NCBI GenBank assembly: GCA_014526335.1
Contig: JACTAT010000060.1
Span: forward strand, 8,287,686-8,351,685
DNA length: 64,000 nt
Source: Chrysaora quinquecirrha
Lineage: Eukaryota > Cnidaria > Scyphozoa > Semaeostomeae > Pelagiidae
Direction of reading: 5' to 3'
The number at the start of each line of letters is the position of its first letter. Within the stretch, counting starts at the first letter, position 1. The notes under the pieces are model-generated. The model was not told the origin of the DNA. It made no database searches and saw nothing but the letters and a program-made list of their open reading frames with translations. Below are positions 1-64,000 of this stretch, in pieces. The translations under genes and the position numbers were made by a program.

Positions 1-366
1 AGAAACCCATCTATAAGAAACTCAGTACTGAGATCAATATTAGTTAAGAAACTTTCAGTACTCGACCAAAAATGGTAAGAAACTCGCAGGTCTCAAGAAT
101 CTTTAGAATTAGAAATAAAGCATCGAGAAAACAAACTTCTGTTGCACCATAAAGTGTCTTCTATTTTGACAGAAAAAACAGCTGATGTAAACGTGAATTG
201 TATTGCTTCTTCTATTTTTATAATTTAAGTGTCAATTGCCCGTTTTTGCACTTGAAAATTTTGATTAAGAAGCTGCTAAGAAACTTTCAGTACGAAATTT
301 GTCCCAAAACTAAGAAACTTTGAGTACTGACCAAAAATCTTAGTTTCTTATAAAAAAAAGAGTGTA
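1..366. repeat. CTTATA-family repeat with TAAGAAAC words
   Basis: TAAGAAACT recurs (15, 47, 89, 268, 311) with CAGTACT or GAGTACTGA words, and the right end reads GTTTCTTATAAAAAAAAGAG then TGTA. The left end is outside the window. Confidence 0.65.
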
Positions 367-441
367 TCATCATTCATTGTCCCACTTTGTCTGGTGCTGT
401 TTCTTTTCTTCCTAAATTTACCTGAGATTGCCATTTTTCAG

Positions 442-1872
442 ATTTTAAAGAAGAGAATAAAAAAAGACCAGCACAAGTTCGAACAAGCAGATACAAACAA
501 AGATGGATTCTTAGAACGAGAAGAGTTTGTTTACTTTCGACATCCAGAAGAAAGTCCACATATGCAAGATATTGCAACAGATGAAGTTCTTGATGATATC
601 GACCAAAATGGAGACAGGTACATTATGCAAACTATGATAAGCCCCAAGCCAAATGATCAAACATTGTTGGTCAACATTTTAAATTTGGTTCACAACAAAG
701 CTTGGCGCAAACAAAAAATATTGGAAGAGCAATTGTTTTGGACGTGGCCAAACGGTCAAACTTTTTGCTCAACAAGCGAGTCTCAAATGTTGGACCAACA
801 ATTGTTGATCGTTAGGCCAGTGCCTAATTCTCTTAGAAGTCGCGCGAGCTCGAAACTACCTGGAAATTTTTGTGTGGAACGACAACGAAAGTTGAATAAG
901 ACGAGAGTTAAACAAGAGCCATATCATTAAGTCCTTGCATGCAGGTATAGTTTTTGCTGCATTGGTGATGGTCATGACATATAACTACGAGACGAAAAAT
1001 CTATAATCTAGAGAAAGCAAAATTCACCAAACATAACTCAGTTAAGTAGCTTAGAATCGACTGCATTACGGTAGTGTGAAGGAAGGATTACTAGGTATAT
1101 AAGGTACAACTGTTGTTCTGAGCCATAACTATGATTGAGCTCAGAGCACAACGGAAGGCATAGGTAGAATGACACAGGATGTAGAATTGCCACAAGCAAC
1201 CTTCGTCCCTGCCTTTGTTCTTGCTAAAGCAAACATAATGACATGAAGTATATATCGTAAGAATAACATGTAGATGAACGATAATAAAGTTGTTCGACTC
1301 GATAATAATAAAGAAGAAAGTAGTTCTGACAGAAAAGCTCCAGCTCCAGAAAAGCAAATGCTTTATTGCAGACGAAACACAGGAAATAAGGAGAAAATAT
1401 TTCGCAGATTGATGTGAATAGTTTCCTACGTTAAGAAATTCCAGTACTGAAGTTTCTTAAATTTTTTGTCATTCGAGAGTCTGGGTTTCTTATAACGAAC
1501 AAAAAAATAAGTGTATTCTTGTTTTAAGGTCGTATATATTTTCTTTTCAGGAAGATCAGCTTGGATGAATTTCTCGGTCAGTATAATGACAAAACTGAAG
1601 CACCAGACTGGGTAATACAAGATAGGAAACATTTCGCAGAGACATTGGACAAGGATAAAGATGGTGTACTGAGTTATGAAGAAACAAAGGCATGGGTTGT
1701 TCCGGATAAGAAAGAATCACGTAGAGAAGCAGAACATCTTATTGATGGAGCTGATGATGATGCAGATGGAAAGCTAACAGCAGACGAAATAGTCCTCCAT
1801 TTTAATCTATTTGTTGGAAGTACAGCCACTGATCATGGAAAACACTATCGAGGCATGAAGAATTATAAATAA
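442..1872 (+). CDS. CREC-family EF-hand protein (calumenin/reticulocalbin type), 3' part
   Basis: Two exons, 442-617 and 1551-1872, join in phase (AG|G, giving DRKISLDEF); the 5' exons lie left of the window. Four canonical EF-hand loops are visible: DTNKDGFLEREE, DQNGDRKISLDE, DKDKDGVLSYEE and DDDADGKLTADE, with the CREC hallmarks PDWV between loops 2 and 3 and LFVGSTATDHG at the C-terminus. CREC proteins are low-affinity calcium binders of the secretory pathway. Family members normally end in an ER-retrieval HDEL/HDEF; this frame ends GMKNYK, so retention is not explained by its C-terminus. A poly(A) signal AATAAA is at 2050-2055. The intron holds an AAACATT-type MITE and a CTTATAAAAAAA-type repeat. 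Which CREC subfamily (calumenin, reticulocalbin, SDF4) cannot be settled without the N-terminus. Confidence 0.85.
641..824. mobile_element. palindromic AAACATT MITE, copy 1
   Basis: GCCCCAAGCCAAATGATCAA with ACATTGTTGGTC at the left; CAACAATTGTTGATCGTTAG with GCCAGTGCC at the right. In an intron of the EF-hand gene. The frame that appears to extend the exon through it is spurious. Confidence 0.85.
1425..1516. repeat. CTTATA-family short copy
   Basis: GTTAAGAAATTCCAGTACTG, AGTTTCTTAAATTTTTTGTC, GGGTTTCTTATAACGAAC, then AAAAAAATAAGTGTA. Confidence 0.55.
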
Positions 1873-2616
1873 AGCAATATGTTTTGCATATTTTGGACAT
1901 TATTTTACAAGAATCTCAGCTTATTGACTTTTTAGCTAGAATTTTGAACAATGAACAGTTAAATATGGTAGCTATAAATGACAATTCAATTTTTGGGCTT
2001 TTATGATTAACAATTAATATGTTTCATATCGCATTCAAGTCATAACCGAAATAAAAACTACATTTCCTTCATATCCTCTATATTAATCTTCACTCTGCTG
2101 AATTCCACCCCTATTGGTTTTATAAGAACAGCCTTTATAAGAAATACAAGGCTAAGATTTTGGGGGTTTTGTGAAATTTCAGACTACCAGTACGAACAAA
2201 AACTTGCAGGCGTGAAGAAGCGATTGTCCGGAAATGATTCTCATTCACGCATGATTATCAACATAGAAACTGTTCAAGAAGCATATGGGGCACAAGGATG
2301 GTGCATAAACAGTCAAAAAATAAGAAACACGCGGTCTGAGAATGAAGATCTTGTGAAAAGGAGCAAACTTTGGTAATTGACAAGAAGTGTTTTGGACAAC
2401 AGCGTGCGTGCAAAATGCACCTGCGTCTGCACGCAGGCACGCAATCACGCCGCGCAGCTGAAGCACCTCTGGTAGTCTGGGACCGACAATATTTTCTTTC
2501 TCTCCGCCATTTTGTCAAAGAAAGCTGTGGAAGAAAGCAAGTCCAACCGCTTTCTTCCTCTAAAAACAACCTTGATCCTGCCATTTTCCCGACAAACAGC
2601 CAAAGAAACAGCGGAC
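1873..2616. other. spacer between EF-hand gene and CDK9
   Basis: It contains the 3' UTR of the EF-hand gene (AATAAA at 2050) and, presumably, the CDK9 promoter and 5' UTR. Short frames on both strands around 2245-2630 look like chance. Confidence 0.5.
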
Positions 2617-4365
2617 ATGAGCAAGGAGTCAAATTTCACCTTTCCTTACTGTCATGAAGTGACAAAGTATGAAAGATTGGCAAAGATTGGGCAAGGAACT
2701 TTTGGGTAAGAAAATCTAGGCCGGCCTAAAAATTTATAACAAAAGATTATTTCTCGGCAAACTCGCCTCTCTATAAAACTGGTTGTTAAATGACAATTTT
2801 CTTCTTGATTTAGGGAAGTTTTTAAAGCTCGTCACAGAAAGGAGGGAACTCTGGTTGCCTTGAAGAAAGTTCTCATGGACAATGAAAAGGAAGGGGTGAG
2901 CCATATAAAGGCATTTTAAAAGCAACGTACCTTCTTGCATGCGTGTTTTTGGTAGTTACTCTGAAAAATATGGCACTCGTTAAAGTTTACCTGAAGAATA
3001 CAAGTTTCCATCATCATATACAACTATAAACAATAAGAAAAATATGGTAGTAGTAACTATGGTGCTTAAAGGCTATTGTTCTCCACACAATAAAGGCAGT
3101 GTTGCCTATTGTTTTGCCAAATCCTGCCTTGAAGTTCTTTGATGCACACAACAAAGCTTCGACTCTGGGGTATATAGGCAGTTGTTGTTGATCAGTAGTT
3201 TCAGGTTTTGCACCTACAGTATCATTCTGAAGTTTCACGGAATTAAGGTTAGATCTGGGTAAAATGTGGCAGTTTTTCAATTTTAAAGGCATTACCCATA
3301 TTTGTGCTATCTTTTTGTAGTTCCCAATCACAGCACTGAGAGAAATAAAGATTCTGCAGTTGCTAAGACAAGAGAATATTGTGAACCTGGTGGAAATATG
3401 CAGAACCAAAGGTGAGAAGGCAATGAATATAGTTTTATCTAAGCAATAATAGCATAGCACATCAGATGAAATCATCTGATTAAATGCATAATCATTCTTC
3501 CTTCAGCATCTGCATATAATCGTCAAAGAGCAAGTATATATTTGGTTTTTGAGTTCTGTGAACATGACCTTGCTGGTTTGCTGAGCAATATTTCAGTGAA
3601 ATTCACACTAGCGAAATAAAGAAACTCATGCAAATGCTTTTAAATGCATTGTATTTCATTCATTTCAACAAGATTCTTCACAGAGACATGAAAGCTGCAA
3701 ATGTACTCATCACAAAAAGTGGAGTTTTGAAGTTAGCTGATTTTGGCCTTGCAAGGGCCATCCATGTCAGCAAAGATCCGCAGAAGAATAGATACACAAA
3801 CAGAGTCGTCACTTTGTGGTATCGACCACCTGAGTTATTACTTGGTGAAAGAAACTATGGACCAGCTATTGATGTTTGGGGAGCTGGCTGTATCATGGCT
3901 GAAATGTGGACCAGAAGTCCCATTATGCAAGGGAACACAGAACAGCACCAATTAACATATATAAGCCAGCTTTGTGGATCAATCAATACAGAAGTGTGGC
4001 CAAATGTAGATAAATTAGAACTGTTTAACAAAATGGAACTGCCTCAGAGTCTGAAACGAAGAGTAAAAGAAAGGCTGAGATCATATGTTAAGGATCCATA
4101 TGCATTGGATTTGATTGATAAATTACTGATATTGGACCCAAGTAAAAGAATAGACTCAGATGCAGCGTTGAATCATGATTTCTTCTGGACAGATCCCATG
4201 CCTTGTGATTTAACTAGAACATTATCTTCATTGAATACCTCAATGTTTGAATACCTCATGCCACCAAGACGTCCTAATGCAAGACCAGCACAAGCAGCTC
4301 AAGCTCACAAACCAGTGCCACAAAATGTGAACATGAATGGTGCTAATTATGATAGAGTTTTTTAG
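2617..4365 (+). CDS. CDK9: cyclin-dependent kinase 9 (P-TEFb catalytic subunit)
   Basis: Exons 2617-2705, 2814-2895, 3321-3411 and 3507-4365 encode about 373 aa, the length of vertebrate CDK9 (372). The ATG at 2617 gives MSKESNFTFPYCHEV, aligned with the vertebrate start. Visible motifs: glycine loop GQGTFGEVFKA, the C-helix PITALREIKIL, HRDMKAANV, DFGLARA, the T-loop NRVVTLWYRPPEL with its activating threonine, and WGAGCIMAEMWTRSPIMQG; the C-terminus DRVF resembles vertebrate ERVF. CDK9 with cyclin T phosphorylates the RNA polymerase II CTD, NELF and DSIF to release paused polymerase in the nucleus. One base is missing in exon 4 near 3608-3610: KFTL is in one frame and SEIKKLMQML in the next. 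This is probably a sequence error. AATAAA lies at 4518-4523. Confidence 0.96.
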
Positions 4366-4651
4366 TTGTCTAACTTCATGCTGCCTCTTTGTATGTTAAG
4401 GATATCTTAACTAAGCAAGGATCAACTTCCTCTATGTCATTGCTCGAAAGTCCATTTTCAATTTCTGGCAAATTTGAGCAGTCTCAGCTTGCCTTTTTAG
4501 TCTTATCTACTAATGATAATAAATACATATAGGACTTGTTGAAGAAAGATTTTGTCAGAATGCCATATTTAATTTATGTTTATTGTTTCACTGCCACTTA
4601 AACTACACATTCCTTACAATTTTATGAAATCGAGTAACAGTTCTTAGATTC
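4366..4651. other. convergent 3' ends of CDK9 and NIT1
   Basis: 286 bp separate the two stop codons. AATAAA on the + strand (4518-4523) serves CDK9; TTTATT at 4579-4584 is an AATAAA for NIT1 on the - strand. The predicted signals cross over, so the 3' UTRs probably overlap as antisense. Confidence 0.6.
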
Positions 4652-7600
4652 TTAAGTTTTCAGTGGGTTATTATAAATGTCATTTCTTCGATGCTCCCAA
4701 ACAGGCATGGATTTACGAGTCCTTTGTAAATAGTCTTTATTAACATTTGCAAAGCAAAGTCCGATGCCTTCTTGACACTGAGCAACTATTGTACCCCATG
4801 GATCAACAACCTAGGAACAGATCAAAAAGAGGAGACGTGTGCAAAACTCGAAATATGTTACTAAGTGCTCCTTCTCTACACAAGTGCCAAATTTTGTCGA
4901 AAACTTTGAAGCAAAAGCCCAGTCAGCATATCTTGAAAGTGCATCATTTATTAAGGGTAGGTATTTTGATATATGGTGCTTTTTGGAAATCATAACTTCA
5001 AAGCCACTCCTTAACGGGATGTTATCTCTGATTTCGAAGTTCTTTATTCCATGGAATAGAGATGAAAATCAATCACGTATAGAAGATCTTGACAGGAACT
5101 GTGGAACGATGTTGTATTGTTGTTTCCAATGAACCCCACCTTTGTTTCGATGCCGCCATCCAGCTCTGACGGGGAAATGCTGACCCACATGGGCCATGAC
5201 GATGTGTTTCCTTTCTCTATAAATTGCCTTTACTATCTATCTACCAAATACTGCCTGTCTTCTTAAAACTGTCATGTCAGGGTGACAGGCCAGAGTGGAA
5301 AATCAGCTAGTACGTCTGCAAAATTTACTTTTCCCAAAATATCGGCAAACGGCAGCCTTTTCTTTGAAGTTCCAGTGGGAAGGTATGACACAGTCCATGT
5401 CCTGCACGGAATGGCTTACATCCGTTTAGAGGCCTCACTTTTTTCCTGACTGTGTTATTGATGAGCATATTCAAACCGTTGTCAAGAGATTTTCAAACTC
5501 TGGTAAACACCATATTTGAATCCCGTTTCGTGAAACGCTAAGTCTCCCTACGTGAATGGCCATTTCGCGGGCCTTTTATTTATCTACCAATGTTGCTCCA
5601 AGTCAAATCGTAAAAATATGCTTACTGCACCGCAAAGACAAACACTTTCACTTACCATAGCATGACCATATGATTGTCTATTCTTGCTGTGTTTGCCAGT
5701 CTGAGCGGCAGCGACAACATAACACTGGTTTTCTATTGCCCGTGCACGCAGCAATACCTATAATGGTACAATAAAATGTGTAGGTAATCACCATTAAAGA
5801 AAAAAGTGTTTGAGTTGTACGAAACTTCACTGTTATTGCGAAGAAAAGCTGAAACATCTTGCAACATTCGTAAAAGCTTTTTTCTTCTAACGCTTCTCGG
5901 AGTATAATCGTCAGAAACACTGTTTATACTCTTTTTTTCTGATGTTTATACACCGTGAGGAGTGTCGCACGAAAAAGGCTTTTAAGTAAGTTCAAAGAAT
6001 TTTTCGTCTTTTTTCGCAACTTGCATTATTACTTCAGCGACAACCAGCGACAACCAGCGACATGTTAGCGAAAACATTCCTCGGTCTCGCTGGGTATTTC
6101 TTTAACCTATTTTCGTAAAACTCGGCAACAGCAAGTGGCAATGGAAACAGCATTTTCAACGACAGCTAGAAAGGGGCTCCCTACAAAAGTAATTCCGAAA
6201 CTTCAGCGACAGCCAGCGACATGTTAGCGAAACATTCCTCGGTTTCGCTGGCTATTTCTTTAATCTATTTTCGTAAAACTCGGCAACAGCTAGTGGCGCA
6301 TTTTCAACGACAGCTAGAAAGGGGCTCCCTACAAAAGTAATTCCGAAACTTCAGCGACAGCCAGCGACATGTTAGCGAAAACATTCCTCGGTCTCGCTGG
6401 GTATTTCTTTAACCTATTTTCGTAAAACTCGGCAACAGCAAGTGGCAATGGAAACAGCATTTTCAACGACAGCTAGAAAGGGGCTCCCTACAAAAGTAAT
6501 TCCGAAACTTCAGCGACAGCCAGCGACATGTTAGCGAAAACATTCCTCGGTCTCGCTGGGTATTTCTTTAACCTATTTTCGTAAAACTCGGCAACAGCAA
6601 GTGGCAATGGAAACAGCATTTTCAACGACAGCTAGAAAGGGGCTCCCTACAAAAGTAATTCCGAAACTTCAGCGACAGCCAGCGACATGTTAGCGAAACA
6701 TTCCTCGGTTTCGCTGGCTATTTCTTTAATCTATTTTCGTAAAACTCGGCAACAGCTAGTGGCGCATTTTCAACGACAGCTAGAAAGGGGCTCCCTACAA
6801 AAGTAATTCCGAAACTTCAGCGACAGCCAGCGACATGTTAGCGAAAACATTCCTCGGTCTCGCTGGGTATTTCTTTAACCTATTTTCGTAAAACTCGGCA
6901 ACAACTAGTGGCGATGGAAACAGTAATTTCAACGATAGCTAGAAAGGGGCTCCCTGCAAAAGTAATTCCGAAACTTCAGCGACAGCTAGCGACATGTTAG
7001 CGAAAAAATTCCTCGGTTTCGCTGGGTATTTCTTTAACCTATTTTCGTAAAACTCGGCAACAGGTAGTGGCAATGGAAATAGCATTTTCAACGACAGCTA
7101 GAAAAAGTTTCCTTAGAAAACTATTTCTGAAACTTCAGCGACAGGCTTTACACATATACAGTCTTTAACCAGGGAGCGTCGTCGTTGATGAACAACCACT
7201 TGCGCTTGGAGATGGGTAATGAAACACACAAACGGGTACAATTATTGAATCAAAGGTATCAAACCGAAGCTTAGGTGAGATTTAGACCTATTTTTCTAAA
7301 ATTTCGAAAACTACCAACAAATAAAACTTTTAAGACTTACTTCCCAATGTGCCATCCCTGTTGGAACAGTGAATGCTGATGGAAACGTAAGGATTTCTGC
7401 ACCAAGCTGCGTCTGTGCAATCGAAAGCTCTGGAAATCTTAAATCATAGCACTGCTTTAAATTAAGGACTATCAATTTAATTAATTAGCTTGAAACTAGA
7501 AACGTGGATTCAATTTCATGCCTAGAATAATTTCAAAACTACCTTGAAAATAATCTTGAGGTAAAAAATGAAAGACTTTCTTCTGAACTGCAGTCTTTAA

Positions 7601-9415
7601 AACGTAAGATGAAGGTGAAATTGTGTTTTAGCACTAGTCGCTAGGATCTCAGTAGTAGGTTGACTAATTAAGACCTCGACCCTGGCTGTGATGCTACCGA
7701 GGCTCCCGTGGCTGGGCTCAAACCCTGACCATACTGAGCTTCTCACCACGAGTCAGCTGGACAATCCAGCCTGGATTACGCCACAATGCCACAGCACCTT
7801 CACCCCCAACATCTAAAAGGGCTAGACTACCTTGGAGAGGGTGATGCCATTGATGAAAACATGAAATTCAAAGATGAATGCTTTATGCAATAGAATAAAG
7901 GATACAATTTGCAGTCCAACTTTTCCAACTGGTGTTTCAACTGGATTGCATATTTCATCTCCAGGAATGACATAATCACTTTCCTTTATAACAGCACCTC
8001 CTTTTATTTCCACATCAAAAGATGAGTTTTTCTGTATTTTCCAACAATTTCACCAGTATTATCCACCATCAGATGGGTATTGTAAACTCTGTTGGGTTTG
8101 TCTTCTGGTCCCTACAGGATAATTTTCTGTCAGATCATGTCAAATCTGGTCTTATTCACACTATGGTATCAACACACAAAGTGGAAGAGAAAATAATTTG
8201 AAGGTTATGGGGGAAAAGAAGGAGGTAGCAAAATATCAAGGCTGAAGCATAGCACAAAAAGGGCAATTTTTGAGACAATGGCCCGTAAAGATTCTGTTTA
8301 GCCCCAAACCCCCAATATACAACTTGTTTTCAAGCATCACCAGTGTTCTTTGTTACACTTTTTACGACAGGTAATCATTAAGAGCTCCCTTTCCCAAAAC
8401 TAAATTTCTGCAGGCTACATTTGACCCCCCTTTTATATCTCGCAAAAGAAAAGGAAGCTATTTTTCTTGAGTCAAAGTGGGGTCAAAGGCATTGGTTCCA
8501 CTCAATGAAGGCGGCAGGGTAAGTGCCTCAATATCCTGTAAATTAAACTGAAAACAACTCATTCTTACCTTTTCATGGAAACCACCTAATGACAACCAGA
8601 CATTTTGCTCAGCTGCAATCTTCTTGTAGGAAGTGATAGTTGGACCATCCAAAGGTTCGCCAAATGCACTGCTTCTTCCTTGCTTTCTCCCACATAATCA
8701 AAACATTCTGGCAGGAAAACAACCTGAAATTGAAAATAATTCAATAAGGTATACTAGAAAAAAGGCTGGATAAAGATCAATGCTTCTGTCATATGAATTG
8801 ATCCCTACTTCTGGTGGTATGGCACATGGGGCAGGAAGCTTAAGCTTGCTGATTTTAAAGTAGCAATGAATATAGTAAACTCATGGTCTGAAGAAACTTT
8901 TCCAAAATACAAAAGCATCAAAGTTAGATCAGTGAAGGGGACTCTGCAAAATTTTGAAATTTTAAAAGAAAAGGGTTTTAGAAATAAGGGTCCCGCAGGT
9001 AAACCTAAAATCAAGAATAAAAATTTTTCACTGGAGGAGCCCTTTAAATGAGACCATTATTGGCCTTGTGAGTGAATAACTACCTTTGCTCCCAAGGCTG
9101 ATGATTTTAGGATTTGACTTGTTGCAGTTGCTAAATTGCCTTGTTTGTTGTTGGTTGAAGTGAGTTGAACAACAGCTATAAGGTCATCTTTGGGAGATGC
9201 CGAGAATGTCATTCTTAATGGATGATGTTTTGGGAAAGTTACGCTTGAAAATCTATGGAAGAAAATATAAAAAAAATTTTACCAGATGGAATCTAAAGAA
9301 TTCAACTCATTTATTAGGTTTGTCCTGTATCCTTTCTCTAATAAATTACAAACATGAAAATTTGTAGAACGTACCGTTCAGACAACAAGCGGAAGAGTTT
9401 TCTTCCACTTCTCAT
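4652..9415 (-). CDS. NIT1: NIT1, deaminated glutathione amidase (nitrilase superfamily)
   Basis: Seven exons: 9375-9415, 9084-9252, 8569-8723, 7906-8111, 7341-7454, 5656-5757, 4652-4810; about 315 aa after correction (human 327). The nitrilase triad is visible: Glu in VVFLPE, Lys in KYRKTH, Cys in CYDLRFPEL. The C-terminal part has [35 protein letters not shown] and [15 protein letters not shown]1 hydrolyses deaminated glutathione, a metabolite-repair reaction. The N-terminus [18 protein letters not shown] is basic and suits a mitochondrial presequence. No FHIT domain is attached, unlike the fly and nematode NitFhit fusion. Exons 3 (155 nt) and 4 (206 nt) are each one base short: a break near 8663 (HLA|EPLDG) and one in a T run near 8024 ([12 protein letters not shown]). 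The 5758-7340 intron carries a minisatellite. Confidence 0.95.
5880..6000. repeat. partial relative of the 58253 hairpin element
   Basis: GAGGAGTGTCGCACGAAAA followed by GGCTTTTAAGTA resembles the right-arm interior of the hairpin element at 58253-58608 (GAGGAGTGTCAGACGAAAA). It lies in the NIT1 intron and no matching left arm is intact. Confidence 0.45.
6031..7145. repeat. 148/159-bp minisatellite in a NIT1 intron
   Basis: ACTTCAGCGAC recurs at 6031, 6200, 6348, 6507, 6666, 6814, 6973 and 7132, giving spacings of 169, 148, 159, 159, 148, 159 and 159. Each unit contains CATGTTAGCGAAA, CGTAAAACTCGGCAACA and AGAAAGGGGCTCCCT. The 148 version lacks the GTGGCAATGGAAACAGC segment. Inner units are nearly identical; the outer ones (6031, 6973, 7132) are more diverged, as expected of unequal exchange. 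Confidence 0.93.
7611..7803 (-). mobile_element. tRNA-derived SINE, copy 1
   Basis: Reverse-oriented copy bounded by GAAGGTGAAA and CAGCACCTTCAC, with GTCAGCTGG and GGGCTCAAACCC (box B on the - strand). Same family as 15604, 16314, 18159 and 44348. It lies in a NIT1 intron and includes a short internal duplication (CAATCCAGCCTGGATT). Confidence 0.85.
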
Positions 9416-10430
9416 TTGGCCATCAAACTTCGAATCGTCAGGCAAGAATTTGGTGTAACCTGCTCCGCTCTCTGGAACGACGCTTTGATATTGTTTTCAA
9501 TGAAACCGATCAAAGATTGCAAAGGAGCCTGGGATATATATCCGGGTGGTGTTCCTGGAAATGAGGCACCACTTGAATTTGAAAGAAAAATGAGGAAGAA
9601 ATGCGAATACGAAGGGAAAAACTTCCCAATGTTCTAAAACTGTCGTTGAAAAAAAAATTCGCATAAGAGTTACTAAAGGTCCCTAAAACAAACGTTTGTA
9701 ATTCAAGAAATTAATCAAATGTTACTTCCTTGTTAATTGAGATACTGTTCGTCCGTTTCTCCAAGTTTCTTACTTTTCTGAGTTTTCTGCAATACGAATA
9801 CTGTACTACGAACTTTCGATGAACTGAAGATCGACCACAAAGTTCCTTTATTCTTAAACTTGGTTTAAGTGATTTTCATCTGCGATAGTCTTGTTGTAGA
9901 CTGCACTGCATAAGTGCAAATTTTCCGAGCCGAGCAAACCGAGTCAGTTAATATGGTAGTGAAACTTTTGAAATCTTCGAAATCTTCAGGAAATTTTTTC
10001 TTCCGGGAAAGCTTTCTTTATGTCATCAAAGAGCCTGAAATTATAGAAAAATAAATTATGAACCGACGCATCATAGAGGACCTTATTTTTATTGACTATG
10101 GTTAAATCACTGATTAACTGATACAGCACATATATAACTGAATGGGCCTTTCCAGAGAGGCCTGGTCGGGCGATACATTTTTCTGGAAAATGGTAGACAC
10201 TTAAGGGAAGACATTTAGCCTAAATTAGCTGTAATTTAGCTATCTCTAGTTTTTGTAAATAGCCTACGTAAAATAAATTGATGATGATGAAGATGATTTA
10301 ATTCTTGACACAATCAGGGAATCCTCTCCGGGTGCAACAACTGTCGTTTTAGGAGATGTTGTGTATCAAATTTTACGGATAAATTTGGCTTTACTTTAGC
10401 TGTTTATCATGCAGTAAAATAAAAATTTAT
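9416..10430. other. spacer between NIT1 and TYW3
   Basis: It holds the NIT1 promoter/5' UTR side and the TYW3 3' UTR (TTTATT, an AATAAA on the - strand, at 10088-10093). The short + frame at 9416-9637 is antisense to the NIT1 start region and has no recognisable product. Confidence 0.45.
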
Positions 10431-12414
10431 TTACTTGTTTATTCTTCGCAGATTTTCCTTCATTTTATCATTGCAAAGCTCGGCAATCTTTTCAATGTAC
10501 TAACGAAACATAAAAAGAATCACGGAAAAGGCTTGAAGAGGGACTCGTTTATTTTAAAAACAATCAAAAAGTCTAATCCATATCAAAAGATCATACCTGT
10601 TCTGATACCATCAAAACTCCATCAAATAGAATTGGAACTTCAAGTACATGAGTGCTTCTAATAGCCTGAAGAACACAAAAAATGTTAGATCTTTTATTGA
10701 TATAGCATAGAAAATGTGAAGAAATTTAAGGAATTTAAGAAAGCAAAAAGAAACGACTTACAAGCATGATTCGCTTTTTTCTTCCAATGATCAAGCCAGA
10801 ATTTCTAAATCCAGCTTGCAGAGCTATTTGAAGCTAAAAATTAGAGAATACATAAATGCTTATTGTTCTTCTTAAATCTGTGATGAAATTTGGGATAATG
10901 ATCATGATTAAAAGAAAATGATGATGATGATGATGATGATGATGATAATGATGACAATCATCATAATGCTGGTGATGAGGATGATGATGATCATCATAGA
11001 TCATATAACATAGATATTGATTTATGATTATCGTGATAAAGATTAATGATCATGATCATGATTGTGCTTTAGATTATGATGATGACAATTTAGATGTTGA
11101 TGATGATGATAATAATATTGCTAATGATAATGAAGATGATGACAGTGTTGACAATGATCAATAGTTGATAACAATGAAACAATTTGTTATGATAATGATG
11201 ATGATGTTGATGATGATGATGCCAAAATGTACATACTTGTTACAGTATACTAAAAATATCATACTGACCATTTGCTGTCCCTTTTCTAATGTCTCACACT
11301 GAATATGAACAACAAATGATTCATACTTCAGAACAGCTGATTTAACTTCCTCTGCCTCTTTGATAGAGGTTACCTAAGAAACAAACAACGTATATAATGG
11401 TTTCGAGAAAAATCAAGTCGTTTTTCAAGAACATTAGATTGTTATTGGAAGGAAGCACAAGATAAGCAGCAAATGGGTAGATGGGGAAGGATTCTTTGGT
11501 TTTCACATAATTTCGCCTTAGAATGCATAGCCTCACTTTAAGACCTATATGTGGTGCCAACAATTTGAGCAAATGGTTTTGACTATGGGGGGTCATAGGG
11601 GGGGGGGGTCGAAAAACCATAAAACTGTCATTTTTTTAGCCAAAAACCGTACAAGCGTACATGCGTTTTGTAAAAACCGTAAAACCACACCAAATTCGCA
11701 GATTGAAAAACCGCAAAACCATACTTTTTGAAAGTAAAAAACCGTAAAACCGCTCTCAAAATGTCGAAAAACCGCAAACCGTCATGCCCAATGACCCCCT
11801 CGACTATGTATCCTTAAAGTTATGTGATATTACCATATTTGGATTGCAGTCAGCAGAGACTTGCTCTACGAAAACTAAGGTGAATGAAACTAGTTTTCTC
11901 TTTCTCAACCTGAAATCTATTTTAAGATTTGCTGATGTCATTAACAGTGTCACTCCTTTGGCTACTTTTGAAAAATGTGTGAAAGGTCAATTTGATGTAA
12001 ATTCAAAGTGACAAAAAAAGTCTTACCAATTCACTTGATGAAATTTCTTCATCGTGAGACATAAATAGCCATTTGCAACCTTTCTTTTTATCCTTTCCCT
12101 GAAAAATACAATTAAATAGTCGTTATTGGTGACCTTCTTGAAAACATATAGACTAATACATGATAATCTCAGAAAATAAGAAATTTTCACAATAAAAACA
12201 TTAAAAATACCTCCGAGATCACAGACACCCTTCCTGAACAGGAACTTGTTGTGAAAAAACTTTCTAAACTATTTATAAAACTAACAAGATCAATAATCGG
12301 TTTATCAATGCTTCCTTTTCTACTGTAATCAACTCCAGATAAACTATTTTCTTTCTGATTTTGAAAAACGTTTTTTGGATCGCCTTTGTTGGCCTTTCTC
12401 GAGTTGGCGGCCAT
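10431..12414 (-). CDS. TYW3: TYW3, tRNA wybutosine-synthesising protein 3
   Basis: Six exons, all in phase: 12211-12414, 12027-12098, 11269-11373, 10762-10833, 10597-10665, 10431-10499; 196 aa. The start ATG gives MAANSRKANKGDP. Family motifs in order: DYSRKGSIDKPI, FFTTSSCSGR, GCKWLFMSHD, YESFVVHIQC, AGFRNSGLIIGRKKR, RSTHVLEVP and EKIAELCNDKMKENLRRI. TYW3 is the SAM-dependent methyltransferase of wybutosine synthesis at position 37 of tRNA-Phe, in the cytosol. Unlike four of the neighbouring genes, no exon here needs a frame correction. The intron at 10834-11268 carries a GAT-type microsatellite and the 11374-12026 intron an AAAAACCGTAAAACC repeat. Confidence 0.95.
10914..11222. repeat. GATGAT-type microsatellite
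   Basis: Imperfect trinucleotide runs (GATGATGAT, GATAATGAT) broken by short point changes, inside a TYW3 intron. Open frames in it are compositional. Confidence 0.9.
11590..11785. repeat. short tandem repeat AAAAACCGTAAAACC
   Basis: Six or more imperfect repeats of AAAAACCGTAAAACC or AAAAACCGCAAAACC spaced 25-40 bases apart, starting after a run of nine or more G. In a TYW3 intron. Confidence 0.75.
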
Positions 12415-13274
12415 TTCTTGCAATTCGAAGAAAATCCGCGAAACCTCGATCCAGTTTCAGCCTCGTAAGCAAAGCCATAAAATAAAAATATTCAAATTCG
12501 AAATTCGAAAAATAATCGCGATAAAAGCAAGCATAAAAGCTAATGCTAAGACCGAGAATATTTTTCTTGGCGTGTGAAACAGCTTGAATCCAAATAAACA
12601 TTTCTGATGCCATCGAAGAAACCATAGGTCGCCTGCCTTCTTCTTTTCGACATACACAGCAGTTTCTTCGATTCGATACACTTCTTTTTTTTAATAAGCA
12701 ACTGGTCAATAAGCAACTAAGGGCTGAGATTTGCTCAAACTTTTGGTTGAAATCCCTATTTTTATCCAATACATCATTGCAAACTTGTCAATTACATTGA
12801 ACAGCATGAAAGGAGCCATAAAAAGAGATTTTAGGGGGTACCCAGTCATTCTGTGAGGGCTGAAAGACCAGATACGTTAAGCAACTTCGAGGGCTGGACC
12901 GGTAGTAAAGTTGCTTATTAAAAAGAAAAGTTTAGGGACTTATAATTATGATTTGGCCAAATATCTTTCAATTAGAACTCCAAGTTCTCTAGTTTTAGCC
13001 CAAGTTTAACTGACATGCCATTGTAAAGCCTTCTTCCATGACTACCTAACTCCCTTTTTTGGGCCACGGTGAACGGAAACAAAAAATTTCCCCAAGCAAA
13101 ACTTGCCATGATATGCTTATCTCAATCACATCCCCTTAATACAAAGTTGTGAATTTGTAAATGCAGTATCCGTTGCCTAATAAAAATTGCTTTACTTAGT
13201 AAATGCATAAAATTCGATTGTATAAAAATACACGAAAAAATGATTATATATCTTATGAAATTGTATGCGACTTA
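12415..13274. other. spacer between TYW3 and SARDH
   Basis: TYW3 upstream region and SARDH 3' UTR, both minus-strand genes. A hairpin-like repeat with AATAAGCAAC words occupies 12679-12931. No further gene seen. Confidence 0.5.
12679..12931. repeat. CTTATA-family relative with AAGCAAC words
   Basis: Begins ACACTTCTTTTTTTTAATAAGC, repeats AATAAGCAACT, and ends AGTTGCTTATTAAAAAGAAAA as an inverted match. Similar layout to 13925-13991 and 15081-15430 but with a different internal word. GTTGCTTATTGAAAAAAGGTGTA near 29510 is a related end. Confidence 0.55.
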
Positions 13275-16200
13275 TCAGTTGTAGATTCCCTTGATTCTTT
13301 CGTTCTTAGGATCAAACGGAGTCTTAATATGAACTTTGGCTGGGAAAACAGAACCCATGGATTCAATGGAAAATTCTCCAGATTTCAAAAAGTCATTTTT
13401 AATTGGCTTTCCTTGTGGATCAGATACATAGCCATAAGCAATGCTCTTTCCAATATGGTAACCATAGCCGGCTCTTCTTATAAATCCAACTACTTCGTTG
13501 TTTCTCATGATTGCTTCAAGGCCAATCAAGGCTTTGTGTCTGAAAGAAAAAACATAAGTTGTCAAAATATTGTCTAGACTTTGCTTCCATTTAAGCCTGC
13601 CTGTTTCTTATATTTGAAGCGATTTTTCACCAACTTTAATCACCCCCCTTCCATTCTTGTGTTTAAAATGCATCTCCAGGCAAGTTTCGGAGATAGCACA
13701 AAATGTTGGCCCGAATATCAGCCTAGTGTTTCTTCCAAAGGTTGTTTTCATAAAAGAACGAGTAGTTATCAAAAGACGGTTACAGAAAAGATGGCAACAG
13801 ATAGCATCCTTACGGAATCTACAGTGATTCTACACGTTTTTTGTATAAGAAACCGTGTGAGTGAGATTTCTGGCAAATTACAATAGATTCTTTTGTTCTT
13901 TGTCATTAAAACAATAGAAAACAATAGAAACTTTAAGAAACTTTCACTAGTGAGGCTTTAGCTAGGTTTCTTATATAAAAAAAAACGTGTAAAAGGAATT
14001 CGACACTGAATCAGGGTGAGATACCCCAAGTTTCAAACAGACAGTTCAGTCAAAATCGTAGATTGCTAACGAGATCAATTACAGCAAAACTCGTGACATT
14101 GCGAATAAAACATACTCATCGATAGTGAAGCAAGCCAATTTCTTTTTCAGCCCTTCTGCTTTCTGTTTCTCGAGAACTTCTCTTCCAAGAAATGGTGTGT
14201 CTGTTTTCAGCTTGCAAGTGAAACCGAGGCCAGCTTCTAGAGGAGTGTCGTCATCTCTAATATCAGCATGCCAATGGCGATATCCCTTCTCAATACTCAG
14301 ACTGTCGATTGCACGATAACCTTAAAAAAAGCATAATAATGTGAGGAAACTGTCATTAAGTCTGTCGTAGAAATTCAGAAAATCCATAAGCATAATATGA
14401 CAGTAATGAAGCTTTCTAGGCCTTATTACTACTTGTAATTGTACTAAGAGCATCTTCGAAACGATTTTAAGGCCCTTGCCAAACGATTAAACATTGTTGG
14501 TCTAGCATTTCAGATTTGCTTTTCAAGCAAAATGTTTGATCACGTCCAAAATCATTGCTTTTCTAACACTTTTTGTTTGCGTCAAGCAAAAAATGTTTTT
14601 GAAATGTTTTGTATTTGCTCAAACATTTGTTATAAAACAAACTTAAAATGTTTGACCAACAATGTTTGATCGTTTGGTCAGGGCCTGACACTATTTTGCC
14701 TCAAATAAGGTGAACTTTTGTTTTATTTAATTTCCCATCCTCTTGGAAGGGGAATTGAACGATTACAAGATTAATTAGATAAAGAGCCTTGCGCTTTCTG
14801 CAACACTTCTGTAATCATCATAATCATAATTACCTGCATCAGATATTCCATATTTTCCCCATGTTGCATGACAGCATTATAAACCGGAACACAAGATTCC
14901 TTTGGAATATGCAATTCCCAGCCAAGTTCACCAACAAAAGTCAATCGTAGAGCTCTGACCTCATGTCCAGCAATTGTTATTGTTTGATGAGTTGAGAAAG
15001 GAAAGTCTTCGTTGCTGAGGCTCGCTCCGCTCAGCTCTTCAAGCAGTTGTCGGCTGTTTGGGAAAATTGAATCAAGTTATTTTTATAAGGAACCTTAACT
15101 ATGAGTTGAGGCTGGAGTTCCTTAATTTTTCAACAAAATGAGGCTGAAGTTCCTTATGCTGTTCCTTTTCATGAGATATGTTTGAATACTAATTTTTACA
15201 GCAAATTCATATAAACTTGCTTCATTTTCTAACTTTAAATATAAATGGAGTCTTTTTTGGAAGAACGATGGGAAATACATTGTTATTCTGCTATTTTTTT
15301 TGCACAAATCGTCTTGTTCTTGAAAAAAATTGTTCTTAGTTTTTAATCCTAGCCTCGGCAGTTCTTAATTTTTTGGGAATTTTCAGCCTCGAGTTCCCTA
15401 TAAAGGTGTTCCTTATAAAAAAACGTGTAGACATCAATTATGTTATATTATAAAATACACGTTATTTCTTATTAGTAGGACCTGTATAAGAAACTCGAGG
15501 TTAAACGAACTCTTTCTGTCTTTGAAGAACCGACCCTTTTAATTTTGATGTGGATGGATAAAAAACTTCTAAATGAAACAAAGATCTTGTTTTTTAAATT
15601 ATCGAAGGTGCTGTGGCGTCGTGGTGTAATCCAGCTGACTCGTGGTGTCAGAAGCTCTGTGTGGTCAGGGTTCGAGCCCAGATCTTCGAGGTCTCGATTA
15701 GTTAATCTACTACTGAGATCCTAGCGACTGGTGCTAAAACACCATTTCACCTTCACCATTATTTGAAAATAATCATGCCTGTAATTTTCTGCATAATCTG
15801 AGATGTTTTCTATTGACTATGGTTCGTCACAGAGCTTTATATGTATCCAGTATGACTGGTCATTGGGCGTTATTGCCCAACAAAAGATACAAAATAAAAA
15901 TTTCACCTTTTTGGGCCTTGGATGCTCAACATACCAATATCTTCAGATCGATCAGTTAATTTGACATCGAATTTTTTTGCATGAATAACATCTTTGATGT
16001 GACCCCAAGCATGCTGACCAATGGCACCACCGATTGCCAAATAAAAGCCTGGCTCTAAAAAGTAATTTATGTCCATTCAGCTAATGTACTTTCGGATAAA
16101 TTCTTTGCATAGAGTAAAATCCAACCCTTTATTACAAACCACTCTTCGAGTCCCTTTAGATAGAACTCATTATAACGTGTACTGACTTGTTCTGATAGTG

Positions 16201-19200
16201 ACTCAGCTCTGAAGTTTTGGAAGAGTAACAGGAAAACAATAACGTAATTGAGGAAGAATAATTGGTATGATCAAAGTTGAGTTCATAATGGCTGGCGCGC
16301 ATTTTTATTCATTGAAGGTGCTGTGGCGGCTTGGTGTAATCCAGCTGACTCGCTCAGTGTGGTAAGGGTTCGAGCCCGCCACGGTAGCGTCACAGCCAGG
16401 GCCAAGGTCTCGATTAGTTAACCTACTACTGAGATCCTAGCGACTGGCGCTAAAACACCATTTCACCTTCACCTTCACCTTCACTATAGTGATGCAAAGA
16501 AAGAAAGCAAAAATGTTGTATGAGGCGCAGTACACCTTCAAAGGGGGATAAATCAAGAAGATGCAAGTCAATATTTCAATTCAGTACTGCAGAGACATGC
16601 ATTAAGTCTACTTTTTATTTTATGAGCGTGGTTTGAAACCTGGTACTGTCTCGAGTGAGTACAGATGAGAGAATTAATATATGTTTTACTTTCAAATAGC
16701 TCCTTCGCAGTGGTTGCAATAACATTTTGTCCTCCGCACCAATGAATAAACAGAAAATAGACTTGGAGCAAGTCTAAGTACTGCACAGTCTTGATTATTT
16801 CTTACCCTTTGGCTGCATGACGTTGGCTCCATCTCCTTCACCAAGAACAGAAACAGTCAAATCAGCAGCTACACCTCCTTTGTGATTCAACATGCAAGTG
16901 TATGTTGTTGAACCTAAAACAAAATAGGGTACAATTAGGGTAATAAGGTAACATTCCTCTAAAAACATGTACCTCGTTATACAAAGCCAAAAAGTACTTT
17001 GTTGAGTGTTTTACATGTCTAAGGCCCTGGCTAAATGACAAAACACTATTGGTCAAACATCTGGGATTTGCTTTTCAAACAATGCTTGATCCTTTGGACA
17101 CTTTACAAACTTTGCTTGTTTGAAATGCTAACTAACGTACTAAATTGTCGCTTGAGTCAACTGAGTTGGAATATCGAAAGGACAGCCAAGTTTACGTAGC
17201 CTTCTTCTAACCCTGGGGATGAGAATGGATAGAGATTTCATCCAAATTTTCACATACACAATTGCTGTTCCTCTGAGCGGAGCAGGGTTGTGGGGATGTG
17301 GAGGAGCAGACACTTGGAGATCAAAGCACAATGACATGATGTCTGCTGGCTACCTAGCTTAGTCCCTGAAGATATCATACAAACGTAGAGATAAGAGAGC
17401 ACGTTAAAAGCACCTGGAGGTTTCTGCATGTTTGCTGTGAATATCCAATCAACTGCTTTCTGTGCATCAGGCCCAGTGATGAAGAATTTAGCAAAATACG
17501 ACATATCGAATGCTGCAACATTATTTCTACAAGCCAAACACTCTTCACCAATCTGCAGGAAAACAAAATATACATAAAAAGCTAAAAACTCCAGCCTAAC
17601 AAGTTTGAGGTACAACCCGTCCAGCTCCATAGCAAGACGGGCAAAGGCCAAAGCTGAAAAGAAAATCCCTTAGAGATAAGGACTGGATAGGCCTTGGAAG
17701 CAAATCATCGCCAATCTATAGAGAAATGAAATAGAAATAAAATCTAATAGAATACCCTATTTTTCCAAATCCCAGCTAGGGTTACAACCCTCGCTAAAGT
17801 TGAAATACAAATCCCTAAGAGATAAGGGCTCGATCAATTCCTTAATAAGTTATCAAAGATTTATTTAATAAACTGCATCATTGTTGTTCAGGTGTTGCTA
17901 TTTTTATACCAAATAACTTCTCGTGACATTAAATGAAAACTGCACTTACTTCTTTGAAATTAACAGGGAAATCAAATGTGTATTCTTGTTGCAACAGTTT
18001 ATCATATGTGTAATCTTCGTTCTTCTCATTACCGTAAAATCCATAATAATCATAAGGTCGAACCTAAAGGAGGCATAACAACAGTAGAAGCATATGCAAT
18101 GAAACCAAACTAAGAAACATTAAGAGCAAGGCACTGGGAGGTTGTAGCTTTCAACAATGAAGGTGAAGGTGAAATTGTGTTTTAGCGCCAGACGCTAGGA
18201 TCTCAGTAGTAGGTTAACTAATCGAGACCTCGACCCTGGCTGTGATGCTACCGTGGCTGGGCTCAAACCCTGACCACACTGAGCTCCTGATACCACGAGT
18301 CAGCTGGATTACATCACGACGGCACAGCACCTTCTAAAATCCACACAATAAATAGTTCCAAGAAATAGACTTGAGTTATTTTCAACAGCATAATATCTAC
18401 TCATGTTTCTCTGTTTGGGCCAATCATTACCAATTTACTTGCTTCATTTCGTCTCTCAGCCTAGTGATGTAAACAAAATCCAGCTAAAGAAACTTTCCAT
18501 GCACATATCTTGAAACCATGAATATGTTTGAAGGATGGTGTTCACATCTGGTATGAAGATGTACTCCAATAAAACGCTATTGCTTTTCTATACACAGTTT
18601 GATCAATGAACAACGATCAGCAAATTTAACTTCCCTATTCAAAATTCATAGGATTTCGTCATGAGCAATTAAACGAAATCCGAAGAACAGAACTCGTATA
18701 AATCTTACTTCTGCAACGTCCTGCTTGGAAAACCAGCCAGGCCTTTCCCATCCGTGTCTTTCTTGATAAACACAACCTCTTTGGAGCAAGACCTGCAATA
18801 ATGAGAGTTGAATGTTTATATTCTGTAATTTCTGTAAATCTGATCTACAATTAAAATACTTAAACGAAACCATTGAACTCAGGAAGGTTACTACATAGAA
18901 AACAGACGGATACATGAAGATGCGTTATCATATTTTCTGAAATGCGTACATTGCCTCGATTCGACATGAAGCTAAACACCAAACGGGTGAATTGCTCAAA
19001 GCAACCCGGTTGCCACTTTGAACACTCATTTAATTTAGATTCGTTGTTGTTACTTGTATTAGACGTCCCTCAATATCAGATCTAATGCCTCTGTGACGAA
19101 CAAGCATCTTAAAAAACATGGGTTATTTTGCCATGCAACAAAGAATCAGTAAAAGAATACAACCAAGCAAACAACCAACGCTGCAATCCTTTTTGTAATC

Positions 19201-22200
19201 TCAGCTGCTGCTGAGCTAGAATAAACAGAAATGGACTGATGTAGATTTCTGCTCGTCCTGGGTTTAGCTACCTTCAATCCGAGTTAAAGTAGTTCAGGGA
19301 CATTTCCACAGATATAATAACTTCATGAATATTATTCATTTATCTACATACCTCGTGGAATGGATCTTTTCTCATGTTTCTCGATGCCAGTGGTTCATCA
19401 TTAGGAAATACCATGGAGTAGTTTTTAGCATAAGATTCGTGACTTCTTTCTCTGATCCATTTATTGTTGCCAGTCAAAGACTGATGAAATCTCCTAAAGC
19501 AAAAGGAATGGTACTATTTAACAGATAGCTACACCCATATATTGCAGAATTATGGTTAAGATACTGAAAGAGATGACGAAGATGGGATGATTACGGGGAC
19601 GACGATGACGAAAATCATTATTAAGATGACGAGGATGATGAAGATGATGATTGAGATGACGATGATGAAGATGATTATGATGAAAATGAAGAGGAAGATG
19701 GCAATAATTAGATGATGATGATGATGATGCTGACGACGATGACGATGGCAATGTTAATGGATTACAATGACAACGATCATCATGACAATGATGATACAAA
19801 ATAGGATAAAAGATTTCTGAAATGATAGAGCTATAAATCTTCTTCATTATTCCAATTTAACATTGGTTGATCAGCTAATTGACAACACAGTGAATGGATT
19901 CAGGAATTAAATAATACAACAATCACCTGATGTCGAATCCAAACATATCAAGACTTGGATGACCATGAACAATCCATTGTGCAATTTGATTTCCACATCC
20001 ACCACCAAGCATAATTCCACTTGAATTGAATCCACAACAATGATAATATCCACGAACATCAGGATCTGGTCCCATCAATGGTTTGTGATCTGCTGTAAAT
20101 GACTCTGAAAGCAAAGAATTGTTCGTTACCTTTATTTCAACTTTGCTTATCTTCAATTTTCCATTTCCAAGGGCATATTTTGATGGCAGATTCAGGGGTC
20201 GTCACCCCTCCTCCCCAATATTTTGCTGCCAAAGGAAACTATTTAGTAAAACTTGGCTTTTATTTTGGTCAAGTTCTTTAAACGTCAGTAGAATTTGGTA
20301 CTTGGTTTGTAAACGAAAAACTCTTGCCAAAGTCCACAACTGCTAACTTTAAAGAAATCACACAGTGCTTCTGCTTTGGTCGAAAAAATACTTGTTTTGA
20401 ATTTGATTAACGTGGAAACATATCGATAATAATCGATAATATTGCTTTGCTACTAAAGTCGTTCTATTTCATCACTCTGGTAGTTTATATTGTTTTGCGC
20501 GTTTTGTATCAAATTGTTGATTCCTTTATTCTTCTTTCGCGAAAAGATGAAGGTGATATGAGAACTGGATGAAAGGCTGTTTCATCTCATTCTTTGTCTA
20601 GTGCCAGTACAGTGCGGATTTGTACTGCAGTTCGTCGATTAAACCGTTCTAAAGTCGTAGAAACAAATGCAAAAAACACATGTAACGTTGTGGTTTGAAT
20701 ACCATAAGTCTTCAAACAAGCGCTCATTCTCATCAGCATCTCCTTAAGATTGAGCTCGTTACAATGTTGGCCCTAGACTCAGCTTTGATAGTTGATGTGG
20801 AAGTTCTCGAAGGAAGGAGGAATCAAAAGACACCAATTCCATTGCTAAGAAGGCCCAACTTTCGTCAGAATATCAAAGCATTAGTAAAATTTAAACTAAG
20901 ATCTCCTCTTTGCAATAGCTTTTGAAACAAGCACCCAAAGTGCTTTAACAAGGACGTAGTATGTAATGAGGATATTATCAAAATTGAGGAACTTATATCT
21001 GATGGACTTATACCTGGACCACAAACAGTTGACTTGATACCAGTTTCAGCGATTGCTGGAACCCTATTGCAAGCTCCTTCAATATGAACTGCAAATACAT
21101 CCCAATCCAAATCAAATAGAGAGAAAGCAAAATCATTTCGAACCTGTAAGGACAAACCACAATATTTCCATTATATTTTAAAAATAATTTCCATTACTTG
21201 CAAAATTTCAGAATTAAATTGCAGCAAATATATGAAGCTCCGAGCATTCAATAAGTATGAAAGAAATTTTACAAGCAAAACGACTACTTTTAAACAGCAA
21301 AATAAATAACTGTATTATTATGTTTAGTAACATTCTATAGCTCTTAAAATTCATGTATTTTCTTAATTCGCTTAACTGTCATGATTATGCAACTGAAGAT
21401 GAACATCATATCTTTGAAACATGTTTTACCATTTAAAAGTAGTCGTTTTTTCTCGTGAAATTGCACATATAACAAAGCGTGTGCAAAAGAAGTGTGGAAA
21501 TGAAAGAAGAAGGTTGAAGTCCATGGAACTGAAGCTGCCACTTTAACATGGACTAAATTCCGGAAACTATTCTCATAGTAAACATCTGGGGATCCATGAA
21601 AGATTATGTAAGTTGTTGCAGGCTAGCAAAAATATTAAGGCACTACTGTGGTGGGTTCTTTTGCTTAATGTGGAGGATATGCAATCATAGCAAACATCAA
21701 ATTATAAAGCAAAAAAGACCATCCAGATCAAGCAAAAATGCCACACCTCAATTTGAGTCAACAGTCTGCATCCACAAAATCAAGCGAAAACCCACCACCA
21801 TAGTGTGTAAAAGTTTGCTAGTGTGGTGTGAGTTACCTTTTCCCAGAAAACTGGATTTGGTTCGTAACCACCAACTGACAAACCATCTCCTTGCAAACGT
21901 AGGTAAACAGATGCATCATGATCTCGGACATTTGGCATGTTTTTGATACCTTCAATTGCTTCAGTGACTACATATGCATGATACATGGCAATTAGAGGGA
22001 CATCTACACCACACATTTTACCAATATTTGGAGACCAAACACCACCACAGTTAACAATGCATTTTGTTTTTATCGTTCCGATTGAGGTATTTACTGCTGA
22101 AATACACTTGCTGCCAAGATCATCCGTTTTCGTTTCAATTCCAGTCACAGCACACTTTTCTAAAACCTATGAGAATAAAAAGAAACCATGCTTATTCTTT

Positions 22201-24664
22201 TTATTGCCTTGTTAGATCAACACAGAACCTTGGCAATGATTTGTAAAGAAATAACCATTCTATGTGTGAAAGAAAAGAACTTGTCCCTACACCCGTGCAA
22301 AAAACATGCATTTGTCACAAGGAATGACAAAAAGCTTTTTATAACTTCTTTGCATGATGGATTTGGACCAGTGGAGGCTTACACATTTTAATAAGAAACT
22401 TTATATAAGAAACCCTGACGCTCAAATGGCGAAGGTAACATGGGGACAAACTGGAAAGCAGCAAGCACTAATTATAATCAATACATGGGTGTAGAACATT
22501 ATTCGCTTCAGATACAATTGTTAGCTCACCAATACAGATATCTAAGAAAAGAAACTATCAGTACTGGACCAAATTTTTGGTCTCTAGTCTTATAAAAAAT
22601 ATGTAACATAATTTCTAACCAATCAATCTTATTATGATCAAGCATGTAGTGATAATAAAAATAAGAATGACATAACTGCCACTGTAATTATCGGACCTAT
22701 ACATCAATACAGAAATAGAAAACCTCATACCTTGCTCCCTCTGTTTGTTGCAGCACGTGCCAGGGCAGAAACCCAACTTGCTGGGTCCAATGTGCCATCT
22801 CCAGGGCTGTATAAACTGCCATACATGTCATCAACATTCATCAGTGGATATAATTTCTTTGTTTCTGCTGGTGATAGAACATGGGACTCTACACCATATA
22901 CTTTTCCAAGCTAAGGGAGAACAAGGATAAAGATAAGAAAAGGCATTATACAAACCACTAATGATTGCAAGGCATTATACTAACAACTTTATGGTCTGAG
23001 CAAATGCCCAATCAGCCATACCACTGGTTTGTGTTATGACACAGATGCAAGGGACACTGGCAGGAAAGCATGTATATTGCATTTATATGGAAAGAATCAG
23101 CCTGTTTTAGGTAGTATCCCAGTACTTGATAAGGGTGATTTTGGCAAAATGGGCCAGGCTGGCATTCTTATAAATGCAGACTTATCTTTACAACCTTTAA
23201 CCAGATAACAAAGATCGTAACTGAAGGTGAAATGGGCCAGCCAGCCTCTTATAAACAAGTCAAAATGAGAAATCAACTTTTTCCTACAAAAACTACCTTT
23301 CTGGTTTGAAAGGATATTTGCATAAACAAATGAAGATTTTGTTATTGATACCAAAAATCACAGCAAATCTGCACTTACTGTCATAAGACGCTTGTACTCA
23401 TCCAATCGTTCCTTGTTATTGGCAATAAAAAGACCTCCATTCTCAGAAAATCCAGCAGATACCCCAGTTTCTTCTTCTAAAACATTTCTACCAAGATCAC
23501 GAGTGTAATTCAGTAATTCTGCTGTTATATCTGAGGGTTGAAGTCTCCAGACAAGACCAGCACTGTGCCATGTTGTACCAGCAGTCAACTGATCTTTTTC
23601 AAGCAAAACTACATTTTGTGTTGCAGAGCATGGCCTTTTTCAACGAGATCTCGAGTGTGCAAGAGCCCCTTTCTATTGTTCAGTCCTATTGTTAGCCTAT
23701 TGTTCTATTGAAAACCTTGGGTGTGCAAATGCCCAACTCTGCAGTGGGGCTGGCAGCTCTCTAGCTGTGGACCTGAAGCTTGTGCCCCCAAATTGATATA
23801 ATTCTAGAATGAACACCCTGGGTACTAATTTGCTGACCTTGGAAGGATGGGCAGCTGAGTTGACTTTAGGCTTGTGGAAAGTGATCCTAAACAAGATTCA
23901 AACCCACAACCTCACAATCAATTGTGAACTGAACGCCTTGACCACTCGGTTACAACAACTCAGTGTTTGATTTTAGAATGTTGTTATGAATCAAGTAGGG
24001 TAGGGTTTTTGGTTTTTGCCTAAAAGATAAGAATATACTGTAGCCTTTGTGGTGGGTTAGTGTGAGGGTTACAGTTTCTGTGCTGCAGGACTGGGAGAGT
24101 ACCAAGGATTGGGGTGTTAGCAATTATAGGGTAGGTTGTTAAGTGTTTTTGCATTATTGGGTAAGGGATATTGGGTGTCAGTGTTTCTGCGTTTTTAGCC
24201 CAGATGCAGTCCTGAAACTGCAGTTTTGCTGGGCGGAAACTTTGTTGGGCACACTCTGAAGAACTTCACACAGACATACCTAAACCAGTGGGCGATTTTG
24301 GTGAAAACAATGCACTTATTGTTTGGACAACAATTTGATCTCATTTGGATCATCCTTTATCAATCATTTTGGTCAGCTCAGCTTGCAGTTCGCTTGCTTT
24401 GATCCGATCAGGTTTTGGGTGGTTCAGGTCTAGTAGTAGATAGAACTGGACGGGCGAGGTAAGTACCCAGTGCTAGCAGTTTAGGCGAGGTCTCAGATGG
24501 CCTGCTAGGCCGGAGGGGTTTACCTTGAGTTGTCTTTCATATGGCACACCAGCATCGATAGAATCTCTTCCTGATGATGAACAGGCCCTCGCAAAGACAC
24601 TTCTTGGCAGATTCCTACTCGAATTCAAAATGAAACGACGACAAAATCCAGTCAATTGTGCCAT
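13275..24664 (-). CDS. SARDH: sarcosine dehydrogenase, mitochondrial
   Basis: Exons: 24524-24664, about 23379-23635, 22731-22910, 21837-22166, 21014-21143, 19927-20104, 19352-19493, 18709-18792, 17950-18063, 17414-17552, 16806-16913, 15907-16054, 14834-15053, 14116-14320, 13275-13539. Motifs along the protein: [104 protein letters not shown], then the T-protein-like region ([41 protein letters not shown]) ending [15 protein letters not shown]. It oxidises sarcosine to glycine with FAD in the mitochondrial matrix. The N-terminus is a basic presequence. Two oddities: no exon for the N-terminal FAD-binding GxGxxG segment was found between 23640 and 24523, and 14834-15053 lacks one C in a CCCC run (14857-14860). 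Confidence 0.95.
13925..13991. repeat. CTTATAAAAAAA-CGTGT family, short copy
   Basis: CTTTAAGAAACTTTCACTAG followed by GGTTTCTTATATAAAAAAAA and ACGTGT. Shares the end sequence with 1-366, 15081-15430, 26216-26576 and 26674-26770. Confidence 0.6.
14471..14687. mobile_element. palindromic AAACATT MITE, copy
   Basis: GGCCCTTGCCAAACGATTAA at the left and its inverse TTTGATCGTTTGGTCAGGGCC at the right, with AAGCAAAATGTTTG-type words between. In a SARDH intron. Confidence 0.85.
15081..15430. mobile_element. CTTATA-family MITE, 350-bp copy
   Basis: Starts TTTTTATAAGGAACCTTAAC and ends GTTCCTTATAAAAAAACGTG. Internally close to 26216-26576 (GGCTGGAGTTCCTTAATTTT, ACTAATTTTTACAGCAAATTC). In a SARDH intron. 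Confidence 0.85.
15604..15758 (+). mobile_element. tRNA-derived SINE, copy 2
   Basis: GAAGGTGCTGTGGCGTCGTG, then TGGTGTAATCCAGCTGACTC (A-box-like), GGTTCGAGCCC (B box), ACTACTGAGATCCTAGCGAC, ending CACCATTTCACCTTCACC. In a SARDH intron. Confidence 0.88.
16314..16484 (+). mobile_element. tRNA-derived SINE, copy 3
   Basis: Same family and orientation as 15604: TGGTGTAATCCAGCTGACTC, GGGTTCGAGCCC, TGAGATCCTAGCGACTGGC. The 3' end has three CACCTT repeats, so the tail is a short tandem repeat rather than poly(A). Confidence 0.88.
17021..17130. mobile_element. palindromic AAACATT MITE, truncated
   Basis: AAGGCCCTGGCTAAATGACA and GGTCAAACATCTGGGATTTG match the family's left half; the right terminus is missing. 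Confidence 0.65.
18159..18334 (-). mobile_element. tRNA-derived SINE, copy 4
   Basis: Reverse copy: GAAGGTGAAGGTGAAATTG, CGCTAGGATCTCAGTAGTAG, GGGCTCAAACCC, GAGTCAGCTGGATTACATC, CAGCACCTTC. In a SARDH intron. Confidence 0.87.
19565..19795. repeat. GATGAC/GATGAT microsatellite
   Basis: Imperfect GATGAC, GATGAT and GAAGAT runs in a SARDH intron; the reverse frame with Ser/His runs is a by-product. Confidence 0.88.
22387..22607. repeat. CTTATA-family copy, diverged
   Basis: AATAAGAAACTTTATATAAG at the left; AGAAACTATCAGTACTGGAC and AGTCTTATAAAAAATATGTA at the right. In a SARDH intron. Confidence 0.55.
23640..24523. other. SARDH intron region where the FAD-binding exon should lie
   Basis: By homology an exon for the GxGxxG dinucleotide-binding motif belongs here. 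On the - strand no run of codons for three glycines preceded by valines is visible. The region holds instead a tRNA-like SINE fragment (23892-23957) and unrecognised sequence. Confidence 0.5.
23892..23957 (-). mobile_element. tRNA-like SINE fragment (Ser/Leu-type head)
   Basis: On the - strand TAACCGAGTGGTCAAGGCG resembles the D arm and A box of a class II tRNA, and GTGGGTTTGAATCTTG the B box. The acceptor stem does not pair, so this is a SINE head or tRNA pseudogene rather than a tRNA gene. Confidence 0.6.
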
Positions 24665-24982
24665 GGTTTATCTAGAATTCAGAGCTCGTCCATTCCAACA
24701 ACATGAAACCAAACCAAAAACCCAGACAACTGATTGACTGCGACCAGTCTGAACTGCAAAACATGGAAATGTCATGCGCGGACTAATGTTTTCTATTGTT
24801 CTCTCTATTGTTCTCAAACAGCAAGGAACTTTGAACTTGAAAAGGTCTGACATGGACCTCGTCAGACCTGTCAAACAGGTTTCTTTGAAGCCCAATTGGC
24901 TTTGCGCGCAGGAAGCGATCGCTTTGTGGACGCTGCGCTGGCGATGATTCTGCAAAGCAGCAACCAAGTAGATTCTCATAAT

Positions 24983-25174
24983 AAAAATTCTCATGACATA
25001 ACATGCGGTCACTGCCAAGTAGATAAGACCACAGAGCATTATCTAGAATGCTTAGAATATAAAAAAATAACAGGTTTCGAACTAGACAAGAGTGACATAA
25101 AAAGCAAAAACATGAGCAGACTAAGCCAAGCAGCGAAGCACATAACTTGGGTGGAAGAATACAACAAGGTGTAG
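24983..25174 (+). pseudogene. 3' remnant of a non-LTR retrotransposon ORF
   Basis: The frame contains ITCGHCQVDKTTEHYLECLE, a C-x2-C-x7-H-x4-C array typical of the C-terminal tail of LINE ORF2 proteins, and ends EEYNKV-stop. A short AT stretch and a run of A follow (25180-25201), as expected at a LINE 3' end. No reverse transcriptase domain precedes it, so it is a 5'-truncated insertion. Confidence 0.6.
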
Positions 25175-26215
25175 GCAGAAATAATATATATAAAAAAAAA
25201 AAATCGTCGATTCAAGTCTTGCACGTCGTAAGACTGTGCTCAGTAACTCTACTATTTTACTGAAGAGGACTTTGTGAAGAAACCGCAAGAAACCGCAACC
25301 AGCAGCATGTGCGCACAGACCCAACTGGGCCTGCCCGCAGACCCGGCGGTGGTGAAAAGTGCAAGTGCCATACAAGATCATGGTACAAGATGCAATATCC
25401 CCCGATAAACCCAACTTTATTAAGCGCGATGCCGAGCATGCTGCTGAGGAGTCTCCCGGGGGAGGGTACTTGACTCTTAAATGTACAAGGGTGTGCCCCT
25501 GAGTTTTTACAAACCAACCCACCTTTTATTTTAAGGTACCGTATTGTTTTACACATTCAGCAACACAATTTCATGATTTAAGTATGCATTTGTGTATCAA
25601 ATGTTGAGGAAAGTTGAGTCCATGCCCATTTTTAAGGTATTTTGGGCATCGGACCCATTTGTAGGGAATTTTTGAAGAAAAATTCATCAATATGAGAGGA
25701 ACATACCTGTCAGCCTACATTAGGGAGTAGCGCCCCCAGGAGGTGTCCGTGCCTCACCCTGGAGGACGATCCTCAATAACAGTAGAAAGACAAGGTTGGA
25801 CACAAAAACGACTGATTCAAGCTAACTTTTATGGCATATATTTCATAAAGTTACTCATTAAAATTTCTGTTCCTTTAAATTAACATACATATTTAACAAA
25901 TTTTAATCATTTGATTTTCTTTTAAGTTAAAATTATACTTTCAAATTATTAATCGTAAAATGTTTACAGTTTATTGTTAATCATATTAACACTTAGGAAA
26001 GAAGCAAGGAAAGAAGTTTGTAACATAGCATTGCAGATATAGCATTTATTTATAAGAAACCGAACCCCAAAGATGATAAAGATAGAAAGAAACCCTTAGT
26101 ACTAATATTCTAAAACAGATTTTTGTGTTTGACAGGGGTACTTTACTATCAACATATGGGAGCAGGTTTTCATTTATGTTATGGGTCTTCATAAAAGCGT
26201 TTGTTTTAGTCTTAA

Positions 26216-26576
26216 ATACACGTTTTTTTTATAAGGAACCTTTGGTCTGAGTTGAGGCTGGAGTTCCTTAATTTTTCAACAAAATAAGGCTAAAAGTTCC
26301 TTATACTGTTCCTTGTCGTGGGATATGTATAAATACTAATTTTTACAGCAAATTCATAGAAACTATTCATCATTTCTAACTTTAAGTATAAATGGAGCAT
26401 TTTTGGGAAGACCGATGGGAAATATATTGTACTTCTGTTCCTTTTTCGTACAAACCGTCTTGTTCTTTAAAAGAGAGTCTCTTAGTTTTTCATCTGAGCC
26501 TCTAGTGTTCCTTAATTTTTTGGGAATTTTCAGCCTCGAGTTCCTTATAAAGGTGTTCCTTAAAAAAAAACGTGTA
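26216..26576. mobile_element. CTTATA-family MITE, 360-bp copy
   Basis: Starts ACACGTTTTTTTTATAAGGA and ends GTGTTCCTTAAAAAAAAACG followed by TGT. Homologous along its length to 15081-15430. Lies between SARDH and the peptidase gene. Confidence 0.85.
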
Positions 26577-26673
26577 AGTAGGAAGATTTTTCTCTGTGTT
26601 TTCTTTACAGTTTTTCCTTGCCTTCTTCCTCTCTATGTAATGTAGCTCTTTTGCTAATGTAGAACCTTGGTGT

Positions 26674-26770
26674 CAAGAAACTTTTTAGAAACTTCTAATT
26701 CCTAGGTCAACAAAACGTGCAAGAAACTGAGTACTAACCCCTAGCTTGGTTTCTTACAAAAAAATACGTT
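26674..26770. repeat. CTTATA-family short copy
   Basis: TCAAGAAACTTTTTAGAAAC, AAGAAACTGAGTACT and GGTTTCTTACAAAAAAATAC followed by GT. Confidence 0.6.
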
Positions 26771-26890
26771 TTAATCATATCATTTAAAAAATACATATAA
26801 CCAAACAAAAAGAAGCATTGTCTCTTTTGATACATATTCTTCAAAATCTTTATTGTCTTTATCGATACAAGATCTTCGTTACAATGTTCT

Positions 26891-29800
26891 TTACATCAAA
26901 TTTTCATACGATTGTGCTGCTGATTGCAAATGGTAGACAACAAACATCAATTGACGTTTCACTTCATCCCAATCTTTATCAATGCCTTTGTATGCTCTTG
27001 CAATGGCTTGTCCAACAGCAGTGAACTTATTCCCAGATTTCATGATCTTTGATCTTGTCGCATATACAACATTTCTAAGAACAACAATTCAACTCAAGTC
27101 ACATTCATTTTCATATTCCATAATAACAAGGAGCAAAATGCGGTTCTATTTAGAGCTAAAATAGCGATAGTGATCATGATAGTAGCATTTTTACCGTAGA
27201 TCGTCTCTCCCCATCGTTCCAGTTTGATGTACAAATTGTTTGTGAAAGTTCATAATTCTGTCATTCGCCATTCTAACTTGCAGAGGGCTTAAAAAGAAAA
27301 AAAGAAACAAAACATCAAAAGAATCACGTCAGCAAACGAATAGCAATGTATAACAAATTTTTCTGGTACGAATCAACAGAGAGTGGTCAGTATAGTGCAG
27401 GGGTGGAAGATCTAAAATGCGAAATGGGGTATCAGATTAGCACTTAGAGATCGTACATCTAACAACAGTTCGTTTGAAGAATGACATTTGAAGAACCGTC
27501 AAAAATTTGTCATTGATAGCCAAAGTGGAACAAACCACATCAAGTCAATTTTTTGAGAAGATTTTTCAGAAATGCATGAAGCATCGTAAAATATCTTTGT
27601 ATTTCTTTGCATCGAAAGCAATATAAACTTAAGAACTGATGTAACAAAAAATAATATTTTCTAAAATTATTTCTTACTCTTCTTGATTAATGCCTTTTAG
27701 TCTTTGTTCGAAATTTCCAACTGCTTTTGTCAGATTCTCGGCAGCTTCCACCAACAGATCTATAAGTTAATAAAATGATGTCAAATATTCAACGTCTCTC
27801 TCTTATTAACGCCTCCCGTTTCCAGGCAAAAGTGGCAAAAATCAACTCAAGGTAATAAACGCCTACCTGTTACAAACACCTCCCTCTAGTAAAAGCTTCT
27901 CCCTAAAAAGGCCCCCCAATTTCCAGGCAAAAGTAGCAAAAAACGCTTCCCTGAAGTAAACGCCTCCATGTTTCAAACACCTCCCTCTTACAAACACCTC
28001 CCTTTCCAGGCAAAAGTGATAGAAAACACCTCACTGTAATAAACGCCTCCCTGTTACAAACACCTCCCTCTAATAAAAGCTTCTCTCTAAAAACGCCCCC
28101 ATTTCCAGGCAAAAGTAGCAAAAAACGCTTCCCTGAAACTAACGCCTCCCCGTTACAATCACCTCCCTCTTACAAACGCCTCCCTTTCCAGGCAAAATTG
28201 GTAGAAAACACCTCCCTGTAAAAAACGTCTCTCTTCAGTAAACATTAACTTCTAATAAACGCCTTCCTTGATAAATGGTACAAATCAGAGAGATTTTTAA
28301 CAGGAAATCTCAAGACACTACTATCTTAACTTAAGATGGAGAACGAGTCTCTAATAATATGGTAGACTTAAGGCTCTAATAATATCTTAGACTCACCAGT
28401 AGAGATATTCTGTGGTGACAGGTATGTCTTGTGATCCTTGTCAAACATCTTGGCATAATAACTGACTTTCGCAGCAGCTCGTGATAAATTGAAGGGTAAA
28501 ACGAGAGAGTCTGCCAAAATAAGAGCCAGGCTAGCCCACATCTTTCCAGTTGTGAGATGATAACGATAATCAGGGTCAACGAACTTTGTCATCCAGCGGA
28601 AAGTGTCATGAAGAGAGTGATACATGGGGTACATGTATGGGTATTTTGTGCCTTTCAGCTAGATAAGATGAGAATGAATGTCAAGACTCTTATAAGTAAT
28701 CACGAAATTTCCAAACAACAGCAAATAGATCCAATAGCCGATTAAAAGCACTCTTCAATTACTTCAGCTTTGGCCAAACGATCAGATATGATCTTGTCTA
28801 AAACACCGATGGTCATCGGTATTCATTGTTGTTCCAATTGGTGTGGTGTTTTAGACTAGACCATCAAATATTGTTTGCCAAACATTTGAAGTTTGCTTAT
28901 CAAAGAAATGCTCGAACGTTTGCCAACTCTTATAAGTAATAGACAACAATTTAAAAGAACAGTGAAATAGATCCAACAGCCAAGCTCTCTTCAATTGTTT
29001 TGGCTCCGGCAAACCGAGCAAACACTGTTTGCAAAACATTTGAGATTTGCTTATCAAGCAATGCTTGAATGTTTGGCAACATCACAAAACATTGCCTGGT
29101 AAGAAATACAAGCAAATTTTTTAAACAAGTTTCTGCAAGCTTGTTTCTGTACTTACTAACCTTGCAATCCTTGCCAAAAATGTGGGACACTATGTTATTA
29201 CTGTAGTATAGACATTTCAGCCCTCAAAGTTGCTTAAACGTTGCTTAACATTATTTGTACCTACTAACCACCCCTGATTTCGCGGGTCAAAATCGTCATC
29301 TGTTAGGCCAACAACATGACTTTTGGGAGACAGTAAGTGGACAAACGTAAGCTAACGAACTTCAACATGCAAAACATAAGAACGAAGAACAATTTCCAAA
29401 CACAACAAAGAGAATAAGCTTGGTTGTTTGACTTCCTAGTTGCTTACAGTAATTCAATTAAGCCCTCAAGTTACTTAATGTTAAGGTCAGTTCAGCCCTA
29501 GTTGCTTATTGAGCGGTTGCTTATTGAAAAAAGGTGTATAATATTTTGTCATTATTCTTGATACTGAAGCAATTTGTAAAACTTTTGTTGGACTTTCCTA
29601 TGCTCAATACAAACGAAACTCGATGCAAACTCTAAATAGGTAAGGAGAAATGCAAAATGTAGATAAGAATGAAACCTTTGCAAACATATAACGAAGATCA
29701 ACACAAGAAATTCCAAGTGTATGGTAAAATGGTTTATAGTCACTGCCAGATGTAGCAACATAAGTTCTGCAAAGCAAGAAAAGTATTATTTCTTGAGGGA

Positions 29801-32800
29801 AGTTTTTAGCCAGATTTTACTGCAAAATTTATGGTTGAAAAACACCCGCCGGCTATGTAAGATTAAAAACCCCCGCAGGACTAGGCCTTGGCCAAACGAT
29901 CAAACATTGTTGGTCAAACATCGGAGATCGCAAAACATTGCTTCAAAAGCAGAATTCGCTCAGCAATGTTCTTGAAAAGCTTCAAAAACATTTTGTGCTT
30001 GTATAAAGCAAAAATAGTTGGACGAGCGATGCTTTTTGATCTGGCCAAACGGTCAAGCACTTTGCCTGACAAGCAAATTTAAGATGTTTGACGAACAATG
30101 TTTGATCGTTGGCTAGGGGCTAAGGGTTAAGATTCCCCCCCCCCCATTCGCTAAATTTCTCACCACCCTGTTTATGAAGACACCCCGTTTATTTGGCATT
30201 GTATAATAAACAGTTAGTTGTAGCATTGCATCGGTGGTTTTGCTGCTGACAGTCACTACGCAACGTGGCAGCAAGTTAAGTTAGAAACAAAACATAATTT
30301 AGTGTAGAAACAAATATATGTTTTGCATTCACAACAAATATATACAAATTATATGCATGGTGCTTAAGAAGGCTCAAAATAGCCGAAACGCAAAAAAGTC
30401 AAAAGGGAGGAGAAACTTTGGCCGTATGACTTGGAGAGCTACTCGGCGATTTCATTGAGCTCTATAGCTCAGTTGAAACGTCGTTGGCTCTCTGGTCATG
30501 TAGTACAGGTTCGAATCCCATCTACTGTGATACTTGTGGAAAAATCTATCCTAGTGTTCGCCATTTATAACAAATGCATATGTTTTGCAGATGCCGCATG
30601 ATCTACAAATCAGAAATTGCATTAAATATTGCAGAGCGTGGAAGAATCTCTCTTAGGCTTAGAATCACTTACATTGGTTCAGTTGGAACATCTGGGTTTT
30701 TGTCCTTTTTCAACCAATCGTCGAATAAATTTGTATTGGTGTCCGGTGCAGGAATCTAAAATAAAAAAAAAAACATCGTTCACGAGCTAAAGCAAAACCA
30801 ATTAATTATAGTCATAAGCTTTTCAAATCTAATCAGAATGCTGCTAAATATTTACCCTTTTTGTAGCTTCGAAGAATGCGTTGTCTAATTCAGGAGTCCC
30901 TCTAAGTCTCACAGTGTAGTTTCCTTCAACGAGAATTGACTTAATGAGAAAGAATACCCATTGAACGGGACGGGGTCAGCAATGCAACTTAGCCCAGCCC
31001 CAGTTATACGGACAAAGATTCGAGAAAGAAAATTTAATAATGTAAGGAAGCTTTTCAACAACAATTTCTAATGATATTAACTCTACCTTCAACTGCAATG
31101 TCAACGTTTAGGTATGCGACTGCACGTTCTTGCAGCATCGAAGCATGTTCCTGCAGCAGATAACACAAGGATTTTATTGCGAGAAAACGTCAAAGGTCTT
31201 ATCGTGCAAAGTTCACCTCAAAATGTCTGGGGTCACTTAAAAGTCAAAGGTCAAAATGGATCTTAAAAAGGTCAATTAAAAGTCAAAGGTTAAAATGGAT
31301 CTTAAAATCTCAGTATACCTCACCTCAACCCATTCCGTAGAGCCGTGGATTCCATATTCCTCAGCATCCCAGCTACACAACATGATGCTTCGACGAGGTC
31401 TCCAACCTAAAAATCAATTAAATTTTCCTTCAGTAAAAATAAAATGCTACAAGACAGATGGTTAAATATCAGTCGCGTAGCGGGCTAATGTTAAAGGCCC
31501 TCGAGTTCTAGGGTCCTCGATGGGACCAAAGGTATCAGACGATGCTTTATTCGAACATTCTGTGAATGATGGTATCATCCAAGGTATTATCCAAGGTATC
31601 ATCCAGGGTATAATCCAAGGCATCATTCAAGGTATTATCCAAGGTATCATCCAGGGTATAATCCAAGGCATCATCCAAGGTATTATCCAAGGTATCATCC
31701 AGGGTACAATGGAAGGTATTATCCAAGGTATCATCCAGGGTATAATCCAAAGTATTATCCAAGGTATCATCCAGGGTACAATGGAAGGTATTATCCAAGG
31801 TATCATCCAGGGTATAATCCAAAGTATTATCCAAGGTATCATCCAGGGTATAATCCAAGGTATTATCCAAGGTATCATCCAGGGTATAATCCAAAGTATT
31901 ATCCAAGATATCATCAAGGGTATAATGCAAGGTATTATCCAAGGATTATCCAAGGTATAGTCCGAGGTATTATCCAAGGTATCATCCAGGGTATAGTCAA
32001 AGGTATTATCCAAAGTATCATCAATGGTATAATCCGAGGCATTATCCAAGGTATCATCCAGGGTATAACCCAAGGTATTATCCAAGGTATCATCCAAGGT
32101 ATAACCCAAGGTATTATCCAAGGTATCATCCAAGGTATAGCTCAAGGTATTATCCAAGGTATCATCCAAGGTATAACTCATGGTATTATCCAAGGTATCA
32201 CCCAGGGTATAATGCAAGGTATTATCCAAGGTATCATCAAGGGTATAATCCAAGGTATTCACCAAGGTATCATCTAAGGTATCATCCAAGGTATCATCCA
32301 GGGTATAGTCCAAGGTATTATCCAAGGTATAATCCAGGGTATAATCCAAGGAATTATCCAAGGTATCAACCAGGGCATAATCCAAGGTATTATCCAAGGA
32401 ATCATCAAGGGTATAATGCAAGGTATTATATAAAAGTATCATCCATAGTATTATAAAAAGTATTATCTAAGGTATCATATAAGGTATCATCAAAGGTATC
32501 ATCTAAGGGTCTAAGGTATCATCTTAGATACTATCCAAGGTATCATCCATTGAATTTTCGAATTGGGAACAGGAAAAATACATAAATTGACACTTACAAG
32601 AGCAAATGTTTTTTGTGTTCCTCACTGACCAGCGACAAGTCATCAACATCGAGGATTATTTTGAAACACGTTTCACTATGAGGAAAAGGATCCATCGACG
32701 ATCTTATATGGAAACCAGGGTTTAAAGCCCCTCTCTAAGAGACTCTACCCCCTCAGAAATTTCTGTCAAAGACCCAGCCAACGAGAGCCTTTACAATCTC

Positions 32801-35800
32801 GATGGTTCTCACCCAGGGCATTTTTTAAGAAATTTTCACTACTGGGGAAAATTTGGAAAAAGGGCCTAAAAGCGTAATAACTAAAAGTAACTAAAACACA
32901 TCATTTTAAAGATTTTCACAGTTGCTCTAAATGAGAAATGGCAAAGGACCAGGGGCGCAATTCCACAGAATTTTTGGGGAGGTGTCAAGAGGGACAGAAG
33001 AAAGAAGGCTGTAGAGCGTCTAAGCATCTAGAGGGGTCCGGGGGCACGCTCTTCCGGAAAATTTTGAAAAATTGGGTAGCTAGAGTCACTCTGATGATCA
33101 TTTCAGGAAACTTTTGTTCAATTTAAGGAAACTTTTGATACCTCGGATACTCGCAAGATATCCGAGGTATTCGTAAAAGGTAACCTGAAAAAAATACTTA
33201 AGAAGCTCGTAAGGATAGCGTGGATGGTTTTGGGATACTGCTAATTAACGACAGCCATTTTCACTCAAACCCACCAGCTGATATTGAAGTGGGTAAATGG
33301 GAATCGACAAGGGCCCAGACTACTGGGGAAATTGTATGATTTCGGCGCTCACTACTGGGGAAGGTATTGGGCCTACTTGGGAACGTTCCCCAGTAGTTAC
33401 AATGTTAAAAAATGCCCTGTTCTCACCTTTACCCATCCAAGACAGTAAGGTTGACTGTGGGCCTATGAAATTTAACCCCAGCGAGATTCGAGTCATAGAC
33501 GTTCCTGTTAAGGCAATAGACATGATAAAATTATGAACAGTTTCAACCTTTTTTCTTCATTGTTCCTAAAGATCTTGCGATTTCCAGCATAGCAGCTTGT
33601 CCACTTGAAGCATCTCCTGCACCATATACCCAAGAATCTCGATGATTTCCCAACAAGACAAGACGATCTATCAATAAAATTAATCATAGACATCATCAGC
33701 ATATTTATAGAGGATAAATTTTCAGTTAATACATATGTTACTTTTTCATCTCTTGTAATACTGTACAGTTTACCTGGTTCAATTTTTCCGTGGATAACTC
33801 CAGAAACAACATACGTCATTCTTGACTCTAGTTTTGTGTTCACAGTCATTCGTACAAGCCTGAAATCAGATAATAAATGATGATGATGTTGATGATGCTG
33901 ACTATGATAAGGATGATTATCATCATCATGTTGATGACGACGAGGATAATGCGGATGCTGATGCCGATGATGGTGATAATGATGATGATAATGATGACGA
34001 CAACAAAGAAAAAATAAGTTTCTTATAACCAATTATTCTTCAACCATACCTGGATGAGTTCATTTTATATTTGAAACCTCCGTCACCTTGAAAACTACTT
34101 GATCCATCAATTCCATCCATTTGCCTTCGGTAAAAATACATATATTTTAATACGATGTTATACGACAAACAACCGTAAGGCCATTCAGTGGAACACAATG
34201 CACAAGCGTTGCCTTGAGGCATGAGAGACAAAAACTGATACATACAGTATACAATCTTTTCTAAAGTAAATACAGAGTCGTAGTAGGTCTTCCTAAGTTA
34301 TCAGCGAACATTCTTCACACACACATACGTACAAACATTACTGCTTCATATACATGTATGAAAGGTTCTTGCTCTTATAATTTAATTTGATAACTTACCT
34401 TAGAAGAACCGATGCATCTTTGAACGTGATTGGCTGCGAAGGGATCTGGGGCAGAGGTGTTGCTTTGGAAATGTCAGCTCTATAGAAACCAGCTAAAAGG
34501 AAAATTAAGGAATTTAGAAATGCGATCGGAGGCAACCTGTATCAGAAGGGGCTCAGTTACAATACACCTGAAGGTGTTGCCTCAATGGTGACTATCTGCG
34601 CTGTCTTCATGCCTTGATTGAGGCTCGTTGGCTGTCAGTTCGACGCAGATACTGAATACGGTAACAGATTCTGCTCTTCCACGCAAACATTTTTTTGATC
34701 ATACAGTATACAACAAATTAATTAAGAGGCTTAGGTCTTGAGTTTAGACTCATTACTTTCAGATCTTGCAGAAAATTTGTGCAGAATTCAGAGAAATGAG
34801 GGCCTGAAATACGATAAAGAGATCTTTCTCCACGAGAGAAGCAACACGCGAAAGACAACAAACGCACTAAGAAGGCACTGAAGTCCTTGAAACATAATAC
34901 TTAAGCTTTCGCGATTCGGGGACATAAACATTATATACTTAAAGCAGGACTGATCAAAAAAGAACGAAAATAACCGTGATCTCGATGCCCAAATAATCTC
35001 CGGGTAGCTTAGATGAAAATCATTCAATTCAATACCTTTGGAAGGATATTCACGTGACAAAGCATCTCCTTGCCTTCGTATGATCGTCCCACGTTGAATG
35101 CCCGTTTCAGGTAGCCCCAGCCTTTGGGGTAGCTATCGTCTTTGCCTTGGGGTTCCAGTTTGCAGGATCGGAAAATAAGAGAACCCCACAGCACCCCTAT
35201 CTTGAGCATTTTGGACCTAAAAACAAAAGTTAAGAAACTCTGTAAGAAACTTTTGCTACAGTAAAATAAAAGTGCCACAACTTTAGAACCCTATATTATA
35301 GGTGATGAACGAAATAGCACATAAATTAATAACCAATTTGGTACCTTTGCCCCTCTGGATGTTGGTCCGTATCTCATGATTACAATCTTGCCTTTAACGC
35401 TGATTCCAGCATCTTCTAAAGCTTTGAAGTCTGAAGTTCTTCCATAGTTTGCATAAACCAACTCAGCCTGGGATGTGTAGAATAATATTGATACAGTAAG
35501 CCGTAGTGTTTTTGCTGGTTACACTATGTTAGAAATATGTCCCAATCGAGCCAAAATGCAGATATTGTGATTCCTTGCGTTAGCTAAGACGTATTTAGAA
35601 ATGTTTCAGACCAGAGTGAGAGTGAGAGTGTCCTTCTTTTAAAGGAAGAAACTAAGAAAAAGAAAACAATATTGGTACTTGCGCGAATGAGACCAAATAG
35701 GAAGCAGGGAATATTTTAGTACCAAAAGTTGGCCCAAAATGGTCCAAAAATAAGAACCTTTTAGTACCAAAACACGGTCTGAAATGGTACAAAAAAGAAA

Positions 35801-38800
35801 CGTTTAGTTTCAAAGCATGGTCAAAAATTTCCCAAAAATAAGAAAACTCTGATACCAAAACATGGTCCAAAATGGTCGAAATATAAGAAAACTTGGTACC
35901 AAAAGATGGTCCAAAAGGGTGAAAAAATAAGACAGTATCATAATATCATAGTTAATATATATTATGATTAGTTATTAACTATGATAATATGGCCAAAATG
36001 GTTCATAAAACAAGAAACTAGTCGTACTACTGAGATAAAGACGACTTACCTCGGCAGTTTTAGCAGGCGAGTACGCATTGAAAGGATAAACAATTTTACT
36101 GATATTTTCATCTGGTGTTATTGTTGGTTCGATCACTGTAAAGTCATGAATAACGGATCCATTCTGCCATTTAAACGTAACTTGTCCTGGTTTTTCTGGA
36201 TACGATAGAAGTATATTATACGGATGAATTTTCACTTTATCAAATCCATATTGACGCAGTTTGTTTGCCACATATACTCCTTGGTTTTTCATTTCCTCTG
36301 AGCCAGCGATGTGGGGATTTTTCGTCAAATATCTGCAAAAAAGATACACATTGTCAAGTTTATATCCATAGAAGTTTTAGAATTTACGTTGATTATTCAT
36401 CCTCTTATCAAAAGTCTCTGAGATGTACAAAGCATCTTTGGTCATGCCACTCGTTTTTGAAAAATAGAGAGGGGTGTCAGAGTAGTGGTACCATGGTACC
36501 AGAGGGATAGTACCTGGTACCAAATCCGGGAAAAAGGGTGGTACCTGGTACCAAATTCTGGAAAAAGGGTGGTACCTGGTACCAAATTCTGCAGAGATAC
36601 AACTAACATACAGGGTAGACTTAATACAACTAATAAACAAGCACAGTAGACTTAATACCTGAGCCATAGGCATCACTATTGAGTTGAATGGCTTGGCGCT
36701 AAAATTACCAGATTAAGCAATCTCGGTTTTATGCCAGCCTCGGTTTCATGAGCGACGACTGGGGCTCCTAGGCTCAGGTGAACAAAGAAGGAAATAGCAT
36801 TTGCAAGGAAATAATGAAAATGTAAAATATGCGAAATACGTCAATAAATAGTAAGAATGCAAGAATGCGGACACGATTTCGCAAGCATGCGTGTGCATTT
36901 AAGGACTCATTGAAAATCCAAACAACTCTAACATCCGATCCATACAGCTCTGCTATCAACGCAGTTGTCAATCAACAGAAAGTTCGCTCTTAACTGGATC
37001 CGATGCAATGCGCGTCGTTCCCGTACACCGACTTAATCGGCCACCCCGCATAACGTATGTGCAGTACAGTGGTGGGTGTGCAGTACAGTGGTGGATGTTC
37101 AGTACAGTGGAGGGATACCATGAGTACAGTGGAGGGATACCATGAGTACAGTGGTGGATGTTCAGTACAGTGGAGGGATACCATGAGTACAGTGGAGGGA
37201 TACCATGAGTACAGTGGTGGATGTTCAGTACAGTGGAGGGATACCATGAGTACAGTGGAGGGATACCATGAGTACGGTGGTGGATGTTCAGTACAGTGGA
37301 GGGATACCATGAGTTGCGTGGAGGGATACCATGAGTACAGTGGAGGGATACCATGAGTACAGTGGTGGATGTTCAGTACAGTGGAGGGATACCTGGAGTA
37401 CAGTGGTGGATGTTCAGTACAGTGGAGGGATACCATGAGTTGGGTGGAGGGATACCATCAGTACAGTGGAGGGATACCATGAGTACGGTGGTGGATGTTC
37501 AGTACAGTGGAGGGATACCATCAGTACAGTGGAGGGATACCATCAGTACAGGGGTGGATGTTCAGTACAGTGGAGGATACCATCAGTACAGGGGTGGATG
37601 TTCAGTACAGTGGAGGATACCATCAGTACAGTGGTGGGCGTGCAACTCATTAGAGAAATTGCAACGGTGTTGTATGAACGGGAAGTATCTCTAAGCAGAC
37701 AGTGATGCGTTTTGTGGGGCCTACATCTGTAAAAAAGAGCTCTAAACATACGCTTTTTTAATAGAAGAGTGTTCTGGGCTTCCAGTTTTTGAAAAGTCGC
37801 GCTAATTAATACAACTAGTTATTGATACCTGACTCCAGACGCTCGCTGCTTTCTTATAGAGAGTCAGTTGCGCGAAATGCCAACTCTAGACAACCATGAA
37901 ATATTGAACCATTCAAAAAGTGCTGCAAATTTCAATGAATCAAAGTCGAATTATATTTCCTTAGACAACACGATAAATACATAAATTCCGTAAGAATACT
38001 ACGAAACTCACCTATAGACCTAGGAATGGGTTATAGAAACTAAACAAAATGGCGGAACTGGCGGCTTCTTACTGCAAACCTAATCTAGAAATAGTAGCTA
38101 TTCAAACAGCAAAATACTCGTATACTAACCAAAGTTGAGTTTACCAACAAACCGAAAATCGTATTATGATGAAAAGTATTAACCGCAAATTATTGTTGTC
38201 AAATCAATAACTAGTTGTATTAATGAGCGCGACTTTTCAAAAAATGGACGCCCAGAACACTCTTCTATTAAAAAAGCGTATGTTTAGAGCTGTTTTTTAC
38301 AGACGTAGGCCCCACGAAACGCATCACTGTCTGCTTAGAGATACTTCCCGTTCATACAACACCGTTGCAATTTCTCTAATGATTTGCACGCCCACCACTG
38401 TACTGAACATCCACCCCTGTACTGATGGTATCCCTCCACTGTACTGAACATCCACCCCTGTACTGATGGTATCCCTCCACTGTACTGATGGTATCCCTCC
38501 ACTGTACTGAACATCCACCACCGTACTCATGGTATCCCTCCACTGTACTGATGGTATCCCTCCACCCAACTCATGGTATCCCTCCACTGTACTGAACATC
38601 CACCACTGTACTCCAGGTATCCCTCCACTGTACTGAACATCCACCACTGTACTCATGGTATCCCTCCACTGTACTCATGGTATCCCTCCACGCAACTCAT
38701 GGTATCCCTCCACTGTACTGAACATCCACCACCGTACTCATGGTATCCCTCCACTGTACTCATGGTATCCCTCCACTGTACTGAACATCCACCACTGTAC

Positions 38801-40117
38801 TCATGGTATCCCTCCACTGTACTCATGGTATCCCTCCACTGTACTGAACATCCACCACTGTACTCATGGTATCCCACAGTCCACTGTACTCATGGTATCC
38901 CTCCACTGTACTGAACATCCACCACTGTACTGCACACCCACCACTGTACTGCACATACGTTATGCAGGAGTGAAGTCAAAAGCACAGCACCACAGCAATC
39001 TGCCCCATTTTAAGCACAGTATCCATATTCCATTTCCAAAATTCTCCCCTGAATAGAAGAGCAAAAGGGGCAACAGAAAGCGCACCATAATGTAAAAGAA
39101 AATATAAAACCGATTTCCTAAACCCGCTCTCTCGTTGTAGCCCCTTTCCGTACAAGGGCCTGTAAGAGGCAACGGTAGCCTTGAAATTGCCATTCAAAAA
39201 CAGAAGCCTTGTGAATAATATTCCGCATGAAAATCTAATCTTTTGAATATGTCTTTGCATAGGGTTTACAGTTGTATGTCAACCCAGACAGAAGGGACTT
39301 AGTAAGTAAATACTAGATTTAATATCTTGGAAATTTGATGTTTCTTTCTCAGGTTACCTTTGCAAAAAAGCAGCAAGCACATGGGCCAGGGATAACTAGG
39401 GACTTTACCTTCCGGGGGTTGAGTAACTCGAAAAAATCCTTGTTCGCCGTGCACTTTAAAAAATCCGCATAAATTCTCCAAGAAATCCGAAAATCCACCA
39501 AACTTTTTTATATACACACTTTTTTTTATAAGAATACAGTCTATAAGAATATTCAGGCTCAAAATTGCCAAAGAACAATGGAAATTTAAGAATAACAATG
39601 GAAAAGTTCGAGCCTTGGCAAAAATTAGGATATTCTTATAAAAAAAGTGTGTATCCCAAGAAGACTTGGATAACAATGAAAAATTGAAAAAGGGAGTACA
39701 CTACCCTTACTGAAGTGTAAAGATTAAATCTTTTTCCCTTGCTTTTATAGAAGAAGAACATAAATAAACGCAAGTCGAAGCGAAACACTCTTTCAAGAGC
39801 GCAAAACACCAGCGTGAAAACAAGTTCAATAATATCAACAAGATACGCATTAATGATAAATAACAAACTCAAACTTACTCTAAATTTTTCTTTATATTAT
39901 CAGCTTTCATTTCATCTAGGATCTTCACATGTTGTTTAAATGCTTCTTGAGTCATTTCTTGGGCACTTTTCTTTGGCGTTGGAGGCTCACTCTTTTTGCT
40001 GCATCCTATAGCTGACCTGATGCCCACACCAATCAAAGCTCCAATGATTATCAACAAAAAGCAAAAAGCCAAAAATAAAAACAAACGCTTTCCGCGTAGT
40101 TCCAGTCCTTGGGCCAT
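26891..40117 (-). CDS. FOLH1: glutamate carboxypeptidase II / NAALADase homologue (M28 peptidase)
   Basis: Seventeen exons: 39879-40117, 36050-36332, 35345-35467, 35036-35216, 34399-34492, 34050-34124, 33774-33859, 33548-33667, 31324-31406, 31087-31150, 30856-30923, 30673-30755, 29676-29766, 28397-28658, 27678-27759, 27195-27287, 26891-27074; about 737 aa (human GCPII 750). Start [13 protein letters not shown], one hydrophobic helix ([18 protein letters not shown]), so type II membrane protein. Zinc and catalytic residues are present: His in GNHRDSW, Asp in GAGDASSG, Glu-Glu in DAEEYG, Asp in YLNVDIA, His in MYHSLHDTF. The family releases C-terminal glutamate from N-acetyl-Asp-Glu or folyl-polyglutamate outside the cell. 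Exon 35036-35216 needs three one-base insertions (runs at 35184, 35141, 35115) to read [23 protein letters not shown] and [13 protein letters not shown]1 versus NAALAD2 orthology is not resolved. Confidence 0.94.
27800..28265. repeat. imperfect 80-100-bp tandem repeat, CCTCCCT-rich
   Basis: TTTCCAGGCAAAA recurs near 27819, 27920, 28013, 28102 and 28184, separated by AAACACCTCCCTCT and AACGCCTCCCTG words. In a peptidase-gene intron. Confidence 0.85.
28765..29100. mobile_element. degenerate AAACATT MITE copies
   Basis: GGCCAAACGATCAGATATG, GTTTGCCAAACATTTG and AATGCTTGAATGTTTGGCAA are family words. The internal segment CTCTTATAAGTAAT is shared by the sequence at 28688 and 28928, suggesting a local duplication. 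In a peptidase-gene intron. Confidence 0.6.
29884..30121. mobile_element. palindromic AAACATT MITE, copy
   Basis: GGCCTTGGCCAAACGATCAA at the left, TTTGATCGTTGGCTAGGGGC at the right; the interior has AAGCAATGTTTT and TGCCTGACAAGCAAATTT words. In a peptidase-gene intron. Confidence 0.87.
30459..30532 (+). mobile_element. tRNA-like SINE head or tRNA pseudogene
   Basis: CTCTATAGCTCAGTTG (A-box-like) and CAGGTTCGAATCCCATCT (B box) at tRNA spacing. The acceptor ends GCTCTAT and TACTGTG do not pair, so not a functional tRNA. Confidence 0.55.
31560..32552. repeat. 12-bp tandem array GGTATTATCCAA
   Basis: About 80 copies of a 12-bp unit (GGTATYATCCAR), often in 36-bp triplets with ATT, ATC and ATA variants. 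Because 12 is a multiple of three, long frames stay open on both strands (Ile-Ile-Gln-Gly on +, Thr-Leu-Asp-Asp/Asn on -). The array lies wholly inside the peptidase-gene intron 31407-33547 and is not a gene. Confidence 0.95.
33870..34008. repeat. GATGATGAT microsatellite
   Basis: Imperfect GAT/GAC trinucleotides in a peptidase-gene intron, next to the exon at 33774-33859. Confidence 0.88.
35690..35935. repeat. ~47-bp tandem repeat
   Basis: About five imperfect copies of TAGTACCAAAACATGGTCC, then AAAATGG and AAAAATAAGAAAAC words, in a peptidase-gene intron. Confidence 0.8.
36485..36592. repeat. 31-bp tandem repeat with KpnI-like palindromes
   Basis: GGTACCTGGTACCAAATTCT followed by GGAAAAAGGGT recurs three times; each unit contains two GGTACC palindromes. 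In the first intron of the peptidase gene. Confidence 0.85.
37048..38965. mobile_element. non-autonomous foldback element, 1.9 kb
   Basis: Left arm 37048-37826 and right arm 38203-38965 are inverted copies. Ends are GCATAACGTATGTGCAGTAC and GTACTGCACATACGTTATGC; inner edges are TACAACTAGTTATTGAT and ATCAATAACTAGTTGTA. The outer three quarters of each arm is a tandem array of two modules, about 22 bp (GTACAGTGGAGGGATACCAT) and 19 bp (GTACAGTGGTGGATGTTCA). The 376-bp spacer has no convincing ORF. This is the classic foldback layout. It sits in intron 1 of the peptidase gene (36333-39878). No clear target duplication is seen. Confidence 0.93.
39512..39654. mobile_element. CTTATA-family hairpin, AAGAATA version
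   Basis: ATACACACTTTTTTTTATAA with GAATA at the left, and TATTCTTATAAAAAAAGTGT with GTAT at the right, are inverted repeats. AACAATGGAAA is repeated inside. In intron 1 of the peptidase gene. Confidence 0.8.
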
Positions 40118-41245
40118 AGCTAGTTGCTTTTCAGTTTTCACTTAAACAGTTCAAACTGCAGAAATTCAAGAAAACTTGCGTCACTCTTCAGATTGCAGAG
40201 CCTTGAGTGACCGTTACTTCCTTTGTCTTCGTCTGTCTTCTCCTTCCTTCTGTCTGTCTCCTTTATCACCTCAGTTTGATTGAACGTTGCACGTTCACGA
40301 AAAAATTCTCCTGAACAGATCTTTGCGAACTATTCCGCACTTCAGCACTGCAGCTGACACCACACTCCACAACCACGTTTGCACAGCAATGTAACAGTTT
40401 AATGTTCTTTGTGGTCTTGTCTGTTTTGTGTTTGCTATGTCTTTTCAAGTAGTTTGCGCTGCAGACTCCCCCCAGAATCGAGCATAGAAAGCACAGAAAT
40501 ACGATAGTTTCCCCCGTCCATCAGGGGGGATACACTGACAGCTGACCACTGACACCTGCTTAGTATGAAATCATTACCCACATGCGCAGGCCGCACAGAA
40601 CAACGAACAAATTTCTTAGAACAAAAACCTAGTTTGGAGTGTTTGGAGTTCATTGGCCGTGTCTTCTTATCCATTGAGAACGAAAACAACTTTATTTCCA
40701 CTATGCCATTTTGCTCAAACCAAACTATTTTTAAGGATTTCCCTTACCCAACGAGGAATAACAAATTTAGCTAACCAGTCATTAACAGAGTCGGATTTAG
40801 CGGATTTAGCGTTTTAAGTCTGCAACTGTCAAAAATAAGGAAAATCCACGAAATTCAACGTTTGCTTCGTTAAACATGACGTAATAATGTTGGTAAATTC
40901 ATTTTTTGCTACCTTCTCATTCCTCGTCTCTGCATCAGAACGAGGCCAGCTAAACTCTTCGTACACGCAGAACCATGTGCAGAGCAAACAGATTTTTTGC
41001 CTGTCCATCCCTACCACTATTGTAATGTGAATGGGCAAACAAATCAGCGATTGAATTGCTACCCGAGTCCTTAACTTTCGCTCGCACTGAATTGAATTGA
41101 TATGTTGTTGTTGTTCGCTTCAGTAGTTTGGCCGTCCAGCAATTCAACTCAGAAGCGATAACTACGATTCATGTTATAAGTCTAGGTTTTCCTACGAAAC
41201 CTCTCAAAGGAAACTGGGGGCAAGTTGCACGTGACTGAAAACCCA

Positions 41246-41525
41246 AAGGCTTTGGCCAAATGATCATAAATTGTTGCTAAAAAAATTTTGATTTGCTTTT
41301 CAAGCAATGTTTCACCGTTTGCGTTTGGCCACGTCGCAAAACATTGCTTGACAGTGAGAATTGCAAAGGTGTTTTTGAAAAACTACTAAAAATTTTTTTG
41401 CTTTTCACAAGCAGAAAATGTTCGACGAACAATATTTTCGACGTGGCCAAACGGGACAATATTTTATTTGACAAACAATTTTCAAATGTTTGACGAACAA
41501 TGTTTGGTTGTTTGGCCAGGGCCTT
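41246..41525. mobile_element. palindromic AAACATT MITE, copy
   Basis: AAGGCTTTGGCCAAATGATC at the left; AACAATGTTTGGTTGTTTGG with CCAGGGCC at the right. It ends directly against the next MITE. Confidence 0.85.
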
Positions 41526-41526
41526 A

Positions 41527-41936
41527 GGGCCTGTTTATGGAGGCAGGCCAGCCCGGTTAGGCGAGCTGGCTCGGTTAGGCGAGATCCTTTTTCAGAGCGT
41601 TTACATGGATAAATTTTCCATCCCGGTTAGCCGAGCTAGTCTTGCATATTCACACTTTTCCATTCTTTCCTGTCAAAATTTCACCTCGCCTGACCGGGCT
41701 GGCCCGCTCTCCATGTAAAGGGAAAGAGAACAAACAAAAAATTCTTTTGTTCCCGCAGATCTCGGCCAGGTGAGATCCACGTCCTTTGATCACGGATCTC
41801 GCCTCACCGGGCTGGGTGATTGTTCATGTAAACGCAAGATTCACAAACAAAAGAAGTTATTGTTCTGTCAGAGTCTCGCCTAACCGAGCCAGCCCGCCTA
41901 ACCGGGCTGGCCCGCCTCCATGTAAACAGGCCCTTA
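41527..41936. mobile_element. GC-rich palindromic MITE, 410 bp
   Basis: GGGCCTGTTTATGGAGGCAG and GCCAGCCCGGTTAGGCGAG at the left are matched in inverse by CTAACCGGGCTGGCCCGCC and TCCATGTAAACAGGCCC at the right. CATGTAAA and CCGGTTAGGCGAG words recur inside. Confidence 0.88.
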
Positions 41937-42349
41937 GGCGGTGCAGCGCAAAAAATCGTGCAGCGTGAATCAAGCAGATTGTCTGAGGTATTTAATGAAA
42001 AGGTACCATCTGTTTAAATTGTTATGTTTATCGAAATTAGGGAACTACGACGTTTTTAATCAAATCTTAATGAGAAAGGTTTGAAACCTTTTGAATATGG
42101 AAAAACGTCTGCATATTTGCGATTAAAATTTGAGTTTTGTTTTTCTTGGTAATTATTTTTCTCGTCTTATAAGACCAATTTAATAAACATGAGTCAGTCC
42201 TTTATTATATATAACTTTGTAATAAAACGTAATTTATTAATTACTTATAGATGATTGGACAGAACTTTAATAGCCTACTTGCAGTTCAATCAAGGTTCAA
42301 CCTGCTTTAGTAGAGTAGTTCAAAAGTTGCTTCGAAGTGATTCTCAGAA

Positions 42350-45300
42350 ATGGAGAATAAATTGGATGCTTTGCTAAAAACAATGCATGTTATTTTCTTG
42401 ATTCTGATATCAGGTAAAAACTATTTAATCTGAGTTACTTTTTATCAAGAAAGACCAATTTTTCTACGAAAAATCTGCATCTTTTTTCTACAAATTGGGC
42501 CATAATGTGTAGGAGGCTGGGAGCTGATAATGTCGATGCAAAGCTTAATACCTATTTCGGTACGGCATATAAAAATAAACGGTTCACGATATTCTTTGCC
42601 TAACTTCAGGACGAGATAATTATTTTCAGCAATTGTTCTCAAGGCAAGCATTAATTAAAGTGCCAGAACCATATGCCAGAACTAAGAATCTATGTTTATG
42701 CCTTTTATCCATACTGTCGTTTTATGTATCAGCAAGCAAGCAGGTAGGCAAGCTTGCTAGCAAGCCAGAAAGCAAGCAAGCAAGCAAGCAAGCAAAGCAA
42801 GCAAGCAAGCAAGCAAGCAGACAAGCAAGCAAGAAAACAAGAAGGCAGGCAAGCAGGTAGGCACGTAAGCGGGCAGGCAAGGAAGCGAGCAAACAGGCAA
42901 GCAAGAAAGCAAGCAAGCATGCATGCAAGTTGCAAGCAATCTTTCCATGGCTTTTTATATTTTATTTAGGGTGTATCTTGGGAATAATTGGAGGAACGGC
43001 CTTCATAAAGACTGACGAAGAAGAACTATTGGAAAATCTATTTGGTCAGGGAAGAGATATGACAAGGATTATCCCAAAGTTAAATTATAGCGACACAGAG
43101 CCACTTGATATAACATTCAACTTTGAGTTTTTTCACGTTTACGATATAGTAAGTTGGTAGATCATATTGTTTGGCTTAGCATGGAATATTACAGTAACTT
43201 TTGGCAGATCTATTTATATACGAATTTTCCATACGCAAAAAAAAACTATTAGCAGCCAGTTCTCATCAGGTAACTCACATTAGACCCCATTTTTGTGTTC
43301 GCCCCAATTCCTGGCCCTCGTGATGGCCAAAACCACTGCAGTTTCCTTCAGGAAGATATAGTTCATAAGTAATTTTCCATTACTGGATACTGTACTAATA
43401 GAATATATCCTCGAATTTTCCAGAAAGCAAGCGAAGGGGAGATCGACATGACAATAAAAATTTCATTGGTAAGCAAAACAAGTTATTAGCTTCTTTTTTA
43501 TGTCTAAAATTGTGCATAGGTGAAGTTCACTAAGTATATAAGACAGGCAAGCGACTCTTAGAATGACGTTAGGCTGTCATAAGAAATTTGACTGCATCAA
43601 GAAGCTAAAGAGGCGTAGCCTGGCGATATATAGGCTGCATGAAGGATTAAGGGTTCTTCGGCCCTACAGTCTCAAATTATCCGTTGGTAATTTTGTTGAA
43701 CTGGATTTAGATAGATTCCAAAAGCCTGAAACGAAACAAAGAACTCGCCTCACTAATTATTCAGAACAAATCTTCGCTGTAAATTCTTTCAGAGTCTGGG
43801 TGATCTTTGTTGAAATAAATTTTGCTCTTATAGAGGGGTTCGTGTCTGAGTGTAGTTTGTTGTATGGAGATGCAAAGATGATGCTGTTTAATCATATCTT
43901 TGATCTTGACAAATATTTCGCTTATTTTTGTTACCACAGAGCTGGCAAAACGAGCTATTGAGTTGGAACATTTCGACTTTTGGCATTAAACGTCTCGCAG
44001 TTGACGCAAGTCTTGTGTGGACACCAACGCTGGTTGTTCATGAGAGGTGAGTGAAATACTCGTAATCTGATTGGTGCAGGGATCTGACCATATGACATCG
44101 TTTTGTCCAATTAGAACTGTCACTGCGTTTGCATGACAAGATAGCTCCTAGGGAGCTCTTACAAATGAGATCATCTAAGGCCTAGACTGAGCTCAACATC
44201 ACAAAAATCGTGTGAACAAATGCCGAACTATGTTTAAGTAAGCATTATTATCCCACTCCTTGGCAAATGAAGCTTTGTCTTGTGTTATGAAGGCAAATTT
44301 GACGTCCGCAACTTTCTGTAGAGTTTGATTATGCCCGATTTGCCGAGTGAAGGTGAAGGTGAAATGGGGTTTAGCGCCAGTCACAAGGATCTCAGTAGTA
44401 GGTTAACTAGTCGAGACCTCGACCCTGCTTGTGACGCTACCGTGGCTGGGCTCGAAAAATGACCACACACTGAGTTTCTTACACCACGAGTCAGCTGGAT
44501 TTTACCACGACGCCACAGCACCTTCACAGCGAATTCAGCGCCGTTGTTGCGATCAAAACTGAAAATGACCGACGAACTACTGTAGGCAAACTTTCACTTA
44601 CATTTTGATTATAGCTAAGCCGAAGCTCATGTCATTTTTCAACAAGTTTTTGTTCGATTAGATTCAAGGTAGGTTCGAACAAGAGGGGGGGGCTTATATT
44701 TTGGATGCTGAGTAATACTAACATACGTACTTGAGTTTAGACTTTCGTTCTTTGTATTTCGGGCAAACGACGTCAAGGAAAAATGCATTAAATCTGCTTT
44801 AACTAAATAGCTCCATGTTGAATTTTCGGTGAAGAGCGTGCAGCTTATATTCAGGGCGACTTATTTTTCTCCGTCTCTGAACTTACGAGCGCTAAATACA
44901 CAATTTTCGCCTCCACAATCATTAGATCTGCATATATTTTCTTTCTATACCTTAGTGCTGAAAGACTGAACATTGAAGCTGACCATAATGAGACAGTATA
45001 TCTGAATCATGATGGCTTAAATAGCATGACTATTTTCAAGAGAGTCCAAACCAAATGCGAAATAAATGCATGTGTGTTCCCGGTTGACAACGAAAGATGC
45101 TCAATAACATTCATGATTAAGTCTTATAATGCAAGTATCGTGAAAATGCATCCTAAAATGGGTAACAGCACTGTTGGACAGAAAACAGCAACTGGAACAT
45201 GGGAAGTAGAAACACGTAAGCGTTTCTATTGACATTAGCATTAACTATCTTTCTTTTCCATGCTAAACCCTATGCTAAACGGGCACTTCAGAAGCTTCGA

Positions 45301-48300
45301 AACAACCTCGTCCCCAGGCCCCAAATCAAACTTCCTCGAATCTCAACCGTCAAATTGATCTTGGCCCTGGTACCGGCCACAAAATCTGCCAAAATACTGG
45401 CAATTTTGGCCTAGGCATAAAAACAAGATGTAGATTCGGAAAGCAGATGTTTTTAGAATGGCAATGCAAAGACTTTCACTGATAACTGTAAGGCAAGATA
45501 CAATATCTCACGTAGCATCATTTTTAGACAGGAAAATTACTACAACCATCTAGCAAACTGCCTAACCCTAAATTTTATTTCGGATTCGAGTTCTCCATGT
45601 TGAAGAGTATCTAAAACTGCCAGGGGCCATTTTGGGCGTGGCCTGGTTTTCACGTGATTCATGACCACACCTACCCACGGTCTGAAAAAAATTTTTTTTG
45701 GAATTTTTGGAAAATTTTTTCAACAATGTGTAGTGTATCACAAGGCAAGAAATAAATTATAAAACACTTACTACTTTCCTCTTACCATTCGGGAGGTACA
45801 GCGTCTCAAAGTTTGTGTTGTTGTTGTTGTTAAAAAACATAAAGATGTCAATATTGCGCGTATAAACTGGAGTTTTCGAGTTGGAATCCATAGTTATAAT
45901 CAAGATAGTTTAAGTGTTGTATTTACACTATTTACAATGTATCTTTGCCTTGTCTGGTAGCTTTACTGGCATATCAAGGCCCCGGGGGAGGTACTTAGTA
46001 TAATTAGGGTACGGGTATGTGCCGCCCATATGGGTGGGTTTTGGGCACTGAAATTCTCTAAACATGGGTATGATTGTAACCTAAACCCCATAAAAGTGGG
46101 TGGCAAATTGAAGAAAAGTCGAAAGTTTAACTTTAATTCGGTCAGAAAAGTGGCAAAATCGCCCCAAAGATGTTCGTAGTACAATATCAAGCAATAATAA
46201 GGTCTACAAAGTCTTATTATTCTCATATTCCGCTTATTTTTACTCATAAAATAGGGTCTGTTTCTGCAAAGGTTTACATTATAAGTGGGTGGGTTTCCGA
46301 AATCTGGGCGGCACATCCCCGTCCATTCATAAGTGAAGTACCCCCGGGATCAAGGCAGCCATTCGTCGCACAAATCTTCACTGGACAGAAAGTCTGAAAC
46401 CTCCCAATCGCTTTCATCTGCTTCCGATAATATGGCTGTTAGGTTGGATTGTATTGACAACGTTGTGCTTTGCCTAGCCATAAGTCCTCTCTCGATAGCA
46501 CTAAAGGCATCCAAACGTGTCACAGGTTTCAAAACGGAGAAGGGACGAGTTAACTCACACCTCCTCTACATGGATGACCTGAAAATCTTTGCCCCTTGCA
46601 AGACCTCTCTTGAGAAGAGCATGGATGTTACCATGCGAGCGTCAAAAGCCATAGGCCTGGAACTGGGATTTAAGAAATGTAGCATTGCCCACAAATATGT
46701 TATCACAAACAGTATCGAGATGGTCGATGATACTGAGCCCCAAACATATCGACAAATCCCAATCCTGCAATCAGATGACACATACAAGTACCTTGGACTG
46801 GATCAGCTGCTAACGGTCAACAGAGAGAATACAGCGAGCCGAATACTCACGAAAGTGAGTAAGCAAGCTCGCCAGATTCTCAAAAAAACCTTAACAGCAA
46901 ATGTGTGACTAAGGCCATAAACCAGAAAGTAGCAGGAGTACTCCGTTACTTTCTGGCGGCCGGCCTTAGGACCAAAGGTGATATGAGACGCCTTGACGCT
47001 AAGATACGAGCCCACCTGCGGAAAGTGAGATATCAAGATGGTTCAGCGTCGGCCCATCGACTATACTTGCCAAGAAAGGCCGGTGGCAGGGGTATTTGCA
47101 GGCTGGAGGAGCTATACTGTCAAACCGCCCTCTCTGTCGTATGCTATCTTAGCGAGGCAGAAGACGAGTTTGCACAGTTGCTTTGCCGAGACATTAGAGC
47201 CCTGGAGACGGACAATCAGGGCGTAGGAGAGCTGCAATTATCGCCAAAGCAAACAGGGTGTTTCAGTCTTTGAGCATGACTGAATACTCTGTCGAGGAGA
47301 CGGTGAAACGCAACGGCATTCAAGTGCGAAATCATAGCCGGAAATTGAAATCCACAGTAGCCAAGACATATGAGCAGCGAACAAAAGCAGCCATATACAA
47401 CACAAAATGCCATACTAAGTATGGCAAACTGGTTGAACGTGAGAATGTGTATATACCCAACTTACGCACAAATGGCTCGTCGAAGGCTTACTGCCACCCC
47501 AGATAGAGGGCTACGTCATGGCCATCCAAGATGGCACCTTGTTATCAAGGCAGCACATGCTGCCACGGGCAACCAGGCGTTACGACAATGTCGACTATGT
47601 GGCAAAGGCAAAGATGGTCTGACACATATCATATCCGCATGTGGCAAACACAACTTTGGGGCTAACAAAGAAAGGCATGATGAAGTTGCAAAGGTGGTGC
47701 TCAACCACCTATTACAGAAGTATGACATTGAAATCTGCCCGGCGGAAAAAGCCCCAAAGGCGGAATATAAGAAAGATCAATGCAGGGTTCTCTGGGATAC
47801 GCAGCTCAAACCTGTAAAGCGAATATTCCGGCCGGACCTAGTGGTATGCGATAGGCCGGCGAAAGAAATCATCATAATCGAAGTCACTGTGCCGTATGAT
47901 AAACGCCTCACACAGGCATATGAAGAGAAAACAAATAAGTATGCAAAGCTCAAGCGCGATCTTTATAGAGCCAACAAATCCAAAGGTTATAAAACTGTAA
48001 CCTTACTAGTGGTGACCATCGGAGCTTTAGGATGTGTCAGTAAGCAAGTAACAGCCGAGTTACAGGGACATAGACTCTTCAAAGATTGTGTCCCAAGGCT
48101 TATGTCCGATGTTCAACGAGCAACTTACGTCGGCACTCAAATGACGGTCAAAAGGCATCTCGTCATGTGATTCCCTCAGGGATCCGCTCTTTTATGTGGC
48201 TAGCGTGTATGGTAACATACAGCCGCGACATACCACGTCAAATACGTGAGTGATCTGTATTGGATAAAAGCACTCATGTCAAGCCAACGATATCGAAGAC

Positions 48301-50142
48301 ATAAAGGAATTCATTCGAAAAAACATTTACAGTGGAAAAGCAGGCAAGGCATACTTGAGTATAAGAATACGACTATATAAAGAGATGAAAACCAAATCAT
48401 CCATGGGCATACCACCTGATCCCAAGTCAGTAGAACAGGCAATCAAACGCTGCCATCATCAAGCATTTTTATGGTATCATTGTCACATGCCGCAAGTGCC
48501 ATCGATACTTTTTGACGAAAACGGATGGCGATGGGACCCAGTAGAAAATATCGTCTCGCCAGTATGGTTTACTGGAAGCCAGGTACCAGAGTCACAGCGC
48601 CGAAACCAAAAAAAAGAAAACGTAAGATATCTTCTATTCTTGCAGCCACGAAAGATATCTCAGAAGACGAATATCGCCTAGCATTTACGATGGTGATGAC
48701 GAAACAATACAATCCAACCCAGAAACAGCCATATTATCGGAAGCAGATCAAAGCGATTGGGAGGTTTCGGACTTTCTGTCCAGTGAAGATTCGTTCGACG
48801 AATGGCTGCCTTGATACTCAAGTAAAGCTACCAGAGAAGGCAAAGATACATTGTAAATAGTGTAAATACACCACTTAAACTATCTTGATTATAACTATGG
48901 ATTCCAACTCGAAAAATCCAGTTTATACGCGCAATATTGACATCTTTATGTTTTTAACAACAACAACAACACAAACTTTGAGACGCTGTACCTCCCGAAT
49001 GGTAAGAGGAAAGTAGTAAGTGTTTTATAATTTATTTCTTGCCTTCTGATACACTACACACTGGTGAAAAAATTTTCCAAAAATTCCAAAAAAAATTTTT
49101 TCAGACCGTGGGTAGGTGTGGTCATGAATCACGTGAAAACCAGGCCACGCCCAAAATGGCCCCTGGCAGTTTTAGATACTCTTCAACATGGAGAACTCGA
49201 ATCCGAAATAAAATTTAGGGTTAGGCAGTTTGCTAGATGGTTGTAGTAATTTCCCTGTCTAAAAGGCAAAATACCCCCCCTCCGATGTAGAAGCCCCCTT
49301 CGATGTAGAATAAGTTATGCTGCGGGGCCTACTGCCTCTGAGAAGCAGGCTGACTATTGTAAAACATAAACGTTTTTTCTACAGTGAATCAAAGCAGCTC
49401 AGTCGTTGCACATGATCATCTAGATGACGAACATTCCTCAGCAATAAACTACACAATCGGAATAAGAAGAAGACCAGTTTACTTCATAACAACAACAATC
49501 ATCCCTATGGTACTACTATCAGTCATCTCCTCCACAGCGTCTATACTCCCTGCGATGACTGGTGATAGAATTGCTTTACTGATCACGTGCCTGCTTGCGT
49601 CTATTGTCTATCTGGACACGTTATTCAAGTATTTACCGGAATCATCGACAAGTTTTCCAATAATAATCATGTGGACATTGTTGAATCTTGCTTTTACAGC
49701 CTTGCAGATAATCTTGGCAAGTGTCTGCCTCAACTGGGCGAATAAGGAAGAAAAAAAGAAAAAGCCAGGGAAGAAGGCCATTTTTATTGTTTTTTATTTG
49801 TTTAGATATCTCATCTTTTTCCTGCCGATGATTTACACGAAAATCAAAGAATGCAGAGAGACAAGAAGACGGAAGGTAACAGTTGACATGGTCGATGCGA
49901 AGGAAAGTAGCACCGTTGAAGAAGATGCCCCCAAGAGCAATCCAGGCATTGATGATGCAGATGCCAATTCACAAGAAGCAAGCGAAGATTCCAAAAAAAG
50001 TTTCAAAAATGCAATAAAAATAATCGATTATTTTGCATTGTTGCTATCCTTTGTGTCCCTAGCGACCATTGGAGCTGCAGTTTATATCATAATGTTTAGC
50101 AGAAAAGAAGTCTCGATGTGTAATATATTGAGCCACCTGTAA
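42350..50142 (+). CDS. nicotinic-type Cys-loop ligand-gated ion channel subunit
   Basis: Six exons in phase: 42350-42413, 42970-43148, 43424-43468, 43940-44046, 44956-45215, 49385-50142; 470 aa. Signal peptide (HVIFLILISGCILGIIGG). Extracellular domain: WTPTLVVHE (loop A region) and the 13-residue Cys loop CEINACVFPVDNERC. Four membrane helices: PVYFITTTIIPMVLLSVISS, IALLITCLLASIVYLDTLF, PIIIMWTLLNLAFTALQII and YFALLLSFVSLATIGAAVYI, with a charged M3-M4 loop. FPVD and the IRRRPVYF entry to M1 are nicotinic. The acidic residue of TGDRIAL before M2 suggests cation selectivity (inference). No vicinal Cys pair is seen before M1, so it is not a typical alpha subunit, and an extra Cys lies inside the Cys loop. 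The last intron (45216-49384) contains a 3.7-kb composite element. The agonist cannot be predicted. Confidence 0.93.
42729..42925. repeat. AAGC tetranucleotide microsatellite
   Basis: Runs of CAAGCAAGCAAGC with AGGC variants in intron 1 of the receptor gene, 45 bp before exon 2. Lys/Gln/Ala and Leu/Cys/Ala frames are by-products. Confidence 0.93.
44348..44526 (-). mobile_element. tRNA-derived SINE, copy 5
   Basis: GAAGGTGAAGGTGAAATGGG, AGGATCTCAGTAGTAGGTTA, GACCTCGACCCTG, GAGTCAGCTGGAT, CAGCACCTTC. Reverse orientation in a receptor-gene intron. The B box region reads GGGCTCGAAAAAT, so it is mutated. Confidence 0.85.
45981..46348. mobile_element. MITE with CCCGGGGG ends nested in the left arm
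   Basis: Starts CCCGGGGGAGGTACTTAGTA and ends in the inverse, TGAAGTACCCCCGGG; GGGTGGGTTT and GGCGGCACAT words are also inverted inside. It is flanked by the 8-bp direct repeat ATCAAGGC. The other arm of the host element has the unoccupied site with a single copy (48808-48815, GCCTTGAT on +), confirming the insertion. Confidence 0.92.
46448..48170 (+). pseudogene. non-LTR reverse transcriptase with restriction-like endonuclease, decayed
   Basis: Coding similarity runs through at least three frames. Reverse transcriptase: CLAISPLSIALK and the catalytic HLLYMDDLKIFA, then KYLGLDQ. It shifts frame near 46905 (TKAINQKVAGVLRYF, then RKAGGRGICRLEELY), again near 47270, and the last frame is open to 48170. 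That frame has a C-x2-C-x8-H-x4-C knuckle (CRLCGKGKDGLTHIISAC) and the PD-(D/E)xK-type FRPDLVVCDRPAKEIIIIEV, which together mark the R2/NeSL/Hero group of LINEs that cut DNA with a restriction-like enzyme. The N-terminal half of the RT and any DNA-binding fingers are missing. Breaks make it non-functional as read, though some shifts could be sequence errors. Confidence 0.85.
48270..48815 (+). pseudogene. unrecognised transposon-associated ORF, C-terminal part
   Basis: The frame has KDIKEFIRKN, CHHQAFLWYHCHMPQ, FDENGWRWDPVENIV and SPVWFTGSQ, then shifts near 48590 into PKKRKRKISS and again to a third frame ending SDWEVSDFLSSEDSFDEWLP-stop at about 48813. Basic KKRKRK could be a nuclear signal. 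The final acidic tail lies in the inverted arm and is repeated on the - strand at 46353-46440. I do not recognise the family; its position makes it part of a mobile element, perhaps its original protein. Confidence 0.55.
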
Positions 50143-51007
50143 CCAAGGACGAAGCCAGTTGAGACTCGGGTGATTACTGATGTATTAAACGTATTTAATC
50201 TAAGCATTGCACATATAAAGCACTCTGATTGACTCCAGATGCACCGATATTGTAGAGGGTACTCTGTGATCCAAACAGGCAATTAACTTTTCAAAAATTT
50301 ATTAACCACCATTGCCGGTATACAAAGGGGATGCCAGGCACCACGCTTCTCTAACATCACCTGATTCTTTCAAATCCTAAAAAATGAGTAACGCAGCATG
50401 GATTCTAAATCTTGACTGGACGAGAGCTCTCGACGACACAGTCCTTATATTCAACGTGTTGTTGCTTCTACCTACTAACATACATCATTGTAATTCGTGT
50501 TTTTCTCTTGGGCAGTTTCCTAGGGGTATTTCATTCTTCAGAAAGGTGTACGAGATTCCTGTTCAGACAAAAGGATTTCCAAGGGATTTCTGCGAAGAGT
50601 GTAACGAGATTCCCAAGGAGTGAATTGCCTCTCAGTCGTTTCTTAGTGCAAAAAAGGCTTCTACAAAAATTTCAAGCCAACATTTCAAGTCATGTTAACT
50701 GACTTTCTTTTCAAACTAACACGGCAAAAGCATTAACCACGTCTATTTGGGATCGCAGAGTAACCTTATGCTGATTTTGGCACATATTAAATATATGGAA
50801 AAAAGTTAGCTAACCACCCCAGTAGAAACCTCAGTTATAAACCCCCTGTTTACTGAAATAAGGATAGCTGTTGTGTATAAAATAAATAAATAACGTATTT
50901 ATCGAAAAATATTCAAAACATCTTACCTCTAGTCTTCAAAGATCATCAAAAACCTTCTGCATAGCAGATGATAGAGTTTAATTATTATAAATACCTTACT
51001 GAATCAT
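50143..51007. other. convergent 3' region, receptor gene and DROSHA
   Basis: The receptor (+) and DROSHA (-) stops are 865 bp apart. AATAAATAAATAA at 50881 is a candidate receptor poly(A) signal. Short frames here show no recognisable product. Confidence 0.5.
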
Positions 51008-54000
51008 CTAACCATCAAGATATATCCACTGCGGGCTGTCAGTCTGTGGACCAGGATGACTGGGATTTGCGATACTTTCCTCTGTGTTTCTCGTTCTCAA
51101 ATGTTCATATATCTTGCTTACTCCACGTTTTTGTCTTTCAATTTGTCCAAAATAATCTGAAAGGAAATTCAACAAAATCATAAGTATAAAAACGCAAATC
51201 AGGAAAGAAGCCAGAGCATTTAAACCAAGCAAGACCCATATGATTATTGGGGCTATATGCAACGTCATATTTGTCCGTATGGCCATCAGGACAATAGATA
51301 CGTTTGACTCCACCGGGACAATACCAATGACTCGATTTCAAGACGTGGTAGGCAAGTGTCTCAGCCGCAAGCCATGATGTAACCGCTTTATTAAAGGGTT
51401 GTCATTAAAACTGAAGAAGTCGCAGCATTAGATGAACCCATGTCTCAGCGCCGTATGCAGCGCTTATGACTAAATGGATACCCGTACATAAGAAGCTACG
51501 TTTTTGGAAGCCAGAAAAATTCTTTACATTATGTCTAAAACAAATGCCAAAAAAGCAAGGTTTAAGGTTACACTGCTTCAGCAGGTCCTGCTTATCATTC
51601 TTCTTAACGCAATGTCTTTGGAGTCCATGCAAGAGGTTAACTCACAGACAAGTTGTAATTCAGCCCCAGTGAGTGGATTCAAACCGTTAACCAATAACCT
51701 CTTTCTTTGGATACCAGGCTAAATAGGTTCTGATTTATTGGGAAGAGAATATATAATTTCTGGTTGCAGGTTCTTTTTTTATAAAATGGAGGTTCTTACG
51801 TGCGGATTTCTACTGTAAACCTTATCAGCAAGTGAGAAAGATACGGAAATTGAAGAGTCGACATATGAAAGAAAAAGAAGGATCGAAAATACTAACTTGA
51901 CTGAAGTGCGTCTTCTGCTGCTGCCATTTCTGCCCCTTGAATCCTAAAAAGATACCAATATGATAGAAGAATTCGTGATCCATTTAAGAGGCCCCATTAG
52001 GGGTTAGAACATATCCCCATACATTTCTCTAAACATATCCCTTATCTCCTGTATGTCCCAGTATGTCACAAAAATATCCCGTACATTAACCCTCTATTTT
52101 CTCCAGAATGATCCCTTATCCCATATCCCTAATACCCTAACGGGGCCTCATTTAATAAATATTTGAAAGGATGAATTACTATAGGAATAAATGAAAGAAT
52201 AAATGAAAAAACTATGGCATACACAAAGGGAGCGAGGGACTGCCTCTGATGAGCTCTTGACGAAAACATTAGAAGACTATAGAAAAGACAACAGAAGACA
52301 CAAGAGTACAAGGTAAGGCAGTGGAAAAGAAAAGAAAATATAAGAGAATATATCCCTAAAAACAATAGAAGACCATAACAGACGATATAAGACAATATAA
52401 GCAAATGAAAGACAATAGAAGACACTGAAAGACAATAGAAGACAATAGAATACTCAGAAAGACAAAAGAAGACAATAATAACAAAAACATGAGACAATGG
52501 TAGACAAAAAAGACAATAGAAGTAAAAGAAAATAGAAGACAAAGACAAAAGAAGACAATGAAAGACAATAGAAGACAATAGAATTATAAGAAAGACAATA
52601 ATAACAACAACACTAGACAATAGAAGACAAAGAAGACAATATAAGACAGTATTAAAGAATAGAAGACAATAGAAGACAAAACGATAGAAGATAATTTCCC
52701 TTGCAAGAGAACAATAGAAAACAACAACGAATATTACTGAAATACCAGCCTTGCCCTCAATAAGAAGGTGCTCACAGCCCTTCTATTCACAGTGAATAAA
52801 AAGGGAGGAAAGAATGAAAGAGTTAAGTAAAGAATAAACATACAAAAGACGAGTAAGAAAAATGGGCGACAAATGAATGAAAAATTGAACCAACAAAAAA
52901 TTTGAAGGATGAAAACGAAAGATTGAATTAATGACTGAATAGATGAGTAAATGAATAAAGCAATGAAAGGATGAAGGAATGAAGAAACTAATCAATTGAT
53001 ATAACAAAGAGTATGCAAAATGAAAAAAATCTCACGTATTCGCTATTCCAGTTCCGATTCGTTTGCATTTGAAATAAACGGCAGCTAAAAATAAAATAAT
53101 TTCAATGAAAACAGAAGAACAACTTCAGCAGAGATGTATATGTATTAAAATCGGTCAAGGTTGCTTACCTCGGAAAGTTTTGTTTTGCACTGGGCCTGTC
53201 GATTCAAGTAGCCTGAAAAGATACAAAATGCTGGTGGTACAAAAAGCAAGACAAACAGAAACAAAAAAACATGCAGTTATATCTTTATATACCACATACA
53301 TATAGATATTTCCACAAGTAGCATATCACAATCTGGTTATCCTTGCCCCCCCTAGCCAAAGCCCGCCCTAGCCCATCTCTATAAGAGGCCCGTTGGACCT
53401 TTCCTTATCAAGACATATTAAACAAGGCACAACAATGCTTTGAACCAAATAACATAGCAAAAGTAATAAAAATACCTTACCTGTAAAATGGGTTTTCTTT
53501 TCTGTTGAAATCATCTCTTCTAAATGAGCAACATTGTTGAAGATAGGATTTTGGATCGATCCATCTTTGATTTAAAATGAAATCCTAAAACATTACAGAG
53601 ATTTTTGAGTACAGAGAATCAGCAATAGACCATTTCAAAGAGGACTATTGTTGGTTTCTGGAAGTTGGCGAACATCTTGAGTAAAGGAATCCTTTTTGCC
53701 TGCAACGATTTGGATTCCAATCGCTGCAGGAAGCAGGCGAGCTAGTGCATTCAAGTTTAATTTAAGAAAGGGGGAGAGACAGGATTCAGGTCCCAGCTTA
53801 CCAGCTCAGGAAGGTAGCTATTCAAGTAATTTCCTTTTCGTTTTAGTAAGTTGCTTCCATATTGTTTGCTGTGTTTCTGCAGATATTTTAAACATTTATG
53901 ATCGCAGATTCCTTTTCTCTCTTTGTCCTCCACTATTCGTGAAGCTAAAGCAACACTTGCTGCACTAACTCTCCTTAAGCGACAATCACTCTCAAGATGT

Positions 54001-55613
54001 CCTCCATATTTCAGAAAAAATCACGCCTCTCAGACCTCTTTGAAAAGGCCTATTCCTTGTAACAAGAGACGCCAACATACCTGAGCTTTTGTTAATTGGA
54101 AACAAAGCGAGATCATTATATAAACTCAGAACTGGATGCCAAAAAGTCAGAAGATATTCATCACATTACGGTATGAAAGAGAATCCTCCTACACTTTAAC
54201 ATAGTCCTTATCATCGCCCAAACCTATCTATAGCTCTAAGCAAAACACGAGCATAAATCTTGCAAGAGATAAGCAATAAATGGGTTATTTACCTCTAATT
54301 TTGGTATGAAACAAACGTCACAAATCGTCCTGCAATACTCGAGACCTTTATCAACATACACAGCAGCAAGGAATGCTAAAACGTAGAAAAAGAATTTAAC
54401 ATCCAACATAATACACTTCGTAAACAAAAAAAAAGAACAACAGAAGTTAAATTCTGATATGATTACCTTCAAAAGTGTCTGCCAATCTCTTTACATGAGT
54501 TGCCCCAGATTCATTCTAAAATTAAATTGGAGCAAGATTAATCAACGAATAATTAACTATCCCACACTGATCTTAATCAATGATTATTAATCTCATTCCG
54601 GATAACCTTGTTCGATTCATTAACAGCCTGGATCTAGGCCCTGGTCAAACGATCAAACATTGTTCGTCCACAATTTCAAATTTGCTGTACAACATTGCTT
54701 GACAAGCAAAAGTAACAAAATTTGTGGTGTGATGTTTTCGAAAAAGTTCAAAAACATTTTTTTTGCGTCAGGCGAGTTGGACGAGCAATGTTTTAGGAGG
54801 TGGCAAACGGTCAAGCATTTTGCCTGACAAGCAAATCTGAAAAATTGGACCAACAGCGTTTGATCCTTTGAGGCACTAGTCAAACAATAAAACATTGACT
54901 TCCAACATTTGAAACAGCTATAAAAGCAATGTTTGACCGTCTACTCACGTTTGGTCAACAAAATATCGCTTGACAAACAGAATTCGATCAGCAATGTTTT
55001 CAAAAACATTTCATGCTGTATCAAGCAAAAATGGTTGACCATCAATGTTTGACACAATGTTTGATGGTTTGGCCGAGCCCTTATGATGTTATTCGAATAA
55101 TGGGTTGATTGATCCAGGAACAAGCATTTCCAATCCATAATCAATACCTAGCTATATCTAACAGAAAGAATCTTATTCGACTCAAGATCTATCTGGATTC
55201 TTAATCTCAATCTGGTTGCATTATTGAGATCTCAGTCTATTCTCAATTACGATTTTCGACACAGCTCTGTATAAAAGCGAATTGCAAGGTCATCTCTAAT
55301 TTGGCAAAAGGATGGATGCATCTAAATTCAGATCCTGATTTAGATTGTATAACAAACAAACCTTTTCATTTTGGAAAATTAGGTAATTCTGGAGACCGAG
55401 TTCTTCAGCCACCGTTGCTTGAATTTTTCCATTTATCAAAGATGTCCTCAACAACTAAAACCAAAGCGCAAAGAATTTATTGCCAAGGAAAGAAGATTCT
55501 TGAAAATAAAAGCTTTAATTCAGATGACATAATTCAGTAGAATTATCTTACAACTTTCTGAAACTATTCTACCTCTCCTCTTCTTGGGAGTCTGTTCTCT
55601 CTGCAGCAAGCAA

Positions 55614-55657
<44 letters not shown>

Positions 55658-58600
55658 AGCAAGCAAGAAAGCAACCAAGCAAGCAAGAAAAGCAAGCAAC
55701 CAAGCAAGCAAGCAAGTGAGCAAACCAACCAAACAAGCAAGCAAAACAAACAAAGCAGGCAAGCAAGCTAGGCAAGCAAGCTATTAAGTTAGGCAGAACT
55801 AAGCAAAGGAAGCAAGCAACTGAGCAAGCAAACAAGGAAAGCAAGCAAACAATCAAGCAAAGTAAGCAAACTTGCTTAAGAACCTTCGATGTCTAAATCC
55901 CCTTAAATTAAGCCCGGTTTCATTCATGCAAAATTCTTCGCGACAAGGGAAAGAGGATGCAACTTGTACCAAATGAGATGAAGTATTTATGAAGCTTACT
56001 GTTAGATGTCCTTCCTGATGACCTGGAAAGTGTTTATAAAGATAATCTGAGATAATCATCTTCAATATCGAATCTCCAAAATATTCAAGTCGTTGATTGC
56101 TGCCACTGCAAAGGAATACTAAAACAAATTAGAGATGAGTTTTAGACGCCATGAACATAGATGATAGAACATGGTGATAATCGTACTTTTCTGAAAACAT
56201 ATCAAAAAAATTCTACTTCAACCTGGGTATTCCAAATGGCCTCTCAAAAGTATTAAAGAGGGCCTTTTTATTCGAATGAGCAGAATAGACAGAACATTAT
56301 AATCAATTTCGCCCTTCGATTGCTGCCTCCTTAAGGCAAAATGGGGTTTGCTTAGGGCCTGACCAAACAACCAAACATTGTTTATCAAACATTTGAAATT
56401 TGCTTCTCATTTGACCGTTTAGCAACGTTGCAAAACATTGGACACGCAAAATTGCTTAGCAATTCTTTTGAAAAAATTCAAACACATTTCTGCTTGTCAC
56501 AACCAAAAATTTTTAATGGGCAATATTTAGCGTCGTGGCCGAACGGTCAAACTTTTTGTTTGACAAGCATTCTCTATAGATGTTTGTCGAAAAATGTTTG
56601 ATCGTTTAGCCAGGGCCTTAAAACATTTGAAACTTCCTTGTCAAGCAAAATGTTTTACTGTTTGACTATGTCGGAAAACAATGTTAGTCAAATATTTTTT
56701 GCACAAACAACGCGCAACTAATTCTGCTCATGCCTTACAAGTAGTGTTTGGCGACGTGGCTAAACGTTCAAACATTTTGTTTGACAAGCAAATTTCGTAG
56801 ATGTTTAACGAAAAATGTTTGATGGTCCTAGCCAGAGCCTAACATTTGAAACTTCCTTGTCAAGCAAAATGTTTCACTGTTTGACTATGTCGGAAAACAA
56901 TGTTAGTCAAATATTTTTTGCACAAACAACGCGCAACTAATTCTGCTCATGCCTTACAAGTAGTGTTTGGCGACGTGGCTAAACGTTCAAACATTTTGTT
57001 TGACAAGCAAATTTCGTAGATGTTTAACGAAAAATGTTTGATGGTCCTAGCCAGAGCCTAACATTTGAAACTTCCTTGTCAAGCAAAATGTTTCACTGTT
57101 TGACTATGTTGGAAAACAATGTTAGTCAAGCATTTTTTGCCAAAACATTGCGCAACTAATTCTGCTCATCCTTACAAGTAATGTTTTGCGACATGGGCAA
57201 ACGTTCAAACATTTTGTTTGACAAGAAAAATGTATAGATGTTTGACGAACAATGTTTGATCATTTGGCCTTACGATACGCTCCTCCCTAACCAAACTGCA
57301 TGGGCATGTATCAAGGTGTAATTTCACCTTACCCTATTACATTACTGTAACTCGACGAAGGATGCTTGAAGGCTCTTGCAAGAAGACAAATGTGGCTGAA
57401 CTCCACTCCAATCTGCTCTTCTAATTCCACAAATTTCTTAAAAAAAACAAATTGGGACAATTTCAGTAAATTAACAGAAATTCTAATGTGAGGAATAAAA
57501 GATTGCTAGAAATATCCATTCAAAGGACTAATGCTAGTTTTATATGTGAAGGTCTAAAACTGTAGGTCTATATGTATAGGTCTGTAGGTCTATATGTGTA
57601 GTGCTAAAAGGGTCTAAAACTATAAAATAATTAAATATATAATATATAAGATATACACAGCAATTTAATAATGGCTAAAATCCTGATAAAAATTTGGCCC
57701 CTCCCCCCACGAAACGTAATTAAATTCACTGCTTTAAAATCTCGCACACCCTTGCTGGAAATGCTATTGATTTCAGCGAGCAAAGTCCCTTTAGAAATCA
57801 TCAATCAATGCTCTTCGCCCCCTGAAACTAGGAAAACTGAAACTTATAAAAAAATAACAGTTTCTTTGTATCCGAAAGCCGCATGAGATAAGACGAAAAC
57901 CTTAAAGTGACATATAAAGCTGAACTGATCCACAAACATCTATCACTGAGTATGACAGATGTTGAAACAAAGATTCGAACTTACATTTAGAACAAACAAA
58001 ACCGTTTAATGATCAAAAGCTTACAAAGTTTGTTAATTTAAAGCGAGGTGGATTACAGTAATTCATTTACCTGAAGAAATTCATATTTTGATATCAAATG
58101 TCTGTCACCATTAGGCTCTTTGATCTAAAAACAAAAATTTTAAATTATAATATTAAAAATTTTAACTCTTCAATCATGATAGCATATAAATTCTTAAAGA
58201 CACGTTTTTCATAAGCTACATCTTTGTTGGTTAATGTGTTATTATCGTTGTGAAATTGCGATAAACAGCGGAAACATTTTCGGGCATACTTAAAAGCTTT
58301 TTTCGTCTGACACTCCCAAGAGAAAACAATCCTCGTTGTAATTTTCCGCACACTCTGGATGATCCATGGCAGAATCATGTTTAAGGGTGGGTTGTTGCCT
58401 AGAGTTGCGGGGTGGTTGCTCCCTTTGCCGAAAGTTGTGGTTACAGTGCGCTTTTCTTTCTGATTGGTGCTTTTCGAGCCGCATCTGGGTAGATATTCCG
58501 CCTTAGTCTATTGTTTCGGTCTGTTTCTGACGTTCATACTCTGAGGAGTGTCAGACGAAAAAAGCTTTTGAGTATGCCCGAAAATGTTTCCGCTGTTTAT

Positions 58601-59711
58601 CGCAATTTTAAAGACTATTCACTTATTATCGTTGTGTTCAATTTGCTTTTGAAGGCACTGTTGTGAATAAATATCATAAACATTTACCCCTTGATGCTTA
58701 ATTACAACTCTTCTTTCTAAACTGCAAAGACTCATCTGAAATCCAGAGCTTTGGAACACGAAAACACTACCGCAAATCCTCGAATCGCCCCCCTCGAATC
58801 ACCCTAGAGCGAGAAAGAGTTAATAAGCCCCCGAATAAACTCCGAATGTTGGTGTTAGCCTTTTGAGTCCATATTAGTACTTTATCGAGTTGTGACAGAA
58901 AAATGCACCCTCTAACTCGATGATAAATCATACTTTTGTGAAAACATTATAAGCCCCTCGTTTCAGCCCCCACCTCGAATAAGCTCCAAAATAATGAAAA
59001 ATAATTATGCCCCAGGAGGCTATTTTGAGGATATACAGTATCAATGAAAGGCTTTTGGAGAGTCATACTATGCTACATATACAAAGAAAGCAAGGCACTT
59101 AAACAATACCTACCTGTAGTTCGTGTTTGGGAATGTTCCTCCAAATTTCACGCAAATCCTGTCAATACAATAGAATAAATTTAGAAATTGAAATTTTGGT
59201 AGTACTTTAATCAGGGTTTAAAAGTTTAGGGTGCTGGGGAGGTGGTGGTAGAGGGGGACTGCAGCCCCCAGCAATGCACGAGGTAGACTGGCTACACCAG
59301 TCCCTCTCCTCGCTATAATTGCTGTTGTTGTTATTCAAGACAGCTCAGGAAGAGTCTGTTATTAACGACCTAGACTTATTACCTGAGTCCCAGTTATCGC
59401 TCATGAGACCGAGGCCAACACTAAAATGAGATCGCTCAAACTGGTAGTTGTAGCGGGGTAGTTGTTGTGGTAGAGGAGGAGGAGCGGAAACTAACGACTC
59501 AAGCAATAAGTCTATTAACGCTCTATCAGTTCTAAGGAGCAAAACAGAGACTTGTGTAGCGAGTCTATGCATGCGGCCCATTTTTTCGGGGAAATTATTC
59601 GAATGATGGCCTACAAATAAAAAAGAGCGAACAACAATACCTGCTCAGGGAATAAAAGGCTGCAAACTAAATTTTCTGCTTCCTCATAACCTCCGTCAAG
59701 ATAAACCGCAC
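51008..59711 (-). CDS. DROSHA: DROSHA ribonuclease III, C-terminal half
   Basis: Thirteen exons, all in phase: 59641-59711, 59114-59158, 58071-58124, 57333-57436, 56000-56105, 55362-55454, 54467-54515, 54293-54375, 53481-53584, 53169-53212, 53036-53084, 51897-51943, 51008-51156. The 5' exons lie beyond the right edge. Order: end of the first RNase III domain (GAVYLDGGYEEAENL, DLREIWRN), the second RNase III domain with signature NQRLEYFGDSILKM and catalytic Asp/Glu in LADTFEAFLAAVYVDKGLEY, then the dsRNA-binding domain (DPKSYLQQCC, AAVYFKCKRIGTGIA, IQGAEMAAAEDALQ) and a basic tail (YFGQIERQKRGVSKIYEHL). Drosha with Pasha/DGCR8 cuts primary microRNA transcripts in the nucleus. No frame breaks were found. 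The intron upstream of 59711 carries the 3.6-kb foldback transposon. Confidence 0.96.
51988..52149. mobile_element. 162-bp MITE with 6-bp target duplication
   Basis: GAGGCCCCATTAGGGGTTAG at the left and TACCCTAACGGGGCCTC at the right are inverted repeats. ATTTAA flanks both ends (51982-51987 and 52150-52155). The interior repeats CATATCCC words. In a DROSHA intron. Confidence 0.88.
52255..52690. repeat. AGAAGACAAT decanucleotide array
   Basis: Dozens of imperfect AGAAGACAAT or AAGACAATAG units in a DROSHA intron. The hydrophobic - strand frame over it is compositional. Confidence 0.92.
54637..55081. mobile_element. palindromic AAACATT MITE, double-length copy
   Basis: TAGGCCCTGGTCAAACGATC at the left and TTTGATGGTTTGGCCGAGCC at the right. 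A second near-terminal word (CAGCGTTTGATCCTTTGAGG) at about 54850 suggests two copies joined. In a DROSHA intron. Confidence 0.8.
55603..55870. repeat. AAGC tetranucleotide microsatellite
   Basis: CAAGCAAGCAAGC runs with AAAGCAAG and AACC variants in a DROSHA intron; both strands stay open across it. Confidence 0.93.
56354..56619. mobile_element. palindromic AAACATT MITE, copy
   Basis: AGGGCCTGACCAAACAACCA at the left, TTTGATCGTTTAGCCAGGGC at the right. Joined directly to the tandem array 56622-57270. In a DROSHA intron. Confidence 0.85.
56622..57270. repeat. three tandem 219-bp MITE-derived units
   Basis: AACATTTGAAACTTCCTTGT starts units at 56622, 56841 and 57060, exactly 219 bp apart. 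The first two are nearly identical; the third is more diverged and ends in the family terminus TTTGATCATTTGGCC. Each unit is an AAACATT MITE lacking its left end, so the family has expanded in tandem. Confidence 0.9.
58253..58608. mobile_element. hairpin MITE with ~60-bp inverted ends
   Basis: AAATTGCGATAAACAGCGGA and AACATTTTCGGGCATAC at the left recur in inverse at the right (GTATGCCCGAAAATGTT, CCGCTGTTTATCGCAATTT). TTATTATCGTTGTG occurs just left (58239-58252) and again at 58623-58636, a possible 14-bp target duplication. In a DROSHA intron. Confidence 0.87.
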
Positions 59712-59809
59712 CTGAAAATAAAAGTTAAATCCAAGTCACATTAACATTGTAGAGTGGACTTTCTATTAGTTGCCTAAATGTCACCCCCCTACGGAAGCCG
59801 ATATGTGCC

Positions 59810-60118
59810 ATACAAAGTTTATTACAATGCATACAAAGTTTATTTGAGTGCATACAAAGTTTATTTGAATGCATACAAAGTTTATTTGAATGCATACAAA
59901 GTTTATTGGAATGCATACATAGTTTATTGTAACGTATACAAAGTTTATTACAATGCATGCAAAGTATATTGGAATGCATACAAAGTTTATTGTAACGTAT
60001 ATACAAAGTTTACTACAATGCATACAAACTTTACTGTGACGAATACAAAGTTTGTTGGAATGCATACAAAGTTTATTAGAATGCATTTACAAGCTTTAGT
60101 AGAATGCATACAAAGTTT
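59810..60118. repeat. left 21-bp tandem array of the foldback element
   Basis: Units of TTTATTGCAATGCATACAAAG type. Read on the - strand each carries AATAAA and ATGCAT. About 15 units, with GTAACGTATAC and GTGACGAATAC variants also found on the right arm. Confidence 0.93.
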
Positions 60119-60385
60119 ATTCTGTTCTACGCGTACCCGAGGCTAGGTAGACTTGCAGTGGAGGCTAGGCTTATTATTTCCGGCCACAACCACACACCAC
60201 AAACCACACATGTCGCCGTGGGTTCAAGTGCTGTACACCTTCTGCTGTTCTGTCTTGAAAAATGGTTCTTTCGTGCAGCCATTGCAAGAGAATCTGCTCT
60301 CAATCCTGGCTTTATTGTTCAGGATGTGGGAGAAATCTACAAAATAGCTCAACTAGGGATCAAATGAGCCAAGCCAATGCCACAT

Positions 60386-61169
60386 TCAATAGGGGCATCC
60401 TTTAATTTCTTTCATACAGTTAAGGTAAAGTTGTGCAGGAACAGAGGGCAAATTATTCGACTTGACAACTTTCAACCACAAAATTTTTCTGCTGTAGCCA
60501 TCAATCGCCCCATGGATGGGGAATCCATAGGGCTTCAGTTTGTCGTAACCTCAAGATATAAAGGTAAAACTGGTCAACAACATTAAGAAAGGATTATTAA
60601 CAAAAGTATTGAAGGATTATTAACCTGATTTAGAAATAATTATTAACATAGGTTCAAAGGTCATAAACAGCAAAGCAGATACAAACAGAATTTTTTTTGC
60701 AAATTAATTGCGATTGCATTTGCAACACCATGGTGATGGTACTCTACTCCTACTCACCATCAACATGCCAGCTGAAGTTTGGCCCATATGCTAGGTATCG
60801 TCTTCGTATTAGTCTCCTCTGTTGTCTTAAATTAGAAGCTTCAGGGTCTATCTCTCGTAAAATATTTGCTACTGAATCTCTTGGAACAATAAGGTGGTAC
60901 TTTAGACGAAGCATATGCCACATGGACCTGTAACCACGAAGGTATCCAGCGGAATCCATAACTTCCTGTACGATTCTCTGACGGGCAATATTTAGGTCTA
61001 CGTTATTACCACGACGCCTCAGGTTCAGTTTCTCTAACTTTCTCATTAATGTACGAAGACTAATCTCTATGCCGTGGTTATTTCTCAAAAGCGCCAAAAT
61101 TGTTCTATACTGAAAACCCGCATAAAAATATCGCTGCAAGATATGATCAGCATCCTCTTCGTCCGCCAT
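60386..61169 (-). pseudogene. integrase-type (DDE) transposase, two exons, truncated
   Basis: Exon 60758-61169 starts MADEEDADHILQRYFYAG and runs through a helix-turn-helix-like region (LRTLMRKLEKLNLRRRG) and YRSMWHMLRLKYHLIVPR to GPNFSWHVD, where a consensus donor GGTGAGT follows. The frame resumes after an acceptor at 60549 with GYDKLKPYGFPIHGAIDGYS, then RKILWLKVVKSNN. The first two catalytic aspartates (HVDGYD and AIDGYS) are visible. The frame ends at 60386 after MKEIKGCPY, before the third acidic residue, so the enzyme as read is inactive; a one-base loss there is possible. The fold is the retroviral-integrase/IS3 type. Confidence 0.85.
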
Positions 61170-61225
61170 GTTTACGGAAAGAGAGAAGGAGGTTGGGTTG
61201 AGCCGTGCCGTGGCCCTCCCAATAA

Positions 61226-63386
61226 ACTTTGTATGCATTCCAACAAACTTTGTATGCATTCTAATAAACTTTGTATTCGTAACAATAAAGTTTGTATGCA
61301 TTGTAATAAATTTTGTATATACATTGTAATAAACTTTGTATACGTTACAATAAACTTTGTATGCATTGCAATAAACTTTGTATACGTTACAATAAACTTT
61401 GTATACGTTACAATAAATTTTGTATGCATTCAAATAAACTTTGTATGCATTCGAATAAACTTTGTATGCATTCCAATAAACTTTGTATGCATTGTAATAA
61501 ACTTTGTATATACATTACAATAAACTTTGTATGCATTGTAATAAACTTTGTATGCATTGTAATAAACTTTGTATACGTTACAATAAATTTTGTATGCATT
61601 CCAATAAACTTTGTATGCATTCAAATAAACTTTGTATGCATTCAAATAAACTTTGTATGCATTCAAATAAACTTTGTATGCATTCTAATAAACTTTGTAT
61701 TCGTAACAATAAAGTTTGTATGCATTGTAATAAACTTTGTATGCATTGTAATAAACTTTGTATACGTTACAATAAACTTTGTATACGTTACAATAAATTT
61801 TGTATGCATTCAAATAAACTTTGTATGCATTCAAATAAACTTTGTATGCATTCAAATAAACTTTGTATGCATTCTAATAAACTTTGTATTCGTAACAATA
61901 AAGTTTGTATGCATTGTAATAAATTTTGTATATACATTACAATAAACTTTGTATGCATTGTAATAAACTTTGTATGCATTCCAATAAACTTTGTATGCAT
62001 TGTAATAAACTTTGTATTCGTAACAATAAAGTTTGTATGCATTGTAATAAATTTTGTATATACATTACAATAAACTTTGTATGCATTGTAATAAACTTTG
62101 TATTCGTAACAATAAAGTTTGTATGCATTGTAATAAATTTTGTATATACATTACAATAAACTTTGTATGCATTGTAATAAACTTTGTATGCATTGTAATA
62201 AACTTTGTATGCATTGTAATAAACTTTGTATGCATTGTAATAAACTTTGTATGCATTCCAATAAACTTTGTATGCATTGTAATAAACTTTGTATTCGTAA
62301 CAATAAAGTTTGTATGCATTGTAATAAATTTTGTATATACATTACAATAAACTTTGTATGCATTGTAATAAACTTTGTATGCATTCCAATAAACTTTGTA
62401 TGCATTGTAATAAACTTTGTATTCGTAACAATAAAGTTTGTATGCATTGTAATAAATTTTGTATATACATTACAATAAACTTTGTATGCATTGTAATAAA
62501 CTTTGTATGCATTGTAATAAACTTTGTATGCATTGTAATAAACTTTGTATGCATTCCAATAAACTTTGTATGCATTGTAATAAACTTTGTATTCGTAACA
62601 ATAAAGTTTGTATGCATTGTAATAAATTTTGTATATACATTACAATAAACTTTGTATGCATTGTAATAAACTTTGTATGCATTGTAATAAACTTTGTATA
62701 CGTTACAATAAATTTTGTATGCATTCCAATAAACTTTGTATGCATTCAAATAAACTTTGTATGCATTCAAATAAACTTTGTATGCATTCAAATAAACTTT
62801 GTATGCATTCTAATAAACTTTGTATTCGTAACAATAAAGTTTGTATGCATTGTAATAAACTTTGTATGCATTGTAATAAACTTTGTATACGTTACAATAA
62901 ACTTTGTATACGTTACAATAAATTTTGTAAATAAACTTTGTATGCATTCAAATAAACTTTGTATGCATTGTAATAAACTTTGTATGCATTGTAATAAACT
63001 TTGTATGCATTGTAATAAACTTTGTATGCATTGTAATAAACTTTGTATGCATTCCAATAAACTTTGTATGCATTGTAATAAACTTTGTATGCATTGTAAT
63101 AAACTTTGTATGCATTCAAATAAACTTTGTATGCATTGTAATAAACTTTGTATTCGTAACAATAAAGTTTGTATGCATTGTAATAAATTTTGTATATACA
63201 TTACAATAAACTTTGTATGCATTGTAATAAACTTTGTATGCATTGTAATAAACTTTGTATGCATTGTAATAAACTTTGTATGCATTGTAATAAACTTTGT
63301 ATGCATTCCAATAAACTTTGTATGCATTGTAATAAACTTTGTATGCATTCCAATAAACTTTGTATGCATTGTAATAAACTTTGTAT
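61226..63386. repeat. right 21-bp tandem array of the foldback element
   Basis: About 100 units of AATAAACTTTGTATGCATTSY type. Variants GTATACGTTAC, GTATTCGTAACAATAAAG and GTATATACATTAC recur in a fixed order, giving higher-order repeats (TATTCGTAACAATAAAG starts near 61273, 61708, 61887, 62017, 62102, 62292, 62420, 62590, 62822 and 63149). The 21-bp unit keeps all frames open; frames up to 320 codons are artefacts. Confidence 0.95.
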
Positions 63387-63525
63387 GGCACATATCGGCT
63401 TCCGTACCCCCCTCTAGATAAGTAGTTTTTAAAAGGTCTTTCAACCCCTCTGCTCCAGCCAGGACCCCGAGGTTATTAAAATCTAGGGGGTTCATGTTAT
63501 GCATTAATCATTGGAGTTCAAGCAA

Positions 63526-63642
63526 GGCTACGTCTACAGGATACGTTTTCAAAAAATTGCGTTTTCAAGTTAATGAGAACGTATCAAACGTTTTGCGTCT
63601 ACACGAGCGTTATTAGAAAACATATCGGTGTAGACGGGGCCT
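63526..63642. mobile_element. short MITE with GTCTACA inverted ends
   Basis: AGGCTACGTCTACAGGATAC with GTTTTC at the left, and GAAAACATATCGGTGTAGAC with GGGGCC at the right. Confidence 0.75.
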
Positions 63643-64000
63643 AAGAATGTAGAGCAAGAACCACTGAGGAGGAGTTATTATCTCTGCGTCATATGGGTTG
63701 CTGATGTTGATAGTACTTTTTTCAAATAAAAAGAGGACGACGGTTGGATAAGTGTCCTTCTCTTGAGTTCGGGGATATAAGGAAATTAGACACCTGAGGG
63801 GCACCTGATAATAGCATTATTAAAGTACTTGGTACTAGGTGAGGAAAGGGGCAAAAAAAGAGAAACGGATTTCTGTTTTCTGTTGAAATTAATGAAGCTG
63901 TCTTTAGTACGTCACATGGAAATCCAAAACGAGGCTTTTACATACTCTTTCCCAATCTACCTTACTAAGTTACCAATACCTGTACATCAAATGATATCAA

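What the first reader, a model, noticed from the sequence alone, without database searches (positions are those of the whole stretch)
59788..63408. Foldback DNA transposon with its own intron-containing transposase and 21-bp array arms
Seen: perfect 20-bp termini, short flanking direct repeats (CCCCCC or ACCCCCCT), and arms that are nearly pure 21-bp tandem arrays, about 15 units on one side and 100 on the other. They surround an integrase-type transposase split by one intron. Known: foldback elements with repeat-filled arms exist (Drosophila FB, Galileo), and integrase-like eukaryotic transposons (IS3EU, Ginger) usually have short plain TIRs. An integrase-type transposase inside foldback array arms may be an undescribed family. 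The transposase is truncated here.
Basis: partly seen in the sequence, partly recalled or inferred. Interest (0 to 1): 0.85.

Follow-up and report, generated by a model that had tools for sequence, protein, structure and literature searches.

The report
IS3EU transposon with tandem-repeat arms
This is a decayed copy of a known kind of jumping gene (IS3EU), unusual because both of its ends are built from many head-to-tail copies of a 21-base unit that probably serve as extra docking sites for its transposase.

Summary
A 3,617-bp element (59790-63406) has a 55-bp perfect terminal inverted repeat beginning TACGG, CCCCCC on both sides, and arms with 15 and 103 copies of a 21-bp unit around a truncated, one-intron, integrase-type transposase. 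The protein matches Pfam PF24764. TA..TA termini with 6-bp duplications are the published signature of the IS3EU superfamily (passages), so the superfamily is known. Its foldback-like array arms appear new: I found none described in the papers searched. Arms and gene very likely belong together: the arms are colinear unit by unit (0 of 1000 permutations), and one independent relative, P0046, has a 21-bp-period array directly upstream of its transposase (0 of 5000 shuffles). This copy lacks the second and third catalytic residues, so it should make no active transposase. Likely mechanism, inferred: the units are transposase-binding sites, as in Galileo, IS21 and Tn7-type ends. A possible zinc-ribbon ORF beside the left arm hints at a recombinant interior or a split gene. 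The host genome could not be searched.

The parts
59784..59789 (.). left copy of the target-site duplication, CCCCCC
59790..60121 (+). left arm: unique 19-bp end TACGGAAGCCGATATGTGC, then a tandem array with 15 anchor sites, period 21 bp
60262..60405 (+). possible zinc-ribbon ORF (47 aa, CxxC-10-CxxC), facing inward from the left arm; resembles the N-terminus of 26 of 121 IS3EU homologs
   Evidence: Pfam only sub-threshold; best of 2073 segments, E 0.0036
60386..60549 (-). transposase exon 2, truncated: ends ..IKGCPY and a stop before the second and third catalytic residues
60550..60757 (-). intron, 208 bp, GT-AG, phase 1, after ..WHVDG
   Evidence: same site in P0014 and P0046
60758..61169 (-). 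transposase exon 1 (ATG at 61169): N-terminal helical domains, weak HTH_21, start of the integrase core
61220..63406 (-). right arm: tandem array with 103 anchor sites, period 21 bp, and the same 19-bp end (63388-63406); 55-bp perfect terminal match with the left arm
63407..63412 (.). right copy of the target-site duplication, CCCCCC

Best explanation
A defective copy of an IS3EU-superfamily DNA transposon from a lineage whose terminal inverted repeats became foldback-like: a unique 19-bp end followed by an inward run of 21-bp units. Shown here: termini, duplication, arms, intron, protein family, truncation, and an array upstream of the transposase in one independent relative. Inferred: the transposase binds the 21-bp units with its N-terminal domains; 21 bp is two turns of B-DNA, so the sites face one side of the helix. 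The units next to each end would form the synaptic complex and the further units act as extra docking sites that raise affinity and specificity. Because the array stops about 50 bp from the start codon, the promoter probably lies in or beside the arm, so transposase binding could also regulate its own gene. The ancestral arm had about 15 distinct units (still seen on the left); the right arm later grew about sevenfold by duplication of blocks of units. This copy could move only if an intact relative supplied transposase.
For: PF24764 E 4.8e-11. TACGG..CCGTA ends and 6-bp duplication against the published IS3EU signature (passages). Arms colinear: score 434 against mean 374, maximum 425 in 1000 unit-order permutations. 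P0046: 7-residue (21-bp) period upstream of its transposase, 22 of 35 against a shuffle maximum of 13 in 5000, aligned with the window's array-plus-exon reading over 88% of the query. Window with P0014 and P0046 form one clade, 100/94, with homology lost at the same intron site. Right arm: 15 unit types in 102 units, exact internal repeats up to 302 bp. Precedents for repeat-bearing ends as binding sites: Galileo, IstA, TnsB with 22-bp sites overlapping by 1 bp (passages). The model of full-length relative P0001 has IstA and TnsB-type transposases and retroviral intasomes as best Foldseek matches.
Against: One genomic copy only; P0046 is known as protein, and its other end is unseen. It is the only one of 121 homologs with such a repeat, though only 11 extend 40 or more residues upstream. 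With the innermost 330 bp of the right arm alone, 53 of 1000 permutations reach the real colinearity score. Unit homology with P0046 is weak: of four units tested by shuffling, one stands out (11 of 1000 dinucleotide shuffles reach it), three do not (223, 71, 332). The whole-chain TM-scores to IstA and TnsB are low (0.22-0.26, rmsd about 20), and the isolated N-terminus gave no Foldseek match at E 0.001. Binding to the units is not shown.
Confidence: 0.75

Rival explanations
1. Nested or chimeric element: a foldback array element of another kind was invaded by, or captured, a piece of an IS3EU transposase gene, so arms and gene have different histories.
For: The window holds a second, unrelated foldback-like element with about 20-bp repeat units (37045-38968), so array arms are not peculiar to this one. 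The transposase is incomplete.
Against: The termini themselves are of IS3EU type, TACGG with a 6-bp duplication. P0046 has an array of the same period at the same place upstream of a related transposase. No second set of ends was found inside by the TAYGG scan.
Confidence: 0.1
2. Interior made by fusion of two 5' halves: besides the right-hand transposase 5' half, the left side carries the 5' start (zinc ribbon) of another transposase copy in the opposite orientation, as in a snap-back rearrangement. This concerns the interior only and is compatible with the IS3EU assignment.
For: The zinc-ribbon ORF 60262-60402 (+) is the best of 2073 six-frame segments for a profile from 26 homologs, E 0.0036, next 0.22, with the commonest spacing (18 of 26); it faces inward from the left arm and its homology ends about where the opposite-strand transposase homology ends.
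Against: The match is short; Pfam is sub-threshold (DZR E 0.012). In the direct search of this stretch a - strand piece (60161-60250) with a stop inside matches the transposase core about as well (P0056, E 5.6e-4, against 2.8e-4 for the zinc ribbon; reversed control 0.003), which would rather be gene debris. A separate small convergent gene in the intact element would look the same as a fusion.
Confidence: 0.35
3. The arrays have no role in transposition: a minisatellite that happened to arise in the end sequence grew neutrally by slippage or unequal exchange and was carried along.
For: The right arm shows recent block duplications, exact runs of 302, 229 and 226 bp. The two arms differ about sevenfold in size.
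Against: Both arms have the unit, in inverted colinear order; P0046 keeps an array of the same period; 11 of the first 14 positions of the unit are at least 0.95 conserved over 20 distinct 21-mers whereas positions 15-16 vary. None of these shows function.
Confidence: 0.35

Closest known systems
IS3EU superfamily (Repbase name; not separated from GingerRoot in PMC10045372)
   Same: PF24764-type DDE transposase, TA..TA ends with TAYGG, 6-bp duplication
   Different: Tandem-array, foldback-like arms; I found none described for IS3EU in the passages read or by searches. Repbase entries themselves were not available.
Styx (Zymoseptoria), an active IS3EU-related element
   Same: IS3EU-type DDD/E transposase, 6-bp duplication; a copy with a non-functional integrase reading was the source of a new insertion (PMC10853768, passages)
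   Different: Fungal, about 7.9 kb, four coding sequences; no array arms in the passages read
Galileo (P superfamily) of Drosophila
   Same: Long TIRs with tandem repeats that hold extra transposase-binding sites (PMC3688188, PMC3573991, passages)
   Different: P-type transposase with a THAP domain; repeat units far longer (about 210 bp in the F group)
Tetris and Tm1 (foldback elements placed in Mutator)
   Same: TIRs with tandem repeats of variable number, unequal arms (PMC4079207 passages; PMC3169594 abstract)
   Different: Duplications of 8-10 and 9 bp; Mutator-type or unknown transposase
Tn7-type (TnsB) and IS21 (IstA) ends
   Same: Several repeats per end read by the transposase; TnsB sites 22 bp overlapping by 1 bp, that is 21-bp spacing; IstA needs two complete repeats per end (PMC9371665, PMC10122671, passages)
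   Different: Bacterial; two to four sites per end, need an AAA+ partner; no sequence relation found

Membership tests
IS3EU | IS3-like DDE transposase of the IS3EU type | tested here: met
   PF24764 E 4.8e-11; 446 homologs at E 0.001. That PF24764 corresponds to IS3EU is recalled, not given by a call.
IS3EU | TA..TA termini (TAYGG..CCRTA) | tested here: met
   TACGG..CCGTA; signature from passages of PMC10045372 and PMC12730594
IS3EU | target-site duplication usually 6 bp | tested here: met
   CCCCCC both sides; 8-bp ACCCCCCT possible if ends are shifted; a single insertion
IS3EU | complete DDE catalytic triad | tested here: inconclusive
   The copy is truncated before the second and third residue; relatives have D-58-D (50 of 56) and D-33-E or D-40-E (32 of 34)
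Foldback (structural class) | long TIRs made largely of tandem repeats | tested here: met
   arms of 332 and 2187 bp, 15 and 103 anchor sites
Mutator-type foldback | Mutator transposase and 8-10 bp duplication | tested here: not met
   the transposase is PF24764 and no Mutator-type family was listed; the 8-bp reading of the flanks alone would fit
Ginger1/Ginger2 | 4-5 bp duplication and retroviral-type integrase (rve) | tested here: not met
   6-bp duplication; no PF00665 listed for the window protein at E up to 1, although two relatives match it weakly
GingerRoot | 6-bp duplication, TA..TA or TG..CA ends, own transposase group | tested here: inconclusive
   same ends and duplication; PMC10045372 could not separate it from IS3EU; no GingerRoot sequence was available
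IstA/TnsB-like multi-site ends (working principle) | the transposase binds each repeat of the end | not testable with these tools
   spacing agrees; needs a DNA-binding assay

The most novel reading that the evidence does not exclude
A lineage of IS3EU transposons shared by at least two hosts evolved ends made of dozens of 21-bp, helix-phased transposase sites that also serve as promoters for inward genes, with the zinc ribbon of the transposase split off as a separate small gene driven by the opposite arm: a eukaryotic counterpart of Tn7/IS21 multi-site ends, amplified up to a hundred sites.
Probability: 0.18. Interest if true: 0.68.

Novelty: new variant of a known kind. Interest (0 to 1): 0.5.

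Why it matters
Foldback ends have been tied mostly to Mutator-type transposons, with exceptions such as the P-type Galileo (PMC4079207 passages). Finding them on an integrase-type IS3EU element supports the idea that tandem-repeat ends evolve repeatedly because extra transposase sites pay off. The 21-bp spacing equals that of TnsB sites (22 bp overlapping by 1 bp), which gives a concrete, testable prediction about end recognition in IS3EU. It also shows one way in which a transposon end can seed a short-unit satellite array.

Tried and rejected

Rows left out: one search found 446 homologs and listed 120; only these plus P0121 were analysed. The tree used 62 of these 121 plus the window, with P0046 cut to the part after its array.

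Full report
Observation. The sequence at 59784-63412 reads CCCCCC - TACGGAAGCCGATATGTGC - array - interior - array - GCACATATCGGCTTCCGTA - CCCCCC. The two ends match perfectly for 55 bp. A scan of the window for TAYGG..CCRTA pairs with a 6-bp duplication (one mismatch allowed) and at least 13 of 20 matching terminal bases returns this pair alone, at 20 of 20; 2 of 20 shuffled windows return one pair each. The left array holds 15 anchor sites, the right 103; the spacing is 21 bp in 12 of 14 and 92 of 102 intervals. Four exact 12-14-mers of the unit occur nowhere else in the window.

Interior. On the - strand the transposase reading starts at 61169, about 50 bp from the inner edge of the right array. 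It has a GT-AG, phase-1 intron of 208 bp at 60550-60757 and stops at 60386-60388. The joined 191-residue protein matches Pfam PF24764 (integrase core, E 4.8e-11) and weakly HTH_21 (E 1.1e-4, below its cut-off). It has 446 homologs at E 0.001, of which 120 were listed; named ones include proteins of Xenia, Nematostella, Paramuricea, Mercenaria and Mytilus. Relatives continue with RTDCGTEN and NQRIE motifs: D-58-D in 50 of 56, and D-33-E or D-40-E in 32 of 34 that hold the motifs searched for. Taking these as the second and third catalytic residues follows the DDE pattern of IS3-type enzymes (recalled). This copy lacks both and should be inactive.

Classification. Kojima 2023 states that complete IS3EU families always have TA..TA termini and that their duplications are usually 6 bp (PMC10045372, passages). 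Kojima 2025 gives TAYGG..CCRTA ends, TIRs over 30 bp and 6-bp duplications for IS3EU of rust fungi (PMC12730594, passages). The element meets these. Ginger (4-5 bp duplications) and Mutator are not met. GingerRoot cannot be separated from IS3EU here. No Repbase sequence was available, so the assignment rests on signature and protein family; that PF24764 is the IS3EU transposase family is recalled.

Do arms and gene belong together? First, the arms are colinear: the left inner units align to the right arm with score 434, against a mean of 374 and a maximum of 425 in 1000 permutations of unit order. With only the innermost 330 bp of the right arm, 53 of 1000 permutations reach the real score, so the best colinear copy lies further out. 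Second, relative P0046, in one clade with the window and P0014 (support 100/94; next P0013 of Xenia, 99/90), has 76 residues before its transposase start that repeat every seven residues (22 of 35 positions; maximum 13 in 5000 shuffles). That is a 21-bp DNA period. Of 121 homologs only P0046 shows this, but only 11 extend 40 or more residues upstream. P0046 is known as a protein only, and its other end is unseen. Back-translated, one window unit fits it better than nearly all dinucleotide shuffles (11 of 1000 reach it) while three others do not (223, 71 and 332 of 1000), so homology of the unit itself is only suggested. P0014 and P0046 both lose homology exactly at the intron site, whereas 100 of the 103 proteins with the motif continue with Y or H.

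History of the arms. The left arm has 12 types in 14 complete units; the right arm only 15 types in 102, with exact repeats of 302, 229 and 226 bp at offsets of 1125, 405 and 1050 bp. I infer an ancestral arm of about 15 mostly distinct units and a later, block-wise growth of the right arm. Assembly error in the long arm cannot be excluded. Over 20 distinct 21-mers, positions 1-14 are 0.85 or more conserved except position 8 (0.70), while positions 15 and 16 (0.55, 0.40) and also 19 and 21 (0.70, 0.60) vary.

An unexpected part. Between the transposase stop and the left array, the + strand ORF MVLSCSHC..CSGC.. (60262-60402) resembles the zinc ribbon that begins 26 of 121 homologs. A profile from those 26 ranks it first of 2073 six-frame segments of the window (E 0.0036; next 0.22), with the commonest spacing, CxxC-10-CxxC, seen in 18 of 26. 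Pfam gives only sub-threshold matches, for example DZR at E 0.012. In the direct tblastn of this stretch the zinc ribbon scores E 2.8e-4, but a - strand piece (60161-60250, with a stop inside) matches the transposase core at 5.6e-4, and the reversed control reaches 0.003. So both are weak, and part of this stretch may be gene debris. If the zinc ribbon is real, the interior is either a tail-to-tail fusion of two 5' halves or intact elements carry the zinc ribbon as a separate convergent gene. I cannot decide.

Literature. Of 35 papers that hold 'IS3EU' (30 listed), one also holds 'foldback', there in a cited title. 'IS3EU' with 'cnidarian' gave two papers, 'foldback' with 'transposase' and 'Ginger' two, 'foldback' with 'transposable element' and 'cnidarian' two, all seen as listings. 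Two papers report satellites with similarity to IS3EU, in Crassostrea and Tribolium (passages). I found no description of array-armed IS3EU in this library; Repbase entries and most subscription papers were not searched.

Limits. The host-genome tool did not complete (19 calls). Verdict: a real, well-bounded, defective IS3EU element with foldback-type arms, a new variant of a known kind.

Noticed in passing
window 37045-38968: A second foldback-like element: arms of about 28 and 27 repeat units with 19/22-bp spacing, one 443-nt stretch of the arms 100% complementary, inner inverted stretch of 204 nt at 97%, termini CCYGCATAACGTATG; no duplication longer than 3 bp found and no sequence shared with the IS3EU element.
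   Followed up: partly
window 60161-60250 (-): A short - strand piece with a stop inside that weakly matches the transposase core (P0056, E 5.6e-4), apart from exon 2; perhaps debris of another copy.
   Followed up: no
L002 267-386: A 23-bp, five-copy tandem array about 1 kb before an IS3EU-like match in a contig filed under a sponge-symbiont MAG, probably host DNA.
   Followed up: partly
window 31571-32549: Tandem array with 24/36-bp period, about 39 copies of 24 bp, open in several frames.
   Followed up: no
window 6045-7144 and 56526-57260: Tandem arrays with long periods, 466/307/159 bp and 219 bp.
   Followed up: no
window 3568-4365 (+), 49363-50142 (+), 46333-48170 (+): ORFs that look, by recall only and without a search, like a cyclin-dependent kinase exon, the membrane part of a Cys-loop receptor, and pieces of a reverse transcriptase.
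   Followed up: no
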